Shown: positions 1-64,000 of the stretch, piece by piece
How the letters are laid out: each line of letters starts with the position of its first letter
How positions within the stretch are numbered: the stretch's first letter is position 1
DNA from: Lachnospiraceae bacterium Zagget2
Lineage (GTDB): Bacteria; Bacillota; Clostridia; Lachnospirales; Lachnospiraceae
DNA length: 64,000 nucleotides
Direction of reading: 5' to 3'
NCBI GenBank assembly: GCA_001941045.1
Contig: MSHD01000039.1
Span: forward strand, 1-64,000
Position numbers and translations under genes: made by a program
The notes under the pieces: generated by a model
The model's input: only the letters and a program-made list of their open reading frames with translations
Database searches by the model: none
Told to the model about the DNA's origin: nothing

Positions 1-31
1 CTCTTGAATAATAAGCAATCAGTGTTTTCAT
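1..31 (-). CDS. Flavodoxin family protein, N-terminal fragment cut by window edge
   Basis: Only the first ten codons are inside the window. They read MKTLIAYYSR, the typical first beta strand and the start of the FMN phosphate loop of short-chain flavodoxins. An AAAGGAGGG ribosome binding site sits a few bases upstream of the ATG, so the start is well supported. Flavodoxins carry electrons with FMN. Its neighbour at 315-845 on the same strand is a nitroreductase, another flavoprotein, but a probable terminator at 247-303 separates them. The body of the gene lies off the left edge, so the subfamily cannot be judged. Confidence 0.7.
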   Translation of the reverse strand, partial: MKTLIAYYSR

Positions 32-182
32 GATGCCCTCCTTTTTCTGTGTTTGGCTGTAATCAAATGGAGAAGTGTTCGTACACTATCACCTGCCGTA
101 CAGCCTTATGCATATAATAACCGCAAAGGGCGCGATTATTATCACGTTCGTCGTCTACACTCTGTTTCGGTCCGCGCTGAAC

Positions 183-201
183 GGATGTCCCCCGGACATC
201 C
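183..201. other. Perfect inverted repeat GGATGTCC-CCC-GGACATCC
   Basis: Two 8-bp arms separated by three bases lie in the gap between the flavodoxin start and the nitroreductase terminator. No T-run follows on either strand, so it is not an obvious terminator. It could be an operator for the flavodoxin gene or a structure in its leader. Function is unknown. Confidence 0.4.
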
Positions 202-246
202 AGCGTCGTCAATCGCAAAGAACGCGTTGACTCGCTTGCACTCACG

Positions 247-303
247 ATAAAAAGACAGCACCCATCAAAGAGAGGTGTGATCTCTGGTTGGTGCCACTTT
301 TTG
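247..303 (-). terminator. Probable terminator of the nitroreductase gene
   Basis: On the minus strand, just after the nitroreductase stop codon, GTGGCACCAACCA pairs imperfectly with TGATGGGTGCTGT. An inner AGAG/CTCT helix lies between them and a TTTTT run follows. The stem has mismatches, so strength is uncertain. Confidence 0.5.
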
Positions 304-314
304 CCAATGATTTT

Positions 315-845
315 TCAGATGTAATTTACAGCAAGCGAAACGGACAGTTCCCGTGCTTCGGCGCTGCCGCTCTTGCTGTATCCGAGCGCAGCTGCGGAAA
401 CCGGCTTGAACCCTTCCGGAATGCCCATCTTCGCACACAGGTCCGCGTTCTTGGCCAGAGCCTGCACACCACCCCAGAGATAAATATTGTCAACTCCCGC
501 ATCCGTCGCGGCGATCAGCATATTTTCGATCACACATGCGGCGTTTGCGTATTCAATCCCCGGTGCCATCTGTTTCTCCGAAGCGGAGACAATGATCACG
601 GCCGGTGCGCCATAGAAGAAATCTCTGGGCTCCATTTTCATGGCGGCGGCGGTGGACTGATTGATCTCGTTTAAGATCTCTTTGTTCCGGCATACGGTCA
701 GATGAAGAGAGTCCCTCTTATTCGCGCCAATCGGAGCCTGACAGCCTGCCTTTACAATCGTATCTACAATTTCCTCGGGAACTGCCTTATCCGGGTCAAA
801 ATCCCTTGTTGATTTTCTTTTTGCAATCGCTTCCACAGTCTGCAT
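315..845 (-). CDS. Nitroreductase family protein
   Basis: A 176-residue FMN-dependent nitroreductase-fold oxidoreductase, in the usual size range of 165-220 residues. The N-terminal motif AIAKRKSTRDFDPDKAVPEE (about residues 6-25) is the conserved FMN-phosphate-binding and helix region. GANKRDSLHLTVC and the C-terminal LGYSKSG turn are also typical. The family reduces nitro compounds, quinones or flavins with NAD(P)H in the cytoplasm; the real substrate cannot be told. I chose the ATG at 845, seven bases after AAGGAGGT, rather than the TTG one codon upstream. A consensus promoter and an inverted repeat lie directly upstream, so it is probably a regulated single gene. Confidence 0.85.
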   Translation of the reverse strand: MQTVEAIAKRKSTRDFDPDKAVPEEIVDTIVKAGCQAPIGANKRDSLHLTVCRNKEILNEINQSTAAAMKMEPRDFFYGAPAVIIVSASEKQMAPGIEYANAACVIENMLIAATDAGVDNIYLWGGVQALAKNADLCAKMGIPEGFKPVSAAALGYSKSGSAEARELSVSLAVNYI

Positions 846-860
846 CAAAATTACCTCCTT

Positions 861-883
861 AATGTAATTTAAGTAGTTACATT
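861..883. promoter_or_regulatory. Operator-like inverted repeat AATGTAA-N9-TTACATT
   Basis: A perfect 7-9-7 inverted repeat overlaps the -10 box of the nitroreductase promoter and reaches into the 5' UTR. Further half-sites, ATGTAA at 892-897 and ACATT at 914-918, continue upstream. This spacing suits a dimeric repressor of the MarR, TetR or HxlR kind, which often control nitroreductases. No such regulator gene is visible in the window. Confidence 0.5.
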
Positions 884-909
884 ATATTGCCATGTAAAAG
901 TAATGTCAA
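881..909 (-). promoter_or_regulatory. Sigma-A promoter of the nitroreductase gene
   Basis: On the minus strand TTGACA (904-909) and TATAAT (881-886) are both perfect consensus boxes, separated by 17 bases. Transcription would start near 874 and run into the nitroreductase gene. Confidence 0.85.
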
Positions 910-1160
910 GAGCTACATTTGATTTTTCAAAATGGCTGAAGGAAGCGATACCTGTCCTGTTGGGAAAAATTTTTATCAGATCCTGTATCCGCACATGGAG
1001 TCTGCTGTCAATGCCATGAAAGCAAGTCTGAAACAAGTGACGCTGGAGACGTTGAAAGAGGAACTGCAACCTCTGCTGAGGGAACTGCATGCAGAGAAGT
1101 GCCTCTCAGATTTGCCTGGCACAATGCCAGAATAATCAACACTCTGAGAGCATTATCCAT
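910..1160. other. Gap with no convincing gene
   Basis: This stretch lies between the nitroreductase promoter and the duplicated rpsI end. The only open frame of note (932-1135, plus strand, 67 codons) has no ribosome binding site, follows an in-frame stop directly, and matches no family I recognise. It could be the tail of a lost divergent regulator. I do not call it as a gene. Confidence 0.4.
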
Positions 1161-1199
1161 ATCCGGAATAAAAGCCTTTATTTTCAAGGATTCCCGGAC
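1161..1199 (-). terminator. Terminator-like hairpin after the rpsI 3' remnant
   Basis: On the minus strand TCCGGGAAT and CCTT pair with AAGG and ATTCCGGA around a short loop. A 19-base string at 1170-1188 is identical to the terminator after intact rpsI (8846-8864). It therefore probably began as an rpsI operon terminator. It supports reading 1161-1286 as a displaced rpsI end. Confidence 0.5.
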
Positions 1200-1241
1200 A
1201 TTTAAGCCATTTCTTTTCCGGTCGATTAACTCCGATAAGGA

Positions 1242-1286
1242 TTACTGTGGAGCGCGACGAGCCGCCTTGAGGCCATATTGCGCACC
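1242..1286 (-). pseudogene. rpsI 3'-end fragment, probable att site of the island
   Basis: Read on the minus strand this encodes [14 protein letters not shown] followed by a stop. The [12 protein letters not shown] end of the intact rpsI protein (gene at 8901-9293) is nearly the same, except that intact rpsI goes on with FSKR. Over 31 aligned bases there are four differences, all at third codon positions. The orientation matches rpsI. The likely explanation is a mobile element that integrated in the rpsI 3' end, restored the gene and pushed the old end about 7.6 kb away. Streptococcal and other Firmicute elements are known to use rpsI this way. Which copy is the original host sequence cannot be decided here. 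Confidence 0.75.
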
Positions 1287-1398
1287 TTAGCGTGATAGTT
1301 TTCCCTTTATTTACAGGCTTTTTCAGAGATTCAGCCCGATTTTGACCACATCATTAACAGTAAAAAAACCACCGATTAATCCAATCTGTTTCAGAGAT

Positions 1399-1803
1399 CT
1401 ATTCGGTCGAATGCGCTTCAATATACACTTTAATTGCTTCGCAAAATTCCTTCGCCCTTTGATGTTGCTCATCAGCGTCCTGTTTGGAAGCAACATAAAA
1501 ATCAGCGTAGTCAGAATGATTCCTGATCCGGAATGCTTCAGACAGGTACTTTGAGAATTTGACTTCAAATTTGCCAGTCTTGATATATTCCTTTTGAAAA
1601 TATGAAATTACCCCGGCGTGCTTGGAAAAGTCTACCTCATCTTGCGCCAACAGCGCCCTTGCGGCTGAAAACATAGCATAATAAGATCGACCAATGGAAT
1701 CTTTTATAAAACCACCTTCCAACAGGTAAAGTGAAGCGTTCAGATGTTCTATTGCCGCTTTCATACGGTAATCTGACATCTCTCTTTTGATTTCATTATC
1801 CAT
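1399..1803 (-). CDS. HEPN domain protein (UPF0332-like), toxin of a HEPN/MNT pair
   Basis: A 134-residue all-alpha HEPN protein. GRSYYAMFSAARALL (38-52) is the conserved helix of UPF0332-type HEPN proteins. FRIRNHSDY (91-99) contains the R-x3-H...DY signature near the catalytic site of HEPN RNases. In HEPN/MNT pairs this partner is the toxin and is inactivated by the nucleotidyltransferase, in known cases by nucleotidylation of a tyrosine near this motif; Y99 is a candidate. Its start overlaps the end of the MNT gene by 8 bases, so the two are co-transcribed. Full length, within the left end of the island. Activity has not been shown for this protein. Confidence 0.8.
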   Translation of the reverse strand: MDNEIKREMSDYRMKAAIEHLNASLYLLEGGFIKDSIGRSYYAMFSAARALLAQDEVDFSKHAGVISYFQKEYIKTGKFEVKFSKYLSEAFRIRNHSDYADFYVASKQDADEQHQRAKEFCEAIKVYIEAHSTE

Positions 1804-2137
1804 CTACCAAAATCCCCTCATTATCAATATTTCTGTAGTATGGAAGATCGTTCTTATAACGCTCAAACTCGTCCACTGGGATAACGGTTGGGGATACCAG
1901 TATTTCGTATTTAAGTTCCAGGTCATTCGCGCGTTCCCAGACTGTCTTCAAATCATCCTGAAGCTCCTGACGAGATCCTTTAACAAGTGCAGCTACGTCA
2001 ATATCTGAATCATCACGATAATCGCCTCTCGCATAAGAACCATAAAGAATAATCTTATATAAGTTATCCCCATACACAGCACGATAGGACTTTGCCAATT
2101 CATTCAGTATAGTATTTAGTTCATTCCGCGTACACAT
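1796..2137 (-). CDS. MNT-type nucleotidyltransferase, antitoxin of the HEPN/MNT pair
   Basis: A 113-residue minimal nucleotidyltransferase. The metal- and nucleotide-binding signature GSYARG (33-38) with SDID (44-47) is intact, as in active MntA proteins. These transfer AMP from ATP to the HEPN partner and neutralise it. It is the first gene of the pair, behind a good sigma-A promoter at 2236-2264. The ribosome binding site is weak (GGGTGATT). Such pairs are common on mobile elements, where they aid maintenance or phage defence. Appears complete. Confidence 0.8.
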   Translation of the reverse strand: MCTRNELNTILNELAKSYRAVYGDNLYKIILYGSYARGDYRDDSDIDVAALVKGSRQELQDDLKTVWERANDLELKYEILVSPTVIPVDEFERYKNDLPYYRNIDNEGILVDG

Positions 2138-2235
2138 GCATCAATCACCCTACTCTGGAACCGTCAGCATCATTTTGCAAATGAGCAGTAGGTTTCATTA
2201 ATCGACTACGTTACTGCCTTTCCAGTCACACTTAC

Positions 2236-2264
2236 ATTATACCCGGGAAATAACCGGATGACAA
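2236..2264 (-). promoter_or_regulatory. Sigma-A promoter of the MNT-HEPN operon
   Basis: Minus strand TTGTCA (2259-2264), a 17-base spacer and a perfect TATAAT (2236-2241). It lies about 100 bases upstream of the MNT start codon. Confidence 0.75.
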
Positions 2265-2303
2265 CTGAAATTTTCAATCCAACTTTTTTCAAGCCTGCCT
2301 GTT

Positions 2304-2948
2304 TTACTGTTTACACTGGTTAAACGCATCATTCACAACCCCCAGCAACTGCTCCGGCTTATTGTATTTGACCTTCGCATAAATATCCATGGTGGTCTTG
2401 CTGTTCTCATGCCCCGCCAGATACTGCACCGTTTTCGGGTCGACCCCCGCATAAAGCAGGTTGGTAATATAAGTGTGCCTCAACACATGCGGCGTGACAT
2501 CAAAGTTTATACTATAAACGATTTTATGGTTATTCCTCTGGTGGCCGCATTCATAAGGCGTAACCGTATACCGAATCCTCTGACCATTTACATATTTGTA
2601 ATAAGTACGTTCTTTTGTAGAGCGCACATCTACATATTTCCATAGCCTCTGAAACTGAGAATCTGATAAAGGCTGTCCGTTGCTATCAGCAACAACATAA
2701 TCCGATATTGAATTTTCCCTGGATTCTCGTAGACAGTCTGAAAGACATGGGGGAATCGGAATGTCTCTGCGCGCAGCCGGTGTCTTTAAGACACTGGAAA
2801 TCACCGGCCTGTTATGATCGGTGCGCCATGCCCTCCTGACAGAAATATATGGCACCTCAACATCCAGAAACACGCAGTCCCATTTCAGGTCATATCCTAT
2901 GTTCACAGGATACTGGAATCCTGAAGCGACTGAAATCATTTTACTCAT
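2304..2948 (-). pseudogene. Tyrosine recombinase (integrase) C-terminal remnant with a foreign N-terminus
   Basis: From residue 22 (KWDCVFLDV) onward this is the catalytic domain of a phage/ICE integrase: K55, H154-V-L-R157-H158, G179-H180 and the nucleophile Y190 are present. It is 214 residues against about 380-420 for full ICE integrases. It lacks the arm-binding and core-binding domains and the TGxRxxE segment with the first catalytic arginine. In that place are 21 residues including SVASGFQYPVNIGYDL, which do not look like an integrase. The frame is open and preceded by AGGTGA, so it may be translated, but recombinase activity is very unlikely. It starts 10 bases after the DUF4007 gene, suggesting the first 21 codons belonged to the next gene of that operon, joined to the integrase by deletion. 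Confidence 0.75.
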
Positions 2949-2958
2949 CGGTAGTCAC

Positions 2959-3942
2959 CTATGCTCTTTCCTCTATGGTCTCGTAATATCTTTCAACACA
3001 ATCCTCAAAAGAAAGCTGTGCATTGATATGAATCACATCCAAGCCAGCGGTTCTTATAATCTTGAGCATACCCAGCTTTTCGATTCCGTGCAGAATATCT
3101 AACATTGTTATTGCGTCTAAGTTAAAAACCTTTCCAATGTTACATGGCTTCGTCAAAAGTTCATTCAAGCCAATCTCATCTCTTAATTCAGCCTGATCCA
3201 TGATTACAGCCATCACAACCCACGGATTAAACGAACGTGCAGGAGGAGTCACTTTCTTATAGGTTTTCTTCTTCTTATTTGCAATGTCAATCAGTCCCAG
3301 CTCTCCAAATGGACAATCAATATTGTTTTCCGGCGAAACCTTCCTCGGATTCGATTTATACCTCGGCAAGTAGGTACTTATAATGCAGGTAAAGTCATCA
3401 TTTAATGATCGAATCGCCACAGGACTTCCATCCTCTTCCATGAGAATATAATTCTGCAGGGACTGGACATAGTCCTCTTTAGTAAACTCTGACATGGAAA
3501 ACTCATTAAAGAAGAAATACCAGGCTGTGGCCTCTTCTTTCTGTTTCGCCAGCATGTATTGTAGAAGGTAGAGCGTTCCCAGTTCTTCAATGTATGGGTC
3601 ATTTTCATAAACCTGTTCCCCCAAAGGAGTTAGTGTCTGGATTCGTCTCCCCGCAGCAGGTTCCGATGTAAGTCCAACTGCTTGAAGCCAATAACGTAAT
3701 GCCTTGACCATATTTGCACCAATTCCCAGAATATCCATTGGGTTTTCATTTCTATCCACAAAAAGATCCGGCTTATTGACAACGCGATCCATACCTTTGC
3801 TAAGCCATCCTTTTCTTATAAAAAACGTATCATGCGCACGAAATTTCATCGCCATCGCACCTATGTCAAACCGGCGGTCATTGTGTTTTGGATTGTACAC
3901 GCCGTTCTTGCCGGCGCGTCCGTTGTGTCGTGTCATTCTCAT
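2959..3942 (-). CDS. DUF4007 family protein fused to the leader of a conjugative relaxase
   Basis: A 327-residue protein. Residues 1-26 (MRMTRHNGRAGKNGVYNPKH then NDRRFD) match from memory the start of relaxase/plasmid recombination proteins of Firmicute integrative elements. From M32 on, KFRAHDTFFIRKGWLSKG and the rest read as a DUF4007 protein, a soluble family I associate with multi-gene DNA-modification or defence operons. I chose the ATG at 3942 because AAAGGAGA lies 9 bases upstream; no good ribosome binding site precedes M32. The gene therefore seems to use a relaxase start as its own. Its natural partner genes are missing and only an integrase remnant follows. Function unknown; it may be an orphan of a deleted defence cluster. 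Confidence 0.7.
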   Translation of the reverse strand: MRMTRHNGRAGKNGVYNPKHNDRRFDIGAMAMKFRAHDTFFIRKGWLSKGMDRVVNKPDLFVDRNENPMDILGIGANMVKALRYWLQAVGLTSEPAAGRRIQTLTPLGEQVYENDPYIEELGTLYLLQYMLAKQKEEATAWYFFFNEFSMSEFTKEDYVQSLQNYILMEEDGSPVAIRSLNDDFTCIISTYLPRYKSNPRKVSPENNIDCPFGELGLIDIANKKKKTYKKVTPPARSFNPWVVMAVIMDQAELRDEIGLNELLTKPCNIGKVFNLDAITMLDILHGIEKLGMLKIIRTAGLDVIHINAQLSFEDCVERYYETIEERA

Positions 3943-4074
3943 AAAAATAAAATCTCCTTTCCAATTTTTGAGCAAAAAAATAACCGGGTACAATCATGTA
4001 CTCGGTCTGGGAACGGAAGCCTCGGCCTCCGCCAAAAATATATTTTTTATTGTGGAAATTCCTGTCGAACTATG

Positions 4075-4191
4075 ATAGGATAATGAGCAAGAGCTACCAG
4101 GATGGTAGGCGGTTAGCCCTCAACAGAGGGACTGCACCCTCTGATTACATAGAAACCCGCAAGGAAATCCGGTGAAAGGAGGGCTAAGCCA
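4075..4191 (+). promoter_or_regulatory. Toxin mRNA leader with ribosome-site-sequestering helix
   Basis: A promoter-like TATGAT lies at about 4072-4077. GGTTAGCCCTC at 4111-4121 can pair with GAGGGCTAAGCC at 4179-4190, which contains the AAAGGAGGG ribosome binding site of the toxin. GGTTAGCC can also pair with GGCTAACC at 4344-4351 near the 3' end of the transcript. This double pairing is the usual way type I toxin mRNAs are kept inactive until they are processed. Seen as base complementarity only; not folded by computation. Confidence 0.55.
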
Positions 4192-4290
4192 ATGAGTATC
4201 GCAGACTTAATTGCAGTGCTGAGCTTCGGCATCGGCTGCTTTTGTGCCGGATTCACGTTCGGCAAGGATAATCATAAAACGCAGAAATAA
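4192..4290 (+). CDS. Small hydrophobic toxin-like peptide (holin-like, type I TA)
   Basis: A 32-residue peptide beginning MSIADLIAVLSFGIGCFCAG: one membrane helix (about residues 4-23) and a short charged tail (KDNHKTQK). It has a strong AAAGGAGGG ribosome binding site. Size, layout and surroundings match the putative holin-like or TxpA/BsrG-like type I toxins of Firmicutes, which insert in the membrane. A candidate antisense RNA overlaps its 3' end and a sequestering helix covers its ribosome binding site. It is shorter than most gene callers accept. It sits in the island between the DUF4007 fusion and the glycosyltransferase genes. Confidence 0.7.
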   Translation: MSIADLIAVLSFGIGCFCAGFTFGKDNHKTQK

Positions 4291-4322
4291 CCGCCCTTGA
4301 CTGCAAATCTAAGCGGTTATTT
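4285..4322. terminator. Perfect 10-bp hairpin at the toxin stop codon
   Basis: AAATAACCGC (4285-4294) and GCGGTTATTT (4313-4322) are perfect inverted arms. Read on the minus strand this is the likely 3' terminator of the antisense RNA (TTTCTGCGTTTT follows). On the plus strand it covers the toxin stop codon and may end or stabilise the toxin mRNA. Confidence 0.6.
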
Positions 4323-4370
4323 CTTAACTGATATTTAATTTGTGGCTAACCGTCTATCGGCGGCTCCCGG

Positions 4371-4398
4371 GGACACCTGTTAGCGCAGGTGTCTTTCC
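4371..4398 (+). terminator. Terminator of the toxin mRNA
   Basis: GACACCTG (4372-4379), a six-base loop, CAGGTGTC (4386-4393) and then TTTCCTT on the plus strand. It ends the toxin transcript about 80 bases after the stop codon. Confidence 0.75.
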
Positions 4399-4406
4399 TT
4401 ATGCTT

Positions 4407-4435
4407 ACTATAGCATGAATTCCAAGACAGTTCAA
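4407..4435 (-). promoter_or_regulatory. Promoter of the antisense RNA
   Basis: Minus strand TTGAAC (4430-4435), 17 bases, TATAGT (4407-4412). No minus-strand coding gene follows within reach, so its product is most likely the antitoxin RNA. Confidence 0.65.
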
Positions 4436-4590
4436 GAAAATTTTGCTGGATCAATGCAATCTTGATTCTTTTTTTCAGAAGGGCAGGGCGGTGGTGCTGC
4501 TGAAATCGTCTCAACAAGCCTGAAATTCTGAGCCTTTTTTGCGACAGATACTACCCAATACGGATTGACGCAAGCATCAATCCTATGTGG

Positions 4591-4792
4591 GCAAGGCGCT
4601 TCGCCCTTGACCAGACGGGGCTTGCCGCCCTCGACCCGCCAAGGCGTTTCACCCTTGACCCGATGGGGCTGCCGCCCTCAACCTGCTAAGGAGCTTTACC
4701 CCTTAACCCCAGCATGGCGCATCGCCCCTGCACCCAGAGCAAAGAGTTGTCCGCCCTCTGCACTTCCGACCAAAGGTTTCACCTCTGGACAC
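4591..4792. repeat. Degenerate 24-25 bp tandem repeat, about eight units
   Basis: Units begin near 4591, 4616, 4640, 4664, 4688, 4714, 4741 and 4772. Two unit types alternate: an AAGGCGCTTCGCCCTTGACC type and a GGGGCTTGCCGCCCTCGACC type, giving a weaker period near 48. Units decay toward the right and the last ones reach the 3' end of the next gene. From memory, similar GC-rich repeats occur near relaxase genes of Clostridia integrative elements, which fits the relaxase leader at 3942. The plus-strand open frame across it (4565-4810) is a by-product of the repeat. Confidence 0.65.
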
Positions 4793-5768
4793 CTTCCTCA
4801 ACATTGTTGACATTTTTCTCACTCGTACGATCGCTTATTATGTATCTCGGGCGCGCCTTTGTCTCCAAATATATTTTTCCAATATATTCTCCGATAACAC
4901 CAAGGCAAAGCAACTGAATACCTCCCATAAAACAAATAATGCAGATTGTACTGGCCCACCCTGTCACAGTTTTTCCTAGGAAACTTCCAATTACTGCCCA
5001 TACAATTCCTATAAAACTTAAACCTGCAATGAGAATTCCAAATGCGGTAATCATCCGAATAGGCTTGACAGACAAACTCGTAATGCCATCAAAGGCAAGA
5101 ACAAGCATTTTTCTCAAAGGATAATGACTTTCGCCAGCAATTCGCTCCGATCTTTCATAATACACACTGGTACTTTTGAAGCCCACTAGAGGAACCATGC
5201 CTCTTAAGAATATATTTACTTCCTTAAAATTGGCAAGCTCCTGAAGCACACGACTACTGATCAAACGATAATCAGCATGATTATAAACAACCTCAGCGCC
5301 CATCCAGTTTAATAACTTGTAAAAGCCTTCTGCTGTAAAACGCTTAAAGAATGTATCTGTATCTCGTTTACTTCGAACACCATAGACAATCTCACATCCA
5401 TCCCAATAAGCATCCACCATGGCATCCATAGCGTTGATATCATCCTGGCCATCGCAGTCAATCGAGATTGTAATATCACAATGATCTTTTGCCTCCATTA
5501 AGCCAGCTAGAACAGCATTTTGATGACCACGATTACGGCTCTGGGCAATTCCAATGTAATGGAAATTCTGACAGGACAATTCCTGTATAATATTCCATGT
5601 TCTATCTTTTGATCCGTCATTAACAAACATAACGCGGCTATCATTACTGATTTTGTGCCGATCAATAAGATCAGTCAATTTGTTCAAAAACAAACCGCTT
5701 GTAATGGGTAATACCTGTTCCTCATTATAACAGGGAACTATTATATAAAGACACGGCAACCTTTTCAT
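4779..5768 (-). CDS. GT2 glycosyltransferase, GtrB/dolichol-phosphate-mannosyltransferase-like
   Basis: A 329-residue membrane-anchored family 2 transferase. YIIVPCYNEEQ at the N-terminus, NDGSKDRTW, the metal-binding DCDGQDD, YGVRSKRDTDTFFKR and GESHYPLRKML are the ordered motifs of GtrB-like enzymes. Two C-terminal membrane helices follow (about residues 237-262 and 270-295). The family moves a sugar from a nucleotide donor to undecaprenyl phosphate on the inner membrane face, for later use by a GT-C enzyme outside. The next gene upstream (5790-7406) is such a GT-C protein, so the two probably work as a pair. Its end runs into the tandem repeat. It lies inside the island and looks like cargo. 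Confidence 0.85.
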   Translation of the reverse strand: MKRLPCLYIIVPCYNEEQVLPITSGLFLNKLTDLIDRHKISNDSRVMFVNDGSKDRTWNIIQELSCQNFHYIGIAQSRNRGHQNAVLAGLMEAKDHCDITISIDCDGQDDINAMDAMVDAYWDGCEIVYGVRSKRDTDTFFKRFTAEGFYKLLNWMGAEVVYNHADYRLISSRVLQELANFKEVNIFLRGMVPLVGFKSTSVYYERSERIAGESHYPLRKMLVLAFDGITSLSVKPIRMITAFGILIAGLSFIGIVWAVIGSFLGKTVTGWASTICIICFMGGIQLLCLGVIGEYIGKIYLETKARPRYIISDRTSEKNVNNVEEGVQR

Positions 5769-5789
5769 GAAAATTCCCTCCCTTTGGAA

Positions 5790-7406
5790 TCACTGGACTA
5801 TCCTATAAATCAAAATTGTGTTTCCGCTTGAGGTATCTTCATCATAATTGCAAATATACTTGAGCTTGTATACAATATCCTGGAACAACCAGCTACTGCT
5901 TTTGTAACTTGTAGGTGAAAACTTCGCTATCAATTCACATTGCTCTTGAATTGCATCATACATTTTAACCTGCGATGAATATCTTTCCGGCTCGGCATAA
6001 TATCTATTGTACATATTACTACTTAAAATGATATATGAAGCATTTGCCTGATCTTCTCCTAACACGATCATTCCATCCTCATCTAAATTTACAGGGACTG
6101 TTCCGGATCCTTTCATCTTATATGGTGTATATCCATCTGCCAGAGAATTGTCAGAAGTAATTCCATTCTCTTTACAGTAATCAAGGGCAGTTAATCTCGT
6201 ATCAGTCGATAATTTATTCATAGTCTTAGTAATTCCAGACAACATAATATCGACACCAAGCAAACAGACAAAACAGATCAATAAAATTTGTACGCTTTTG
6301 ATAATACTCCTTTGTGGTATCCTTTCAGCAAGACTTTTTAATAAATCGAAAGCATAACTGATTCCTAAAGCCGCAACTAAAACATAAAAAATGTATATCG
6401 GCATTCCCCAACGTTCCCAATGCAGTGCCAAGATACTAGTACATACCCAGAACAGTACTCCTAATATTATGCAGATACAGTTGCGATTCTTCGATTTTAA
6501 TACATAAGCAAGACCTATCACCTCAAATACAATTATTTCATTTCCAATATTTTTCATGAATGTTCGGAGGTAATAACAGAAATTTCCAAAAGTTCCGAGC
6601 CCATCAGCTCCTAAATGTGTTGTACGAGCCTCTTTCTTGAGAGTGCTTATAGTAGAGCTTATATTTGTAAACAGATTAGGTGCCATAAAAAAGCATGTAA
6701 ACAAGACAACCCCTACCGCCAATAGCCCCCAAACGAAAATTTTTCGGTAACTTTTTCGTTTCATGCAATCATAAATCACGATGAAAGCAATATATAGACA
6801 GCATATCGCGCAAGTATACTTCACTGTAATTCCTAAGCCTGCTACTATCGACATTGCTATCACTTTATTTTTATCAGGCTTATCAAGATAAAGCAAAGAA
6901 ATATATGCCTCCAACATCACCATAAATGTAAGAACAATATCCGGTGTTGCGTAAGCAGAATGTTCCACAAAAATAGTGAAAAATGTTACAATTCCAGCGC
7001 CTATCAGTCCGCTTCCTTTTTTGCACTTCTCCAAGAGCAAATAACTCAAAGGTATCATAAGTGTTCCAAAAATAGCGGTATATCCTCTGGCAATAAGGTA
7101 AAATGCCATCTCGTGACTGGAAAAAGCAACATCCGCGCTCACATGATATTTAAGAAAAGAGACAATTTGAAAAAGTACAGCACAACACTTGATTTCAAAA
7201 TGATCCGGTCGATTATAAACATTTGCCTCCCATGAATGCCGACTAATCATATCGATTGCTTTTGCGACAATCGTCGGTTCATCAGGATGTAAATGATATG
7301 GGTAACCCCAATAACAAGCCGCTATGCGAAGGCCAAACCCGATTAGCATAAACACAATCAATATTAATAGTGTTCTGCGTTGCTTTAACGACGGCAAATA
7401 TTTCAT
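5790..7406 (-). CDS. GT-C family membrane glycosyltransferase (ArnT/PMT-like)
   Basis: A 538-residue protein with about ten or more membrane helices. The first extracellular loop carries HLHPDEPT near residue 39; the acidic pair in this loop is the catalytic and metal site in ArnT/PMT-type GT-C enzymes. Such enzymes take a polyprenyl-phosphate sugar and add it to an extracellular acceptor. AAGGGAGAT precedes the ATG. It is 21 bases upstream of the GtrB-like gene, which would supply the lipid-linked sugar. The acceptor is unknown: wall polymer, lipid or protein. Base composition is AT-rich like the rest of the island and unlike the locus at 16-59 kb, suggesting a separate origin. Confidence 0.75.
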   Translation of the reverse strand: MKYLPSLKQRRTLLILIVFMLIGFGLRIAACYWGYPYHLHPDEPTIVAKAIDMISRHSWEANVYNRPDHFEIKCCAVLFQIVSFLKYHVSADVAFSSHEMAFYLIARGYTAIFGTLMIPLSYLLLEKCKKGSGLIGAGIVTFFTIFVEHSAYATPDIVLTFMVMLEAYISLLYLDKPDKNKVIAMSIVAGLGITVKYTCAICCLYIAFIVIYDCMKRKSYRKIFVWGLLAVGVVLFTCFFMAPNLFTNISSTISTLKKEARTTHLGADGLGTFGNFCYYLRTFMKNIGNEIIVFEVIGLAYVLKSKNRNCICIILGVLFWVCTSILALHWERWGMPIYIFYVLVAALGISYAFDLLKSLAERIPQRSIIKSVQILLICFVCLLGVDIMLSGITKTMNKLSTDTRLTALDYCKENGITSDNSLADGYTPYKMKGSGTVPVNLDEDGMIVLGEDQANASYIILSSNMYNRYYAEPERYSSQVKMYDAIQEQCELIAKFSPTSYKSSSWLFQDIVYKLKYICNYDEDTSSGNTILIYRIVQ

Positions 7407-7552
7407 GGTATCTATATCTCCCTTTTTTCTGTCTGAAATGTGTACGTTTTGGACAGCCCTTTTTCGGCCTAAAAACGAGGTGTGTTCATTGGCAAAATTT
7501 GTTGAATTTACAGTAGAAAAGAACCATCTGATGTGGTATCATTGATAACGGT

Positions 7553-7605
7553 ACGAAAAAAACAGGCACTTACAGAAACGTACACATTCCTGTAAAAATG
7601 CCTGC
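7553..7605 (-). terminator. Terminator of the serine recombinase gene
   Basis: Minus strand: CAGGCA and TTACAG pair with CTGTAA and TGCCTG in a nested hairpin, followed by TTTTTTT. It begins directly at the recombinase stop codon. Confidence 0.75.
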
Positions 7606-8214
7606 TTACAATAACTTGGCTTTTTCGTAAATCTCCGCCCGGTACCGAAAGGTTGACATCGGCATTCCGCATTCTTTCGCAGCTGCAACCCCTGTGATTT
7701 TCCCGGCTTTCCAGCGCTGATAGACAGAATGGAAGTTCTCCGGAAGTGGTGCAGGCGGTCTGCCAAACCTCACGCCGCGGGCTTTTGCCGCCGCGATTCC
7801 CTCTTTCTGACGTTGCCGGATATTCGTCCGTTCATTCTCTGCCACAAAAGAAAGCACCTGAAGAACGATATCCGATAGAAATGTCCCCATCAGGTCTTTG
7901 CCGCGGCGCGTATCCAGAAGCGGCATATCCAGGACAACGATATCCACCCTTTTCTCCTTCGTCAGAATCCGCCACTGTTCCAATATTTCTTCGTAGTTGC
8001 GTCCCAGCCGGTCAATGCTTTTGACATAGACCAGATCATCCGGCTTTAATCTCCGCAACATCTTTTTATACATAGGCCGGTCAAAATCCTTGCCTGACTG
8101 CTTGTCCATAAAAATATTTTTTTCAGGAATATTCAACTCCTGAAGCGCGATCATCTGTCTGTCCTCATTCTGATCCCGCGTTGATACTCTTACATATCCG
8201 TATACATTCGCCAT
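7606..8214 (-). CDS. Serine recombinase (resolvase/invertase family)
   Basis: A 202-residue small serine recombinase. YGYVRVSTRDQNEDRQ at the N-terminus holds the nucleophile S11. SIDRLGRNYEEILEQW, the long E helix (LSFVAENERTNIRQRQKEGI) and a C-terminal helix-turn-helix (GKITGVAAAKECGMPMSTF) follow in the usual order. Full length and likely active. Such enzymes resolve co-integrates, invert DNA or excise elements at short res-like sites. Nested hairpins lie on both sides (7553-7605, 8242-8279, 8659-8697). It is the only intact recombinase gene in the island. RBS GGGAGGAG. Confidence 0.85.
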   Translation of the reverse strand: MANVYGYVRVSTRDQNEDRQMIALQELNIPEKNIFMDKQSGKDFDRPMYKKMLRRLKPDDLVYVKSIDRLGRNYEEILEQWRILTKEKRVDIVVLDMPLLDTRRGKDLMGTFLSDIVLQVLSFVAENERTNIRQRQKEGIAAAKARGVRFGRPPAPLPENFHSVYQRWKAGKITGVAAAKECGMPMSTFRYRAEIYEKAKLL

Positions 8215-8228
8215 AAGCTACTCCTCCC

Positions 8229-8279
8229 TGAAAAACAAAAAGAGCGTCAATGATCTGTCATACAGTCACTTGACGCTCT
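8229..8279 (-). terminator. Terminator upstream of the recombinase
   Basis: Minus strand AGAGCGTCAA pairs with TTGACGCTCT (10 bp, 8241-8250 and 8270-8279), with a second small CTGT/ACAG hairpin inside, followed by TTTTTGTTTTT. It would stop transcripts coming from the small open frames at 8342-8552 before the recombinase. Confidence 0.75.
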
Positions 8280-8341
8280 CCATCATACTCTGCTGAACCA
8301 TCAGGCCGGAGCCTGATATTTCCATTTCTGTAATTTAAAAA

Positions 8342-8491
8342 TCAGTCCTGTCGTTGATTTCCTTTCAATCCGTGTTCCTTCGCCCATTCACTTTGCTTCC
8401 GGCGGCGCTCGTCTGAGTAGGGATGTGTCACTTGAATGCTGATACGCTTTTTGTCTACATCAAAATAGGAACCGCAGATTTCATACCTCAT
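8342..8491 (-). CDS. Small unknown protein, 49 residues
   Basis: An open frame starting MRYEICGSYFDVDKKRI and ending GLKGNQRQD, rich in charged residues, with no membrane helix. I do not recognise the family. The start ATG overlaps the end of the DUF5688 stub as ATGAGGTATGA, so it is probably translated by coupling. The plausible reading frame through the whole segment and the coupled start argue for a real small protein of a mobile element. It is followed by the strong terminator at 8229-8279. Confidence 0.45.
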   Translation of the reverse strand: MRYEICGSYFDVDKKRISIQVTHPYSDERRRKQSEWAKEHGLKGNQRQD

Positions 8492-8552
8492 TGCCCGGCA
8501 TCATCGCCTCAAGATCAGGCTTCACCATGTTCAAAAACTCTCTGTACTCCAT
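8481..8552 (-). pseudogene. DUF5688-like N-terminal stub, 23 codons
   Basis: GAGAGG precedes an ATG at 8552, giving MEYREFLNMVKPDLEAMMPG and three more residues before a stop. This resembles the first residues of DUF5688 proteins, which are about 250-300 residues and common in Lachnospiraceae elements. Only the start is left, so I read it as a deletion remnant. The match rests on a short segment and is tentative. A longer frame upstream to 8696 has no ribosome binding site. Confidence 0.4.
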
Positions 8553-8832
8553 TTTTTCCTCTCTTTCCCGGCCATGGCCGATTATTGCAGCACAAACGCT
8601 ATGTAAAGAGAGAGTATACTTTAATTGGGAAATTATAGATATGTACTTTGACGTAAGAAGTGCCTGACGATCGGTCAGATAACCGAACACAGGCACTAAT
8701 GACTAAGAAATATTAAAAGATTGCAGCCACTGCCGTGACAAACACTATTACTTTTCTGATTTCACATAAAACAGATTTACAGACATCTTATCAGGACAAA
8801 ACAGGTCAAAGCCGACAGAATACATCAAGACG
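8553..8832. other. Gap at the right end of the island, with a nested hairpin
   Basis: No gene is visible. AGTGCCTG (8659-8666) and CAGGCACT (8690-8697) form an inverted repeat enclosing a smaller CGGT/ACCG pair. CAGGCACT also occurs in the recombinase terminator at 7563-7570. No T-run follows on either strand. The rest (8698-8832) is AT-rich with nothing I can assign. Confidence 0.5.
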
Positions 8833-8833
8833 C

Positions 8834-8875
8834 GAAAAAGCTCGAAAAAGCCTTTATTTTCAAGCTTTTCCGAGC
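8834..8875 (-). terminator. Terminator of rplM-rpsI
   Basis: Minus strand GCTCGGAAAAGC (8864-8875) pairs with GCTTTTTCGAGC (8840-8851) with one wobble, then TTTTTCGCG. It shares 19 identical bases with the hairpin at 1161-1199. Confidence 0.75.
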
Positions 8876-8900
8876 CTTTAAACTGCAAAAACACGTTTGA

Positions 8901-9293
8901 TTATCTCTTACTGAACTGCGGTGCGCGACGAGCCGCTTTGAGACCGTACTTCTTACGCTCTTTCATTCTCGGGTCACGCGTCAGATATCCGGCCTTCTTG
9001 AGGATCGGCCTGTACTCCGGATCCGCCTGCAGCAGCGCACGTGCAATGCCGTGACGCACCGCACCGGCCTGTCCGGTGTAGCCACCGCCGTGTACGTTGA
9101 CCAGCACATCAAACTTGTCAACATTCTCAGTCGCTGCAAGAGGCTGGCGAACGATAACCTTCAGAGTCTCCAGTCCAAAATAGTCGTCGATATCTCTTTT
9201 ATTGATCGTGATCTTGCCGGTGCCCGGTACCAGATAGACTCTGGCGATGGATTTCTTTCTTCTGCCGGTTCCGTAGAATCTCTCTTTATCCAT
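8901..9293 (-). CDS. rpsI: 30S ribosomal protein S9
   Basis: A full-length 130-residue S9. It starts [20 protein letters not shown] and ends [11 protein letters not shown], the conserved C-terminal tail that contacts tRNA in the P site. GGAGG stands before the ATG. It lies 26 bases after rplM, the universal order in Firmicutes. A second copy of its last codons lies at 1242-1286 and marks it as the probable integration target of the island. Its 3' end may therefore have been supplied by the element; the coding sequence remains intact. Confidence 0.98.
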
Positions 9294-9319
9294 GATCTTT
9301 CCCTCCTTCTCCTATCTGA

Positions 9320-9748
9320 TTAAAATGTCAGGACTTCCGGTTTCTGTGCAGCATGCGGATGTTCCGGACCCGCATACACATGAAGCTTGCCATACATCGT
9401 GTTTCCAAGGGGTCCTTTCGGAAGCATTCCCTTGACGGCCAGCTCAATCACCTTCTCCGGTTTCTTTGCGAGCATTTCTCTCAGAGTGGTCTCCTTGAGT
9501 CCACCTACATAGTCTGAATGACGGTAATAAATCTTCTGATCCAGCTTTTTGCCGGTCACTTTAACCTTTTCTGCGTTGACAACGATCACATAGTCGCCTG
9601 TATCAATGTGCGGCGTAAATTCCGGCTTGTTCTTCCCTCTGAGCACCTTGGCGACCTCGGAAGCCAGACGGCCCAGCGTACAACCGTCAGCATCAACCAC
9701 GTACCATTTTCTCTCCACTTTATCGGGATTGGCCATGAAACTGTTCAT
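9320..9748 (-). CDS. rplM: 50S ribosomal protein L13
   Basis: A 142-residue L13 with the family landmarks [40 protein letters not shown] and GMLPKGPLG. The ATG at 9748 ([15 protein letters not shown]) follows AGGAGG by seven bases; the longer frame to 9766 runs through the ribosome binding site and is not used. First gene of the rplM-rpsI operon, behind a consensus promoter and a leader able to fold, so probably autoregulated. Confidence 0.97.
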
Positions 9749-9796
9749 CGGTGTTCCTCCTGTCAAAATACAATGTTTCTGTAAACTTTTATCTTC

Positions 9797-9832
9797 AAAA
9801 ATGTCTTACCGGGGCATTGGATCGGACATTTT
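9797..9832 (-). ncRNA. Candidate L13 leader structure
   Basis: In the roughly 100-nt 5' UTR of rplM, AAAATGTC and GACATTTTT can pair around a 19-base loop. Firmicutes carry a known L13 leader RNA at this place, where the ribosomal protein binds and lowers its own expression. I see the position and helix; the consensus was not tested. Confidence 0.5.
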
Positions 9833-9853
9833 CTCGCTTTGTCACAGTTAAGT

Positions 9854-9882
9854 ATTATATGTCACCCGGGCAAATGTGTCAA
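9854..9882 (-). promoter_or_regulatory. Consensus promoter of rplM-rpsI
   Basis: Minus strand TTGACA (9877-9882), 17 bases, TATAAT (9854-9859): a perfect sigma-A promoter, as expected for ribosomal protein genes. Confidence 0.9.
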
Positions 9883-9901
9883 CAGTTTTTTTCCGCAGAC
9901 C

Positions 9902-10654
9902 TCAGACCCCGAAAAGCGTACGGATCACCTTGAAAACAAGGCGGTTATTGAAAATATGACAGCGGCAAAGCAGATCAAAGAGCATCTGATGCAGGGACTG
10001 CGAATGTTCCTCTCCGGTAGTCCCGCTCACGCCTGCAAAACGCGGATAGCGCCCAAATGCCTTCACACCGACGCCACAGGCCATCAGCTTCTCACAGTAG
10101 CAGTTTTCCAGAGATATTCCTTCCCGGTCGTTTACTTTCCTGTATTCGTCCACAAGAAGATTCTCAAAATCGCATTTTCTGATACCGTAAAACCTGGTGT
10201 CGAGACAGCGCCACCATGGGAAAAAGTGCAGGAAATAATCATTTTCGCAGGAACAGGCGCCGACAATCTCATCAATATTCAGTACCCTCAGACGACCGGT
10301 AAGCTTAAAGAAATAGTCAGCATCTTCAAGCAGCCGGCTATGCCTGAGCGCGTATTTCAGTATCTCTCCCTCGCCATAGCCTTTTCCGCACTTCACGACT
10401 CCTTCCGTCTCTCCTTCGAAAGAAAGAAACTCCAGAAGCGTGTTCTTCGCGGCCGCCTTCTCGTTCAGATCGGCAAATACAGAGTGTTCAAAATCATAGC
10501 CACTGTTCTCACATACAACGATCCGGTCAAAAGCCGTACTGATCGCCCACTCAACAGAATCATAATACTGCCGTTCACGGGTTTCTCTTTCTCTCACTGC
10601 GACAAACGGCACATCTTTATGCACATTGATGCAACAGGAAATTACCAGTACCAT
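9902..10654 (-). CDS. Unknown protein, possible glycan-modifying transferase
   Basis: A 250-residue soluble protein I cannot assign with certainty. It follows a GT11 gene by 30 bases on the same strand. The segment GKGYGEGEILKYALRHS and FKLTGRLRVLNID resembles conserved parts of uncharacterised transferases in capsule loci, and it has several aromatic and cysteine residues. No signal peptide or membrane helix. GGAGAGG precedes the ATG. A role in surface glycan synthesis is inferred only from the neighbour. It ends directly before the rplM promoter. Confidence 0.55.
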   Translation of the reverse strand: MVLVISCCINVHKDVPFVAVRERETRERQYYDSVEWAISTAFDRIVVCENSGYDFEHSVFADLNEKAAAKNTLLEFLSFEGETEGVVKCGKGYGEGEILKYALRHSRLLEDADYFFKLTGRLRVLNIDEIVGACSCENDYFLHFFPWWRCLDTRFYGIRKCDFENLLVDEYRKVNDREGISLENCYCEKLMACGVGVKAFGRYPRFAGVSGTTGEEHSQSLHQMLFDLLCRCHIFNNRLVFKVIRTLFGV

Positions 10655-10684
10655 ATAGCCTCTCCTCTTTCGTATCGCTGTCTT

Positions 10685-11578
10685 TCAGGCGTCGCAGGAA
10701 CGCTTCACCGGAATCCATTCCTCTTTATAGTAGTCATAATATTCGTCGTCTTCGGTTTTTTCTGCTGCGCGGTAAGTCTCCTGATCCGGGATCAGGACAA
10801 TACCCTCGCTCATCCAGGCGCCCCACCAGGAATAGGTACTGTTGGAAATGATGTGGTGTCTGCAACAGCAGAACACATTCCACTCCACAAAATCTCTGTC
10901 ATCCCCGTCGGCCTCCACGATCACCAGCTCCGCGTCATTTCCTATATAATCGCGAATCTGCCGACGCACTGTCTCCTCGAGCGTCACAAGGAAGAAGACG
11001 GGATGCCCGACAAGCTTCCGCATCTGATCGATTGCGTTCCGATAATAACTGCTGTCGATCGCCCGGCCATACTGTATGAAGTCACCGCCGCGAATGTGCA
11101 GCGCCACACTGTTCTCCGCATTCCGGGCTGCCTGTACATACGCATTTTCCTCCGGCACAGCCGACAGAAACTGTTTCTTTATCTCCTCCTGATATCGCTC
11201 AAAATGGCGATAGCTCTCAAAGTAACCTTCAATATAAAGATTCTTCTTTGATAAATGCCGCCCATCATCGATATACTTTCTTCCATGCTGCTCTTCTACC
11301 AGCCTGTCACAGGAGGGAATGTGCTGCAGCAGAAAATCCGTCGACCGGCAGATCAGAGAAAGGCACAGCCGGTTGAAGATATGATCGATCGAATACACCT
11401 TCCGCACAGTCGGGTCCAGCTTCAGTTTTTTCAGCAGGAAGGGATGCTCTTCATCGTATGTCGTCAGATTGATGATCGTAATCTGTTCGCCCAGATCTCT
11501 GGCCACCGCATAGGCCTTCGCATACATGAACAGCTGATTCCCAAAGCCCGCGTGACCGGGAATGTACAGATATATCAT
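10685..11578 (-). CDS. GT11 alpha-1,2-fucosyltransferase-like protein
   Basis: A 297-residue family 11 glycosyltransferase. GFGNQLFMYAKAYAVARDL near the N-terminus, VALHIRGGDFIQYG near residue 155 (the HxRxGD donor-binding motif) and SNSTYSWWGAW toward the C-terminus are the three family motifs. The family adds fucose, or a related deoxyhexose, from a GDP-sugar to galactose. No GDP-fucose synthesis genes are in this window. GGGAGAA ribosome binding site. It lies with the unknown protein at 9902 and the acetyltransferase at 11609 in what looks like one minus-strand unit. Confidence 0.9.
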   Translation of the reverse strand: MIYLYIPGHAGFGNQLFMYAKAYAVARDLGEQITIINLTTYDEEHPFLLKKLKLDPTVRKVYSIDHIFNRLCLSLICRSTDFLLQHIPSCDRLVEEQHGRKYIDDGRHLSKKNLYIEGYFESYRHFERYQEEIKKQFLSAVPEENAYVQAARNAENSVALHIRGGDFIQYGRAIDSSYYRNAIDQMRKLVGHPVFFLVTLEETVRRQIRDYIGNDAELVIVEADGDDRDFVEWNVFCCCRHHIISNSTYSWWGAWMSEGIVLIPDQETYRAAEKTEDDEYYDYYKEEWIPVKRSCDA

Positions 11579-11608
11579 ACGCTTCTCCCTCTCATTTCTC
11601 TCACTGTG

Positions 11609-12445
11609 CTATACAAACTCGCTGAGACAGATCCGGAACCCGCCGAAAATCAACGATGCCAGCTCACCGACACTCAGTTCCAGATCGACGCGCTCCGGCT
11701 CACGTGCAAGCTTTTGGACACTGCTTTTATCAAGGTCCGTATTCCAGCAGAAGTAGCCGTTATTTTTTTCAATGATCGGATCTTTTACATGCAGATACAG
11801 CTCCTGCTTCTTCTGGCTTCCGGCGAGCGAGAGCATGGCGCACACGTCCGTGATCCGTGCCATAAAGGGAGGCACCTTCTCGGAAGCCGCCTCGCCGGAC
11901 TCAGCCTCCCGCTCCTTTTCAAGATTTTCCAGATAACGTTGATCCCTCTTGCAGAACATCTGATAACGGGCAGCCAGATAACGATTCTGCGCATCCGCGT
12001 CCATGCGAAGGACACGTGCCGGAAGTTCCGTATGCGGGCAGATCCAGACAAAATCAAAGGGCGCATAAATGCTCTCGCTCGCCGGCATCAGAAAAGTGAA
12101 GGGCATTCCCTGCTCCGCCATGTCGCCAAGCGCCTTCCGAAGCAGGGCGCTCATGCAGCCCTGATGACGAAATTCTTTCTGTGTGGCGACCGCCACGATA
12201 TAATCGCTTCGCAGCTCATATCCGTTTACAATCAGCGTATAGGGGTTCCGATGGAGCATGGATACTGCCGTCCCTTCCTGCTCCAGAACCAGAATCTCAT
12301 TGTCCCGCGTCTTATACTGATAATAAAAGTCCACAAAACGCTTCGTATCCTCCGGAAAGGCCGCCTCGTAAAGGGAACGGCTGGAGGCCTTCTCTTCCTC
12401 AGGTAGATAGCGCAGACTCACATGCTCCCAGTCTAACTCCTGCAT
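11609..12445 (-). CDS. GNAT family N-acetyltransferase (Eis-like)
   Basis: About 278 residues. [21 protein letters not shown] is motif A of the GNAT fold, where Q/RxxGxG/A binds the CoA pyrophosphate, here as [10 protein letters not shown]. The long C-terminal part resembles the second domain of Eis-like proteins. The start is uncertain: GTG at 12454 or ATG at 12445, both inside the end of ispF; no clear ribosome binding site is present, so translation is probably coupled to ispF. The substrate is unknown. Confidence 0.75.
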
Positions 12446-12972
12446 CCCTGGCACCCCGCGCAGCCGCCCTGCATGCCCCGCTCTTCATCAATATAGGCCG
12501 TGATCGGCATCAGAGAGCAGATCGCCTGTGCGGAAATGCCTTCGCCGCTGCCGGTGAAGCCGAGCCCCTCCTCCGTCGTCGCCTTGATATTGACCTGACT
12601 TTCCTCTATCTTCAGCATCTCCGCCACGTTTTTCACCATCTGCGGAATATGCGGCGCCATCTTCGGCCGCTGGGCGATGATCGTCGCATCAATATTGATG
12701 ATCTGATAATCCTTTTCTTCCAGCAGCGCGGCCACATGCGCCAGAAGCTTCATACTGGAAATCCCCTTATAAGCCGGATCTGTATCCGGAAAATGTTTCC
12801 CGATATCGCCGAGCGCCGCCGCGCCGAGCAGCGCATCCATGATCGCGTGCAGCAGCACATCCGCGTCCGAATGCCCCAGAAGCCCTTTTTCATATGGTAT
12901 TTTCACCCCGCCGAGAATCAGCTCTCTGTCCTCCGCCAGACGATGTACATCGTAGCCAATGCCAACACGCAT
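12433..12972 (-). CDS. ispF: 2-C-methyl-D-erythritol 2,4-cyclodiphosphate synthase
   Basis: IspF of the MEP isoprenoid pathway converts CDP-ME 2-phosphate to the cyclic diphosphate. [12 protein letters not shown] supplies the zinc ligands D8 and H10, [20 protein letters not shown] carries the third zinc histidine, and [20 protein letters not shown] is the C-terminal signature. The normal enzyme is about 157 residues; this one has 179, with a cysteine-rich tail (GGCAGCQGC). The MEP pathway feeds undecaprenyl phosphate, the carrier lipid needed by the glycan loci nearby. AGGAGG precedes the ATG. It overlaps the GNAT gene. Confidence 0.95.
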
Positions 12973-12993
12973 CGCGCAAACCTCCTTCTCCTG

Positions 12994-13027
12994 AAAGAAA
13001 AAGCTTCCTAATCTCTTAGGAAGCTTT
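12994..13027 (-). terminator. Terminator after tRNA-Met
   Basis: Minus strand AAAGCTTCCTAA, loop GAGA, TTAGGAAGCTTT, then TTCTTTC. A perfect 12-bp stem directly after the tRNA and before ispF. Confidence 0.9.
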
Positions 13028-13030
13028 AAG

Positions 13031-13104
13031 TAGCGAGAGGGGGACTCGAACCCTCGACACCGCGGGTATGAACCGCGTGCTCTAGCCAGCTGAGCTATCT
13101 CGCC
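13031..13104 (-). tRNA. tRNA-Met (anticodon CAT)
   Basis: A 74-nt cloverleaf: acceptor GGCGAGA/TCTCGCT with a terminal wobble, D arm AGCTCAGCTGGCTAGAGC, anticodon stem CGCGG/CCGCG with loop TTCATAC, and T arm GAGGGTTCGAGTCCCCCTC. The 3' CCA is not encoded. The GGC start rather than CGCGGGG argues for elongator rather than initiator methionine. A CAT anticodon could also be the lysidine-modified isoleucine tRNA; this cannot be excluded. Confidence 0.92.
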
Positions 13105-13134
13105 ATATCCGTCAGTCTTTCAACCGACTAGGAT

Positions 13135-13163
13135 ATCATACCAAAAGCATAACCGCTTGTCAA
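13135..13163 (-). promoter_or_regulatory. Promoter of tRNA-Met
   Basis: Minus strand TTGACA (13158-13163), 17 bases, TATGAT (13135-13140), about 25 bases before the mature tRNA start. Confidence 0.85.
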
Positions 13164-13170
13164 CAATTTT

Positions 13171-14214
13171 TTATACGACCAGATGACCCAATACAGGAAT
13201 TTTTTTTATCACCCATACCACCAGATAGCTCAGCACAAAGGTCAGCGCTGAAAACAGTATGATGGATACGATCGCCGGAAACTGATCCTGCGTCAGCCCG
13301 ATTCTGCGGAAAACCTGTTCGATGAACAACGTGTGTACGAGATAGATCCCGAATGTGTGAGCAGAAAGGCTCTGAATCACTGCCCTCAGACTCTCCCCCG
13401 GCCGCCATTCTGCTAGAATTCCCAGTAAAAGCAGGAACATTCCTGCGCTCGACAGAAGCACCCATAACGTCAGATATCCATTTCCTGCAGTCGAGTGCGA
13501 ACCGCTCGCATGCGCGCAGACCGTGTTGACTGCAATCATGATAATTGCCGGGAGGAAGTAGAGCCAAAAAGCTTTTCCCGCCGGAATCCGCTCCCGGTTT
13601 CTATACAGAAAATATCCCAGCACGAAGTACAGCATTCCAATACACGCAAAGGGTACCGTGAAATTACTCCAGAATCCATTCCAGGCCGCATTTTCGTCCA
13701 GAAACGGGTCGAGCGTACTCTTCCCGATCACAGCCACCAGGATCACAAGCGCCAGATATTTCAGCTCCTGCGTCGTACAGTTTCCGGCCAGTTTCTGCAG
13801 AAGAGGCAGAAACATATAGGCGACCAGCAGCGACGGTAAAAACCAGAGATGATAATGTCCGCTCAGAAGTTTTTCCAGAAAATAACCCAGCGGATCATCT
13901 CCGCTTCCCAGATACGCGATCACGTCGATCGCGGCATAAAATGCCGACCAGAGAAGCCAGGCTGCCGCAATCCGCGCGATATATTTGCGATAGAGCTGCC
14001 TGATGGAGATCTCCCGTTCCATAAAAAGCACTCCGCTCAGCATGAAGAAGAGCGGCGCCGCGCAGCGCGCCAGAGATACCACCACATCACGAATCATCCA
14101 GTCCGCCGTCGTCGGATCCTTGACCTCCATCCCATAACTCGCGACATGGAGCAGCACCACCAGAAAGCAGGCGATTACCCGGATCATATCCAGATCCGCT
14201 CGTCTTTCGTTCAT
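13171..14214 (-). CDS. Acyltransferase family 3 (WecH/OafA-like) membrane protein
   Basis: A 347-residue protein with about ten membrane helices. RRADLDMIRVIACFLVVLLHV at the N-terminus and the following SLARCAAPLFFMLSGVLFM are the typical first segments of acyltransferase 3; a histidine (LHV) sits at the expected active-site position. These enzymes add O-acetyl or succinyl groups to surface sugars or lipids, taking the acyl group from the cytoplasmic side. AGAGAGGG lies before the ATG at 14214; the GTG one codon upstream is less likely. It follows thrS by 26 bases but is probably a surface-glycan gene. Confidence 0.85.
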   Translation of the reverse strand: MNERRADLDMIRVIACFLVVLLHVASYGMEVKDPTTADWMIRDVVVSLARCAAPLFFMLSGVLFMEREISIRQLYRKYIARIAAAWLLWSAFYAAIDVIAYLGSGDDPLGYFLEKLLSGHYHLWFLPSLLVAYMFLPLLQKLAGNCTTQELKYLALVILVAVIGKSTLDPFLDENAAWNGFWSNFTVPFACIGMLYFVLGYFLYRNRERIPAGKAFWLYFLPAIIMIAVNTVCAHASGSHSTAGNGYLTLWVLLSSAGMFLLLLGILAEWRPGESLRAVIQSLSAHTFGIYLVHTLFIEQVFRRIGLTQDQFPAIVSIILFSALTFVLSYLVVWVIKKIPVLGHLVV

Positions 14215-14239
14215 CACAATTCCCTCTCTGCTTCCGGTA

Positions 14240-16162
14240 TTATTCCGATACCTTCAGCCCATTATCCTTCGCCTCGATCTCTTTCAGAATATCCGCAATA
14301 AATGCATCCAACGCTTTCGCGCCTTCGTCCCCGGCCCTGCTGCGGACAGATACCGTACCATCCTCCGCCTCCTTCTGGCCTGTGACCAGCATATAGGGGA
14401 TCCGCTGGTTCCTCGCGTCACGGATCTTATAACCGATCTTCTCGGAACGGGTATCAAGCTCCACACGGATACCTGCAGCGTCCAGCTTATCCCGTACGCT
14501 CTTCGCATAATCCATATATTTATCAGAGATCGGCAGCACACGCACCTGAACCGGCGCAAGCCAGGTCGGGAACGCGCCCGCAAAATGCTCAGTCAGAATG
14601 CCGATAAAACGCTCAATCGATCCAAATACTACACGATGAATCATAATCGGACGATGCTTCTCGCCGTCCGCGCCCGTATATTCCAGTTCAAAACGCTGCG
14701 GCAGCTGAAAGTCAAGCTGGATCGTGCCGCACTGCCAGGTCCGGCCGATGCAGTCCACCAGATGGAAATCAATCTTCGGTCCGTAGAACGCGCCGTCGCC
14801 TTCATTGACCACATAGGGAAGCTGCAGCTCATCGAGTGCGCTGCGAAGGCCCTCCGTCGCCATCTCCCAGTCCTCATCGCTGCCCATCGAATCCTCGGGT
14901 CTCGTCGAGAGCTCCACATGATACTCAAAGCCGAACAGCGAGTAGACCTCATCGATCAGCGCCACAACACCCTTGATCTCGTCCTTGATCTGCTCCGGCG
15001 TCATGAAGATGTGCGCGTCATCCTGCGTAAAGCAGCGCACGCGCATCAGGCCATGGAGCTGACCGGATTTCTCGTGGCGATGCACGATGCCGAGCTCTCC
15101 CATGCGCAGCGGCAGATCGCGGTAGGACCGCGGCTCGGACGCATAGACCAGCACGCCGCCCGGGCAGTTCATCGGCTTGATCGCGTAGTCCTCCTCGTCG
15201 ATGACCGTCGTATACATGTTATTTTTATAGTGATCCCAGTGCCCGGAGGTCTCCCAGAGGCTCCGGTTCAGAATAATCGGCGTGGAGATCTCCACATAGC
15301 CGGCCCTCTTGTGAATCTGTCTCCAGTAGTCGAGCAGCGTGTTCTTCAGCACCATGCCCTTCGGCAGGAAAAAGGGGAATCCCGGTCCGGCCTCGTTCAT
15401 CATGAAGAGCCCGAGCTCCTTGCCGATCTTCCGGTGGTCACGCTTTCTGGCCTCCTCCATCATCGTAATATAAGCCTCGAGCTCGTCCTTCTTCGCGAAG
15501 GCCGTGGCATAAAGCCTGGTCAACATCTGACGATGCTCGTCGCCGCGCCAGTAAGCTCCCGCAAGGCTCATGATCTTGAAGGCCTTGCCAACGCCTTTTG
15601 TGCTCATCAGATGCGGTCCCGCGCAGAGATCAGTGAACTCGCCCTGACTGTAGAAGCTGATCACCGCATCCTCGGGCAGATCTTCGATCAGCTCGACCTT
15701 GTAGGGCTCGCCCTTCTCCTGCATGTAGGCAATCGCCTCCTCACGCGGCTTTGTGAAGCGCTCAAGAGGCAGATCCTCCTTGATGATCTTCTTCATCTCC
15801 GCCTCGATTTTCTCAAAATCATCGCTCGTCAGCGGCTCTTCAAACTCAAAATCATAGTAGAAACCGTTTGCGATCGAGGGACCGATCGCCAGCTTTGTGC
15901 CGGGATACAGGCGCAGCACTGCCTGAGCCATCACATGGCTCGCCGTGTGACGCAGCGCCGCCAGCCCTGCCTCATCCCGTGCCGTAAGGATATTCACCTG
16001 CGCATCGTCCTCCACGACCGTGCGCAGATCAACGATCTCGCCGTTTACCTCACCGACACAGGCCATACGTGCCAGGCCGTCGCTTAAATCCCGTGCGATG
16101 TCGATCACGGACATCGGCTGTGCGTATTCCTTTACCGAACCGTCCTTCAGTGTGATTTTCAT
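14240..16162 (-). CDS. thrS: Threonine-tRNA ligase
   Basis: A 640-residue ThrRS. Domains in order: TGS (1-60, [19 protein letters not shown]), the editing domain with [17 protein letters not shown] (about 70-85), the class II catalytic core with [21 protein letters not shown] (motif 2) and [16 protein letters not shown] (motif 3), then the anticodon-binding domain (540-640). It charges tRNA-Thr. The ATG at 16162 overlaps the stop of the SEC-C gene as ATGA and follows GGAGGAAAAAA, so the two are coupled. The 5' region is too short for a T-box riboswitch. Confidence 0.98.
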
Positions 16163-16668
16163 GCTTTTTTCCTCCCGCAGCATTGCTTATACTTCTTTCC
16201 GCTGCCGCAGGGGCAGGGATCATTTCTGCCAATCTTCTTTCCCTTTACGATCGTGCCGGACTTCTTCTGCTCGATGTAGAGCCGGTGCCTCGTCTCTTCG
16301 TCGAAGATGCTCTCCCACTGGGGCAGCTCATAAAGCCAGTCCGCCTTCGCATCGACCATGTTCTTATAGAGCTTCTCTTTATCAAATTTCAGGCTGACAG
16401 GCGTGTCCTCCTCCATCTCATCAATCGGATTCGGTTCCACCAGGCTGTCGTTGATGCCATCGAGAAAGCCTGTCATCTCCATGACGCTCAGATTATATTT
16501 TTCCGCCAGCTCCTTCACCGTGCCCTTCACCTCGACATCCGGCTCGGCAAGCAGCTGCTCGTAAACACCTTTCTCCAGCAGAAAATAGTCATCCCAGAAT
16601 TTCCGGAGCTGACCCTTGTCCTTCTTCTCATCGTAAGCGAGCTTCTGCCATTCCTTTAATAATGCCAT
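16159..16668 (-). CDS. SEC-C metal-binding motif protein
   Basis: A 169-residue protein ending in the SEC-C zinc motif [18 protein letters not shown], first known from the SecA tail, where it helps bind SecB and ribosomes. The first 120 residues are helical and acidic without a named domain. Small SEC-C proteins occur widely in Clostridia; some act in chaperone-like or translation-linked roles, but the role of this one is unknown. Translationally coupled to thrS. AAGGAAGG precedes the ATG. Confidence 0.85.
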
Positions 16669-16705
16669 ATTTCAACCTTCCTTTCAGATCCTGTAAACTG
16701 ACCCT

Positions 16706-16734
16706 AGTCTATACCAGTTCTGTCTAATTTTCAA
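16706..16734 (-). promoter_or_regulatory. Candidate promoter of SEC-C/thrS
   Basis: Minus strand TTGAAA (16729-16734), 17 bases, TAGACT (16706-16711). An alternative extended box TGGTATAGA overlaps it. It lies partly inside the end of the glycosyltransferase at 16724, marking the border between the polysaccharide locus and the housekeeping genes. Confidence 0.4.
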
Positions 16735-17713
16735 GCCATTTCTGCATTGCGGCGCTCCAGGCCGACGCGTCGAAGACGGGCAGAAACTGCGCTCTTTCAT
16801 AATCTTCTGCAATATCCCTCGCGTAGAGGCAGTCCGCCGCAAGAAGCGGCGCGCCGACGGACTGTGCTTCCAGAAGCGGCATCCCCACCGTCTCCACATA
16901 AGATGGGAATACCAGGATGGACGAAGCGTAGAGATCAAAGAGCTCGCGGCGCGGCACCGGACCCCGGAACGCAATCGGCAGCCGCTCCCGCTCCGCCGCT
17001 TTTTTCAGCTCACGGATCCCGTCATTTTCTTCTCCCGTCACCGTCCAGATCATACGATAATCGGTAAAGCCCCGCTCTTTCAGAAGTTCGCAGGCCACAA
17101 GCAGCGTGCGGTGATTCTTGTAAGCCGAAGCGTTCGCCGGATAGAGAAAAACGGGACGCATATCGTCCATCTGCCAGGGCCCGGCCTGCAGCATCTCCAC
17201 CGCGGGAAATTTTACCTCCACCTTCTCCTCCGGAATCCCACACTGCTGAACGATCGCCTCCTTCATCCAGCGGGTCTGCACCATGACCTTCTGCGCGTGA
17301 CGGATCGAGTGCTTCATCATTCTGCCGAGCAGCTGCTGCGTCAGCCACGGCCGGTAGCCGTCCCGCAGATGAAAACGATATTCTGAGAACGGAAGCGCAT
17401 TGTGCTCGTAGAGCTCCTGCGGCACGCCGACGCGCGGCAGGCCGATATTCTGAAGGGAAAGCACGCGGTCAATCCGGTATTTTTTTATAATACGCGGCGC
17501 TTTGACCCACTCGAAATACAGACGGTGCAGCGGGCTCTTTTTCACCCATGGATAGCGCAGCACCCGGATATTCGCCCGTCTCTGCAGCTCATAACGTCCC
17601 AGCACAAAGACATAACGATTCTTCGTATCCTTTGAAAACTCTTCATAGAAGCTTTCCAGTACCGTCGCCGCGCCGCCGCTGTCCGCCGCCGTGTCATAGA
17701 CCAGGATTCTCAT
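16724..17713 (-). CDS. GT4 family glycosyltransferase
   Basis: A 329-residue GT-B enzyme. VYDTAADSGGAATVLESFY is the N-terminal acceptor-side loop; the C-terminal half has VFLYPANASAYKNHRTLL and the donor-binding EX7E-like stretch VFPSYVETVGMPLLEAQSVG. It should add a sugar from a nucleotide donor to the lipid-linked repeat unit on the cytoplasmic face. It overlaps the end of the oxidoreductase at 17710 as ATGA and is the last gene of the long locus. Donor and linkage are unknown. Confidence 0.85.
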   Translation of the reverse strand: MRILVYDTAADSGGAATVLESFYEEFSKDTKNRYVFVLGRYELQRRANIRVLRYPWVKKSPLHRLYFEWVKAPRIIKKYRIDRVLSLQNIGLPRVGVPQELYEHNALPFSEYRFHLRDGYRPWLTQQLLGRMMKHSIRHAQKVMVQTRWMKEAIVQQCGIPEEKVEVKFPAVEMLQAGPWQMDDMRPVFLYPANASAYKNHRTLLVACELLKERGFTDYRMIWTVTGEENDGIRELKKAAERERLPIAFRGPVPRRELFDLYASSILVFPSYVETVGMPLLEAQSVGAPLLAADCLYARDIAEDYERAQFLPVFDASAWSAAMQKWLEN

Positions 17714-19830
17714 GCTTCCTTCACTTTCTGCATCGCACGGATCAGCAGCTCCTGGGCGCGGAAAGCATCCGCAATCGCCGCGTTCTTTTTCTTCCCCTTC
17801 AGGACGCGATACATGTATTCATACTCTGCTTTGATGCCCTTGTCCTGCTTCAGCTGGTGCGACGTAGTCTTCGAGGAGCCGAATTTCCGCAGGCGGATGA
17901 AGTTGTCCAGCTCACAGACTGTGCCGTTCGAGAGCACTCTGAGCTGCTCCTTCGGATAACGCTTCGAACCCATCGAGGAGTAAAGGATATTGCCAACCGC
18001 GCCCGAAGCAAAGCTCAGCGTGATCAGCGCATTGTCATTCATCGGATAGGCGTCATTTTTTGCCGCCGTCACGGTGAGTTCCTGAAGCTCACTCCCGTCG
18101 AGATACTGAATCAGATCGATGAAATGGCAGGCTTCGCCGAGAATTCTCCCGCCGCCCGCGGCCTCATCGTGAACCCAGTGCTTCTGCGGGATAAATCCCG
18201 CATTCGCGATGAAATCATAGACCGCCGGAATCTGGTCGGTCTTCATGTCTTTCTTTAACTGCCGGGAAAGCGGCGCATAACGGCGGTTCAGTCCGACGAA
18301 AAGTTCCCCCTTCGAGCCTGCATAGGCCTTCCGAATCGCCTCGAGCTCGTCCAGCGTGAGGCAGAGCGGTTTCTCACAGTACACGTTTTTGCCCGCTTCC
18401 AGCGCCTCGACGACAAATTTCGCATGGCTGCCATGCTGCGTGGAGACCGCGATCAGATCGATGTCCGGATCCTCCAGCAGTTTTTTATAATTATTTGTCG
18501 TGTAGGCGAAGGGCGTGCCGGCATTCGCCTGCGCTGCCCCAACCCCGCCGGTCGTGGCCAGACCGCGGAACGCATATTTCCCGCTCTCCTTCATGATCGG
18601 CAGCATCGTGCTGCGCGCGAAATTGCCCGCGCCGATCAGGCCGAGACGAATCTCATCGCCGGACACGGCTTTCTTCGCCGTACTCCCGACGGTATCCTTC
18701 CATTTCTCCTGATTTTCTTCATATTTCAGCAGGACGCCGATGTAGCGCTCATGGTTCGGGTTCTTTGTGATCATCTCATAGGCTCTCGCCGCGTCCGTAA
18801 AGGGAATCTCATGCGTGATGAGATCGGACACGTCGACACGCTTCTGCGCGAGCAGACGCACGAACTCCTCAATATTGCGCCCCTCCGTGAAACGCACATA
18901 ACCGATCGGATAGTCGATGCCCTGCTCCTCATAAGTAGAGTCGTAACGTCCAGCGCCGTAGGAACGCGCAATCTTGAACGACAGCTCTCTCTCATAATAC
19001 GGCCTGCGGTCAATGTTCATCTGCGTCACACCGATCATGCAGATGATGCCGCGGTCTCTGGCAATCGCCGCTGCGAGATCCATCGGCGCATTGGAATCCG
19101 CCGCCGCCGTGATGATCACCTTGTCCGCGCCGCGCCCATGTGTCAGCGATTTTGTCATATCCGCCGCGCTGTCATCATTGGAATTGATAAAGCCAAGAAG
19201 GCGTGTGCCCTCCATACTCTTGTCCACAACATCATAGCCGATCACGTCGCAGCCGTAGGCGTTTAAGATACGGCAGACAATCTGCCCGACGAGGCCGAGG
19301 CCGATGACCGCCACCGTCTCTCCCGGCACGACCTCCGCCTGATGGATGCCCTCCAGCGCGATACCGCCGAGCGCGCAGAAGGCCGCCTGCCGGTAGTCGG
19401 TGAGCTCCTCCGGCAGCTTCGTCAGCATCGTCCGGCTGACCCGGTTGATCTCACAGTGATAAGCTGTCCCGACCATCGCAACCAGATCCCCGGCCTGCAC
19501 CTCCGTCACGCCGCGTCCGCAGGCGACGACGCGCCCGACGCCCGAGTATCCCATCGGCATCGGCTCCGCCAGCTTGTTGAACGTAGTCTCAAGAGCGGTC
19601 AGCGGCCCGTCCGAGACAACCTTGTCGAGCACCTTCTTTACCTGGTCCGGACGCTCCAGCGCCTTCTGCACCAGATTCTTCCCTCCAAAGGAGGTGAGGC
19701 CGCGCTCCGTGCCCGCACTGACGACCGTATAGAGGCTCTCGACCAGCGCCATATTTTCCTTTACCGTAGGCGCCGGCTGATCAAGCAGACGCACGCTCCC
19801 GTCATTCACATTCAAAAATAATTGTTTCAT
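17710..19830 (-). CDS. Bi-domain oxidoreductase: alcohol dehydrogenase-like plus Gfo/Idh/MocA
   Basis: A 706-residue natural fusion. Residues 1-370 form a medium-chain dehydrogenase (VIGLGLVGQIVCRILNAYG is the NAD-binding loop). Residues 385-706 form a Gfo/Idh/MocA sugar oxidoreductase (RLGLIGAGNFARSTMLPI, then the EKPLCLTLDEL catalytic lysine motif). Such fusions are common in polysaccharide loci and often stand next to heparinase-like genes, as here (22760-24433). A redox change of a nucleotide sugar or uronic residue is likely; the exact reaction is not known. AAAGGGAA precedes the ATG. Confidence 0.9.
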   Translation of the reverse strand: MKQLFLNVNDGSVRLLDQPAPTVKENMALVESLYTVVSAGTERGLTSFGGKNLVQKALERPDQVKKVLDKVVSDGPLTALETTFNKLAEPMPMGYSGVGRVVACGRGVTEVQAGDLVAMVGTAYHCEINRVSRTMLTKLPEELTDYRQAAFCALGGIALEGIHQAEVVPGETVAVIGLGLVGQIVCRILNAYGCDVIGYDVVDKSMEGTRLLGFINSNDDSAADMTKSLTHGRGADKVIITAAADSNAPMDLAAAIARDRGIICMIGVTQMNIDRRPYYERELSFKIARSYGAGRYDSTYEEQGIDYPIGYVRFTEGRNIEEFVRLLAQKRVDVSDLITHEIPFTDAARAYEMITKNPNHERYIGVLLKYEENQEKWKDTVGSTAKKAVSGDEIRLGLIGAGNFARSTMLPIMKESGKYAFRGLATTGGVGAAQANAGTPFAYTTNNYKKLLEDPDIDLIAVSTQHGSHAKFVVEALEAGKNVYCEKPLCLTLDELEAIRKAYAGSKGELFVGLNRRYAPLSRQLKKDMKTDQIPAVYDFIANAGFIPQKHWVHDEAAGGGRILGEACHFIDLIQYLDGSELQELTVTAAKNDAYPMNDNALITLSFASGAVGNILYSSMGSKRYPKEQLRVLSNGTVCELDNFIRLRKFGSSKTTSHQLKQDKGIKAEYEYMYRVLKGKKKNAAIADAFRAQELLIRAMQKVKEA

Positions 19831-19846
19831 CAGAATTCCCTTTCTG

Positions 19847-21523
19847 TTATGATTCCTGCAGGTACAGCACGCTGCCGCCCCGCTCGAAAACTTCCCTTAT
19901 ATAATGATATTCCTCACACCATGCTTCCCACTCTTCATCCGACCAGGTGCAGGAGGCCTCCACATCGATGTAAATCACTTCCGGCTGTTTCTCCGGATGC
20001 AGTTCATAATACCACTGATAGCGCTCCGCACGCTCGCCGGTCAGATTCTCCGCCTCCGCGAGCCAGGCGGAAAAGCAGCCGTTCCGCGCATTCTCCTCAA
20101 TCAGATAAGCACAGGGAAAATAGTTAAAGCACATAAAATATTTTCCGTCCAGATCCCCCAGCGATTGCAGATTCTCATAGTTGATATCGTAGATTTCCTT
20201 TTTCCTGGCTGTCGTATAGATCCCCTTCTGCGGTCCCTGATCGATCAGCGCTGTCAGAGAGGATACGTCGTCCTCCCAGAAAACGGTGGTCATATTGATC
20301 CATACCTCCGCAAGCAGCTGCAGCACGATCAGCGACGTCAGCCACCACATCCGGCGATTCCATTCCTGTTCCTCATCCAGATAATCCTTGATCAGGAACA
20401 GCGAAAACCCGGTAGAAACTGCGCAGGCATTACAGATTACGTAAATGCCCTGGTTGCTGCTCAGATTCATACACACCTCATAGATAATTCCCACAAGCCA
20501 TCCCTTGCAGAATATGTCCCAGCTTTTGTTTTCCGTCAGCAGAAAAGCCATCAGTCCAAGCAGCGTGAGCGGCAGCATAATCGCATACTTTCCCACCCCA
20601 TCCGACTTAAACACACACAGAAGCACCCACAGTACAAGCTGCAGCAGCGCCATGAGCTGAAACAGCAGCCTCCGGAGCCCCAGAAATGTAAGCGAGGCCA
20701 GCAGCCCCAGTACAAATATCGCAAAATACGGCCAGAACCAGACGACAAATTTCACGATCGGACTGAAAAAACTCTGAAGCGTCTTGGCCACATGTGACGG
20801 ATCCCGGAACAGATAAGGCAGGTTCCTCATGATTTCCGCGATCGACGTCCGATAAAGCAGAAATCCAAGGAACAGAACGCCCGGCACCGCGCAGCCCACC
20901 GTCACCCATCCAAGCGCCCGCAGGCCGAAAGCGTCTTCTTTCTTTCGCTTCCAGATGCAGGCCGCCGCATAAAGCAGATACAGGCTCAGCATATACGGAT
21001 TGCAGAGCACAGACATCGCCAGCAGAAGTCCCGCCATGGCATACCTGATCCGAAAGAAACGGGTATCAGTGAGCATGACCGCGCCAAACTGCCAGACCGT
21101 CAGAAGTCCAACCTGATTGTAGCCCATCGTTCTGAGCCCGAACGGGACAAAGAGGGCAATCATAATGCTCGCCGCCATGGCCAGGACCTTATCCCTGCTG
21201 CGCAGCAGCCAATAGGACAGGGACGCCGCCACAGCCAGCGCCGCCAGATAAATGTAGCGGAACGCCAGATAGATTCCCTCCGTATTTCTGACAATCAGAA
21301 GATAGACCTTCATAATCGGCAGCGTAAGGAAGGCCAGCAGCTGCGACAGATGCCACTCATCTACCAGAAAAGAATCCCCCTGCAGAATACGGTAAGGCAC
21401 AGTCAGATAAAAGCTTTCATCTATATCCGCATATCCGAGCCTGATTCTGGACAGATGAACCATCAGCGCTCCGATCAGCAGAATCAGAAAACACAGGTCG
21501 TATTTCGCACTCTCTCTTTTCAT
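19847..21523 (-). CDS. Polytopic membrane protein, probable GT-C glycosyltransferase
   Basis: A 558-residue protein with about 11-12 membrane helices and a C-terminal soluble domain of about 130 residues. The first outer loop has YADIDESFYLTVP, an acidic motif placed like the catalytic Asp/Glu of GT-C enzymes. No named family is certain. By position it may add a side sugar from a polyprenyl donor outside the cell, or act in export of the repeat unit. GGGGG before ATG. In the run between the fused oxidoreductase and the UDP-sugar dehydrogenase. Confidence 0.6.
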   Translation of the reverse strand: MKRESAKYDLCFLILLIGALMVHLSRIRLGYADIDESFYLTVPYRILQGDSFLVDEWHLSQLLAFLTLPIMKVYLLIVRNTEGIYLAFRYIYLAALAVAASLSYWLLRSRDKVLAMAASIMIALFVPFGLRTMGYNQVGLLTVWQFGAVMLTDTRFFRIRYAMAGLLLAMSVLCNPYMLSLYLLYAAACIWKRKKEDAFGLRALGWVTVGCAVPGVLFLGFLLYRTSIAEIMRNLPYLFRDPSHVAKTLQSFFSPIVKFVVWFWPYFAIFVLGLLASLTFLGLRRLLFQLMALLQLVLWVLLCVFKSDGVGKYAIMLPLTLLGLMAFLLTENKSWDIFCKGWLVGIIYEVCMNLSSNQGIYVICNACAVSTGFSLFLIKDYLDEEQEWNRRMWWLTSLIVLQLLAEVWINMTTVFWEDDVSSLTALIDQGPQKGIYTTARKKEIYDINYENLQSLGDLDGKYFMCFNYFPCAYLIEENARNGCFSAWLAEAENLTGERAERYQWYYELHPEKQPEVIYIDVEASCTWSDEEWEAWCEEYHYIREVFERGGSVLYLQES

Positions 21524-21539
21524 CCCCCGAACCTTTTAC

Positions 21540-22763
21540 CTACAAACGATAAACTCCCTCAAGGAAACAGACATGTCTGGTATCCAGAATCACTTTTCCC
21601 CTCAGTTTTTCCATCTGCTCCTTTATCTCATCATGCCCCACCAGCAGCACAACCATGTCCACATCCTTCAGAAATGCATCCAGATCATGATACTGGTTTG
21701 GAACAATATCCCTTATCACATAAGGGTCATAGACCTTGATCAGCCCTCCTGTAAGATGCCGCTCCATGCTTTCGAGCATCTGCAGCGTCGGACTCTCGCG
21801 CGTATCATCGACATTTTCCTTGTAGGTCAGTCCGTAGAGACCCACGCGGCGCACGTCGTCAATTCCGTTTTCCTTCATGATATTGTGAATCCGCTCCAGC
21901 ACAAAATCCGGCATGGAATCGTTGATTTTCCGCGCCGCCAGGATGATGTTGGAAAGTCCCGGATAATCCCCGACCAGGAACCAGGGATCGACCGAGATGC
22001 AATGCCCGCCCACGCCGGGGCCGGGCGTGAGAATGTTCACGCGCGGGTGCTTGTTCGCAATGCGGATGATCTCATAGACATCCATATTGTCAGAACGGCA
22101 GATCTTTGCCAGCTCGTTTGCGAAAGCAATATTGATATCACGGAAAGTATTTTCCACGACCTTCGTCATCTCCGCAGTGCTGATGTCCGTCACGACAATT
22201 TCGCCCTCGCAGAAGGAGGCATACAGCGCCTTTACCTTCTCCCCGACCTCGCGGCTGTCCGCGCCGATTGTGCGTGAATTGTGCTTCAGCTCATAGACCA
22301 TATTCCCCGGGATGATACGCTCCGGCGCATGGACGAGATGGATGTCCTCGCCGATTACAAAGCCCTGCGCCTCCACTACCGGCCGCACATGGCGGTCAAT
22401 CGTCCCCGGAGAGATCGTGGACTCAATCACGATCACTGCTCCTTTCGGGCAGACCTCCATGACATTTTTTACCGCGCCAACCACAAAACTGGCATCCACC
22501 TTTTTGCTCGCCTTGTCGTAGGGCGTCGGTACCGACACGATATACAGATCCGTGCTCTGATATTCGTGGGAAAAACGGATGCCTTTTTTCACCGCCTCCG
22601 CAAAGAGTTCGTCAAGACCGTCCTCCTCAAAGGTTGTCCTGCCCGCCTTAAGCGTATCGACCAGCTCCCGGTTATAATCCGTACCGATTACCTCCACACC
22701 ATGCGCAGCAAACATCAGAGCTGTCGGCAGGCCGATATAGCCGAGTCCCACTACATTGATCAT
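21540..22763 (-). CDS. UDP-sugar 6-dehydrogenase, WecC/WbpA-like
   Basis: A 407-residue nucleotide-sugar dehydrogenase. The N-terminal NAD loop is VVGLGYIGLPTALMFAAHG; the catalytic cysteine is in GVGGHCISVDPWFLV (about residue 255); the C-terminal domain has YGLTYKENVDDTRESPTLQM. The sequence style fits WecC or WbpA, which oxidise UDP-ManNAc or UDP-GlcNAc twice to the uronic acid. The epimerase at 34861 would supply UDP-ManNAc. AAGGAGAGAGG precedes the ATG. It overlaps the heparinase-like gene by 4 bases. Confidence 0.9.
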   Translation of the reverse strand: MINVVGLGYIGLPTALMFAAHGVEVIGTDYNRELVDTLKAGRTTFEEDGLDELFAEAVKKGIRFSHEYQSTDLYIVSVPTPYDKASKKVDASFVVGAVKNVMEVCPKGAVIVIESTISPGTIDRHVRPVVEAQGFVIGEDIHLVHAPERIIPGNMVYELKHNSRTIGADSREVGEKVKALYASFCEGEIVVTDISTAEMTKVVENTFRDINIAFANELAKICRSDNMDVYEIIRIANKHPRVNILTPGPGVGGHCISVDPWFLVGDYPGLSNIILAARKINDSMPDFVLERIHNIMKENGIDDVRRVGLYGLTYKENVDDTRESPTLQMLESMERHLTGGLIKVYDPYVIRDIVPNQYHDLDAFLKDVDMVVLLVGHDEIKEQMEKLRGKVILDTRHVCFLEGVYRL

Positions 22764-24433
22764 CGTTCCTCTCTCCTTGTAAAATCGATCTTTATCTCGT
22801 GCGCCGTCCCATCTCCCTCCCAGGAGATCTCCAGCGTCTCAATACGCTCCATCCTGCCAAACTCCGGCGCATAGAGCGCCAGATTGCCATCCCGGTGAAG
22901 CTGTACGTTATCACCTTCCTGTACGCTGAGTATACAGGACATTTCCGCTTCCACTGTACTCCCCGGGCGCTTTTGCAGCAGGATCTGATGTCCCATCAGG
23001 ACATATTCCCACTCCGGCGCCAGATGCAGATACGCCTGCGCATGACCGCACACCGTATCAAGAATCCGAACCGTCTCTCCCTCCAGCTCGATGCGCCTTT
23101 TCTGCGATTTTCCCGCAGCGGTCGTGAGTCTGCCCTCTGTCCAGCCGTCTGCGCACTCGCCCGAGACATCCCGGATCCGCCGTGCCACGCGATGCTCGCC
23201 CCAGCACGCAGACTGCTCCTGCCCGTCGATCACGACCGTGTTGTGCGCCGCGGTGCTCCGAAAATAAGGCCGCAGCTCTCCCTGATACAGTCCCGTGCCG
23301 GCATTGACAAACAGCGGTCTTCCCTTTACAGAGAGTTCAAAACTCAGGGCGTCGCAGTGTCCGTGCCCCACGGCAAAATTGGGCCCGATCTCCCCTGCGT
23401 CCATCAGAATCCTGATATCGCCGCTTCTGAGGCAGTAATATCCGGCGTCCTGGAAAGCCGTCTTTACAGGCTGCGCAGGCGTGATATCCAGTCTGTGCGC
23501 AAGAGCGCGCAGGAGACTGTCCATCGGCCGCGCCACATTGTCGCCCGCGTCGTTGAAGAGCGGCGTGCGTCCCATCCCGTCCTCCAGCGCATACATGGCG
23601 TCTGCCATACGCTGTATCGTTCCCCGCAGCTCCTCAGAAAAGGCTTTATCGCGATGAGCCACAGCAGACGTCACCCGCAGCAGATCCTCCAGAATGATCT
23701 TATGATACATGAGACTGCGTTCATAGTGCAGGCCGTCCGGCAGGATCTGTTCTGCGATTTCACGTTTCAAAAGCGCCTTATATTTACTATAGGTGTTTTT
23801 CTCCTGAAAGTAAAGGCTTCCCAGAAGAACTGCCTTCAGATTTTCAAAGTAATGATTCGCGAGGAGATGGCGTTCCAGATTCTGTTGCAGATACAGATAC
23901 TGCGCGTATATGCTGTCCGCAAGCTCCCGCACAAATTCACGGTCCTGCTCCAGAATTTCGCCGAAACCGTCCATACAGATCAGAAGATTTGTCAGGCGAA
24001 GCGAGATCGTATAGGGGTGCCAGCCATCCCCTTTGCCGGAGCGGTTGTCCCCGATCCAGGCAAGACAATAACTTTTAAAACAGGTGTACCAGCGCTCCTC
24101 ACCGCTTCTGCGGTACTCCGCCGCGAGCGGAATCAGATATTCCAGATAATGCAGGTTAAAGTTCCAGAGGTGGGAGCGTTCTCCCTCCATATCCTGTGAT
24201 TCATGCAGCAGCGTCACTTTCCCCTGAAAGATCTCCTCCGCATCAAAGCGCTGAAGGTACGCCGGATCCTCATCCAGCTCCTCCCACCACAGCGGCAGAG
24301 GATTTCGCCCCGGCGCATGTGCCGTCGTCACGGCGGCCTTTCCGCGCAGCAGCCGGTTTTTCAGCAGATACGCGATCTGACTCTTTTTTAAATATCTTAA
24401 TGTATCGTAATATTTTCTGATTTTACCAGACAC
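22760..24433 (-). CDS. Heparinase II/III family protein
   Basis: A 557-residue protein with an N-terminal alpha/alpha toroid and a C-terminal beta-sandwich. NHYFENLKAVLLG and the later VGHGHCDALSFELSVKGRPL with AHNTVVIDGQEQS are the conserved heparinase II/III segments. These lyases cleave uronic-acid polysaccharides by beta-elimination. No signal peptide is seen; inside polysaccharide loci such proteins often accompany uronic acid synthesis and may trim or modify the chain. It begins with GTG and overlaps the previous glycosyltransferase by 11 bases. Confidence 0.85.
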   Translation of the reverse strand: MSGKIRKYYDTLRYLKKSQIAYLLKNRLLRGKAAVTTAHAPGRNPLPLWWEELDEDPAYLQRFDAEEIFQGKVTLLHESQDMEGERSHLWNFNLHYLEYLIPLAAEYRRSGEERWYTCFKSYCLAWIGDNRSGKGDGWHPYTISLRLTNLLICMDGFGEILEQDREFVRELADSIYAQYLYLQQNLERHLLANHYFENLKAVLLGSLYFQEKNTYSKYKALLKREIAEQILPDGLHYERSLMYHKIILEDLLRVTSAVAHRDKAFSEELRGTIQRMADAMYALEDGMGRTPLFNDAGDNVARPMDSLLRALAHRLDITPAQPVKTAFQDAGYYCLRSGDIRILMDAGEIGPNFAVGHGHCDALSFELSVKGRPLFVNAGTGLYQGELRPYFRSTAAHNTVVIDGQEQSACWGEHRVARRIRDVSGECADGWTEGRLTTAAGKSQKRRIELEGETVRILDTVCGHAQAYLHLAPEWEYVLMGHQILLQKRPGSTVEAEMSCILSVQEGDNVQLHRDGNLALYAPEFGRMERIETLEISWEGDGTAHEIKIDFTRREER

Positions 24434-25679
24434 TCTCGATCACCTGATACAGTCTCCTGGTCAGGACGGGGAAGTCAAAATCCTTCGCACCCTCCCGCGC
24501 GTTCGCAGCCATCTGTGCATAAGCCTCCTCCGGCATATCGTGGATCCGCAGAATCTCCCGCGCCAGCGCCTGCGGCGTGCACTCGTCGAGCGAAAGTCCG
24601 CACTCGTAGCGATCGAGAATGCTATAACCCATCCGCACCGTGGAGATCAGCGGCTTGCCGCTGGCCATGTACTCGAACAGCTTGTTGGAACTGTTTCCAC
24701 GCGACCAGTTGTAGTTGGACTGCGAATAGTTCAGCACATTGACCGAGGAACGGCTTAAGATATAGGGAATATATTTCTTCTCGACAAAGCCCTTGAAGAC
24801 CACATTGTCGATCTGCTCATCCGCCGCGCGCTTTTTCAGCGCCTCGAGCTCGCTGCCGCCACCAAAGATGAGGAAGCGGATGTCCTCGTGCTCTTTCAGA
24901 AGCTTCGCCGTGTCGAGCAGGTTGCCCACGTTATTGACCGGCCGCACGGTACCGGTATAGGTCACGCGAAAGCCCGGATCCGTGAGATCCGGATCGGGCA
25001 GAATGTCGCGCTCGATACTCGTATAAAATTCAGAGAGATTGACGCCGTTATTGACATAATGGCATTTTCCAAGGTCAATCTTCCCGCCATGCTCCTTATC
25101 CCAGCCCATCTCTTTGATGTGGTCGACGTCTCCTTCTTTTGTGAAAACGATCGCGTCCGCATGGACATACATCCACTTTTCGCCGGCGCTCAAAAGTCGC
25201 CCCGGGAGGCTTTCCATCTTCAGCTTCCCGACGGAAAAGATCGCCTCCGGCCAGAGATCGCGCACCTCCACGATCACCGGAACGCGGAACTTCCGCGCGA
25301 TCAGAATCCCGGCGATGCTTGTCAGCGGATGAGCGCTCGAGCCCATGATCACGTCCGGTTTTCCATACTGCTTCGCATATTTTCCGCTGATGCGCAGCAG
25401 GCCGAAAAAGAAAGACAACATATTGCGCACGCGGGAGAAGCCATTGCCCTGATACTTGCTCGTGTGGACAAAGACGAAGGGGACGCCCTCCTCTTCCGTC
25501 CTGAGATACGGCGCGCCCTTCGTGTCAACCGTCCCGCCGGTCTGATGCAGCTCATTAGCCGCAAAGACCGTCGTCTCGATCTCCTCCTCCTTCAGATACT
25601 CTGCAAAATAAAAGTGGCGAAGCAGGGGGCCTGTCTTCGGTGTCGTCGCGTAATGATTGAAAATCCAGAATCTACGCAT
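24423..25679 (-). CDS. GT4 glycosyltransferase, WbuB-like
   Basis: A 418-residue GT-B enzyme. FWIFNHYATTPKTGPLLRHF at the start is typical of WbuB-type transferases. EVRDLWPEAIFSVGKL, TYTGTVRPVNNVGNLLDTAK and SRGNSSNKLFEYMASGKPLI follow. WbuB-type enzymes move N-acetyl-amino sugars such as FucNAc to the lipid-linked acceptor. It overlaps the phosphoglycosyltransferase gene by 8 bases, so it probably adds the second sugar after that enzyme starts the chain. Confidence 0.88.
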   Translation of the reverse strand: MRRFWIFNHYATTPKTGPLLRHFYFAEYLKEEEIETTVFAANELHQTGGTVDTKGAPYLRTEEEGVPFVFVHTSKYQGNGFSRVRNMLSFFFGLLRISGKYAKQYGKPDVIMGSSAHPLTSIAGILIARKFRVPVIVEVRDLWPEAIFSVGKLKMESLPGRLLSAGEKWMYVHADAIVFTKEGDVDHIKEMGWDKEHGGKIDLGKCHYVNNGVNLSEFYTSIERDILPDPDLTDPGFRVTYTGTVRPVNNVGNLLDTAKLLKEHEDIRFLIFGGGSELEALKKRAADEQIDNVVFKGFVEKKYIPYILSRSSVNVLNYSQSNYNWSRGNSSNKLFEYMASGKPLISTVRMGYSILDRYECGLSLDECTPQALAREILRIHDMPEEAYAQMAANAREGAKDFDFPVLTRRLYQVIESVW

Positions 25680-27024
25680 GGTTCTGTCCGTCCTCCACTC
25701 CCTCTGTACTCTCTTTCGTAAACATGATCTTCAGCGTCAGGAAGATCAGCCGGATATCCAAAAGGATCGAATAACTCTCGATGTACATCAGATCCAGCTT
25801 CAGCTTGTCCAGCGGAGTCGTGTTGTATTTTCCATAAATCTGCGCATAGCCGGTCAGCCCCGCCTTCACTTTCAGCCGGTAGATGAATTCCGGCGTCTCG
25901 CGGCAGAACTCCTCGATGTACTGCTGGCGCTCCGGACGCGGCCCGACGATGCTCATGTCGCCCTTCAGAATATTCAGAAGCTGCGGCAGCTCGTCCAGCC
26001 TGGTCGCGCGAATAAAATGACCGACCTTCGTGATGCGGCTGTCGTTCTTCGTGGAAAACTGCGCGCCGTATTTCTCCGCATCCACGACCATACTGCGAAA
26101 TTTATAGATGAAGAATTTTCTGCCTCCGATCGTCACGCGCTCCTGCTTATAGAGCGCAGAACCGCCGTCCTCCATCCGGATCGCAATCGCGGTCAACAGC
26201 ATGAAGGGGGAGGCGATTACGAGAAGAATCGCAGAAATCACAATATCCATCGCGCGTTTTGCGATGCGCTGCTCAAAGGAGAGACCCGCATTACGCAGCA
26301 GCAGAAAAGGAGTATCAAAGGAATGCACACGATCTGCTCCGCGCAGAAGAATATCGGAAATCTCCGGCGCGATGTAGACGCGGATGGACTGTTCATAGCA
26401 GAATTTGACCAGAATATCGCGCTTGGCCTCGTCGAGGCCATAGATCATCATCGCATCACAGTTCTGAATCTCCCGCTGCAGATTTGCCAGAGGCTCCGAG
26501 GTCGGAACACAGCGGGAAATCTCATACAGGTCTTTCCGCACAGAAAGCTTCTGTTCAAGATCTGCCCGATACTGCTGATCGCAGACCAGCAACAACCGCT
26601 TGGGCGGAAACAGCCGGCGAAGCATGCCGTCCGAGAGCTGGTTCACGATCGCCGCAACCACCAGATCCGCCACGCACAGCGCGACCATCGGCCAGGCGGT
26701 CGGGAAGGGGAAGCGGCCAAATACCATGATGATCTGAATATACATCACCGCATTCGCGAACAGCGAACCCAGCGTCTGGGACAGGATGAGCTGTCCCTTG
26801 GTATAGTACGCGTATTTTGTGCCGCCGTACATATAAATAAAAATGACCAGATAAAACAGATAGAATCCGATCATCATCAGATTCCCTTTGTTTTCAAAAG
26901 CCGCCCATCGACGCTCATTATAAATAATATACCAGACAGCCGCAAAAAGGGCGGTCTCTATCAGTATCTCCAGTCCCGCGATACCAAGCCGGAGCAGGCG
27001 CTTGAACTGATCATATTTATCCAT
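25672..27024 (-). CDS. Polyprenyl glycosylphosphotransferase (long initiating PGT)
   Basis: A 450-residue enzyme with four or five N-terminal membrane helices, a middle Rossmann-like part and a C-terminal bacterial sugar transferase domain: KRAMDIVISAILLVIASPFM is the membrane re-entrant segment, YKFRSMVVDAEKYG and DELPQLLNILKGDMSIVGPR hold the catalytic Asp/Glu. It transfers a sugar phosphate to undecaprenyl phosphate and so starts a polysaccharide repeat unit. It has its own promoter at 27064-27092, back-to-back with that of the plus-strand glycosyltransferase. Confidence 0.92.
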   Translation of the reverse strand: MDKYDQFKRLLRLGIAGLEILIETALFAAVWYIIYNERRWAAFENKGNLMMIGFYLFYLVIFIYMYGGTKYAYYTKGQLILSQTLGSLFANAVMYIQIIMVFGRFPFPTAWPMVALCVADLVVAAIVNQLSDGMLRRLFPPKRLLLVCDQQYRADLEQKLSVRKDLYEISRCVPTSEPLANLQREIQNCDAMMIYGLDEAKRDILVKFCYEQSIRVYIAPEISDILLRGADRVHSFDTPFLLLRNAGLSFEQRIAKRAMDIVISAILLVIASPFMLLTAIAIRMEDGGSALYKQERVTIGGRKFFIYKFRSMVVDAEKYGAQFSTKNDSRITKVGHFIRATRLDELPQLLNILKGDMSIVGPRPERQQYIEEFCRETPEFIYRLKVKAGLTGYAQIYGKYNTTPLDKLKLDLMYIESYSILLDIRLIFLTLKIMFTKESTEGVEDGQNHA

Positions 27025-27063
27025 GGAAATCGCTACCTCATACTCGTAAACATAGTCTATTGT

Positions 27064-27092
27064 ATTTTACCACTTCCGGCATGTTTTTACAA
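27064..27092 (-). promoter_or_regulatory. Promoter of the phosphoglycosyltransferase sub-operon
   Basis: Minus strand TTGTAA (27087-27092), 17 bases, TAAAAT (27064-27069) with an upstream TG extension. It shares a palindrome with the opposite promoter. Confidence 0.65.
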
Positions 27093-27105
27093 GACAGCTT
27101 GTAAA
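27086..27105. promoter_or_regulatory. Palindrome holding both divergent -35 boxes
   Basis: TTTACAAG-ACAG-CTTGTAAA, a perfect 8-4-8 inverted repeat. Each arm contains a TTGTAA -35 box, one for each strand, only six bases apart. It may be a binding site for a dimeric regulator, or simply an arrangement in which only one polymerase can bind at a time. Confidence 0.65.
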
Positions 27106-27127
27106 TCCGCCTTTTTTCCCTTATAAT
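27099..27127 (+). promoter_or_regulatory. Promoter of the plus-strand GT2 gene
   Basis: TTGTAA (27099-27104), 17 bases, perfect TATAAT (27122-27127). The start site would be near 27134, giving a 5' UTR of about 26 bases. Confidence 0.75.
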
Positions 27128-27159
27128 AAACCCTGGAAAACAGAGAGGAGGCGGTCGTT

Positions 27160-27948
27160 CTGGCTGCTCTGACATTATCGATCATCACGGTCTGCAGGAA
27201 TGCGAAGGCAGCGCTGCAGATCACCATGGAAAGCGTGCTGTCGCAGGACTTTACAGATTTTGAATATCTGGTCATCGACGGCGCCTCCGACGACGGAACA
27301 GCAACATTCCTCGATGAGGCAAAGCGTACATTCGACGAAAAAAAGATTCCCATCCGCTATCTTTCCGAGGCGGATCAGGGCATCTACGACGCCATGAACA
27401 AAGGAACCCGGATGGCGGCGGGCGAGTGGCTCCTGTTCTTAAACGCGGGAGATCGCCTTGCTTCCGCCCATATTCTCCAGGATCTTTTTCCCGCTGAAAA
27501 GGACGCGCAGATCCTCTACGGAGACACGATCTGCATCTACCAGGGCGGACAGAAGCTCTATCCCGCGCTGCCGCTTTCTCGCCTGACGGAGGAGATGGCC
27601 TTCTGCCACCAGTCAGCTTTTATAAGACGCGGACTGCTGCTGGAGACCCCCTACGATCTCTCCTACCGCGTCTGCGCTGATCACCATTTCTTTCTGCGCA
27701 TGTACCTGGCCGGCAAGGTCTTTGTATATCGGCAGACGCCGATCGCAGTCTATGAGATCGCCGGATATTCCGACAACAACAAGCTGCGCGCACACCGGGA
27801 GCAGCTGCGCATGCAGCGGGAGCTCGGCGTCTTCCGCCTCAGTCCCGCGCGCCTTTTGCGCGAGTGTGTATTCTACCTGAAGCTGGGCGTCAAGCGCGTC
27901 TTCGGTCAGAGGCTCATCGATCAGGTGCGGAGACGGCGCCTTCGGTAA
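27160..27948 (+). CDS. GT2 family glycosyltransferase on the opposite strand
   Basis: The first in-frame ATG is at 27226, but the family's first strand, LTLSIITVCRNAKAALQIT, is encoded upstream of it. Only non-ATG codons are available there. The CTG at 27160 stands eight bases after AGAGGAGG and gives 262 residues; it is my best start. DGASDDGT, DQGIYDAMNKGTRMAAGEWLLFLNAGD (DXD-like loop replaced by NAGD) and CADHHFFLRMYLAG match WfgS/WcaA-type transferases. It has its own promoter and its 3' end overlaps the minus-strand gene at 27914 by 35 bases. The gene may be transcribed when the main operon is low. Confidence 0.85.
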   Translation: MAALTLSIITVCRNAKAALQITMESVLSQDFTDFEYLVIDGASDDGTATFLDEAKRTFDEKKIPIRYLSEADQGIYDAMNKGTRMAAGEWLLFLNAGDRLASAHILQDLFPAEKDAQILYGDTICIYQGGQKLYPALPLSRLTEEMAFCHQSAFIRRGLLLETPYDLSYRVCADHHFFLRMYLAGKVFVYRQTPIAVYEIAGYSDNNKLRAHREQLRMQRELGVFRLSPARLLRECVFYLKLGVKRVFGQRLIDQVRRRRLR

Positions 27949-29521
27949 ACGACGGCGCTTCTTTTATCAGTGCGAAGACGGCCAGCACCGGCGCAAGCAA
28001 AAAGGTCACATAGAAGAAACGGTCATCCCGGCCCGTGAGGAACAGCATCGTTCCAAAATTATAAGTAAAGACGGAGACGCAGGCAAGGAGCCTCTTCCAG
28101 TCATCCGGATTGCGAAGATTCAGCTTTCCACACATGCAGACCAGAACGACCAGATCCATGACTCCGATATAGCAGAAGAAATATTTCAGGAAACTGTTGT
28201 AGAATACCTTGCAATAGGCTTCCAGACCATTCAGCAGCGCCAGATTTCCCGCGTACTCGACCTCAAACTCCTCCGGTCCTTCCAGAATTTCATAAAAATA
28301 GCTGTTCCCATCCAGAGAATAGACCATCCTCGTCAGAGTGAGGAAAAACTCTGCCGCGGACGCCGGCGCCCTGAGCGTGCAGCGCAGCGTCATGCTCAGA
28401 ATCGAGAGCACATCGGTCTCCTCAATCACCGTCAGATCTGCATATCCGCTTCTTTTCAGATTGTTAAAACTTCCACAGGTGTAATAAGTCTCCCAGGTCT
28501 CCTGATCCGCGATCGCATAGACGAATTCCTGCGTCTCCTCGTCCAGCACCTCCGGGTGCTCGACCACCACGTTCCCGATGATCGTCATCGGGCAGCCCTG
28601 CGTCTCCATATGTCGCGCGCCCGGCGCGCTCACATCAAAAGCGCTGTACAGGGGGCCTCTGACGCCCCAGGTGAGAAGAGCGATCAGCACCAGTACTTTC
28701 AGATTTCCCCTGAGGTTTTTCACGCACAGAAGCACACAGACAAGGATCGGCAGCGTCAGCAGGATCGCGTTGTGCCGCACCAGCGTGGCAATCACAAAGA
28801 CGACCGCAAACAGAAGCTTGCGCCAGATACTTCTCAACCACTCTCCATGGGAATAATAGATCTGCATGGCAAAAAGGAGGAGCAGAGTCCCCCACAGGGC
28901 CAGCGAGGTATCCTTCAGGTGATGCACACTCATCTTGCCGGTAATCGGATTCAGAAGGATAAATACAAGAATCCCGATCACGATCCGGTGATGAATCACC
29001 TGCGAAAGCACAGCACAGGCATAACACAGCACCGACGCAAACAGCAGGATCTGAAAGAAAACCACGGAGCCCACCCAGCCGTTCGTCAGTTTCAAGGGCA
29101 GGGTAAAGCTCAGGAGCGTATGCAGCGCGGGATGCCAGTCACTGTAGCTTCCGCTGACTGCCTGCTGCCACTGCTCTGCCGTATCAAAAATAATGGCGCC
29201 CGGATAGAATCCGATATACCACAAAAGCAGTACCAGAAAGGAGACAAGCCAGACCCCGCACAGGAAGCAGTTCCGCTTTTTCCGGCTCATGGAGACCGGA
29301 CGGAGCGCCTGCAGCGGAATTTTCTGTATCCCGCGGATGATCCACGGAGCCGCCAGGACAGCCAGCACGCAGCCGGCCGCGAGCAGCAGCAGTTTGATCT
29401 TTCCTGGCATTCCGAAAACGCCCGCCAGCGCATAATAAAGGCTGATGGCCGCCACCTCAACCAGATAGATGCACAGGATGACTCCATTGAGACCCTGCAT
29501 CTTTTTCCATATCCTGCTCAT
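27914..29521 (-). CDS. DUF6020-like membrane protein, probable GT-C
   Basis: A 535-residue protein with about 12 membrane helices. GFYPGAIIFDTAEQW and SYSDWHPALHTLL in the first large outer loop, and KDTSLALWGTLLLL further on, are shared with the protein at 56289-57827, so the two are paralogues in one locus. The acidic/histidine loop suggests a GT-C enzyme, but the family is uncharacterised. I chose the ATG at 29521, after AAGGAGGG; the longer frame reads back into the CotH gene. It overlaps the plus-strand glycosyltransferase tail to tail. Confidence 0.7.
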   Translation of the reverse strand: MSRIWKKMQGLNGVILCIYLVEVAAISLYYALAGVFGMPGKIKLLLLAAGCVLAVLAAPWIIRGIQKIPLQALRPVSMSRKKRNCFLCGVWLVSFLVLLLWYIGFYPGAIIFDTAEQWQQAVSGSYSDWHPALHTLLSFTLPLKLTNGWVGSVVFFQILLFASVLCYACAVLSQVIHHRIVIGILVFILLNPITGKMSVHHLKDTSLALWGTLLLLFAMQIYYSHGEWLRSIWRKLLFAVVFVIATLVRHNAILLTLPILVCVLLCVKNLRGNLKVLVLIALLTWGVRGPLYSAFDVSAPGARHMETQGCPMTIIGNVVVEHPEVLDEETQEFVYAIADQETWETYYTCGSFNNLKRSGYADLTVIEETDVLSILSMTLRCTLRAPASAAEFFLTLTRMVYSLDGNSYFYEILEGPEEFEVEYAGNLALLNGLEAYCKVFYNSFLKYFFCYIGVMDLVVLVCMCGKLNLRNPDDWKRLLACVSVFTYNFGTMLFLTGRDDRFFYVTFLLAPVLAVFALIKEAPSFTEGAVSAPDR

Positions 29522-29543
29522 ATTTCTTTCCCTCCTTGTCCGC

Positions 29544-31817
29544 TCACTCTGTCTTCTCAAAAACAGCCTCGAGCTGCGCGCCACCATCCGACAGATCCAC
29601 AGTGATCGTCTCCTCGGAGCTCTCCACGCTGCCCGTCCAGCCGACAAAGCGATATCCATCCGCAGCCACCGCTGTCAGCGTGAGCGGATAATCGCTGTAA
29701 TATTTTCCGGTCCATGTGCCCTCCGAAAGATCCGGCGTACAGGTATTCAGCTGCACGCTTCCGCCATCCGGATCACTGATGGAAAGCGTCAGCTCCTCCA
29801 GCGTGCCATTCAGTGAAAATTCCTCCGCCAGATACTCTGCCGCGTAGTCGAAGCGGAGCAGGAAAAAGTCGTCATGCCAGTGGACATCCTCGCCCCATTT
29901 TTCGAGTACCCGCGTGACATTTTCCACCGAGAAACAGGTATTTGCCATATCCAGGAAGGAAGTGACAAACTGCTCCCGGAAGCTCTCATTCTCACGCAGC
30001 GCGCTGAAAATAATCATCTCATCCATCGACGAGCCGTTTACGTCGAAGCGGATCGGCGCCGTGAAGGAGTTCAGCTCCGCCATATTGTCGACGCCGTAGA
30101 AATCCAGATGGCTCGTCTCCACATAGTCCAGATCATAGATAAGCCAGCGGAATTTTCCATCCTCATATTCCGACCCGCCGCTCTTATATGATCTCCAGGT
30201 CAGCTGGTTATAGCGATCGGACATATCCATATTGCACAGATAAATATTCGTGACCATGAAGTCGATGTAGCTCTGCATGTCGATCTTCTCACAGGCTTCC
30301 TCGAAGGCCTCTGCCGTGGAGAAATCTCCGTTCTGAAAATATTCCATCAACTCAGCAAATTCGGCCTCCACAGAGCTGTCTCCGCCGCCGGTCACTGAAT
30401 AATTCCGCAGGATCGCCACACCTTCCATATCGACGCCGTACTTTTCACTGAGATAATATTTGCTGTATTTTTCCTGGATGTAGGTCGTGTACCAGTATTC
30501 CCCGTTCAGGAAGACGACGACCTCCCGCGCGGACTGCGTAGCAACGCTCCGCTCCTCTACCAGCTCCTGCATCGCTACATTCGCGAAGCCCGAACGCAGT
30601 GCGAAGGAGTGAAGCTTCTTTCCCTCCAGGATCTCGTAGTCAAAATAGTCGCTGCCGCTGTACTCCTCGCGCGCGTAGACGCTGAAGCGCTTCTTCGCAG
30701 ACGCTCTGGAGGAACCGCCCTGTATCCGCAGGCCGACCGCCTGATTCAGCACACTGTCTCCCGACTCAAACATTTCCAGATTGCTGTCGATCTCCCACAG
30801 CGATCCCTTCTGCTCATAGTTCGGCGTCGGCTCCTCCTCTTCGGAGCCCGAGAGATACCACTCGTCGTATTCCTTTCCGGTGACATAGATGCCCTCCTCG
30901 CCGAAGAGATCCTCCGGATCCGCCACCAGGGACAGCACATCCGCATCCCCATAGGCCGCGAGACCCACAAAGTAGGTCGCCGTCGCGATTTCACTGAAGT
31001 TTCCCTCTTCATCCACTGCGAGCGCACGCACGACCGTGCCTTTATCCACATTTTCCTCTGTCGGCGTGTAATTCATCCAGTCTGTCGTCACATTCTGAAT
31101 GGCATTGTATACGTTGGGATTTGCGCTGACATCCTCGATAAAAATGCTTCCCGTATAAACCTCGGACTCCTCCGTCGGCTCGCTGCCGTCCAGCGTATAG
31201 TAGATCGTCTCGTCTTCGCCCGCCGTAATCGACAGATAGAAAGCCTCGCTGTAGAAGCCTCCCTCCGCGGAGAAGAGCGGCGTATCGAGCGTCGCCTCCC
31301 GCACTGCCACGCTTCCATCGTTCGAAACACCGGGGGATGCTTCCAGGACCGCCCAGGTGTCGGTGCCGTCTGCGCTCCGCGCATAGACCGTATCCGCCTT
31401 CAGCTCCGGCACTGCCACAGAGTCCACGGTATTACCTTCTGCATCCGTCAGCAGGATCGTCTCTCCTCCGGCGGCGCTGATTTTAAAAGGAAGCGAGTCC
31501 TCACTGTCGTCCCGCCCGTTGGCAAAGAAGACGAAGTACCCTCCTGCTTCAATCGTGACATCCGGCAGCGCAGCCTTGTTCGTCTCCTCCGCGTCGTCCG
31601 TGAGATACCAGCCGGACAGCGACACGGGCTCTTTCGAGGCATTGTAGAGCTCGATATAATCGCTGCACTCGCCGCCGGAATCTTCGATCACCCGCTTGTT
31701 ACTGCTGCAGATCTCATTGATACAGACCGTCTGTCCCGGCTCTTCGTATTGACTGAGGACCGCTCCGACCGACAGGCTGCAGGCCGCAATGGTAAGGAGC
31801 AGCACCGCTTTTCTCAT
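29544..31817 (-). CDS. Secreted CotH kinase-like protein with lamin-tail domain
   Basis: A 757-residue exported protein. MRKAVLLLTIAACSLSVGA is a signal peptide. Domains in order: lamin-tail (about 30-150, VCINEICSSNKR, DYIELYNASKEPVSLSGWYL), chitobiase-type C-terminal-like (about 175-260, YYTLDGSEPTEESE), CotH (about 330-660, LRIQGGSSRASAKKRFSVYA, RWLIYDLDYVETSHLDFYG with the kinase DxD-like aspartates), and a short Big/repeat-like C-terminus. CotH proteins are atypical kinases that phosphorylate spore-coat proteins in Bacillus. Here it would act outside, perhaps on a surface protein or the glycan. The GGAGGA before ATG is very close, so the exact start is uncertain. Confidence 0.85.
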   Translation of the reverse strand: MRKAVLLLTIAACSLSVGAVLSQYEEPGQTVCINEICSSNKRVIEDSGGECSDYIELYNASKEPVSLSGWYLTDDAEETNKAALPDVTIEAGGYFVFFANGRDDSEDSLPFKISAAGGETILLTDAEGNTVDSVAVPELKADTVYARSADGTDTWAVLEASPGVSNDGSVAVREATLDTPLFSAEGGFYSEAFYLSITAGEDETIYYTLDGSEPTEESEVYTGSIFIEDVSANPNVYNAIQNVTTDWMNYTPTEENVDKGTVVRALAVDEEGNFSEIATATYFVGLAAYGDADVLSLVADPEDLFGEEGIYVTGKEYDEWYLSGSEEEEPTPNYEQKGSLWEIDSNLEMFESGDSVLNQAVGLRIQGGSSRASAKKRFSVYAREEYSGSDYFDYEILEGKKLHSFALRSGFANVAMQELVEERSVATQSAREVVVFLNGEYWYTTYIQEKYSKYYLSEKYGVDMEGVAILRNYSVTGGGDSSVEAEFAELMEYFQNGDFSTAEAFEEACEKIDMQSYIDFMVTNIYLCNMDMSDRYNQLTWRSYKSGGSEYEDGKFRWLIYDLDYVETSHLDFYGVDNMAELNSFTAPIRFDVNGSSMDEMIIFSALRENESFREQFVTSFLDMANTCFSVENVTRVLEKWGEDVHWHDDFFLLRFDYAAEYLAEEFSLNGTLEELTLSISDPDGGSVQLNTCTPDLSEGTWTGKYYSDYPLTLTAVAADGYRFVGWTGSVESSEETITVDLSDGGAQLEAVFEKTE

Positions 31818-32611
31818 TCCTCCCACTTTCTCGTATCCTGTCCTTCCTCATAGTCCATATCCACAAAGATATCAAACTCATCCGTCGAAGCGTATTTGGT
31901 ATAGCCGTAATCTTCCCATTCTCCTATATACGTACGGGTATTGGAAAAAACCAGAAAGGTGCAGCCCTCGGCCTTCGCCGTCGGGGCAAGCACCGACAGA
32001 TCAATCTCTGACTCCTGCGCCTCCAGATACATCTGACCGACCTCGTCGTCGGCCTCGCCCGGATTCAGATAGCGGTAATCATTGCGCCCAAACTCCAGCG
32101 TAATGCTCGTGTCATACTGCCGGATATAGGGCATGAGCCGGTTGGAGACCATCGCGTGGATGTTCTCCGGCAGCAGTTCGCAGACGTCAATCACATACTG
32201 CGGTATCTTATATTCATTTGTGGAATCCAGAAATTCCTCCGAGGCGAGCAGCGGAGTCCCGCACAGCACAATCAGGGCAAGGCAGAGCAGGAAAGCTGCC
32301 TGTCTGCGCAGCCCGCTGCACCTGCGAAGAAGCAGGCACAGTGCATAGGGAATAATCACCGCAATCAGAATCAGCCAGAGAATGCGCCAGTATACATTCT
32401 CACCCAGCAGCTTCATAAACAATATGCCCGTGGGCGGAAACCAGTAGACAAAAATTGCCGCCAGCGGAAGGACGCCGAGCAGAATTTTCTTCGTCCGGTC
32501 GGGCTCCTTCCACAGGATCAGGCCCACACTGAGCAGCAGAAGCGGAAGCATCCACGCTCCTTCAAAGGTCGCTGCAAAATCGGTTGTCGCAATTTCAAAA
32601 AATTCCTGCAT
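31814..32611 (-). CDS. Membrane protein with extracellular C-terminal domain, unknown
   Basis: A 265-residue protein: four membrane helices in the first 125 residues, then a soluble domain (EEFLDSTNEYKIPQYVIDVC onward) likely outside the cell. The layout looks like the C-terminal third of larger DUF6077/GT-C proteins, and the next gene upstream (32624-33655) is a DUF6077-like protein of 343 residues lacking such a tail. The pair may be one ancestral protein split in two. GGAGG before ATG. It overlaps the CotH gene by 4 bases. Confidence 0.55.
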   Translation of the reverse strand: MQEFFEIATTDFAATFEGAWMLPLLLLSVGLILWKEPDRTKKILLGVLPLAAIFVYWFPPTGILFMKLLGENVYWRILWLILIAVIIPYALCLLLRRCSGLRRQAAFLLCLALIVLCGTPLLASEEFLDSTNEYKIPQYVIDVCELLPENIHAMVSNRLMPYIRQYDTSITLEFGRNDYRYLNPGEADDEVGQMYLEAQESEIDLSVLAPTAKAEGCTFLVFSNTRTYIGEWEDYGYTKYASTDEFDIFVDMDYEEGQDTRKWEE

Positions 32612-32623
32612 CCGATACCTCCC

Positions 32624-33655
32624 TCAGTGTGTCAGACGGATATAATAAAGTCCGAGCAGAATACAGGGCAGACAGGAAAGAATGCCATACGCCAGGTAAC
32701 GAAGGTTCTTTTTCTGCAGCGCGAGCAGGAGCACCGTCAGGCCGACAAAGAGCGGCGTGAGCATGATGCCCATGGAAGAGGTCAGGCAACCCGCCAGACC
32801 TGTAAGGCTCAGCAGTATCCAGTTTTTCGCTCCTCCGTCGCAGACTGCGCGCAGGATCCAGTAAAACAGCGTCGGTATCACGATCGCCGCCAGCACGCCC
32901 TTTCCGACCCAGGGCGTAATGGTGAGGAAGGTGAGACCCGTCGTGTGCTCCCCGCTCATAAAGAGGTGGATCAGAACCGCGAATGCAAGAAACATCCCCT
33001 GCAGCTGTGTATCGTCCTCAAACAGCCTTTTCCCAATCAGTACATAGATCATATAGGCAAGTGGAATCATCAGCCAGGGCAGGATCGTGTGCGCCATGAC
33101 CGTCGCCGCAACACCGAAAATTTTAGAGAGCCAGGCATAAAAAATGGGCCAGAGCGAGAGCACATAGCGCTTGTCGAAGTCAGCCAGCGTGCCGGTCTCC
33201 GGATACACCCAGTAAATCCGGTCCGAGGAAATCGCCACATTCGCCAGATTCACATAATAGGTATCGTCCCACTCCAGATACATGTGATGATGAAGGAACC
33301 ACAACTCAAATACGATTAACAAAAGAGCCGCCAGATGCCCCAGCGTCAGATACTGCCTCCAGTTTCCAATCAGCGCCCGCAGATCCTCCCGTATCTCCTG
33401 CCAGCAGGTAAGTCCCAGCAGGGACAGCGCCGCCACGGCCGCGCTGTAAATCATTACAAAACTGCTGAAGCTGGCAAACTTCATGGTCATCGGCACAAGA
33501 ATCAGCTCCATCAGCGCCCACCAGCACATCGCCCCGAGTACAATGGAGAAGAGGATTCCTTCTTTTTTCAGTTTTAAAAGACGCCGCACTGTGTAGCCCG
33601 TCAGACATGTCCCGCCGAAAAACAACAGGGCGGTCAGTAAAATTTCAAGCCGCAT
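32624..33655 (-). CDS. DUF6077-like polytopic membrane protein
   Basis: A 343-residue protein with about ten membrane helices. YLEWDDTYYVNLANVAISSD (about residue 125-145) is an acidic outer loop placed as in GT-C glycosyltransferases, and the family occurs in Clostridia polysaccharide loci. The protein ends in a membrane helix and probably works with the product of 31814-32611, 12 bases downstream. Function is inferred from the locus only. Confidence 0.65.
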   Translation of the reverse strand: MRLEILLTALLFFGGTCLTGYTVRRLLKLKKEGILFSIVLGAMCWWALMELILVPMTMKFASFSSFVMIYSAAVAALSLLGLTCWQEIREDLRALIGNWRQYLTLGHLAALLLIVFELWFLHHHMYLEWDDTYYVNLANVAISSDRIYWVYPETGTLADFDKRYVLSLWPIFYAWLSKIFGVAATVMAHTILPWLMIPLAYMIYVLIGKRLFEDDTQLQGMFLAFAVLIHLFMSGEHTTGLTFLTITPWVGKGVLAAIVIPTLFYWILRAVCDGGAKNWILLSLTGLAGCLTSSMGIMLTPLFVGLTVLLLALQKKNLRYLAYGILSCLPCILLGLYYIRLTH

Positions 33656-33661
33656 CGCTGT

Positions 33662-34864
33662 TCACTCCGTCCCGTCCTCCAGTATCCAGAGCTCCTGATC
33701 CTCGATCTGATTTTCCAGAATGCCCGGATATTTTTCTCCATAGGCAGTGTAGTCGTTGATCTGCTCCTGCCGGAATACCGACACATAGGGAAAATTCAGA
33801 AGATTCACCTGGGAGGAATCATAGAAGCCCTCCCGTATCATCGCGTTCATATTTTTCAGTCCCATGAACAGCGTAAGTCCCAGGAAAAAGACCGCTGCCG
33901 CCCTCGCCGCGCGCTGTTCTTTTACGACCAGACGCAGCACCAGCACGCATTCCAGTACCTTGAATACAACCGCGTAACGGCTGGCATAATAGCTGTTCTG
34001 CATCAGCAGCATGTAGAGGCATATGCCGCACAGATAAGCCTTCAACAGCAGCTCTGTCTCCGCCTCAATCTCCTCTCCCGCTCTGCGCAGCAGAAAAAAG
34101 AGCAGAACCAGGACGGCGCAGCTGACCAGTCTTTCTGCCAGTGCAAACCAGCTGATTTCCCCTTCATGCAGAAACTGCCACAGATGATAGGACGGAAATA
34201 TTTCCATCACCTTATTTTCCACAAAAGGAATCTGCAGGAGCAGTCCTCCCACTGCGGACAGAGCAGTCAGAGCCAGCATGACTTTCGTTGAGAGATAGTA
34301 TACAAACGGCAAAATCAGCCAGATATACCCCGTTTTGTGAAAACCGGACGCGATGAGAACGCTCACCAGATAGGGGATCCACTTCTTTTCCAGATAAAAG
34401 GGCAGCGCAATACCCAGGAACAGGCACATCGCCAGACCCTGCCGCAGCCCGGAGAGCATATAGACAAGGAAAAGCACGGGATAAGCGAGAAAAAGTCCCG
34501 CCGTCCGGTGACCTGTGTATTTCGTCAGTACGCGGTGCAAAAGCAGCATCTCGACGAGACCCAGCGCGGCCGTGAATACCCAGAACGGCGCGTGAATCGC
34601 ACGAAACAGCGCACACAAAAGGCGCCAGCCAATCTCGGGATAAACGCCGAAAATATAGGACCGGGAGAAATCGACAGTCAGAGGAATCGAATTGTAAATC
34701 GCCTCGTAGGTGATATAATCCGTCCCCTGCCCATAGCGCAGGCAGAGCAGCGCAGTCATCAGCAGCCAGCATACTCTGTAAATATTGTTTTTATACTGAG
34801 GACGGAACCATTCCAGCACAGATCCCGCCGCCAGCACCAAGAATACCAGCAGATATAAATTCAT
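33662..34864 (-). CDS. EpsG family polysaccharide polymerase-like protein
   Basis: A 400-residue protein with about 11 membrane helices. The N-terminal part with LLCLRYGQGTDYITYEAIYN and the later LSGLRQGLAMCLFLGIAL (RQGxA motif) are characteristic of EpsG-type polymerases, which join repeat units outside the membrane in the Wzy manner. It overlaps the epimerase gene by 4 bases. Another Wzy-like protein lies at 57851-59020, so the region may make two polymers. Confidence 0.85.
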   Translation of the reverse strand: MNLYLLVFLVLAAGSVLEWFRPQYKNNIYRVCWLLMTALLCLRYGQGTDYITYEAIYNSIPLTVDFSRSYIFGVYPEIGWRLLCALFRAIHAPFWVFTAALGLVEMLLLHRVLTKYTGHRTAGLFLAYPVLFLVYMLSGLRQGLAMCLFLGIALPFYLEKKWIPYLVSVLIASGFHKTGYIWLILPFVYYLSTKVMLALTALSAVGGLLLQIPFVENKVMEIFPSYHLWQFLHEGEISWFALAERLVSCAVLVLLFFLLRRAGEEIEAETELLLKAYLCGICLYMLLMQNSYYASRYAVVFKVLECVLVLRLVVKEQRAARAAAVFFLGLTLFMGLKNMNAMIREGFYDSSQVNLLNFPYVSVFRQEQINDYTAYGEKYPGILENQIEDQELWILEDGTE

Positions 34865-35958
34865 GCGTTTCCTTCCAGAATATCGGCAATCCGCCTGCTC
34901 GCGAAGCCGTCGCCGTAGGGGTTGCTCGCAGTGCTCATGGCCTCATAGGCCGCCTTATCTTCGAGCAGAAGCTTAAAATTATCATAGATAACCTTCTCGT
35001 CCGTGCCGACCAGCTTCAGCGTGCCGGCCTCGATGCCCTCCGGCCGCTCCGTCGTGTCGCGCATGACGAGCACCGGTTTTCCAAGGGAGGGCGCTTCTTC
35101 CTGTATCCCACCGCTGTCCGTCAGGACCAGGTAGCTTCGCGCCAGAAAATTGTGAAAATCAAGCACATCGAGCGGCTCGATGATACGGATCCGCTCGTCG
35201 TCCCCGAGAATCTCGCGCGCGGTCTCCCGCACGACCGGATTCATATGGATCGGGTAGATCGCCCGGATGTCCGGATGCTCGTCGCATACACGGCGAATCG
35301 CACGGAACATATGCCGCATCGGCTCGCCCAGGTTCTCGCGGCGGTGCGCCGTGATCAGGATCAGGCGGCTGCCGGCTGCCCAGTCGAGTTCCGGGTGTGT
35401 ATAATCCTCCCGCACCGTCGTCTTCAGGGCGTCGATCGCCGTATTGCCGGTCACATAGATCGTATCCGGATTTTTCCCTTCCCGCAGAAGGTTCTGCCTC
35501 GAGAGCTCGGTCGGCGCAAAATTGTACTGCGAAATAATACTGACGGCTTGTCTGTTAAATTCTTCCGGATAAGGTGAGTAGAGATTGTAGGTGCGCAGAC
35601 CCGCCTCAACATGTCCGACCGGAATCTGCAGATAAAAACAGGCGAGCGCGGTCACAAAGGTCGTGGAGGTATCGCCGTGGACGAGCACCACATCGGGTGC
35701 GACCTTTTCCAGCACTTCGCGGATGCGGTTCAGAATATTCGTTGTCACGTCGAAGAGCGTCTGCCGCTCCTTCATGATCGACAGATCATAGTCCGGCACA
35801 ACCGAAAATGCCTCCAGCACCTGATCCAGCATCTGCCGGTGCTGACCGGTCACACAGACGACCGTCCCGATCCCCGGCCGCGTCTTCAGCTCGTTTACCA
35901 GCGGGCACATCTTGATGGCTTCCGGCCTGGTACCGAACACCAGCATTACTTTTCTCAT
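34861..35958 (-). CDS. wecB: UDP-N-acetylglucosamine 2-epimerase, non-hydrolysing
   Basis: A 365-residue WecB/WbpI-type epimerase. FGTRPEAIKMCPLV at the start, CVTGQHRQMLDQVLEAF, HGDTSTTFVTALACFY, HVEAGLRTYNLYSPYPEEFN, TAHRRENLGEP and TDSGGIQEEAPSLGKPVLVM are all in place. It makes UDP-ManNAc from UDP-GlcNAc, or the diacetamido analogue in the WbpI case. With the dehydrogenase at 21540 it would supply a mannosaminuronic acid. Sequence alone does not separate WecB from WbpI substrates. Confidence 0.93.
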   Translation of the reverse strand: MRKVMLVFGTRPEAIKMCPLVNELKTRPGIGTVVCVTGQHRQMLDQVLEAFSVVPDYDLSIMKERQTLFDVTTNILNRIREVLEKVAPDVVLVHGDTSTTFVTALACFYLQIPVGHVEAGLRTYNLYSPYPEEFNRQAVSIISQYNFAPTELSRQNLLREGKNPDTIYVTGNTAIDALKTTVREDYTHPELDWAAGSRLILITAHRRENLGEPMRHMFRAIRRVCDEHPDIRAIYPIHMNPVVRETAREILGDDERIRIIEPLDVLDFHNFLARSYLVLTDSGGIQEEAPSLGKPVLVMRDTTERPEGIEAGTLKLVGTDEKVIYDNFKLLLEDKAAYEAMSTASNPYGDGFASRRIADILEGNA

Positions 35959-37049
35959 CGTGTCTTCTCCTTCAGTCGCTCCTGAATCTGCTCCGCCAGT
36001 CTGTGATTGTTCCGCCCCACGTCCGTACGGCTCACAAAACGCTCTACCGCAGCCGTCCAGCGGCCATAGTTTCCGGCGACCTCACGGATCGCGGCCTCAT
36101 AATCGTCAGAAGCGCGTCCCACCTTATATTTCTCGCAGAAATCCTTAAGCGGCGGGTTCGTGGAGGTCACGACCGGAATTCCTTCAAACAGGAACTCGTA
36201 AATCTTCCCGCTCGCACAGTATTTATTGTTCAGGTCACGCTGATGGTAAGTCACCATGCCCACCTGAGAGTGTCCGATAAAATATTTCAGATGATCCTGG
36301 TCCATGCGCGGGAAGATCTTCACATTGCTAAGCCCCAGCTCCTGAATCATGCCGCGGGCGATCTGCTCGTCCTCCTCCTCGCTCTCCCCGATGAGGAGCA
36401 GCTCATAGTCCTCCCCGAGGCTCTTCATCGCCTCGATCATCCTGCCGGTCGTGCGGCTCATATCACAGCCCGCCGTAGAGATAATGCGGAATTTTTCCTC
36501 TTTGAAAAAGTCCGCGCACTCGGCCTCCACCTGCTCGCGCCGCTTCTGCGAGGTATAGCGGAGACTGCGGATATTCTCGTAGTTCAACGGCTCCTCTTTC
36601 AGCCGGAATTTCTTCACCATGATCTTCACGCGATAGGCGTTCGCCGCGATGACCACATCTGAACGCCGTGTAAAGAGCTTTTCCACCATACAGCCGAGCC
36701 GCCCGGAAAGTCCGACCGCGCTTTTACGGTCATAGAGTTCCCGGCAGTCCTGCACCATATAGCGCGCGCCCGTCATCTTTCTGGCAATCACACCCGGGAT
36801 GATACCCTTGCGGTTGTCCACAAAGATCACATCCTGCGCGCCGACTCTCTGAACCTGCTGCATCACGAAGAGGATAAAATTGCTGTAGCCGTGATCCTGA
36901 TAGAGGATGTGCGTCGCCTCCTGCGGCTCCTCCCCCTCTGACGCGCGGGTGATATACCATACTTTTCCGAGTTCCTTCGCCGCCCGGACCAGCTCGCGCA
37001 GCCGCCCGTCATATGCATAATAATCGTAAGATATCAGCAGTATTTTCAT
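35955..37049 (-). CDS. GT4-like glycosyltransferase
   Basis: A 364-residue GT-B protein. ILLISYDYYAYDGRLRELVRA is the N-terminal loop; RIISTAGCDMSRTTGRMIEA starts the donor domain; GKIYEFLFEGIPVVTSTNPP near residue 295 is the donor-binding segment. It probably adds one sugar of the repeat unit. Four-base overlaps on both sides tie it to the epimerase and the aminotransferase. Donor unknown. Confidence 0.82.
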   Translation of the reverse strand: MKILLISYDYYAYDGRLRELVRAAKELGKVWYITRASEGEEPQEATHILYQDHGYSNFILFVMQQVQRVGAQDVIFVDNRKGIIPGVIARKMTGARYMVQDCRELYDRKSAVGLSGRLGCMVEKLFTRRSDVVIAANAYRVKIMVKKFRLKEEPLNYENIRSLRYTSQKRREQVEAECADFFKEEKFRIISTAGCDMSRTTGRMIEAMKSLGEDYELLLIGESEEEDEQIARGMIQELGLSNVKIFPRMDQDHLKYFIGHSQVGMVTYHQRDLNNKYCASGKIYEFLFEGIPVVTSTNPPLKDFCEKYKVGRASDDYEAAIREVAGNYGRWTAAVERFVSRTDVGRNNHRLAEQIQERLKEKTR

Positions 37050-38182
37050 GCGTCCGCCCCTGTCTTTTCCCGGATCAGGCGGATGATCCGCTCCTGATCC
37101 TCTGTTGATAGATACGGCGATACCGGTATCGCCAGCGTGCGTCTGCAGACATCGGTCGTCACCGCGAGGCTCTCGCCATACAGGCAGACGTCCTCAAAGA
37201 CCTTCTGCTGGTGCAGCCCCTTCGGGTAATAGATCATCGTCGGCACGCCATTCTCCTGCAGGTATGCGCGTACCTCATCGCGCTGCGCCTCATCCTTCAG
37301 AAGAATATTATAGGAAGCCCAGCTGGAATAATAGCCCTCCGGTACACGCGGAACCTTCACACAGTCCTGCAGCGCCTCCGTGTAGCGCGCCGCCACCTTA
37401 TTTACATCGGCCAGCTCATATTCCTGAAAGGCCTTCAGCTTCACCTGCAGCACCGCAGCCTGGATCGTGTCGAGACGGGAATTCATACCAATGCGGACAT
37501 TGTCATACTTGCTGCTGCCCTTGCCGTGCACCCGCATCGAACGGATCAGAGCCGCCCACTCGTCGTTGTCCGTAAACACCGCGCCGCCGTCGCCATAGCA
37601 GCCCAGCGGTTTCGCCGGGAAAAAGGAAGTCGTGGAAATATCACCGAAGCTTCCCGCCCGTTTTCCATGGTAGACGCCGCCGAAGCCCTGCGCACAGTCC
37701 TCCAGAATGTAGAGACCATAGCGATCTGCGATCGCGCGGAGCCGCTCGTAATCCGCCGGAAGGCCGAAGAGATCGACCACGACGATCGCCCGCGGCTTTA
37801 ATTTTCCCTCCAGGGCGACCGCCTCGATCACGCGGGTAAGGCTCTCCGGATCGATCGTGAAAGTATCCTCCGACACGTCCGCGAAGACCGGCGTCGCACC
37901 AACGAAGGCCGCGGACTCCGCAGAGGAGAAGAAGGTGTGGTCCGGCACAAAGACCGCGTCGCCGCTGCCAATGCCCCAGGCCTTCAGCGCCAGCACGAGC
38001 GCGTCCGTCCCGTTTCCGCAGCTGACACAGTTGCGCACTCCGATATAGTCTGCCAGTTCCCGCTCAAGCTCGTCGATCTGGTCTCCCGCGATATAATCTG
38101 AGGAGTCAAGGACGGCTTCAATCGCCGCGTCCATCTCCTTCTTTAATGCCCGATACTGACTCTTCAAATCCCGAAATTGCAT
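37046..38182 (-). CDS. DegT/DnrJ/EryC1 family sugar aminotransferase
   Basis: A 378-residue PLP aminotransferase. CVSCGNGTDALVLALKAWG binds the cofactor phosphate, EDCAQGFGGVYHGKRAGSFG carries the ring-stacking Asp, and the Schiff-base lysine is in TTSFFPAKPLGCYGDGGAVF. It is most like WbpE/WlbC-type enzymes, which aminate a 3-keto nucleotide sugar, the product of a WbpB-type dehydrogenase such as the protein at 43730. Four-base overlap with the next glycosyltransferase and three bases from the carrier protein gene. Confidence 0.9.
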   Translation of the reverse strand: MQFRDLKSQYRALKKEMDAAIEAVLDSSDYIAGDQIDELERELADYIGVRNCVSCGNGTDALVLALKAWGIGSGDAVFVPDHTFFSSAESAAFVGATPVFADVSEDTFTIDPESLTRVIEAVALEGKLKPRAIVVVDLFGLPADYERLRAIADRYGLYILEDCAQGFGGVYHGKRAGSFGDISTTSFFPAKPLGCYGDGGAVFTDNDEWAALIRSMRVHGKGSSKYDNVRIGMNSRLDTIQAAVLQVKLKAFQEYELADVNKVAARYTEALQDCVKVPRVPEGYYSSWASYNILLKDEAQRDEVRAYLQENGVPTMIYYPKGLHQQKVFEDVCLYGESLAVTTDVCRRTLAIPVSPYLSTEDQERIIRLIREKTGADA

Positions 38183-38185
38183 AAC

Positions 38186-38416
38186 TTAAGCTTCCTCCTT
38201 TAACCGCCCGATAAGCTTTAAAATGCCCTCCGCCGAATTGAAATTCTCCGGCACGATCTCCTCCGCCGGAATCTCCAGGGCGTAGCGCTCCTCCAGTTCC
38301 GCAATCAGCGTGATCACGTCAAAGGATGTAAAGACGCCGCCGTCGATCAGCTCCTTCTCATTTTCAAAATCAATTTCCGGCTTCAGCTGCGCCAGAAGCT
38401 CCATTAATTCTTCCAT
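38186..38416 (-). CDS. Acyl carrier protein
   Basis: A 76-residue four-helix carrier protein. The phosphopantetheine serine is S31 in GGVFTSFDVITLIAELEE; the usual DSL is TSF here, but the serine and the following helix are kept. It is not in a fatty acid operon. Its neighbours are a GtrII-like protein, a PLP decarboxylase-like enzyme and an adenylating ligase, so it is probably the carrier for an activated amino or hydroxy acid destined for the glycan. Needs a phosphopantetheinyl transferase encoded elsewhere. Confidence 0.88.
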   Translation of the reverse strand: MEELMELLAQLKPEIDFENEKELIDGGVFTSFDVITLIAELEERYALEIPAEEIVPENFNSAEGILKLIGRLKEEA

Positions 38417-38435
38417 CTCATACTCCTTCTCTTAT

Positions 38436-39983
38436 CTAAAACTTGACCACGATGACACCGTCGAGCATCTGAATGGACCCCGAATCCGGGTAGGACGGCA
38501 TCTCCTGGACTTCCGGCAGATCCGCATAGGCCGATGCGTCGAGCGTCTCCGGATCAAAGTTACACCAGATCTTCATCGTGATGCGCCACGCGTAGTTATT
38601 CAGAATACTGCTGCTGTCGTAAGGGATCAGCTCAATCTCCTTAAACTCCGGCAGACCGATGCTGCCGGAAGTATAATCATACTTTGCAAATTCATTCACA
38701 TACACAACCGGCGTCTCGTCGGTGAAGCCCTCTACACTCTTGATCTGCGTGGCCAGCATGGTAAAGTAGCTGATCCCCTCAGACTGCATGACCTCCGCCT
38801 TGAGGTAGCAGATATTGTCAAAGCGCACGTACATTACATTCAGCAGCAGGAGCAGTCCGATACTGAGCACGGGCAGAGCGCGCCGCACCTTCCCGCCGAT
38901 TTTCCCCGCGGAAAATTCCGGCAGAAAGCCAGCCTCCAGAAGCCACGCAAAATAGACATAAAACATCGCCTGCCCATAGACCATGAGCGAATCCACCGTG
39001 TCCGCCTCGCACATCACATAGATAAAATTCACCGCCAGTGGAATGCAGAGCACAAACACCAGTGCCTGCAGGCAGAGCATCCGGTTCTTCCGGAAACAGC
39101 AATACAGCAGATTTGCGGTCCCAATCAGCGCCAGAATCAGAATCAGCCGGTATACGACGTCGCTGGAGAAGGGATACATATTCGCGCTCACCGCATCGGT
39201 GGGACAGAAAAACTCCCGGTAAGCGACGAGCACTCTCTTAATGTAACCTTTCAGGGAGGTCGATCCCAGCGTGCTGATTCCCTGATAATCGGAGAGCGTA
39301 TTGCCTGTGAGCTTCAGCGACAGCTTCATAATCACAAAGTAAATCGCCATAAAGCCCCCGCAGGAAAGCACGCTCCTGCAGGCGATATAAAAGAAATCCC
39401 TCCACTGCGCTGCTTCTTTTTTCACCGTCTGCATCAGCGCGTAGAACAGGATGATACTGACAAATACCGGTATCATGGCCTGATAGGTGCCGACGCCGCA
39501 GGCCATAAGAAGCAGTCCCGCAAGATAGAGGTACCATTTCCCTGTTCTGCAACTGAGGCAGGCGCCCAGCACACCCAGCAGAGTGCCGAAGAAATAATAG
39601 GGCATGGTAAACATATAGCCGAAACCGCTGGTGATCATGGGAAAGACGACCAGCACGCCGGTCAGCGCCGCCATCAGCCACCGGTTTCTGATTTCAAAGA
39701 GATCGGTCAGCACCATCGCGGACAGCGCGATAAACAGGATGGTCAGGATCCCGTTGAAGAGCGGCAGACTGTAGTAGGTGCTCCCGAAAAGCCAGGTGTT
39801 CAGATCACCGAGTATCCCCAGCATCCACCGGCCCAGGTAGTAGGTGCCGCCCAGGGTAAACAGCGACGCGTCGTCATGAAAGGAATACTTATTAAAAAAC
39901 GCCATTCCATGCGCGCAGAGCCCCCACATAAGGGCGCTCAGCAAAATGAATTGATATCTCTCCAGACGTTCTTTTTCCAACAT
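38436..39983 (-). CDS. GtrII-like membrane glucosyltransferase family protein
   Basis: A 515-residue protein with about 10-11 membrane helices. FNKYSFHDDASLFTLGGTYY and GRWMLGILGDLNTW in the N-terminal part are typical of the Glucos_trans_II (GtrII) family, which modifies O-antigen outside the membrane with a glucose from a polyprenyl donor. The acidic HDD pair is in the expected GT-C loop. It sits between the carrier protein and the decarboxylase-like gene, so its true donor could be something other than glucose. C-terminal 110 residues are soluble. Confidence 0.78.
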   Translation of the reverse strand: MLEKERLERYQFILLSALMWGLCAHGMAFFNKYSFHDDASLFTLGGTYYLGRWMLGILGDLNTWLFGSTYYSLPLFNGILTILFIALSAMVLTDLFEIRNRWLMAALTGVLVVFPMITSGFGYMFTMPYYFFGTLLGVLGACLSCRTGKWYLYLAGLLLMACGVGTYQAMIPVFVSIILFYALMQTVKKEAAQWRDFFYIACRSVLSCGGFMAIYFVIMKLSLKLTGNTLSDYQGISTLGSTSLKGYIKRVLVAYREFFCPTDAVSANMYPFSSDVVYRLILILALIGTANLLYCCFRKNRMLCLQALVFVLCIPLAVNFIYVMCEADTVDSLMVYGQAMFYVYFAWLLEAGFLPEFSAGKIGGKVRRALPVLSIGLLLLLNVMYVRFDNICYLKAEVMQSEGISYFTMLATQIKSVEGFTDETPVVYVNEFAKYDYTSGSIGLPEFKEIELIPYDSSSILNNYAWRITMKIWCNFDPETLDASAYADLPEVQEMPSYPDSGSIQMLDGVIVVKF

Positions 39984-40001
39984 CTCTTTTGTATCCTTTT
40001 C

Positions 40002-41168
40002 CTATGAATTGAGCTTCCAGGTCGCAAGCGCATCCCGGACCAGAACCGGACCGGCTGCCTCGCTGTACAGATATATCGCCGGCATATCGCGGCTCAGGAA
40101 GAGATACATCCCCTCCGTCACCGAGTAAGCGCCGATATTGTGGAAGACCAGGTAATCGCCGACCCTCGCATCCATGAGCGGCAGGCGCTTCAGCAGAATA
40201 TCCGCCGTCGTACAGAGGGAACCGTACACCGTCCACTCTTCCTCCCCGGCACATTCCAGCGGATGCTGCGGGAAATACGACAGAACCGGCGTCTTCATCG
40301 CCATATTCTGCCCATAATAATTGACATGATGGATACCGCCGTCCGCGATCAGGACGTTCACCGCCTCGTTCCGCTTCTGGTCGACAATCTGCGTCATATA
40401 GTAGCCGCAGGAAGCGACGAGATAACGCCCCATCTCGAAGACCAGCTCATAGGGCCGCTCTTCCGTAAGGAGCGCCGCGAACTCGTCCAGCAGCCGCGCG
40501 TCCTCCTCAAAATCATCCTTCGTAAAGTAGGGCACGCCGAGCCCCGGTCCATACTCCAGCGTCCGCGTGGCAAAGCCTTCCTCTGTCTCAAGCCGCCGGA
40601 TAAAATCCTCGATATACTGAAGCTCCGCCGCGATCTTTTTGATCTGCTTTTTCTGCGTGCCGGTGAAATACTGAAGTCCTGCAATCTCTATACAGGGATA
40701 CTGCTCCCGCTCCCGGAGCAGCGAGCGAACATCGTCCTCGCTCATGCCAAACTGGCTTCCGCTCGTCACGCGCAGCAGAATATCCACTTTTTTGCCAAGC
40801 TCGTCCGCGCAGCGCTGCACGAGCTGAAACTGGCGCACGGACTCCGCGGTATAATGCCGGACGCCCTGCTCCATCGCGTAGCGGACATCCTCCGCCGCCT
40901 TATAGACGCCGGACAGCACGATCTTCTCCATATTAAGAGCATTTTTCACACAGATATGGAACTCGCCCGGAGAACAGACCTCATAACGATCCACTGAGGC
41001 GTCCATCGCCTTTATAAGAAAGGGATTGGCCTTGATCGCGTAGCACAGCTTCGCCGGAGTGAGCTTCTGCGCAATGCGTTGTACGCGCTCCTGCAGCATG
41101 TCCGTGTTGAACACATAGGAGGGCGTTCCGAGCGTCTTTACCAGTTCCAAAAGCTTTTTCCCGTCCAT
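40002..41168 (-). CDS. PLP-dependent decarboxylase-like protein, fold type III (DAPDC/ODC family)
   Basis: A 388-residue alanine-racemase-fold enzyme. The PLP lysine is in LCYAIKANPFLIKAMD; GPGLGVPYF and YGSLCTTADILLKR (the C-x2-xD active-site segment of diaminopimelate decarboxylase) and FHNIGAYSVTEGMYLF are conserved. It stands eleven residues' worth of DNA (28 bases) from the adenylating ligase and near the carrier protein. The closest known logic is the exosortase-A-associated decarboxylase, ligase and carrier set, or BtrK, which decarboxylates a carrier-bound glutamate. I chose the ATG at 41168 after AAGGAG. Substrate unknown. Confidence 0.85.
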   Translation of the reverse strand: MDGKKLLELVKTLGTPSYVFNTDMLQERVQRIAQKLTPAKLCYAIKANPFLIKAMDASVDRYEVCSPGEFHICVKNALNMEKIVLSGVYKAAEDVRYAMEQGVRHYTAESVRQFQLVQRCADELGKKVDILLRVTSGSQFGMSEDDVRSLLREREQYPCIEIAGLQYFTGTQKKQIKKIAAELQYIEDFIRRLETEEGFATRTLEYGPGLGVPYFTKDDFEEDARLLDEFAALLTEERPYELVFEMGRYLVASCGYYMTQIVDQKRNEAVNVLIADGGIHHVNYYGQNMAMKTPVLSYFPQHPLECAGEEEWTVYGSLCTTADILLKRLPLMDARVGDYLVFHNIGAYSVTEGMYLFLSRDMPAIYLYSEAAGPVLVRDALATWKLNS

Positions 41169-41196
41169 CGTAAGCTCCTTTTTCATCCGAGTTGTA

Positions 41197-42702
41197 TCAT
41201 AATTCCGCCATCAGCGCTTTCCGGTCAATCTTGCCGTTCTTCGTGAGCGGCATCTCCTCCACGCGGCGAAATACACTGGGAATCATAAACCGAGGGAGCC
41301 GTTCTGTCAACTGCGTGATAATCTCCTTTGCGTCCGGTTCTCCGACGTAAAAGGCAATAATCCGCGTATTCGGCTCATCGTAAACGCAGCAGGCCCGCGC
41401 GATCCCGGGGAGCGCCTGCAGAGCCGTCTCGATCTCCCCGAGCTCGATCCGGTGCCCCATATGCTTGATCTGGAAATCCTTGCGCGTCACATAGTAGAGC
41501 TCCCCGTCCCCGCCGTAGCGTCCGAGGTCGCCGGTGCGGTAGATCAGCTCCCGGTAGCGCGTATGCAGCGGATTCTGCACGAAGGCCGCGGCCGTCTTCT
41601 CCTGCTCCCGATAGTAGCCGAGTGCCAGCGCCGTGCCGGACACGCAGATCTCCCCGAGCTGCCCGGCTTCTGTCACGAGAGTATCCTCCCCGTCCAGCAG
41701 AAAGACCCGCTCGTTCGGGAAAGCCCGCCCGATCGGGATACTTTCCTCCTCCGAAAACTCCCGGTTTATCACGTAATACGTACAGTTGCAGGTGATCTCC
41801 GTCGGCCCGTAGAGATTCACATAGAGCGCGTCCGGCAGATAAGTCCGCCAGTAATTCAGCTGCTTCACCGGCATGACCTCGCCGCTGAACAGCACGCGCC
41901 GGATACTCCCCGGCACCTTATAGCGAAAACCCTTCAGCATTGAGATGACACACAGCGCGGACACCGCCCAGGTGAGGCTCGTCACCTGCCGCTCATCGAG
42001 GAAATCGATCAGTTTTTTGGGGATCGAGAAATATTTTTTCGGAATCACCTCGAGCGTCGCCCCGGTCTTCAGCGCGCTGTAGATATCCTTGACCGACACA
42101 TCGAAGTCAAAGGGCGCCTGGTTTCCGATCACATCTTCACGGTCAAAACCAAACATGCGGGTAAAATGCTCCGTAAAATCAATCACGGAGCGGTGCGAGA
42201 CCACGACGCCTTTTGGCACGCCGGTCGAGCCGGAGGTGAAGTTGGTATACAGTGGATCGACGTCGCAGAAATTCTGTCTGCGCTCCGCGAGCAGCGCCTC
42301 ATCCGGCTCAGCTGCCAGGAGCTCCTCCGCGAGCAGAATCTTTCCCTCAAATCCGGTTTTTTCAATCTTCGCAAGAAGTTTCCGGTCGGTGACGAGCAGT
42401 CCCGCCTCCAGCGTCCGCAGGATCGACAGAATCCGTTCTGCCGGCTGCTCCGGTTCCACTAAAGTATAAAAGCAGCCCGCACAGACTGCCCCCAGAAATA
42501 CGTTCAACGTAAAGGCTTCCTTCTCCATCAGCACCGGCACCGGCGCGTTCTGCGGCAGCTCGCGCGCAAGCGCGCTGCCGATTCTGCGTGCGTTTCCCAG
42601 TACCTGCGCGTAGGTGAAACTCCGCTCCGCATCCTCAAACGCGATTTTCTCCGGGCAACTTTCAGCACTTTCTTCCAAATATTCCAACACATTTTGAATC
42701 AT
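41197..42702 (-). CDS. Adenylate-forming ligase (amino acid/acyl activating, DltA-like)
   Basis: A 501-residue member of the AMP-binding superfamily. Core motifs in order: YTNFTSGSTGVPKGV (A3), NLYGPTEITCNCTYYV (A5), YRTGDLGRYGGDGELYY (A7), IKHMGHRIELGEIE (A8) and the catalytic lysine in LTKNGKIDRKALM (A10). It activates a carboxylate with ATP and loads it on a carrier, here presumably the protein at 38186. Similar in style to DltA, which loads D-alanine. The ATG at 42702 follows GGGAG; the frame upstream (to 42816) has no ribosome binding site. A 126-base gap to the previous gene shows no clear promoter. Confidence 0.88.
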   Translation of the reverse strand: MIQNVLEYLEESAESCPEKIAFEDAERSFTYAQVLGNARRIGSALARELPQNAPVPVLMEKEAFTLNVFLGAVCAGCFYTLVEPEQPAERILSILRTLEAGLLVTDRKLLAKIEKTGFEGKILLAEELLAAEPDEALLAERRQNFCDVDPLYTNFTSGSTGVPKGVVVSHRSVIDFTEHFTRMFGFDREDVIGNQAPFDFDVSVKDIYSALKTGATLEVIPKKYFSIPKKLIDFLDERQVTSLTWAVSALCVISMLKGFRYKVPGSIRRVLFSGEVMPVKQLNYWRTYLPDALYVNLYGPTEITCNCTYYVINREFSEEESIPIGRAFPNERVFLLDGEDTLVTEAGQLGEICVSGTALALGYYREQEKTAAAFVQNPLHTRYRELIYRTGDLGRYGGDGELYYVTRKDFQIKHMGHRIELGEIETALQALPGIARACCVYDEPNTRIIAFYVGEPDAKEIITQLTERLPRFMIPSVFRRVEEMPLTKNGKIDRKALMAEL

Positions 42703-42828
42703 GAATCTGTCTCCCGCTCTGCTGGCACAAACTTTCATAAATGACAGGACTTCTACACTTATCTCTCTTCTTTGCGTTTTCAGACAGAATATCTCATATT
42801 TTCCCGTCTTCCACATCGAGTCCCCAGC

Positions 42829-43737
42829 TCACTGCTTCTTCTCCAGCACCTTCCGCGCAGGATTTCCGAACTGTTTCTCATCAGCCGGAATATCGCGGAT
42901 CGCGGTCGCGCCGATCCCGAGGTAGGCGCGATCTCCCACCCGCATCCGGTTCGTCGTCACCGCCATCGGCGCGACGTAGACATGCTCTCCGAGGTCGCAG
43001 TGCCCGGAGATGCTCGACTTTCCGCCGATCGAGCTGTGTTCTCCGATCACACAGTTGTGCCCGACATCACCGAGCAGTCCGATCACCGAGCTCCTGCCCA
43101 GAACAGTCGTCCGTGAATCGCCCGCAGCCAGCACCGCCCCTGCCAGCAGGAGGCAGCCGTCCTCAATGATGGTTCCCGCCAGATGCGGCAGGTCGCGGCA
43201 CACATCGTCGTCCAGACGGTAAGTATCGAGATCGTCCACGCCGATCAGACAGTGCTCCTGAATCTCCACATGATTCCCGATGCGCACATGGTCCTTGATC
43301 ACCGTGCCCGCACCGATCCGGCAGTTGTCGCCGATCACGACATCCGCGCCGATCACACAGAAGGGCGCGATCGTCACGTTCACGCCGAGCTTCAGATCCT
43401 CGCTTAAAAAACTGCCATTTTGCTGCAAAAGCGCAGGCTTCGGCAGCAGCGCGCGGAAACGCGTGAGGAGCACGCCGTACATGCTCTTCTGCATCTGCGC
43501 GCGAATCTGCACACAGGACGCATGCAGCCCCGGCAGCTCCACATCCGTCTTCGTCACGAAGATGCTCTCCCGCACGCACGCGTAGTCTCCACTCACATCG
43601 GTCCGCGCATAGATGATACTGTTACTCTCCGGCGCTTCCGGGTCGGAGACGCCGAATATTTTAAATTCCCGACCGACGAGTTCGGGGAACTCCTCACCCG
43701 CCAGCTCGCAGGCTCTTACTTCTCCAACTTTAAACAT
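42829..43737 (-). CDS. LpxD-like hexapeptide acyltransferase
   Basis: A 302-residue protein: an N-terminal 100-residue cap and then a left-handed beta-helix of hexapeptide repeats (APFCVIGADVVIGDNCRIG, then VIGEHSSIGGKSSISGHCDL). It is longer than WbpD/PglD-type acetyltransferases (about 190-215) and closer to LpxD, which takes the acyl group from an acyl carrier protein. With the ligase and carrier next door, it is a good candidate for the transfer step onto an amino sugar. It could also acetylate the 3-amino sugar made by 43730 and 37046. It overlaps the oxidoreductase by 8 bases. Confidence 0.8.
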   Translation of the reverse strand: MFKVGEVRACELAGEEFPELVGREFKIFGVSDPEAPESNSIIYARTDVSGDYACVRESIFVTKTDVELPGLHASCVQIRAQMQKSMYGVLLTRFRALLPKPALLQQNGSFLSEDLKLGVNVTIAPFCVIGADVVIGDNCRIGAGTVIKDHVRIGNHVEIQEHCLIGVDDLDTYRLDDDVCRDLPHLAGTIIEDGCLLLAGAVLAAGDSRTTVLGRSSVIGLLGDVGHNCVIGEHSSIGGKSSISGHCDLGEHVYVAPMAVTTNRMRVGDRAYLGIGATAIRDIPADEKQFGNPARKVLEKKQ

Positions 43738-44809
43738 CGAATTCCCCCGCCATATCCGTGCTCCGGAAGTCCGTAAGCGGCAGCTTCACCGGCACGCCCT
43801 CTTTCTGACTCTTGTAGATCGCAAGCACCATCTCGAGCGCGTTCCGCCCCGCCACGGCGTCCACATAGGGCTTCCGGTCATTTCGGATCGCGTCGATCAC
43901 GTCCGCGTAGAGGCTCGTGTGACCATTTCCATAGACATTGCTCGTCTCTTCCTGCAAATGCTTATTTTCCGCGTCCCCGGCCTCCTCGTCCGCGAAGTCC
44001 CAGACGTCGATATTGTTCGTGGACTTCCCGCCGAGCTTCACCGTGCCGTTTTCCCCGAAGAGATAGAGCGTCTCCTCCAGGTTCTGCGGGTAGACGTTCG
44101 TCGTCCCCTCGATCGTCGCGACCGCGCCGTTCTTGAACTTTACGACCGCCAGGCCTACATCCTCCGCCTCGAGGTAGTGGTGGAACTGCTGACGCGTCAC
44201 GCCGTAGACCTCCTCCACCTCGTCACCGAGCATCCAGCGCAGCAGGTCAATGCCGTGGATACACTGGTTCATGAGCGCGCCGCCGTCCGAAGCCCATTTC
44301 CCGCGCCACGGCGCCTGATCGTAGTAGGACTGGTTCCGGTTCCAACGCACATGAACCGAACCGTGGGACAGCTTCCCGAAGCGTCCGGCTTCGAGCGCCC
44401 GGCGTGTCTGCTGCACCGCCAGATTGAAGCGGTTCTGATGGCAGGCGGAGACCTTCACGCCCTTTCCCGCCGCACGGCGGACGATCTCGTCCGCGTCCTC
44501 CATGTTCATCGCGATCGGCTTCTCGACGATGCAGTTCACACCATGATCGATGCAGAACAGCGCGATCTCGGCGTGAACACCGCTCTCCGTCGCGATGCCG
44601 ACGAGCTCCGGCTTCACTTCCTCCACCATTTTCCGGTAATCCGTGTAACGTGCGATGCTCTCATCCTTTTCGAGTCCGTGCTTCGCGAGCAGCGCCTCCA
44701 TCTGTGCGGGCTCCACATCGCAGACCGCCGCAAACGTGAGACCGTTGTTCCGTACCGCTTTGATATGGTTTGTTGCGATTCGGCCGCAGCCGATCAGTGC
44801 GTATCTCAT
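43730..44809 (-). CDS. Gfo/Idh/MocA nucleotide-sugar oxidoreductase, WlbA/WbpB-like
   Basis: A 359-residue NAD-dependent enzyme. YALIGCGRIATNHIKAV is the dinucleotide loop; VEKPIAMNMEDADEIV carries the EKP lysine; RWNRNQSYYDQAPWRG and GGALMNQCIHGIDLLRWMLG with the conserved histidine follow. WlbA/WbpB oxidise C3 of UDP-GlcNAcA before transamination. Together with the dehydrogenase (21540), aminotransferase (37046), acyltransferase (42829) and epimerase (34861), all five steps toward a UDP-diacetamido-mannuronic acid have a candidate. Four-base overlap with the next gene. Confidence 0.88.
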   Translation of the reverse strand: MRYALIGCGRIATNHIKAVRNNGLTFAAVCDVEPAQMEALLAKHGLEKDESIARYTDYRKMVEEVKPELVGIATESGVHAEIALFCIDHGVNCIVEKPIAMNMEDADEIVRRAAGKGVKVSACHQNRFNLAVQQTRRALEAGRFGKLSHGSVHVRWNRNQSYYDQAPWRGKWASDGGALMNQCIHGIDLLRWMLGDEVEEVYGVTRQQFHHYLEAEDVGLAVVKFKNGAVATIEGTTNVYPQNLEETLYLFGENGTVKLGGKSTNNIDVWDFADEEAGDAENKHLQEETSNVYGNGHTSLYADVIDAIRNDRKPYVDAVAGRNALEMVLAIYKSQKEGVPVKLPLTDFRSTDMAGEFDV

Positions 44810-46050
44810 CCCTCTACCCCTTTAAAAATATCCATGTATTGTCTCGCGAGCAGCGAATAGCTGTACTTCTCCCTGATCTCGCGTCTGCCTCTCTCTCCCA
44901 TCGCCTGGCGCTCCTCGTCCGTCATCCGGTAGACCCGCTGCAGCGCCTCCGCGTAGGCCTTCACATCCCCCGGCGGGATGACAATTCCGCCGCCCGACTG
45001 ACCGACCACATTGACCGAGCCGCAGGCGAACACCGTCGGATTTCCAGAGTACAGATAATCGTTCAGCTTATTGAGGCTCAGACCCAGGTCGTTCAGCACC
45101 CGGTCGTCCCGCAGCGCCGCGATACAGACCTTTGCCTTCGAGAGCGCGACCGCGACCTGGCTTTTCTGGATGCGCGGGAAAATCCGTACATTTTTCAGTC
45201 CATCCTCCTGCACGCGGCGCTTCACGTCCTCCTCCAGGTAGCCGTTGCCGATGAAAGCAAACTTGATCCTGTCATCTCCCTGCTCCTGCAGCCATTTTGC
45301 CGCGTCCAGCATATCAAAAAGCCGCTCTGAATCGACAAAGCTGCCGGTGTAGACCGCGCACCAGTTTTCACTGAGATAGCGATCCAGCTCCTCGGGCAGT
45401 TCCACCTCGCCCTTCGCCAGCACCTCGTCGATCTCCTCCGTGTGGTAGCCGTTCGGAATCCAGTAAATCCGATCGCGTCTCACATAGGGAAACTGTCCCA
45501 GATAGCGATAACCGAACTCCATCGTCGAGACGATCGCGTCCGCGTGACGATACGCGCGGCGCTCGAGCAGGGAAAACATCAGACAGGCCGGGTGATATTT
45601 GGATGTCCCGAATATCTCCGTCAGGGACAGCGGCCAGTAGTCGCGAATCTCACAGATAAACGGAATCCGTTTTTTCTTTGCAATCGCCCAGGCGCTCTCC
45701 CAGGCGAAGGGATGCACCGACGAGCCGATCACCAGCTCCGGAACGCCGAATTTTTTATAAAATGCCTTCTCATATTTTTTCATGAGGCGGCAGTAGTCCA
45801 TCATATTCAGGATGCGGTTCAGGGAAATCCCGTGGTAGGCCGGCGCCGTGTGCAGGAAAACGTAGGTAATACCCGGCTTCACCTTCCGGATCTTTACTTC
45901 CTCATCGTAAGCGTAGGTCTCCCTCCCGTGCGTAAAGGAAGACATAAACACGACGACCTCCATACCGAGGGGCACCAGCTCCTTTGCCAGCTCATAGTGG
46001 CGGTCTCCCTCCAGCCCCGAGTGATGGTTCAGTATCCACAGCTTTTTCAT
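44806..46050 (-). CDS. GT4 glycosyltransferase, WbuB-like (second copy)
   Basis: A 414-residue GT-B enzyme starting KKLWILNHHSGLEGDRHYEL, related in style to the protein at 24423. FICEIRDYWPLSLTEIFG, CAVYTGSFVDSERLFDMLDA and LNKLNDYLYSGNPTVFACG are in order. Such enzymes usually add N-acetylated deoxy-amino or uronic sugars. Four-base overlaps tie it to the oxidoreductase downstream and the ATP-grasp gene upstream. Confidence 0.86.
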   Translation of the reverse strand: MKKLWILNHHSGLEGDRHYELAKELVPLGMEVVVFMSSFTHGRETYAYDEEVKIRKVKPGITYVFLHTAPAYHGISLNRILNMMDYCRLMKKYEKAFYKKFGVPELVIGSSVHPFAWESAWAIAKKKRIPFICEIRDYWPLSLTEIFGTSKYHPACLMFSLLERRAYRHADAIVSTMEFGYRYLGQFPYVRRDRIYWIPNGYHTEEIDEVLAKGEVELPEELDRYLSENWCAVYTGSFVDSERLFDMLDAAKWLQEQGDDRIKFAFIGNGYLEEDVKRRVQEDGLKNVRIFPRIQKSQVAVALSKAKVCIAALRDDRVLNDLGLSLNKLNDYLYSGNPTVFACGSVNVVGQSGGGIVIPPGDVKAYAEALQRVYRMTDEERQAMGERGRREIREKYSYSLLARQYMDIFKGVEG

Positions 46051-47021
46051 CCGTTCTGTTCCTCTCTTCGCAGCATGATCTCGCAGTATTTCATCATCAC
46101 GAGGCCGTCCTCATAGTCCCCGATCTGCGGCTCGTTCGCCTGCCCCGCAAGATTCTGCACGATGTATTTCATATGGTTGACGCCCGCTTCGTACGCGTGC
46201 GGATAACCGCCACCAAATCTCGGATTGACCTCCGAGATATAGTAGACGCCGTCACAGTCAAAGAGGTCGATATCGATCTGTCCAGTAAATCCACTCTCCC
46301 TCACAAAGCGCTCCACGAGCGCGAAGAGCGCCGGATCCCTGAAGGAGACGCCCTTGTCCGTCTCTCCCGCCCGCATGACGAGCTTCTTCTTCGAGAAGAC
46401 CGAGAGCAGCTCGCGGCTCTGCATATCGATATAGCAGTCTACGCCAATCTCCTGCCCGTGCAGGTATTCCTGGATCATCAGTCCCTCCGCGTGGTCAAAC
46501 AGAAGGTCGACCGTCTCCCGGTCCTGCGCCACCGAGATCGCGATGCTCGCGCTCCCCCGCACCGGCTTGACAAAGACCGGATAAGAAATAAGCCCCTGCT
46601 CCACATCGCGGTAGAATTCCTCCCGCCCGATATAGCTCTTCGCACAGGGATAGCCATGCTCCTCAAGCCAGCGGTACATCAGCCACTTATCGAGCGTGCG
46701 CTCGCACAGCTCATAGGAGGAGCCGATGACCGTGACGCCGAGCGCACGGAACTCCGCCTCGTGCTGCGCCAGCAGCGAGAGCTCCGGGTCGATCAGGGAA
46801 AAGACGCCCGTGATCTGCTCTTTTCGGCAGATATCATAGATAACGTCAAGATATCCGGGCGCGGTCATGCGCGGCACAATATAGTGCCGGTCAGCCTCAT
46901 AGAGCGCCGGAGCGTTCGGACTCATGTCCGTCGCGACGACAAGCCCTCTCCCCTTCAGCTCTTTTTTCATATACTGTATGATTTTATTGCGCGTACCACA
47001 GCTCAGTATCAGAACGTTCAT
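46047..47021 (-). CDS. ATP-grasp domain protein (carbamoyl-phosphate-synthase-like ligase)
   Basis: A 324-residue ATP-grasp ligase. Residues 1-105 are the N-terminal Rossmann-like domain (MNVLILSCGTRNKIIQYMKK); FVKPVRGSASIAISVAQDR is the ATP-binding lysine segment; EVNPRFGGGYPHAYEAG is the metal-binding C-terminal signature. Such ligases join a carboxylate to an amine or thiol. The ATG at 47021 overlaps the stop of the decarboxylase-like gene. The pair resembles the BtrJ/BtrK pair of butirosin synthesis, where an ATP-grasp enzyme loads glutamate on a carrier protein and a PLP enzyme decarboxylates it. Substrate not known. Confidence 0.85.
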   Translation of the reverse strand: MNVLILSCGTRNKIIQYMKKELKGRGLVVATDMSPNAPALYEADRHYIVPRMTAPGYLDVIYDICRKEQITGVFSLIDPELSLLAQHEAEFRALGVTVIGSSYELCERTLDKWLMYRWLEEHGYPCAKSYIGREEFYRDVEQGLISYPVFVKPVRGSASIAISVAQDRETVDLLFDHAEGLMIQEYLHGQEIGVDCYIDMQSRELLSVFSKKKLVMRAGETDKGVSFRDPALFALVERFVRESGFTGQIDIDLFDCDGVYYISEVNPRFGGGYPHAYEAGVNHMKYIVQNLAGQANEPQIGDYEDGLVMMKYCEIMLRREEQNG

Positions 47022-48208
47022 ACTTCCTTTTCCTTCCAGAGAGAGCCCTGCGCATACTCGCGCGCGCTCCACTTTTCACGCACGAGGCGAAGTGCTCCGT
47101 TTTCCTCAAGCCAGACCGCCGGGAACCAGCTGATGAACAGCGGCGACAGACACATCGTATAGGCGCCGACCTTCTCGTAGACAATGCGGTCCCCCTCGCA
47201 CAGCGCCGATCCGTCCGCGATCTCGAAGAGGCGGTCATTTTCCATACAGGTGAAGCCGGAGACCACCTGCTTTTTCAGGCGTTCTCTCCCTTCTTCCCCG
47301 TCCGTATACTCTATATGATGGAAATAACTCTTTTTCGTCATCAGCGGATCGACATGGATCCGGCTCCCGTCCGTCACCACGAAATGGTTGCGGTTCGTCT
47401 CCTTCGCGTCGGTCACGGTGGTGACATATTCGACCGGCGGACAGATGAGGGAGGTCCCCGGCTCGACGATCAGCATCGTCTCCGCGGGATCATATTCCTC
47501 ACGAAGAATCTCCGACATCTCGCGCAGATAATCGGCATACTGCGGCTTGTTCGCAAGGCCGCCGAAATAGCCGCCGCCCACGTCGATGTAGGACAGCTTC
47601 AGATCATACTCTCTGCGGAGCCTGCAGGCCGTCTGCGCGATCGCGCGGTAAATGGCAAGGCTGCGCGTTCTGGAGCTGCAGTGCAGATGAATTCCCGCGA
47701 CCGTCGCGCCCGGTATCCCGCTCAGCGCCTCGAGCGCGCGGGCAAAATCCCCGTTCTCATAGCTGAAGCCAAAGCGGCCGCCCTCCTCGCCGCCGGACGC
47801 CTCGCCGGGGCACAGCGCCTCCAGGTCAAAATTCACACGGGTGCCGACCTGCACAGTCTGCCCGGACGCACAGGCCTCACGGAGCCAGCCGAGCTCCCGC
47901 TTCGCGTCCAGATTGACGATCTGTCCCGTCGCGCAGGCGCGCAGGAAGCTCTCCTTCCCCTTGACCGGCCCGTTATAGATAATCCGCTCATATCCCATAT
48001 ATTCCGCAAGTTCGTACTCGTCCTGCGACACGACCTCCGCGCGGCAGCCCTGCTCCTCCATATACTGCAGCACCCAGGGTAGCGCGTTTGTCTTGAACGA
48101 ATATCCGATCGCCGCATTCGGCCAGTAATCTGCCAGCGCTTTTTTCAGTTTTTCCATTCCCTCATCCAGCATGTCCTTGTGGATCAGGTAATACGGAGTC
48201 TCCATCAT
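47018..48208 (-). CDS. PLP-dependent decarboxylase-like protein, fold type III (second)
   Basis: A 396-residue alanine-racemase-fold enzyme different from the one at 40002. IGYSFKTNALPWVLQYM holds the PLP lysine, SYIDVGGGYFGGLANKPQY the glycine loop, GFTCMENDRLFE the CxxxD active-site motif and YEKVGAYTMCLSPLF the C-terminal tyrosine. It could decarboxylate an amino acid, free or carrier-bound, or epimerise one. It is coupled to the ATP-grasp gene by a 4-base overlap and directly follows the PglC-like gene. Confidence 0.85.
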   Translation of the reverse strand: MMETPYYLIHKDMLDEGMEKLKKALADYWPNAAIGYSFKTNALPWVLQYMEEQGCRAEVVSQDEYELAEYMGYERIIYNGPVKGKESFLRACATGQIVNLDAKRELGWLREACASGQTVQVGTRVNFDLEALCPGEASGGEEGGRFGFSYENGDFARALEALSGIPGATVAGIHLHCSSRTRSLAIYRAIAQTACRLRREYDLKLSYIDVGGGYFGGLANKPQYADYLREMSEILREEYDPAETMLIVEPGTSLICPPVEYVTTVTDAKETNRNHFVVTDGSRIHVDPLMTKKSYFHHIEYTDGEEGRERLKKQVVSGFTCMENDRLFEIADGSALCEGDRIVYEKVGAYTMCLSPLFISWFPAVWLEENGALRLVREKWSAREYAQGSLWKEKEV

Positions 48209-48832
48209 CTATGCCTCTTCCTCCGGCGTCCCCATGAAATCCTCCATCGTGGCGGAATTCTCGCTGTTGATCCCTTCCCGTTTCAGCACCTTGAAGACCG
48301 TCTCAAAGAGGATGCGCACATCCTCCTTAAAGGAAAGGCTCTCGACATACTGCACGTCGTACTCGAACTTCTGCTCCCAGGTGATACTGTTGCGTCCGCG
48401 CACCTGCGCAAGACCGGTGACGCCTGGCTTCACATCATGCCGCCGATGCTGCCGCTTGTTATAGAGCGGCAGATATTGTACGAGCAGCGGACGCGGCCCC
48501 ACCAGGCTCATATCACCCTTTAAGATGTTCAGAAGCTCCGGCAGTTCATCGAGACTCGTGCTGCGCAGTTTTTCACCAAAGGGCGTCAGCCGCGCCTCGT
48601 CCGGCAGCAGCTCCCCTTTCTCATCCCGTTCATCCGTCATCGAGCGGAACTTGTACATACGGAAAATCCGCTCCTTATAGCCGGGCCGCTTCTGCGTGAA
48701 CAGCACCGGACGGCCAAGCTTCACAGCGACCAGCAGCGCCGTCACCCCCATCACAGGACTCAAGACAATCGTCGCCGGAATGGTCAGGCAGAGGTCAAAT
48801 ATTCGCTTTCCGTACCGCCTGTAAAAACTCAT
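48209..48832 (-). CDS. PglC-like phosphoglycosyltransferase (short initiating PGT)
   Basis: A 207-residue monotopic PGT. RIFDLCLTIPATIVLSPVMG is the re-entrant membrane helix; FRMYKFRSMTDERDEKGELL, the Asp-Glu pair in TSLDELPELLNILKGDMSL and VKPGVTGLAQVRGR are complete. It moves a sugar phosphate, often diNAc-bacillosamine, to undecaprenyl phosphate. The dehydratase and aminotransferase directly upstream fit that sugar. It is the second chain-starting enzyme in the window besides 25672. Adjacent genes meet without a gap on both sides. Confidence 0.92.
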   Translation of the reverse strand: MSFYRRYGKRIFDLCLTIPATIVLSPVMGVTALLVAVKLGRPVLFTQKRPGYKERIFRMYKFRSMTDERDEKGELLPDEARLTPFGEKLRSTSLDELPELLNILKGDMSLVGPRPLLVQYLPLYNKRQHRRHDVKPGVTGLAQVRGRNSITWEQKFEYDVQYVESLSFKEDVRILFETVFKVLKREGINSENSATMEDFMGTPEEEA

Positions 48833-49966
48833 CTACTTCCACAGTCCTCTGATAATCTCACAGATTCGCGCAAGATCCGCGTCGCTCATCTTCGTATCAC
48901 TCGGCAGGCAGACGCCGTGCGTGAAGAGCGTCTCCGCCACGCCGCCGTTGTCGATATAATCACAGCCTGCGAATACCGGCTGCAGGTGCAGCGGCTTCCA
49001 GACCGGACGGCTCTCAATGTCGCCGCGCTCGAGCGCGAGAATCACGTCGAGCGGCTTCACCGGGCAGTCGTCGGAGAACTGCATGACGCTGAGCCAGCAG
49101 ATCGCGCGCTCCCCCTCATGCTGCGGCATGAAAGACACACCCGCAAGATCGCCCAGATGCTCCTGATAATAGGCGAAAATATGGCGCTTCTGCTCAATTC
49201 TCTGCTCGATCACCTGAAGCTGTCCGCGGCCGATGCCGGCACAGATATTGCTCATACGATAATTATACCCGATTTCCTTATGCTCATAATGACGGGCCGG
49301 CTCCCGCGACTGCGTCGCCCAGAAGCGCACCTTCGCCATGCGCTCTTTTGCCTGCTCTTCCGGCAGACTGCACACGAGCATGCCGCCGCCGGAGGTCGTG
49401 ACGATCTTATTGCCGTTGAAGGAAAAGACGCCGTAATCGCCGAAGGTGCCGGTATACTGCCCGTGATAGAGGGTTCCCAGGCTCTCCGCCGCATCCTCGA
49501 TGATCGGCACGCCATGTCTCCTGCAGATCTCCGTGATCGCGTCCATATTGGCCGGGAGGCCGTAGAGATGCACCGGAATCACAGCCTTTACATTCGGATA
49601 CTTCTCGAATGCCCGCTCAAGCGCCTCCGGGGACATGTTCCAGGTCTCCCGGTCGCTGTCGATGAAAACCGGCACGGCCTTCTCATAGGCGATCGGGTTC
49701 GCCGTCGCGGAAAAAGTCAGCGACTGACAAAATACGATGTCGCCCTCTCCCACGCCCACAGCCTTCAGCGCGAGATGCATCGCCGCAGTACCCGCCGAGA
49801 GCGCCGCCGCGTCCTGCGCGTGTATATAGGCGCTCAGCTCCTTCTCGAACTCGTTGACATTTTTGCCGAGCGGCGCAATCCAGTTCGTGTCGAACGCCTC
49901 TTTCACGTATTCCTGCTCGTAGCCCTCCTCGCTCATGTGCGGGGAAGCCAGGTAAATATGTGCCAT
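48833..49966 (-). CDS. DegT family aminotransferase, PglE/EpsN-like
   Basis: A 377-residue PLP enzyme. IYLASPHMSEEGYEQEYVKE and AFDTNWIAPLGKNVNEFE are typical of the PglE/EpsN branch. SAGTAAMHLALKAVGVGEGD and EDAAESLGTLYHGQYTGTFG follow, and the Schiff-base lysine is in SFNGNKIVTTSGGGML. It aminates the 4-keto sugar made by the dehydratase next to it (49987), giving UDP-4-amino-4,6-dideoxy-GlcNAc. The acetyltransferase that usually sits in this set (PglD) is not adjacent. Confidence 0.92.
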   Translation of the reverse strand: MAHIYLASPHMSEEGYEQEYVKEAFDTNWIAPLGKNVNEFEKELSAYIHAQDAAALSAGTAAMHLALKAVGVGEGDIVFCQSLTFSATANPIAYEKAVPVFIDSDRETWNMSPEALERAFEKYPNVKAVIPVHLYGLPANMDAITEICRRHGVPIIEDAAESLGTLYHGQYTGTFGDYGVFSFNGNKIVTTSGGGMLVCSLPEEQAKERMAKVRFWATQSREPARHYEHKEIGYNYRMSNICAGIGRGQLQVIEQRIEQKRHIFAYYQEHLGDLAGVSFMPQHEGERAICWLSVMQFSDDCPVKPLDVILALERGDIESRPVWKPLHLQPVFAGCDYIDNGGVAETLFTHGVCLPSDTKMSDADLARICEIIRGLWK

Positions 49967-49986
49967 TTTGCAACGCCTCTTTTCTT

Positions 49987-51849
49987 TTATTGTTGTGTCG
50001 TCATATGATAGGTTGGGACAATCTCCATCACTTTTTCCTTGATCCGCGGGCTGTCCTGCTTCGAGAGCTCATCCAGCTCGGTGAGCTCTCGCATAAACTC
50101 TTCTTCGTCGAACTCGATCGGCTTTCCGATATGGATCAGCGCATTCTCCGTGCCCTTCAGCCCCTCCTCACTCATCAGCAGCTCCTCATAGAGCTTCTCA
50201 CCGGGGCGAAGGCCGGTAAACTTGATATCAATATCCTCGTAGGGCTTCAGACCCGACAGACGGATCAGATTCAGCGCGAGATCGAGGATCTTCACCGGCT
50301 TGCCCATGTCGAGCACAAAGATCTCGCCGCCCTTCGCCTGCGCACCGGCCTGCAGCACGAGCGAGACCGCCTCGGGAATGGTCATAAAATAGCGGATAAT
50401 ATCGGGATGCGTCACCGTCACCGGTCCGCCCTCCTCGATCTGCTTCTTGAAGAGCGGGATCACGCTGCCGTTGCTGCCGAGCACATTTCCAAAACGCACC
50501 GCGACAAATTCTGTCCGGGACTGATCATTCATCATCTGGATCACCATCTCACAGAGCCGCTTCGACGCACCCATGATGTTCGTCGGGTTCACTGCCTTGT
50601 CCGTCGAGATCAGCACAAAGCGCCGTGTACCGTAGCGATCCGCCGCCTGCGCGGTCTTCCAGGTACCCATCACATTATTCTTGATCGCCTCGTTCGGACT
50701 GTCCTCCATCAGCGGCACGTGCTTGTGCGCCGCCGCGTGGTAGACAATCTCCGGATGGTACTGCTCAAACACACTGTTAATCCGATGCGTATTGCGCACC
50801 GAGCCTATCAGCACGACAAGATCCAGTTCCGGATAATCATGTTTCAGCTCCTGCTGAATATCATACGCGTTATTCTCATAAATATCAAAGATAATGAGCC
50901 GCTTTGGCTCATGCCGCGCGATCTGGCGGCAGAGCTCGCTGCCGATCGAGCCGCCCCCGCCGGTCACAAGCACCGTCTTGCCCGACACATAGCCCATGAT
51001 GCTGTCCACCTGCGTGTCCACCGGCTCGCGCCCGAGCAGATCCTCAATCTCCACATTGCGCAGCTTGGAGACGCTGACCTCCTCATTCACGAGCTGATAG
51101 AGCCCTGGCAATACCTTCAGCTTGCAGCTTGTCTGGCTGCAGATATCCAGGATCTCCTGCACCGCGGCGTGGGACGCGCTCGGAAGCGCGATCATAATCT
51201 CGTCAATGTCATATTCCTCCGCCAGACGGCAGATATCCTGACGAGTGCCCGCCACCTGTACACCGCGCAGATACTTACCCTGCTTGCCCGGATCATCGTC
51301 CACCAGGCAGCAGACGTTCTGCTCGATATAACGGCTGCTCTGCAGTTCCTTCAGCAGCGTGTAGCCCGCCTCGCCGGCGCCCACGATCATCGTATTTTTC
51401 TTGCCCGCGTGCACCGTGATGCGCTGCCGCTGCTGCAGATAGCCCAGGATCCGGTACATAAAACGGAACACGGAAATCCCCATAACCAGAACCGCAAAAT
51501 ACATAAAGGGATAGCTGCGCGGAACATGCAGCCCCATGAGCGCCATCCCGATGGCCTGCGTGATGGTCGAGATCAGACAGGCTACGATAATATTGGCCAG
51601 ATCGGACGCGCTGGCATACTTCCAGATGCCCTGATAAAGCCGACACGCATAAAAAGCCGCCAGTGTAATCACCAGATTCACCGGCAGATAATGGAAAATA
51701 TTTTCGATAAACTCAATGGCCTGCGGCTCGAAGAAGAGATTGTAACGGATGTAGATTGCCAGCGGTCCCGCGGCCGTGATAATCAGCGCATCCGCGAGAA
51801 CCTGCAGAAAAATCCGGTACGCCATCTTTTTGTTTCGTATTTTCAACAT
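49987..51849 (-). CDS. UDP-GlcNAc 4,6-dehydratase, PglF/CapD-like membrane protein
   Basis: A 620-residue protein: four N-terminal membrane helices (to about residue 120), a first Rossmann domain (MIVGAGEAGYTLLKELQSS) and a second SDR domain (TVLVTGGGGSIGSELCRQIA near residue 290). The active site has STDKAVNPTNIMGASKR, with Met in place of the usual Tyr, as in all PglF/CapD enzymes. It removes water from UDP-GlcNAc to give the 4-keto-6-deoxy sugar. First gene of a sub-operon behind the promoter at 51886-51914. Confidence 0.93.
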   Translation of the reverse strand: MLKIRNKKMAYRIFLQVLADALIITAAGPLAIYIRYNLFFEPQAIEFIENIFHYLPVNLVITLAAFYACRLYQGIWKYASASDLANIIVACLISTITQAIGMALMGLHVPRSYPFMYFAVLVMGISVFRFMYRILGYLQQRQRITVHAGKKNTMIVGAGEAGYTLLKELQSSRYIEQNVCCLVDDDPGKQGKYLRGVQVAGTRQDICRLAEEYDIDEIMIALPSASHAAVQEILDICSQTSCKLKVLPGLYQLVNEEVSVSKLRNVEIEDLLGREPVDTQVDSIMGYVSGKTVLVTGGGGSIGSELCRQIARHEPKRLIIFDIYENNAYDIQQELKHDYPELDLVVLIGSVRNTHRINSVFEQYHPEIVYHAAAHKHVPLMEDSPNEAIKNNVMGTWKTAQAADRYGTRRFVLISTDKAVNPTNIMGASKRLCEMVIQMMNDQSRTEFVAVRFGNVLGSNGSVIPLFKKQIEEGGPVTVTHPDIIRYFMTIPEAVSLVLQAGAQAKGGEIFVLDMGKPVKILDLALNLIRLSGLKPYEDIDIKFTGLRPGEKLYEELLMSEEGLKGTENALIHIGKPIEFDEEEFMRELTELDELSKQDSPRIKEKVMEIVPTYHMTTQQ

Positions 51850-51880
51850 AGAACGCTCCCGGCGTATTTACACGCACTCT

Positions 51881-51914
51881 ATGGTAGTTTACCATCTTTA
51901 CCCTTATTTTACAA
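51881..51914 (-). promoter_or_regulatory. Promoter of the dehydratase sub-operon with a small palindrome
   Basis: Minus strand TTGTAA (51909-51914), 17 bases, TAAACT (51886-51891). A perfect ATGGTA-AAC-TACCAT repeat (51881-51895) overlaps the -10 box. The -35 box lies in the last codons of the gene upstream. Confidence 0.55.
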
Positions 51915-52803
51915 GACTCCCGAATCTTCGGAAAAGCCGCATAAGCTTTGACGGCGGATTCAGTCCGCGATCGTAACGGTCAAATTTCCTGTCGCGCGCG
52001 ACTTCCTCCGGGTAATCAAGCGGGAACTCCATCTCACAGGTCTCTATACGATAATCCTCCCGCCCCTGTGTATGCGTCGCATCCTCGCCAAAACCTTCAT
52101 TGCTGATCAGATTCACCTTCGGGACCGCGCACATCCCCCCTTCTCCCAGACAGGAAATCCACCACAGATAGTCCCAGGGGCATTTCCCTCTCTGAAAATA
52201 ATAACCGAACTCTTTCTTCAGGTAATACCTCGTCCGCGCCGGATAAGCGGCCGCAAAGCTGCCGTCACGCTGGATTTCCTCCCATCGGGAAGCGTCCGCA
52301 CAGTAATACCTCCACGCGCGCCGCCAGGTCGCCCAGCCCCAGGTATAGACCCGGGCGGTAAAACAGCAGCTCTTTTCCATCTGATATTTCGGGCAGGGAT
52401 TGGATCCGGAAACCATCATCACCTGCGAACAGTTCTCATAGTGCTCCAGCATTTCTTCCGCATAGGCGAAAAAATCTTCCCCAGGAATGCAGTCATCCTC
52501 CAGAATCACCGCGCGTTCCACCTGCGCAAACACCTGATCAAGGCCCGTCGGGATCCGCTCGTCGCAGCCCATATTCGTCTCCGCGTAAATCCGCGTGAGC
52601 TCACAGGGCCAGTTCAGATGCTCGAACAGAGCGCGGACGCGCTCCACCTTTTCCTGCTCGCCGCTCTTTTCCTTACGCGGCCCGTCCGAAACGACAAACA
52701 ACCGTCCCGGGCGGAGTTTCTCAAGACAGTCCAGCATTTTTTTCGCAAGCTCATACCGGTTGAATACAATGACCACAACCGGCACATCATACTGCTGTTT
52801 CAT
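51904..52803 (-). CDS. Glycosyltransferase of the GNT-I/HlpA-like type
   Basis: A 299-residue GT-A enzyme. VPVVVIVFNRYELAKKMLDC at the start, then AETNMGCDERIPTGLDQVF, the metal-binding EDDC in VILEDDCIPGEDFFAYAEEM, and ARVYTWGWATWRRAW are the family marks. It probably adds a sugar to the repeat unit. I chose the ATG at 52803, six bases after CAGGAG. Its promoter (52827-52855) is back-to-back with that of the plus-strand gene at 52907. Confidence 0.85.
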   Translation of the reverse strand: MKQQYDVPVVVIVFNRYELAKKMLDCLEKLRPGRLFVVSDGPRKEKSGEQEKVERVRALFEHLNWPCELTRIYAETNMGCDERIPTGLDQVFAQVERAVILEDDCIPGEDFFAYAEEMLEHYENCSQVMMVSGSNPCPKYQMEKSCCFTARVYTWGWATWRRAWRYYCADASRWEEIQRDGSFAAAYPARTRYYLKKEFGYYFQRGKCPWDYLWWISCLGEGGMCAVPKVNLISNEGFGEDATHTQGREDYRIETCEMEFPLDYPEEVARDRKFDRYDRGLNPPSKLMRLFRRFGSLVK

Positions 52804-52826
52804 CTCATTCTCCTGCATTTTTTTTC

Positions 52827-52855
52827 ATTGTAACATCTGCCCTTCTTTTTTACAA
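52827..52855 (-). promoter_or_regulatory. Promoter of the 51904-52803 glycosyltransferase
   Basis: Minus strand TTGTAA (52850-52855), 17 bases, TACAAT (52827-52832). The same TTGTAA -35 box as at 27087, 27099 and 51909. Confidence 0.7.
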
Positions 52856-52871
52856 GGAGGGCTGTTTTTAG

Positions 52872-52900
52872 TTGCAGTCTTTCGTCTGCGCGGATATAAT
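52872..52900 (+). promoter_or_regulatory. Promoter of the plus-strand GT4 gene, abutting its start codon
   Basis: TTGCAG (52872-52877), 17 bases, perfect TATAAT (52895-52900). The start codon is at 52907, the expected transcription start itself, so the mRNA may have no 5' UTR. Confidence 0.7.
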
Positions 52901-52906
52901 CAGGAT

Positions 52907-54157
52907 ATGAAGATTCTGTTTTTAAATACAACTTACCTCTGCGGCGGCGCGGAGGCGGTAACGCTCCGGATTTTTCAGGGCATGAAGGAGCGCGGGCACG
53001 ACGTATACGAGATTGTCAGCTACCATAAGCGTCCGGAGAAACTGCCGGAGAATGTCCATGTTCTCTATCATGGAATGCCTCTGCTCGTCCTGAACCGCGT
53101 CCTCACGCGCGGGCACAGCAATGAGAACCTGACGATCCCCTACAGCCGGCACGCGATCCTGCGCTTCATCCGGGAGCAGCACATCGATGTCGTCCATCTT
53201 CACAATGCCCACGGCAATTTTCTCGGCATCGATGACATCCGTGCGATCGCGGAGGTCTGCCCGGTCGTGTGGACGGTTCATGACTTCTGGCCGCTGACCG
53301 GACACTGCACGTCCCCTGTCGACTGCCCGGAGCGCTGGGAAAATGGCTGCGCGCACTGCCCGCATCCTGAGCATTACCCGCCGGTCCGTGCCAAACGCGC
53401 CCCCGCGCTTCTCGAGGCCAAAAAGAACGCCTTTCGTGGCGCCAATATCCGTTTCACGGTTCCGTCCGAATGGATGAGAAGGCAGGTGCTGGAATCCCAT
53501 CTCAAAGCGGAGCGCTGCGTGTGTATTCCAAACGCGCTGGACACCGCGTGCTGGACTCCCTGTGAAAAATCAGAGCTGCGAAGAGCTTACGACATACCGG
53601 AGGATAAACACATCGTCGGTTTCGTGGCAGCCGACCCGCAGATAAAAGCAAAGGGAATGAACTATCTGTGCGAAGCGCTGACCCGGCTTTCCTCCCCGCA
53701 GGACTATCTGTTGCTGATTGCCGGAAAGGACAACGGCCTCTCCGTGCTCAGCGATGCCGGCTTCCAGACACGGCGCTTCGGATACATCATCGATCAGGAG
53801 GAGATGAACCGGTTCTACGCGCTCTGCGATATTCTGGTCAACCCGTCTGTCTATGAGACCTTCGGCCTGACCACGATTGAAGCGATGGCATCCGGCACGC
53901 CGGTCATTGTCTTTCCGATCTGTGCCATGCCGGAAATTGTCCCGCCGCAGGCCGGATGGTGCCTGCCCGAGGTGAGCAGCGCTGCGCTGGCGCACGCCAT
54001 GAAAAGTGCGTTTTCTGAGCCCGGGCTTCTCGCCGCAAAAGGCGCCGCCGCCCGGGAGCATGTTTTAAAGAATTATTCGGAAAATAAGATGCTGGACGCC
54101 TTTGAAGCCCTGTACCAGGAGGCCGTCAACGCAGCCTCTTGTAGAGATCATTCATAA
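52907..54157 (+). CDS. GT4 family glycosyltransferase on the opposite strand
   Basis: A 416-residue GT-B enzyme. MKILFLNTTYLCGGAEAVTL is a classic GT4 start, which fixes the ATG at 52907 although the frame is open further up. VVWTVHDFWPLTGHCTSPVD and CARC-like cysteines (GCAHCPHPEHYPP) mark the WcaC/Cps subgroup; NPSVYETFGLTTIEAMASG is the donor-binding EX7E motif. No ribosome binding site of normal spacing precedes the ATG. Its 3' end overlaps the minus-strand GT2 gene at 54126 by 32 bases. Confidence 0.9.
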   Translation: MKILFLNTTYLCGGAEAVTLRIFQGMKERGHDVYEIVSYHKRPEKLPENVHVLYHGMPLLVLNRVLTRGHSNENLTIPYSRHAILRFIREQHIDVVHLHNAHGNFLGIDDIRAIAEVCPVVWTVHDFWPLTGHCTSPVDCPERWENGCAHCPHPEHYPPVRAKRAPALLEAKKNAFRGANIRFTVPSEWMRRQVLESHLKAERCVCIPNALDTACWTPCEKSELRRAYDIPEDKHIVGFVAADPQIKAKGMNYLCEALTRLSSPQDYLLLIAGKDNGLSVLSDAGFQTRRFGYIIDQEEMNRFYALCDILVNPSVYETFGLTTIEAMASGTPVIVFPICAMPEIVPPQAGWCLPEVSSAALAHAMKSAFSEPGLLAAKGAAAREHVLKNYSENKMLDAFEALYQEAVNAASCRDHS

Positions 54158-55073
54158 GACAGTAGAGGCGCGGACTGAGCATGCATAAAGCCGCCCGGAA
54201 GTGATTCCAGGGCGGCGCCGCCTTTCCGCGCAGAAAGGATTTCTCAATATAATGCCGATACTGCGGCTGATACATGCGTGCATCGTAGACCATGTTGAGG
54301 TAGCTGTCCAGGATCGCATTCTTCATCCATCTGCAAAGCTCCGGCTCCTGCTGCTCAGCCAGTGCGCACTGCTCCCGCAACGTGGCAAACAGATCCTCGA
54401 TATTCTTCGTCCTGCTCCTGCCGGTGCTGATCGAGCCCTCCCGGATCATATAGTGATAAAAGCCGTCCGGGATCGTCAGCACCTTCTTCGCTTTCAGAAG
54501 CGCCCGCGGCGTAAACTCCACATCCTCATGCAGAATCCCCTCCCGGAAGAGGAGCGACTCTTCCCGCAGAAAATCCATCCGGAAAGCATAGAGACAGGCC
54601 TCTACATTCAGATTCCGATTCCTGTAGTTTCGGAGAAGATACGCGGAGCCGCTCTCCACAAGCGCCTCCTCCACCGGCATCCTGCGCATGGACGAACGCT
54701 CTTTTTCCGTCTCTTCCCAGCCGTCATAGGACACCATGTCTGCGCCGGAAGCTTCCTGTATGCGACTCTCCAGTACCCGGCACATCTCTTTATCAACATA
54801 ATCGTCGGAATCAACGAAGACCACATAGTCCCCCGAAGCGTTCCGAAGTCCATAGTTTCTCGCAGAGGAAAGCCCTCCGTTTACCTTGTGAAATGCACGC
54901 ACCCTTGCCTCGCTCGCCGCGTAGCGATCGCAGAGCGCGCCACTCTCATCCGTACTCCCATCGTCCACCAGCAGAATCTCCACATCCGAAGCGTCCTGCC
55001 CGAGCAGAGATTCCATACAGCGCGGAAGATATGCGCTCACATTGTATACCGGCACAATCACGGAAATTCTCAT
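54126..55073 (-). CDS. GT2 family glycosyltransferase
   Basis: A 315-residue GT-A enzyme. ISVIVPVYNVSAYLPRCMES, LLVDDGSTDESGALCDRYA, GGLSSARNYGLRNASGDYVV and the metal site in FVDSDDYVDKEM are textbook GT2 motifs; REGILHEDVEFTPRALLKAK is the ED acceptor-side motif. It adds one sugar to the lipid-linked unit. Four-base overlap with the membrane protein gene upstream, tail-to-tail overlap with the plus-strand gene. Confidence 0.92.
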   Translation of the reverse strand: MRISVIVPVYNVSAYLPRCMESLLGQDASDVEILLVDDGSTDESGALCDRYAASEARVRAFHKVNGGLSSARNYGLRNASGDYVVFVDSDDYVDKEMCRVLESRIQEASGADMVSYDGWEETEKERSSMRRMPVEEALVESGSAYLLRNYRNRNLNVEACLYAFRMDFLREESLLFREGILHEDVEFTPRALLKAKKVLTIPDGFYHYMIREGSISTGRSRTKNIEDLFATLREQCALAEQQEPELCRWMKNAILDSYLNMVYDARMYQPQYRHYIEKSFLRGKAAPPWNHFRAALCMLSPRLYCLMNDLYKRLR

Positions 55074-56305
55074 GTTCTGACCGCCTTTCCCTGCAGAAAT
55101 TCAGGAATCAGGCTGATCGCAAACACGGAAAACGCGAGATCCCGGAAGGTATACCAGTAATGGATATAAGAGTGATTGGCCGCCAGCACATACCAGAGCA
55201 ACGGCAGGCAGGCCACCGCAACCAGCCGCCAGATCTGCGGCAGGAGGCTCTTCAGCTTCTGCCCGCGCAGACTGCAGCACAGCCACACGATCACAGCCAC
55301 CGTGAGCAGAATGCCCCAGATATTGGCATACATATAGAAGTTTCTCAGCACAGTCATGATACGGCTGATCTTCTCGTCATAGGCCTCGAGCGCCGTCCGC
55401 GCCGAAACGCTCACCAGCGCATCCGCGAAAACATTCTCTTCGGTGAGCAGCGTAGCCATGCACCACTTTCCGGCCCACATTCCCAGATAGCCCGCGCACC
55501 AGGCGACGCCGCCCCGGATGAGAAACCGGAGCTCTCCGCGCGCACTGTCTTTTCGCAGCGCCATGCACAGTACAAAAGCCATGCCAAAGGTGTACAGAGG
55601 ATAGGTCAGGAAGTCCACAAAACTGGTGCACATCCCTGTAATCAGGAAAAAATATGGCCAGGCGTCACGCTCTTCCCACCTTTCAAAGTAAAGAAGCGCC
55701 AGCAGCAGCGCTGCATTCCCGACATAAAAGCAGGTGGAAAACTGCAGCGAATAAGGGATCGTCATCGGATACAGCGCCAGCAAAGACAATACATAAGCCA
55801 CCATCACGCGCCACAGACCGCGTCGCCACAGCCGCCACAGGATTGTAGCCATAAGAATTACCATGATCACACCGTTCAGGATACGAATCTGACCAAAATT
55901 CAGAAACAGAAGCAGCGGTTTCAGAAGGACAAGATAACCGTGCCAGTAACGGGGGTAGCACGATTCCCCTTCTGTATTTCCCTCCGTCAGGTATTCCTCA
56001 AGCGCGTCCATCGACTCCAGATCATTCAGGTGCCAGGCGACCAGCATGGCCGACTGATAGAAGGGGCGGTCCGACTGATAGACCGCCGTCCCCAGCATGA
56101 TCGCGTCAGTCGTGTTATCAAGCGAACTTCCCTTGAGTCCCTCTATCAGAAAAGGATTGTCTCCCTCCTCCATAAAGGATTCGAGAGATTCCGTCATATG
56201 CTCCTGCATCGGCTGAACCGGCAGCAAATATACAAGACACATCGCAAGCGTTCCCAGCAGAATGCCCGCGATCAGCATTCCGGCACATTTAAGCAATCTC
56301 TTCAT
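55070..56305 (-). CDS. Polytopic membrane protein, unknown (GT-C-like layout)
   Basis: A 411-residue protein. One membrane helix at the N-terminus (MKRLLKCAGMLIAGILLGTL), an outer segment of about 110 residues (to ESCYPRYWHGYLVLLKPLLL), then eight or nine helices. No family recognised with confidence. Similar proteins occur in Clostridia and Coriobacteria polysaccharide loci. I chose the ATG at 56305, after GGGGGAC; it overlaps the end of the DUF6020 gene by 17 bases, so translation is coupled. Confidence 0.6.
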   Translation of the reverse strand: MKRLLKCAGMLIAGILLGTLAMCLVYLLPVQPMQEHMTESLESFMEEGDNPFLIEGLKGSSLDNTTDAIMLGTAVYQSDRPFYQSAMLVAWHLNDLESMDALEEYLTEGNTEGESCYPRYWHGYLVLLKPLLLFLNFGQIRILNGVIMVILMATILWRLWRRGLWRVMVAYVLSLLALYPMTIPYSLQFSTCFYVGNAALLLALLYFERWEERDAWPYFFLITGMCTSFVDFLTYPLYTFGMAFVLCMALRKDSARGELRFLIRGGVAWCAGYLGMWAGKWCMATLLTEENVFADALVSVSARTALEAYDEKISRIMTVLRNFYMYANIWGILLTVAVIVWLCCSLRGQKLKSLLPQIWRLVAVACLPLLWYVLAANHSYIHYWYTFRDLAFSVFAISLIPEFLQGKAVRT

Positions 56306-57827
56306 CCGCGTCCCCCTTCTTCCGGCAGAACATGGCAAGTACCAGTACAAAAGTCAGAACTGTATTGAAGCAGAAAAACCGGAAATCCGGGCCACACAGA
56401 AGCAGCGCTGTTCCAAAATTGTAGCAGATCGCCGGTATCCAGAGCAGTGTCTTTTTCAGCCCTGCTCCAAGACGGCTGACGCCGAAAAACAACAGCAGCA
56501 GGGTAAAGAAACCGATATGCCAGCTCCACGTCGTGAAAACGCTGCCCTGAATCGAAAGCTGATTCCATTTCCCAAGGATGTCCCGCAGCCAGGCAATCCC
56601 TGTCATCTCGTAGCCATAGGAATTGGAACCCACGTTGACCGTGTAGCTCCACGTCACGCTCGCCCCTGCAGGCTTCCATACAACCTCAAAGAGCTTCACG
56701 ACCGCCCGATAGCTCAGATAAGGGGCATTCTGAATCGCATGCCAGGTGTAGAGCAGCACCTTCGCGGCTCCTTCTTCCTCGATCACATCATTGGAGATAT
56801 CATCGCCCATCCACTTGGCACTGTTCCAGTTACCTTCTTCGTAGGTGCTCTCCCACAGTTCCTGGTCGCCGATCCGGTAGAGGAATTCCCTCGCCTCCTC
56901 GTCCAGCTTCTCAGGATCGTTTACCAGAACGTTTGCCAGAATCGTCATCGGGACGCCGAGCATCTCCGCAGCCACCTGGGGATGGCTCTGCACATGTAGA
57001 ACCTTGTACACAGGCCCTTTGATTCCTGCCATGAAGATCAGCATCCAGATTCCTCCCATCAGCGCGTAGCGCCTGAGCTGCCGCCAGTAAAGCAGCGCTA
57101 CCAGAATCATCAGCGGCGCCACCAGCAGGATCGCATTGTGGCGCATCAGCGCCGCCAGAGCTCCGCACAGACCAAAAGCCATGGCATTACGCCAGTTTTT
57201 CAGCCAGACTCCATTTGAAAACAGAATCTCGATCGTCTGGCCGGCCAGCACAATCATAAACAGCGTCATCGCTGTATCTTTCCACAAAAAAGAAAGCACA
57301 ATCGCAGAGGCCGGAGTGACGACTCCCAGGGCCAGCGCCAGAATACACCACCTCTTCTTAATTCCCCAGCGCTCCAGAACCATGCCCAGATAGCCCACCG
57401 CCAGACCCAGCCAGACAATCTGCATAAAACATGCAAAAGCAAGATTATTACAGATCATGGAAGGCAGCTTCATAAAGAGCAGGGTATGAATCGCCGGATG
57501 CCAGTCCATCAGATAGCCTTCCTGCACCTGATACCACTGGTTAAACGTATCGGTAATCAGCCCTCCCGGATAGTAGGCTGCATAATAAATGCCCAGCACC
57601 GCCCATGTAAGAGCGGCAGATGCAAGACCAAATTTCCGGTTCAGAAGTCCCGGCTCATCCGCAATCGTAATTTTCAGCTTCTGCAGAAAACGACAGACTA
57701 CATGAACGCAGGCATAAATCACGATCAGACGGAGCGGAGCATCCCAGAATATCGGAACCGACAGAGTATAAAAATAGCTGATCAGATACAGATAAAGCGT
57801 AAGTACAATTTTTGCAAACAAGAACAT
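56289..57827 (-). CDS. DUF6020-like membrane protein (second copy), probable GT-C
   Basis: A 512-residue protein with about 12 membrane helices. YYPGGLITDTFNQWYQVQEG and LMDWHPAIHTLLFMKLP match the protein at 27914, as does WKDTAMTLFMIVLAG and the KGPVYKVLHV outer segment. The Asp of the ITDT loop and the DWHP motif could be the active site of a GT-C enzyme using a polyprenyl donor. It lies 23 bases after the Wzy-like gene. Confidence 0.7.
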   Translation of the reverse strand: MFLFAKIVLTLYLYLISYFYTLSVPIFWDAPLRLIVIYACVHVVCRFLQKLKITIADEPGLLNRKFGLASAALTWAVLGIYYAAYYPGGLITDTFNQWYQVQEGYLMDWHPAIHTLLFMKLPSMICNNLAFACFMQIVWLGLAVGYLGMVLERWGIKKRWCILALALGVVTPASAIVLSFLWKDTAMTLFMIVLAGQTIEILFSNGVWLKNWRNAMAFGLCGALAALMRHNAILLVAPLMILVALLYWRQLRRYALMGGIWMLIFMAGIKGPVYKVLHVQSHPQVAAEMLGVPMTILANVLVNDPEKLDEEAREFLYRIGDQELWESTYEEGNWNSAKWMGDDISNDVIEEEGAAKVLLYTWHAIQNAPYLSYRAVVKLFEVVWKPAGASVTWSYTVNVGSNSYGYEMTGIAWLRDILGKWNQLSIQGSVFTTWSWHIGFFTLLLLFFGVSRLGAGLKKTLLWIPAICYNFGTALLLCGPDFRFFCFNTVLTFVLVLAMFCRKKGDADEEIA

Positions 57828-57850
57828 GGCTCTTATCCTCCCACAGATCC

Positions 57851-59020
57851 TCAGGCCTTATCAGGCATCGGCTTTCTTACCTTCTGTTCCAGCCACTTCG
57901 CGATCTCCCCTGCCGTTGGCCACAGGGAGTACCCCAGAAGCAGCGGATAAAAACTGTAGATCATCTTGAAATGCTCGTGCTCCATCAGGCCATACGCCTG
58001 AAACGCGATCAGCACGATCAAAAGTCCCTCGTTTCCGTCTTTTCCCGCACGCCAGACAGTCAGCACGTTCAGGAACAGTACACCGATCATAACCAGAATT
58101 CCCATATTCAGACTCAGATAGGCATACAGCATATCCAGATAACTATAAACACCGGAGTCGAAAACCTGCCCCAGAAGCGAAAAGCCCTGCTCGCTCCAGA
58201 AACGATGCGCCAGGTAAAATCTGCCTCTCATCGTTGCAGGGATATACTGAAAAATGGCGATTTCATCGCTGTAACCAATAAATAAAACAAAGGACAGAAT
58301 ACAGACCCCAAATATAGAAAGCAGCCCCAGCGTCTTCCACAGTCTGAGCCGTGCCCCCTCATCAGGCACTCTCCTTTTCAGAAAGCTGCTGAAATTCACC
58401 AGGACAAGCAGAAGCAGAATGCTGATCTCCGCAGTCCGGCTGTTCGGCAGGCAATCAAGAAATACCAGCAGAAGCAGCATGACCGCATTATCTTTCCAGC
58501 ACCATTTTTTATATCGCAGGTAGACCCAGGGCACGCACAGCATCAGAAAAAACAGTCCCATCTCATTCGGATGGCTCCATCCAAAACTGCAGCGGATACG
58601 GTCGCCTCCCCAGTCTTTGATATAGAGAGGATAAAGTCCGCTCAGCGGCAGTACAAGCAGCGCTACCGCCATCACGATTCTTGTCAGAAGGTCTGTCTTT
58701 AACACTCTGGCAAGATCGATGTCCTTCGCAATCAACAGTCCGGCTGCAAACCAGAGCACCGCGTTGGTCTGCGTCGTGATCCTTGTCAGCTCCACGAACC
58801 CCAGCAGGCCCACTGTCACCAGCCATTCCAGCCAGTTCTTCTTCTGTATCACGACCTTGACCAGCACAAGCAGATACATAAGATACAGCCAGTATTCCAG
58901 ATAATTTCCCAATACCGGCCAGGTCTCCGAAACTGCTGTTGTCGTCTCGCCGTACAGCAGAAATCCCTCCAGAATAATGCAGGTAAGCCACAACTCCAGT
59001 CTGTTTTTTTTCTCAATCAT
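57851..59020 (-). CDS. O-antigen polymerase (Wzy)-like membrane protein
   Basis: A 389-residue protein with about ten membrane helices. RIRCSFGWSHPNEMGLFFLM (residues about 150-170) and the later NSRTAEISILLLLVLVN are typical of Wzy/WaaL-type proteins, whose large outer loop here includes MRGRFYLAHRFWSEQGFSLL. It would join repeat units on the outer membrane face. It is the first gene of the long minus-strand locus, behind the promoter at 59077-59105. GGAGG lies eight bases before the ATG at 59020. Confidence 0.78.
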   Translation of the reverse strand: MIEKKNRLELWLTCIILEGFLLYGETTTAVSETWPVLGNYLEYWLYLMYLLVLVKVVIQKKNWLEWLVTVGLLGFVELTRITTQTNAVLWFAAGLLIAKDIDLARVLKTDLLTRIVMAVALLVLPLSGLYPLYIKDWGGDRIRCSFGWSHPNEMGLFFLMLCVPWVYLRYKKWCWKDNAVMLLLLVFLDCLPNSRTAEISILLLLVLVNFSSFLKRRVPDEGARLRLWKTLGLLSIFGVCILSFVLFIGYSDEIAIFQYIPATMRGRFYLAHRFWSEQGFSLLGQVFDSGVYSYLDMLYAYLSLNMGILVMIGVLFLNVLTVWRAGKDGNEGLLIVLIAFQAYGLMEHEHFKMIYSFYPLLLGYSLWPTAGEIAKWLEQKVRKPMPDKA

Positions 59021-59076
59021 GCATGCTTCCTCCGAAGACCCGATGTCCTGGTACAATACCCAGAAACGCTGGGCTC

Positions 59077-59105
59077 ATTGTATCATACTTGCCGGGCATT
59101 GGCAA
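59077..59105 (-). promoter_or_regulatory. Promoter at the head of the polysaccharide locus
   Basis: Minus strand TTGCCA (59100-59105), 17 bases, TACAAT (59077-59082). The roughly 50-nt leader contains a CCCAG-CGTTT-CTGGG hairpin. Because most genes below overlap, this promoter may drive a very long transcript, helped by internal promoters near 51.9 and 27.1 kb. Confidence 0.7.
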
Positions 59106-59112
59106 ACACGGA

Positions 59113-59155
59113 GTAAAAAAGCAGGACCGCAGCCGTAAAAAGGCTGCAGCCCTGC
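59113..59155 (-). terminator. Terminator of the GH25 gene
   Basis: Minus strand GCAGGGCTGCAGCC, loop TTTTTAC, GGCTGCGGTCCTGC and TTTTTT. It separates the lysozyme gene from the polysaccharide locus promoter. Confidence 0.9.
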
Positions 59156-59169
59156 TGCCACACACAATG

Positions 59170-61350
59170 TTAATAGCCGAGATAGCTGATATTCATATCC
59201 ACATTCCCGCTGATACCGGAAACACTCCCCTTGGAAGAATACTGCCACAGATTATACTTTCCGGAATAAGTACAGCTGGAGTTGTACTGCGCCACCCAGA
59301 TGCAGTAGCTGCTGAGTGACGAAGCGTTCAACTTGCTGTTAAACCAGCTCTTGCTCGCATAAACGCCTGCCGTATAGCCGCCGTTCTTGATCGTCTTACA
59401 GAATGCACTGACGATCGCCGTCCGCTCGCTCACGCCCAGGCCGTTTGCGCGCCCGTTCGTAGCGCTCTCCGTATCAATAAAGATCGGATAGGTGATCTTG
59501 TAGCCGGACACCAGTGAGAGCACCATACTGGCCTCCTCCACCGCCTCGGCCTCTGTAATGGCCTGCGTGAAGAAGTAAACGCCCACCTTGATCCCCGCGG
59601 CGGTCGCACCCTTGATATTGGTCCTGAAATATGGATCCTCCACCAGCACGCCCGTGGAGGAACCACGATACCCGGCACGGATGATTGCAAAGCTGATACC
59701 CGATGCAGCCACCGCGCTCCAGTCTATGGAACCCTGATATTTCGAGACGTCAATACCGCGATTTCCGGAGCTCTGCGACAGACTTCCGTCGGAAGCGAAG
59801 GTATAGGTCACGCCTCCGATGACCTGACTGCCGGTCACCTTATTGTGATTCGCGTCATAATAGTAGACCTTTCCGTCCTGCGTCTGCCAGCCGGTGTACT
59901 GCGGCGACGTGTAGAAGGTCGTATACTTCATGTAATCCTTGACCTTTGCAGTGGTCGTCGCATTCGAGTCAACGTATAAGGTATTGCCGGATGTATCCTT
60001 CAGCACAGTCTCGGAATCGCTGAGCTCTTCCACCGTCACCGCACAGTAGACATATGCCTTATCGGTGGTGGAATCACTGTTCTCATAGAGTATCGTCGCA
60101 CATACACTTGCCGTTCCTGCTTTTTTCATGGTTACGGTAACCGATGTGTCAGACTGCGAGGAAAGCGAACAGACACTGCTATTATCGACAGACCAGCTCA
60201 CACTTTTGACAATGCTTCCATAATCACCCTTTGACAGCGTCAACGCGGCGCTGTTGGAGGAAGCTACATCACAATTGTACAAAGTGACAGACTTCGTGAG
60301 CGACACCACTGTTTCCGTTCTGCTGCTTGTCTGCGTGGAAGCTACTGTGACAAAATGCCCTTTTTGTGACACAGTAGTAATTTCACCATCTGTACTCTCA
60401 TCCGTACTTTCGCTGTCTACTGTGTTTTCGTCGTCTCCCGTACTTCCGCCCTCTTCTGTGCTTCCGCCGGTTTCCGTACTTCCGCCCTCTTCTGTGCTTC
60501 CATCGGTTTCCGTGCTTCCGTCCTCTCCCGTGCTTCCACCGGTTTCCGTACTTCCGCCCTCTTCCGTGCTTCCGCCATCACTGTCTGAGTTCTCACTGCT
60601 ACCTGTCACAACTTTCGCAACAGTCACGGTATTTTTATCGCTGCTGACCGAAGCCTTCGTGAGAAGGGAAGTATCCACCTTCGAGCGGTCGACTTTCGAT
60701 GTCGTCACGGTACTCTCGAGAAGCTCGATCGTGTCAGTCAGGCTTCCTTCCTCCACAACATTATTGACAGCCGTATCCTCAACCGCCACATTGACCTCAG
60801 ACTCTGTCTTGATCTCATCGGTGACATCCACTTTCTTGTACTCAATCTGGCCCTTCACTGCCGCCGTGATGGAACCTTCCACAATCTCATAACCCTCGAT
60901 CTCCTCGAGTTCTACCGCGTAATCACCCTCTTCCAGATCGTCTATGTAAATAATACCGTCCTTGTCCTCATCTGTGTACTCCGTCGCCTTCGCGCCGCTT
61001 TTGTCTTCTTTTACCTTTACGGTAAATTCTTCGCCCGTCACGACCTTCGAATCTTCATTCACGATCTTGATCTTCAGATCCTTCTCAATCGAAGTAGTGG
61101 TCAGATACAGCTGTACAACTGTCGCCTCCTCTTCTTCCTCGACCTCGGCAATCTCCTCTGCAGCCTCTGTCTGTGTCTCTGTCTCCACGACCTGAGCCAC
61201 CATCGTCTCTTCTGAATCATAATCGTAATCTGACATGCTGTATGAGCTGATCCCCATGCTGCCGGTCGCGAGCACCACGGCCATGACCCCTGCGCCAATC
61301 TGCTTCAGCGGCAGTCCGCACAGCTTCATCAGTATCTTCTTCCAGTCCAT
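59170..61350 (-). CDS. Surface GH25 lysozyme with SpaA-like, repeat, Ig-like and wall-binding segments
   Basis: A 726-residue exported protein. IGAGVMAVVLATGSMGISSY (about 17-37) is a membrane anchor or signal. Then: acidic stretch, SpaA/Cna-B-like domain (about 85-160), eight GGSTE-type hexapeptides (about 257-303), Big2-like domain (about 360-430), a choline-binding-like repeat (GWQTQDGKVYYYDANHNKV, about 485), and a GH25 domain (about 525-726: RGIDVSKYQGSIDWSAVAAS, VGVYFFTQAITEAEAVEEAS, PIFIDTES with the catalytic acids). GH25 enzymes cut the MurNAc-GlcNAc bond. It has its own promoter and terminator. It may remodel the wall where the polysaccharide is anchored. Confidence 0.92.
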   Translation of the reverse strand: MDWKKILMKLCGLPLKQIGAGVMAVVLATGSMGISSYSMSDYDYDSEETMVAQVVETETQTEAAEEIAEVEEEEEATVVQLYLTTTSIEKDLKIKIVNEDSKVVTGEEFTVKVKEDKSGAKATEYTDEDKDGIIYIDDLEEGDYAVELEEIEGYEIVEGSITAAVKGQIEYKKVDVTDEIKTESEVNVAVEDTAVNNVVEEGSLTDTIELLESTVTTSKVDRSKVDTSLLTKASVSSDKNTVTVAKVVTGSSENSDSDGGSTEEGGSTETGGSTGEDGSTETDGSTEEGGSTETGGSTEEGGSTGDDENTVDSESTDESTDGEITTVSQKGHFVTVASTQTSSRTETVVSLTKSVTLYNCDVASSNSAALTLSKGDYGSIVKSVSWSVDNSSVCSLSSQSDTSVTVTMKKAGTASVCATILYENSDSTTDKAYVYCAVTVEELSDSETVLKDTSGNTLYVDSNATTTAKVKDYMKYTTFYTSPQYTGWQTQDGKVYYYDANHNKVTGSQVIGGVTYTFASDGSLSQSSGNRGIDVSKYQGSIDWSAVAASGISFAIIRAGYRGSSTGVLVEDPYFRTNIKGATAAGIKVGVYFFTQAITEAEAVEEASMVLSLVSGYKITYPIFIDTESATNGRANGLGVSERTAIVSAFCKTIKNGGYTAGVYASKSWFNSKLNASSLSSYCIWVAQYNSSCTYSGKYNLWQYSSKGSVSGISGNVDMNISYLGY
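60441..60585. repeat. 18-bp coding tandem repeat in the GH25 gene
   Basis: About eight 18-bp units encode (E/T)GGST(E/G) hexapeptides, a Gly-Ser-Thr-Glu linker. Units with GGSTEE and GGSTET alternate, giving a 36-bp higher order. Such coding repeats often vary in number between strains. Confidence 0.8.
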
Positions 61351-61408
61351 ATCTATTCCCCTCCAGGCTTTTCCCGCCATCTTACCATGCTTTCATCGTG
61401 ATTTTTTC

Positions 61409-61437
61409 ATTATAACGCGTTCTTTTCCTTATGTAAA
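61409..61437 (-). promoter_or_regulatory. Promoter of the GH25 gene
   Basis: Minus strand TTTACA (61432-61437), 17 bases, TATAAT (61409-61414), about 60 bases before the ATG. Confidence 0.8.
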
Positions 61438-61477
61438 TGGAAAATTTGTCCATTTCACACATTTTTCGTACTTTTCA

Positions 61478-61506
61478 TTGTCGAAAAAGCCGTTTTTCGC
61501 TATAAT
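61478..61506 (+). promoter_or_regulatory. Promoter of the MerR-methyltransferase gene
   Basis: TTGTCG (61478-61483), 17 bases, TATAAT (61501-61506), divergent from the GH25 promoter 41 bases away. The normal spacer suggests it is not itself a MerR-type target. Confidence 0.7.
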
Positions 61507-61531
61507 GTGCCTGACAGGAGAGATTTTCAGG

Positions 61532-62719
61532 ATGAAAAAAGAAGGCTACTATTCCTCCGGCGAGTTTGCAAAGCTCGCGCGGGTGACACTGCGGACGATC
61601 CGCTACTATGACAAACAGAATATTCTGAAGCCATCGCTCGTGACGGAATCCGGGGCGCGCTTCTACACGAAGGAGGATCTCGCCAGGCTTCAGCAGATCC
61701 TGCTTTTAAAATATCTCGGCTTTTCCCTCGACGACATCCGTGAGATGACCGTGGCGGATACGGACTATCATCTGATGCTCGATTCCCTGCACGTCCAGCT
61801 GAAACTGGTCCGGGACCGGATTGAACAGATGCAGCTCGTGGAGAATACGATCCGCAGCACCGCCGCAGCCATTCAGGACGAACAGTCCGTAGACTGGAGC
61901 CGGATGCTTGAGCTTATTCATCTGACCGGTATGGAAAAGAGCCTGAAAAATCAGTATCAGGACGCGTCCAATATTTCCGCACGCATCAATCTGCACAGTC
62001 TCTGCTCGCAGAATCCCGAGGGCTGGTTCCCATGGGTTTTTCGCATGTGTGACATCCGGCCGGGCATGCGGATTCTGGAGCTCGGCTGCGGAGACGGAAC
62101 ACTCTGGATGAAGAATCTTTCCCGCCTGCCTGAATCCATATCCATTACCCTCTCCGACCTCTCAGAGGGCATGCTCCGCGACGCCCGGCGCACACTTGGC
62201 GCAGAAGATGAACGTTTCTCCTTCGCCGCCTTCGACTGCGCCGACATTCCTTATGAAAAGGAAAGTTTCGATCTGGTTATCGCAAACCATGTACTCTTCT
62301 ACTGCGAGGATATTCCCCACGTATGCGCAGAAGTGCTCCGTGTACTGCGTCCGGACGGCCGCTTTGTCTGCAGCGCCTACGGTTCCAGCCATATGAAAGA
62401 GGTCAGCCAGCTTGTACAGGATTTTGATGAACGGATTATTTTGTCCGCAGAAAAACTCTATGAAAAATTCGGACGCCAAAACGGAGAGCGCATCTTACGC
62501 CCCTTCTTCGAAAAGATCACGTGGCGTTCCTACGAGGATTCCCTGTCAGTCCGTTCGCCTGAACCGCTGATCTCCTACATTCTCTCCTGTCATGGCAATC
62601 AGAATCAATATATTCTTGATCGCTATAATGACTTCCGCGCCATTGTCAAAAAGAAGACAGACCGGGGATTTCCCATCACCAAAGACGCCGGTCTGTTTCT
62701 CTGCCGGAAAAAATTATAA
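61532..62719 (+). CDS. MerR family regulator fused to a class I SAM methyltransferase
   Basis: A 395-residue two-domain protein. Residues 1-75 are a MerR winged helix (YYSSGEFAKLARVTLRTIRY, then GARFYTKEDLARLQQILLLK), followed by a coiled-coil dimer helix (about 85-120). From about residue 165 there is a Rossmann methyltransferase: MRILELGCGDGTLWMKNLS is the SAM-binding motif I, AAFDCADIPYEKESFDLVIA motif II/III. Such fusions let a small-molecule or methyl-group signal control DNA binding, but the ligand is unknown. A MerR-like operator lies directly after the gene. AGGAG is 11 bases before the ATG. Confidence 0.88.
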   Translation: MKKEGYYSSGEFAKLARVTLRTIRYYDKQNILKPSLVTESGARFYTKEDLARLQQILLLKYLGFSLDDIREMTVADTDYHLMLDSLHVQLKLVRDRIEQMQLVENTIRSTAAAIQDEQSVDWSRMLELIHLTGMEKSLKNQYQDASNISARINLHSLCSQNPEGWFPWVFRMCDIRPGMRILELGCGDGTLWMKNLSRLPESISITLSDLSEGMLRDARRTLGAEDERFSFAAFDCADIPYEKESFDLVIANHVLFYCEDIPHVCAEVLRVLRPDGRFVCSAYGSSHMKEVSQLVQDFDERIILSAEKLYEKFGRQNGERILRPFFEKITWRSYEDSLSVRSPEPLISYILSCHGNQNQYILDRYNDFRAIVKKKTDRGFPITKDAGLFLCRKKL

Positions 62720-62736
62720 AATTTTCATAAAAGCCC

Positions 62737-62767
62737 TTGAAGGTGACCATGCGTCACCTTTTATACT
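62737..62767 (+). promoter_or_regulatory. rfbA promoter with 19-bp spacer and MerR-like operator
   Basis: TTGAAG (62737-62742) and TATACT (62762-62767) are 19 bases apart, the long spacing that MerR proteins correct by twisting DNA. The perfect inverted repeat AAGGTGAC-CATGC-GTCACCTT (62740-62760) fills the spacer. The MerR fusion gene ends 20 bases upstream. The hairpin could instead end the upstream transcript, but only four Ts follow it. Confidence 0.7.
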
Positions 62768-62800
62768 GTAGATAATTAAAATGAAGGGGGATATTCTTTT

Positions 62801-63700
62801 ATGAAAGGAATTATTCTGGCAGGCGGCTCCGGCACGCGGCTCTATCCGCTCACCATGGTCACGTCAAAGCAGCTGCTTCCCATCTACGACAAACCGATGA
62901 TCTATTATCCGATGTCTGTACTCATGAGCGCTGGCATCCGGGATATCCTGATCATCTCGACGCCCCAGGACACCCCGCGCTTCCAGGAGCTTCTCGGCGA
63001 TGGCCGCCATTTTGGCGTGGAGCTTTCCTACGCAGTACAGCCGAGCCCGGACGGACTGGCCCAGGCATTTATCATCGGCGCTGACTTCATCGGTCCGGAC
63101 ACCGTCGCGATGGTGCTCGGCGACAACATCTTCGCCGGTCATGGTCTGAAAAAACGCCTGCGCGCCGCCGTACAGAATGCGGAATCCGGCAAGGGCGCGA
63201 CGGTCTTCGGCTACTATGTGGACGACCCGGAGCGCTTCGGCATCGTAGAATTCAATGCGGAGGGCAAGGCCATCTCGATTGAAGAGAAGCCCGCGAAACC
63301 GAAGAGCAATTACTGTGTCACCGGCCTTTATTTCTATGATAACCGCGTTGTTGATTACGCAAAGAACCTGAAGCCGAGCGCGCGCGGTGAGCTCGAGATC
63401 ACCGACCTGAACCGCATCTATCTCGAGAACAGCGAGCTGAACGTTGAGCTGCTCGGACAGGGCTTTACCTGGCTCGACACCGGCACGCACGAGAGCCTCG
63501 TCGACGCCACGAATTTTGTGAAGACGATGGAGACGCACCAGCACAGGAAGATCGCCTGTCTCGAGGAGATCGCATACCTGAACGGCTGGATCACGCGCGA
63601 GGACGTTCTGAAAGTCTATGAAGTGATGAAGAAAAATCAGTATGGCCAGTACCTGAAAGACGTGCTTGACGGCAAATACGTGGATATACTGCATTCATAA
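62801..63700 (+). CDS. rfbA: Glucose-1-phosphate thymidylyltransferase
   Basis: A 299-residue RmlA/Rfb[21 protein letters not shown] is the nucleotide-binding loop; [31 protein letters not shown], and [20 protein letters not shown] follow as in all RmlA enzymes. It joins dTTP and glucose 1-phosphate to give dTDP-glucose, step one of dTDP-rhamnose synthesis. GAAGGGGG precedes the ATG. First gene of a plus-strand operon with rfbB, under the MerR-type promoter. Confidence 0.96.
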
Positions 63701-63713
63701 GGAGGAAACGATT

Positions 63714-64000
63714 TTGAACATCATTGTCACCGGCGGAGCCGGATTCATCGGAAGCAATTTTATTTTCCATATGCGAAAGAAATATCCGGACTACCGGATC
63801 ATCTGCCTGGACTCCCTGACCTACGCGGGCAATCTCTCAACGCTCGCCCCGGTCATGGATAATCCCAATTTCCGATTTGTGAAGGAGAGCATCACCGACC
63901 GCGAGGCCGTCTACCGGCTTTTTGAGGAGGAGCACCCCGACATCGTCGTGAACTTCGCGGCGGAGAGCCATGTGGATCGCTCGATCGAGAATCCGCAGAT
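63714..64000 (+). CDS. rfbB: dTDP-glucose 4,6-dehydratase, N-terminal part cut by window edge
   Basis: About 95 codons are in the window. The start is TTG at 63714, seven bases after AAGGAGG. It reads NIIVTGGAGFIGSNFIFHM, the NAD-binding glycine loop, then ICLDSLTYAGNLSTLAPV and VNFAAESHVDRSI, the RfbB/RmlB signature. It makes dTDP-4-keto-6-deoxyglucose from the RfbA product. The catalytic YxxxK lies beyond the edge. It follows rfbA by 13 bases. Confidence 0.95.
   Translation, partial: MNIIVTGGAGFIGSNFIFHMRKKYPDYRIICLDSLTYAGNLSTLAPVMDNPNFRFVKESITDREAVYRLFEEEHPDIVVNFAAESHVDRSIENPQ

Follow-up and report, generated by a model that had tools for sequence, protein, structure and literature searches.

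Decarboxylation of an amino acid on its carrier protein is known from butirosin biosynthesis, in which BtrJ is the ATP-grasp loading enzyme and BtrK decarboxylates the carrier-bound amino acid. Two further cases have been described: AfcQ loads L-aspartate by its side chain onto AfcK, where AfcP decarboxylates it to beta-alanine (PMC12186527), and the VinN/VinL/VinO system loads 3-methylaspartate first and then decarboxylates it on the carrier (PMC11284099). The locus of a gut bacterium described here contains a stand-alone adenylating enzyme (LIG), a fold-III pyridoxal phosphate (PLP) decarboxylase (DC1), and a stand-alone carrier protein; judging from sequence, this trio probably charges its carrier with an acidic amino acid (aspartate is the likeliest), which would be trimmed there to beta-alanine and attached to an amino sugar of a surface polysaccharide.

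The window that we analyzed comprises 64,000 nucleotides of Lachnospiraceae bacterium Zagget2 (contig MSHD01000039.1, positions 1 to 64,000). Genes were assigned by Pfam and NCBIfam profile matches and by PDB sequence matches (Table 1). All open reading frames named in an earlier sequence-only reading are present at their coordinates on the minus strand; its gene list was incomplete, lacking the Gfo/Idh/MocA oxidoreductase (Gfo) and the first sugar aminotransferase (DegT1), both of which prove central. A promoter and terminator scan gave signals no stronger than in shuffled sequence.

Table 1. Coordinates and main supporting matches of features in the window
Feature	Position	Strand	Support or remark
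WecC-like UDP-sugar dehydrogenase	21540-22763		PF03721 match above cut-off
UDP-GlcNAc 2-epimerase, WecB type	34861..35958	-	TIGR00236, 519 bits, above cut-off
DegT1, sugar aminotransferase, proposed 3-aminotransferase	37046..38182	-	WbpE PDB match, 7e-85
Stand-alone carrier protein (ACP/DltC-like)	38186..38416	-	Phosphopantetheine-site Ser in FTSFDV; PP-binding, DltC model
GtrII-type membrane glycosyltransferase	38436..39983	-	Glucos_trans_II, 2e-59
DC1, fold-III PLP decarboxylase, BtrK branch	40002..41186	-	Orn_Arg_deC_N, 3e-25
LIG, stand-alone adenylating enzyme	41197..42816	-	TIGR01733, 324 bits, above cut-off
LpxD/LpxA-like hexapeptide acyltransferase, left-handed beta-helix	42829..43737	-	LpxD model, 1e-30, under cut-off
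Gfo/Idh/MocA oxidoreductase, proposed UDP-HexNAc(A) 3-dehydrogenase	43730..44809	-	Pfam; overlaps acyltransferase gene
ATP-grasp ligase	46047..47072	-	PRK12767.1-5, 488 bits (cut-off 271); 2pn1, 1.5e-86
DC2, second fold-III PLP decarboxylase	47018..48208	-	lysA, 140 bits; FslC, 118 bits
DegT2 and PglF-type dehydratase, 4-amino-sugar pair	48833..51849	-	Profile matches; rival source of acceptor amine

The core unit is the trio of LIG, DC1, and carrier, not the whole set as first drawn. All three genes were detected in 35 of 40 loci of the family (loci selected by DC1), and a survey of the class yielded 13 further loci with full DC1 scores, of which 13 contain LIG, 12 the carrier, and 11 an MBOAT gene. 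DC1 adjoins the ligase in loci of the family and of five further families of the class. Because the three genes are found as neighbors again and again across the family, and in the 13 loci of the wider class, their clustering is not due to chance, and the concern that these genes might rarely occur together is not borne out for the trio. In 30 of the 40 family loci, an MBOAT gene was found no more than 6 kb away, so that elsewhere the trio mostly amounts to a dlt-like operon supplemented by a decarboxylase; an SGNH-like gene was found in 29.

Within the genus, the trio stands between the Gfo and LpxD-like genes on one side and DegT1 of the 3-amino-sugar pathway on the other. The order Gfo, LpxD-like acyltransferase, LIG, DC1, (GtrII), carrier, and DegT1 is kept, with all six constant genes in place, in 15 of the 16 loci from the genus, and the 16th is truncated by its contig end; DegT1 follows the carrier in all 16. 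A cultured member, Lachnoclostridium sp. An196, has the locus as well (L126). GtrII, the ATP-grasp ligase, and the second PLP gene, which had been drawn as parts of the set, are not constant: a GtrII gene is inserted between DC1 and the carrier gene in just 5 of the 16 loci, the ATP-grasp gene was found in 8, and DC2 was found in 6 (some contigs end early). On this patchy distribution, GtrII and the ATP-grasp/DC2 pair were rejected as module parts. The constant partners of the trio are instead Gfo, the LpxD-like gene, and DegT1, of which the sequence-only reading had recognized the LpxD-like gene.

LIG scored 302 and 304 bits against the DltA models, whose cut-offs are 560 and 476. Its annotated start is probably too long, with the true start predicted near position 42702, as the family alignment begins near residue 39 to 42. 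The substrate pocket in the window reads D V K T L S L C N K, and the pattern D[VI]K..S.CNK was present in 64 of 68 LIG sequences (D235 in 66, V or I at 236 in 64, and S301 in 66); three loci that have DC1 (L035, L055, and L059) contain off-pattern pockets. Lys239, which could bind the spare carboxylate of the substrate, is near-invariant (66 of 68, with Arg in the other 2). According to passages of PMC11253843, Asp235 holds the amine in A domains whose substrate is accommodated as a beta-amino acid, and LIG has the features given there for such a pocket (Asp235, a bulkier residue at 236, and Ser301). The VinN-type shortened beta13-beta14 loop with Lys330/Arg331 is absent from LIG, which has C330 and N331 in 64 of 68 sequences and no gap relative to LgrA; LIG may therefore bind its substrate differently from VinN, even as an alpha-amino acid. 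The carrier scored 20.6 bits with the PP-binding profile, slightly under the cut-off of 20.8, and 18 and 30 (29.9) bits with the DltC models, under their cut-offs of 52 and 68. Its attachment Ser is conserved in all 28 aligned carriers, including that of the window.

The best PDB match of DC1 in a single-sequence search was BtrK (7ru7/2j66), by a narrow margin (112.6 bits versus 108.2 bits for DapDC); in a profile search, BtrK was the best solved relative by a clear margin (218 bits, with the next at 184). The PLP-binding Lys52 as well as Cys325, Asp329, Tyr354, Glu251, and Arg254 are conserved in 31 of 31 sequences. The order of its PDB matches places DC2 closest to DapDC and N-citrylornithine decarboxylase, with BtrK more distant.

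The acyltransferase scored 107 bits against the LpxD model (cut-off, 242.5). Its first 14 PDB matches are ACP-dependent LpxA/LpxD enzymes (1.5e-17 to 1e-9), and later matches include VioB (2e-9), QdtC (3e-8), and 3mqg (3e-4), which we take to be WlbB. Both His227, which presumably aligns with the catalytic His of LpxA, and His246 are kept in 17 of 17 sequences. The AlphaFold model of this protein is weak (pLDDT, 66), and a Foldseek search with it gave no significant match, with LpxD at the top of the list. The best PDB matches of Gfo are 3q2k (5e-75) and 3q2i (2e-70), both presumably WlbA, and those of DegT1 are headed by the unnamed 4qgr, with WbpE as the best specifically named match. A further genome, G188, has contiguous counterparts of Gfo (76%), a hexapeptide transferase (26%), and DegT1 (53%); the trio is absent within 1.5 kb of these genes, and the genome is not among the DC1 matches. 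In G188, the sugar genes are thus kept and the transferase differs. A WbpI-type enzyme was considered for the 2-epimerase of the window and rejected (WecB type, 4e-157, versus diacetamido-glucuronate epimerase, 3e-43). Of four PF03721 matches in the genome, the two that exceed the cut-off are WecC-like and UDP-glucose-dehydrogenase-like (L116), and neither resembles a UDP-GlcNAc 6-dehydrogenase; the sugar may or may not be a uronate.

Related kits are found in operons for cell-wall modification, and one (G101) occupies the place at which an absent gene of vitamin B5 (pantothenate) synthesis would be expected. Among 200 family genomes, PanC was found in 52 and PanD in 49, and two of these genomes, G101 and G002, contain a complete PanC without PanD. 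In G101, LIG and DC1 follow panB-panC-coaBC, and a module carrier is encoded elsewhere in the genome. Its LIG branches within the MBOAT-type LIGs (100/100), and its DC1 scored 142 bits with lysA, slightly above the exosortase-type model (135 bits). G002, found by seeking this pattern after G101, has only a module carrier ahead of DUF2520-panB-panC-coaBC; the genome also contains LIG, an SGNH-like gene, and MBOAT. A profile search of this genome (completeness, 94%) did not find DC1, which may thus be dispensable to the module, unless the assembly lacks its gene. The ligase and decarboxylase in the pantothenate operon of G101 suggest beta-alanine as the product, although a PanP-type (PF00282) aspartate decarboxylase may instead be the source of beta-alanine in both genomes. 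Five more panC loci, without PanD in the fetched stretch, and two cut by contig ends have no module gene nearby. Two cases were left out of the count: L258, a ligase near panBCD with an off-pattern pocket, PanD present, and no DC1, and G098, with a partial PanC match (167 of 268) on a 4.2-kb contig and no pan operon seen. Pantothenate synthesis as a general role was rejected, since PanC shows no excess among DC1 genomes (12 of 42, versus 52 of 200 overall, a comparison that treats three 200-genome samples as one set), and 11 of the 12 PanC-bearing DC1 genomes contain PanD.

Starting from the gene families and conserved residues observed, the recurring trio, and the gene order in the genus, our best explanation, to which we give an even chance of being right, is loading of aspartate, its decarboxylation on the carrier to beta-alanyl-S-ACP, and transfer to an amino sugar. 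LIG would adenylate an amino acid with two carboxylates, L-aspartate being the most probable, and tether it through the side-chain carboxylate to the phosphopantetheine arm of the carrier. DC1 would then strip the free alpha-carboxylate to leave an omega-aminoacyl thioester, most likely beta-alanyl-S-ACP. Gfo (3-oxidation) and DegT1 (3-amination) are predicted to make a UDP-3-amino sugar, to the amine of which, in the genus, the LpxD-like enzyme would move the group from the carrier. The outcome would be a surface polysaccharide bearing an amide-linked free amine, possibly a zwitterionic polymer. The idea that a carrier-bound amine is added to a glycan, put forward in the sequence-only reading, thus stands as the best reading. 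In most relatives examined, the donor module adjoins an MBOAT gene instead and would act from a dlt-like operon.

Every activity in this scheme, the order of loading and decarboxylation, the choice of aspartate over glutamate, and the source of the acceptor amine are predictions, and other readings were weighed on each. LIG might load the gamma-carboxylate of L-glutamate, with DC1 yielding gamma-aminobutyryl-S-ACP as in the BtrI/BtrJ/BtrK system of butirosin. BtrK, the best solved relative of DC1, decarboxylates a glutamyl-carrier, and the glutamate codes of A domains also include Lys at 239, which was counted in favor of this substrate; it nonetheless seems unlikely, as the ligase of the window is an adenylating enzyme and not an ATP-grasp enzyme, and the placement of LIG and DC1 (G101) and of the carrier (G002) at pantothenate operons points to beta-alanine rather than gamma-aminobutyrate (GABA). 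We consider it quite unlikely that the order is reversed, with DC1 acting on the free amino acid and LIG then loading an amine-bearing acid such as beta-alanine. LIG and carrier in G002, with DC1 undetected, would fit a LIG that does not need DC1, and DC1 in the pan operon of G101 could feed free beta-alanine straight to PanC. Against this, BtrK, VinO, and AfcP work on the carrier-bound form, beta-alanine would presumably not require the conserved pocket Lys, and AfcQ does not activate beta-alanine, as stated in passages of PMC12186527.

The DltA- and DltC-like character of ligase and carrier, and the MBOAT and SGNH-like genes that accompany them elsewhere, would also suit the handling of D-alanine or another neutral amino acid beside an unrelated lysine/diaminopimelate-type decarboxylase. 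This is improbable in our view, given that DC1 stays by the ligase in the family and five further families of the class, that Lys239 of the pocket is near-invariant, and that LIG falls short of the DltA cut-offs by 172 to 258 bits. As for the acceptor, a somewhat unlikely alternative is that its amine comes from PglF and DegT2 (bacillosamine type) and that Gfo and DegT1 make another sugar. The PglF and DegT2 genes lie within the same locus, DegT2 was found in 13 of the 16 loci from the genus (the other three end early on that side), and the transferase gave a further match to the NeuD/PglD model (2e-28), known members of which use acetyl-CoA. A 4-amino acceptor would resemble the proposal for wfpD/wfpG of Flavobacterium psychrophilum in passages of PMC6519341. 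The overlap of the transferase gene with Gfo and the Gfo-transferase-DegT1 triplet of G188 argue for the 3-amino sugar.

Possible, though on balance doubtful, is the broader idea that the donor trio is a portable beta-alanyl-carrier module found in anaerobic Clostridia and serves three outlets. Linked to MBOAT, it would beta-alanylate wall polymers, as a dlt-like system that uses a different amino acid. In the window's genus, it would supply the N-beta-alanylation of a nucleotide amino sugar in the cytosol. In one genome or more, it would stand in, on the carrier, for the aspartate decarboxylase PanD. Charge, peptide resistance, and immune recognition depend on how surface polymers are decorated with amines, and a beta-alanine (or GABA) tag, if true, would be chemically unlike D-alanine and overlooked by D-alanine assays. 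Passages of PMC6593275 report 95 gut strains with all other B5 genes and neither PanD nor PanP. The pantothenate link makes the source of beta-alanine testable in gut bacteria with the rest of the pathway, and replacement of PanD, if true, would be one answer to the unexplained source in such bacteria.

The exact set of this locus, for which the sequence-only reading knew no described system, was indeed not found in searches of the open-license PMC literature, although the donor chemistry has been described (passages of PMC12186527 and PMC11284099). The parallels drawn in that reading to DltA/DltC, BtrI/BtrJ/BtrK, and the exosortase-A-associated set are sound, with BtrK as the best solved relative of DC1 and a DltA-like ligase. 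Compared with the dlt operon (DltA/DltB/DltC/DltD), the trio shares the ligase and carrier types and adds a decarboxylase; no DltB-type MBOAT gene was found in the window's locus, and the only MBOAT matches in this genome, two in number, are on contigs C35 and C13 (the window is on C39). The exosortase-A-associated models are matched far under their cut-offs (TIGR03098, 205 of 592 bits; TIGR03099, 190 of 478 bits), and the trio offers a hypothesis for that pair of ligase and decarboxylase, both of which NCBIfam models as hypothetical equivalogs. With the Wbp/Wlb pathway to UDP-ManNAc3NAcA, as outlined in passages of PMC10622841, the locus shares, by homology only, a 3-dehydrogenase, a 3-aminotransferase, a hexapeptide N-acyltransferase, and a 2-epimerase; it differs in having an LpxA/LpxD-like rather than a WbpD/WlbB-like transferase and a WecB-type rather than a WbpI-type epimerase, and no counterpart of the WbpA-like dehydrogenase was found in the genome. 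The butirosin system shares the BtrK-type decarboxylase and uses glutamate, whereas the ATP-grasp gene of the window is only a variable passenger (8 of 16 loci) and an A enzyme takes the place of the constant ligase. The layout of the Vin and Afc systems, a stand-alone A enzyme, a carrier, and a PLP decarboxylase, recurs here in one operon. Likened by description and not by sequence, VinN/VinL/VinO of vicenistatin also decarboxylates after loading; it makes a polyketide starter from 3-methylaspartate, with K330/R331 and a shorter loop in VinN (passages of PMC11284099). AfcQ/AfcK/AfcP of AFC-BC11 from Burkholderia, compared on the same descriptive basis, serves lipopeptide assembly rather than a surface glycan and, like the proposed trio, loads aspartate and then makes beta-alanine on the carrier (passages of PMC12186527).

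Every gene of the polysaccharide locus named in the sequence-only reading was found in place, and the proposed family assignments were confirmed. All genes from PglF through DUF6077 lie on the minus strand, transcribed in the order PglF, DegT2, PGT, DC2, ATP-grasp, GT4, Gfo, LpxD-like, ligase, DC1, GtrII, carrier, DegT1, GT4, WecB, EpsG, and DUF6077; the majority of named relatives of the locus belong to Lachnospiraceae. The genome comprises 66 contigs (3.34 Mb). Elsewhere in the window, another polysaccharide-type cluster encodes a heparinase II/III-like protein, an ADH-Gfo fusion, a WecC-like dehydrogenase, two GT4 proteins, and a sugar-phosphate transferase. Within positions 1-14000, GC content rises from 0.40-0.46 to >0.5 at ~10-12 kb, near thrS and a tRNA-Met gene, a possible island edge.

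Coordinates of features in the window and in other fetched loci
Location	Coordinates	Feature
Window	13030-13104	tRNA-Met
Window	16724-27024	Second polysaccharide-type cluster
Window	37046-38182	DegT1, aminotransferase
Window	38186-38416	Carrier
Window	38436-39983	GtrII
Window	40002-41186	DC1, BtrK-like PLP decarboxylase
Window	41197-42816	DltA-like ligase
Window	42829-43737	LpxD-like hexapeptide acyltransferase
Window	43730-44809	Gfo, oxidoreductase
Window	46047-47072	ATP-grasp
Window	47018-48208	DC2, second fold-III PLP enzyme
Window	48833-51849	DegT2 and PglF (within)
G101, contig C12 (L169)	10240-17278	Rossmann-type gene, panB, panC, coaBC, ligase, DC1
G002 (L167)	7361-11800	Module-type carrier, DUF2520, panB, panC, coaBC
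G002 (L254, other contig)	8655-12880	Ligase, carrier, SGNH-like gene, MBOAT
G065 (L035)	6716-10057	DC1 in a 1114-aa open frame

Ligase, DC1, and carrier form a trio whose gene content and co-occurrence are solid. DC1 relatives occur in 42 of 200 family genomes (E 1e-30) and in 17/17 genus genomes, the window genome counted in both. From 39 of the DC1-matching genomes we fetched 40 family loci (G112, with a split match, was excluded; G108, with a weak match, was fetched separately later as L228); DC1 is present in 40/40 as the selection criterion, and profiles detected the ligase in 38, the carrier in 37, and the whole trio in 35. An MBOAT gene lies within 6 kb in 30/40 loci (Pfam-confirmed for one representative) and an SGNH-like gene in 29/40 (named from our own reading of the sequence, two representatives having no Pfam match); among the 10 loci without MBOAT, the trio lies ≤3 kb from the stretch end in 4. 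Across the class, DC1 matched in 45/391 genomes (1e-40), with scores dropping from 462 to 238 bits between a true group of 14 genomes, including the window's own, and the remainder. The other 13 loci, nine of them from five other families, contain the ligase (13/13), carrier (12/13), and MBOAT (11/13). Given these MBOAT counts, the commonest form of the trio is a dlt-like operon that has gained a decarboxylase.

Several other settings were seen, with neighboring genes and domains named by eye. L043, L052, L062, and L214 have no MBOAT nearby; in each, the trio is alone except for a purA-like gene, joined in three of them by a small SEC-C-type gene. The long DC1 frame of L035 continues C-terminally into an apparent membrane segment, Ig-like repeats, and a transglutaminase-like domain; the ligase pocket of this locus is off-pattern. 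L222-L228 carry a second tier of enzymes resembling DC1, which score 200-240 bits. Several of these are accompanied by a dedicated small carrier and by a protein of ~450 aa bearing a CNIGAEKYW-like motif, and some also by a thioesterase-like gene; they probably represent a further carrier-dependent decarboxylase system.

In the window's genus, the order Gfo, LpxD-like, ligase, DC1, carrier, DegT1 is full in 15/16 fetched loci (Gfo being spread over two frames in L103), and the remaining locus begins within DC1 at a contig end. GtrII (5/16), ATP-grasp (8/16), and DC2 (6/16) are variable, some contigs ending before the latter two; two members have ATP-grasp without DC2. The ATP-grasp and LysA/FslC-like decarboxylase pair (window 46047-48208) is perhaps a separate amide-then-decarboxylate decoration. 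In the ligase tree, the genus is a single clade (100/100) amid MBOAT-type and stand-alone ligases. An alignment scan for the LpxD-like enzyme in named genomes, with patterns built from the genus that may miss distant relatives, returned 16 loci, from assemblies largely identical to the genus set, with ligase and DC1 coming after it in 16/16. Weaker relatives (27-34%; five other genomes of 299) lack module genes within 1.5 kb. In one of these, G188, which is absent from the DC1 matches among the 200 family genomes, Gfo (76%) and DegT1 (53%) flank a transferase 26% identical to the window's.

Fold-III enzymes require a free alpha-carboxylate; if DC1 acts after loading, the ligase would thus have used the side-chain carboxylate. 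The nearest solved protein to DC1 is BtrK, by a small margin in the single-sequence comparison and by a clear one in the profile comparison; BtrK decarboxylates a glutamyl carrier (PMC7857480). Loading followed by on-carrier decarboxylation has been measured for AfcQ/AfcK/AfcP with L-Asp (PMC12186527) and for VinN/VinL/VinO (PMC11284099). The ligase, an A enzyme with the pocket D[VI]K..S.CNK in 64/68 sequences, resembles VinN/AfcQ-type enzymes in two features (V236 and S301) but not in a third (the loop, K330/R331), so that Lys239 would instead need to hold the other carboxylate of the amino acid. Decarboxylation on the carrier is likely.

The preferred product is beta-alanine rather than GABA, a choice that we hold at about even confidence. 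The idea arose from the G101 pan locus (L069), found by chance; this genome has no PanD, and its module carrier is on a separate contig, C6. It prompted a survey of the 200 family genomes; 49 carry PanD, and each of these also has PanC. Three have PanC but no PanD, one being a partial PanC match and the others G101 and an independent case, G002, both classed by the PanD search only, with PanP as another possible source of beta-alanine. In G002, a module-type carrier lies immediately ahead of the pan genes, and a second operon on another contig holds the ligase, a carrier, an SGNH-like gene, and MBOAT; DC1 is absent by profile search, which counts against the pantothenate argument. In an enlarged sample, PanC matched in 98/397 genomes. 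Of 46 new PanC genomes, 45 yielded panC loci (G750, a 20-bit match, was excluded); PanD lies inside the fetched stretch in 38 and is absent there in 7 (2 cut by contig ends), and module genes occur in 0/7 of the latter stretches. The pantothenate evidence therefore comes down to G101, a complete case, and G002, a partial one.

The LpxD-like enzyme would move the carrier-bound group onto a 3-amino sugar that Gfo and DegT1 would make, a role that we somewhat favor. Its first structure matches are LpxA and LpxD, which use acyl-ACP donors, and its proposed His is conserved in 17/17; VioB and QdtC, which are CoA-dependent sugar acyltransferases, also match, at lower scores. Gfo and DegT1 are similar to the paired 3-dehydrogenase and 3-aminotransferase in the Wbp/Wlb pathway (PMC10622841). 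For Flavobacterium psychrophilum wfpD/wfpG, it has been proposed that an ACP supplies the acyl group for N-acylation of an amino sugar (PMC6519341).

Our literature search of open-licence PMC papers met no paper on carrier-bound decarboxylation serving surface polymers or standing in for PanD. The chemistry itself is already known in other systems.
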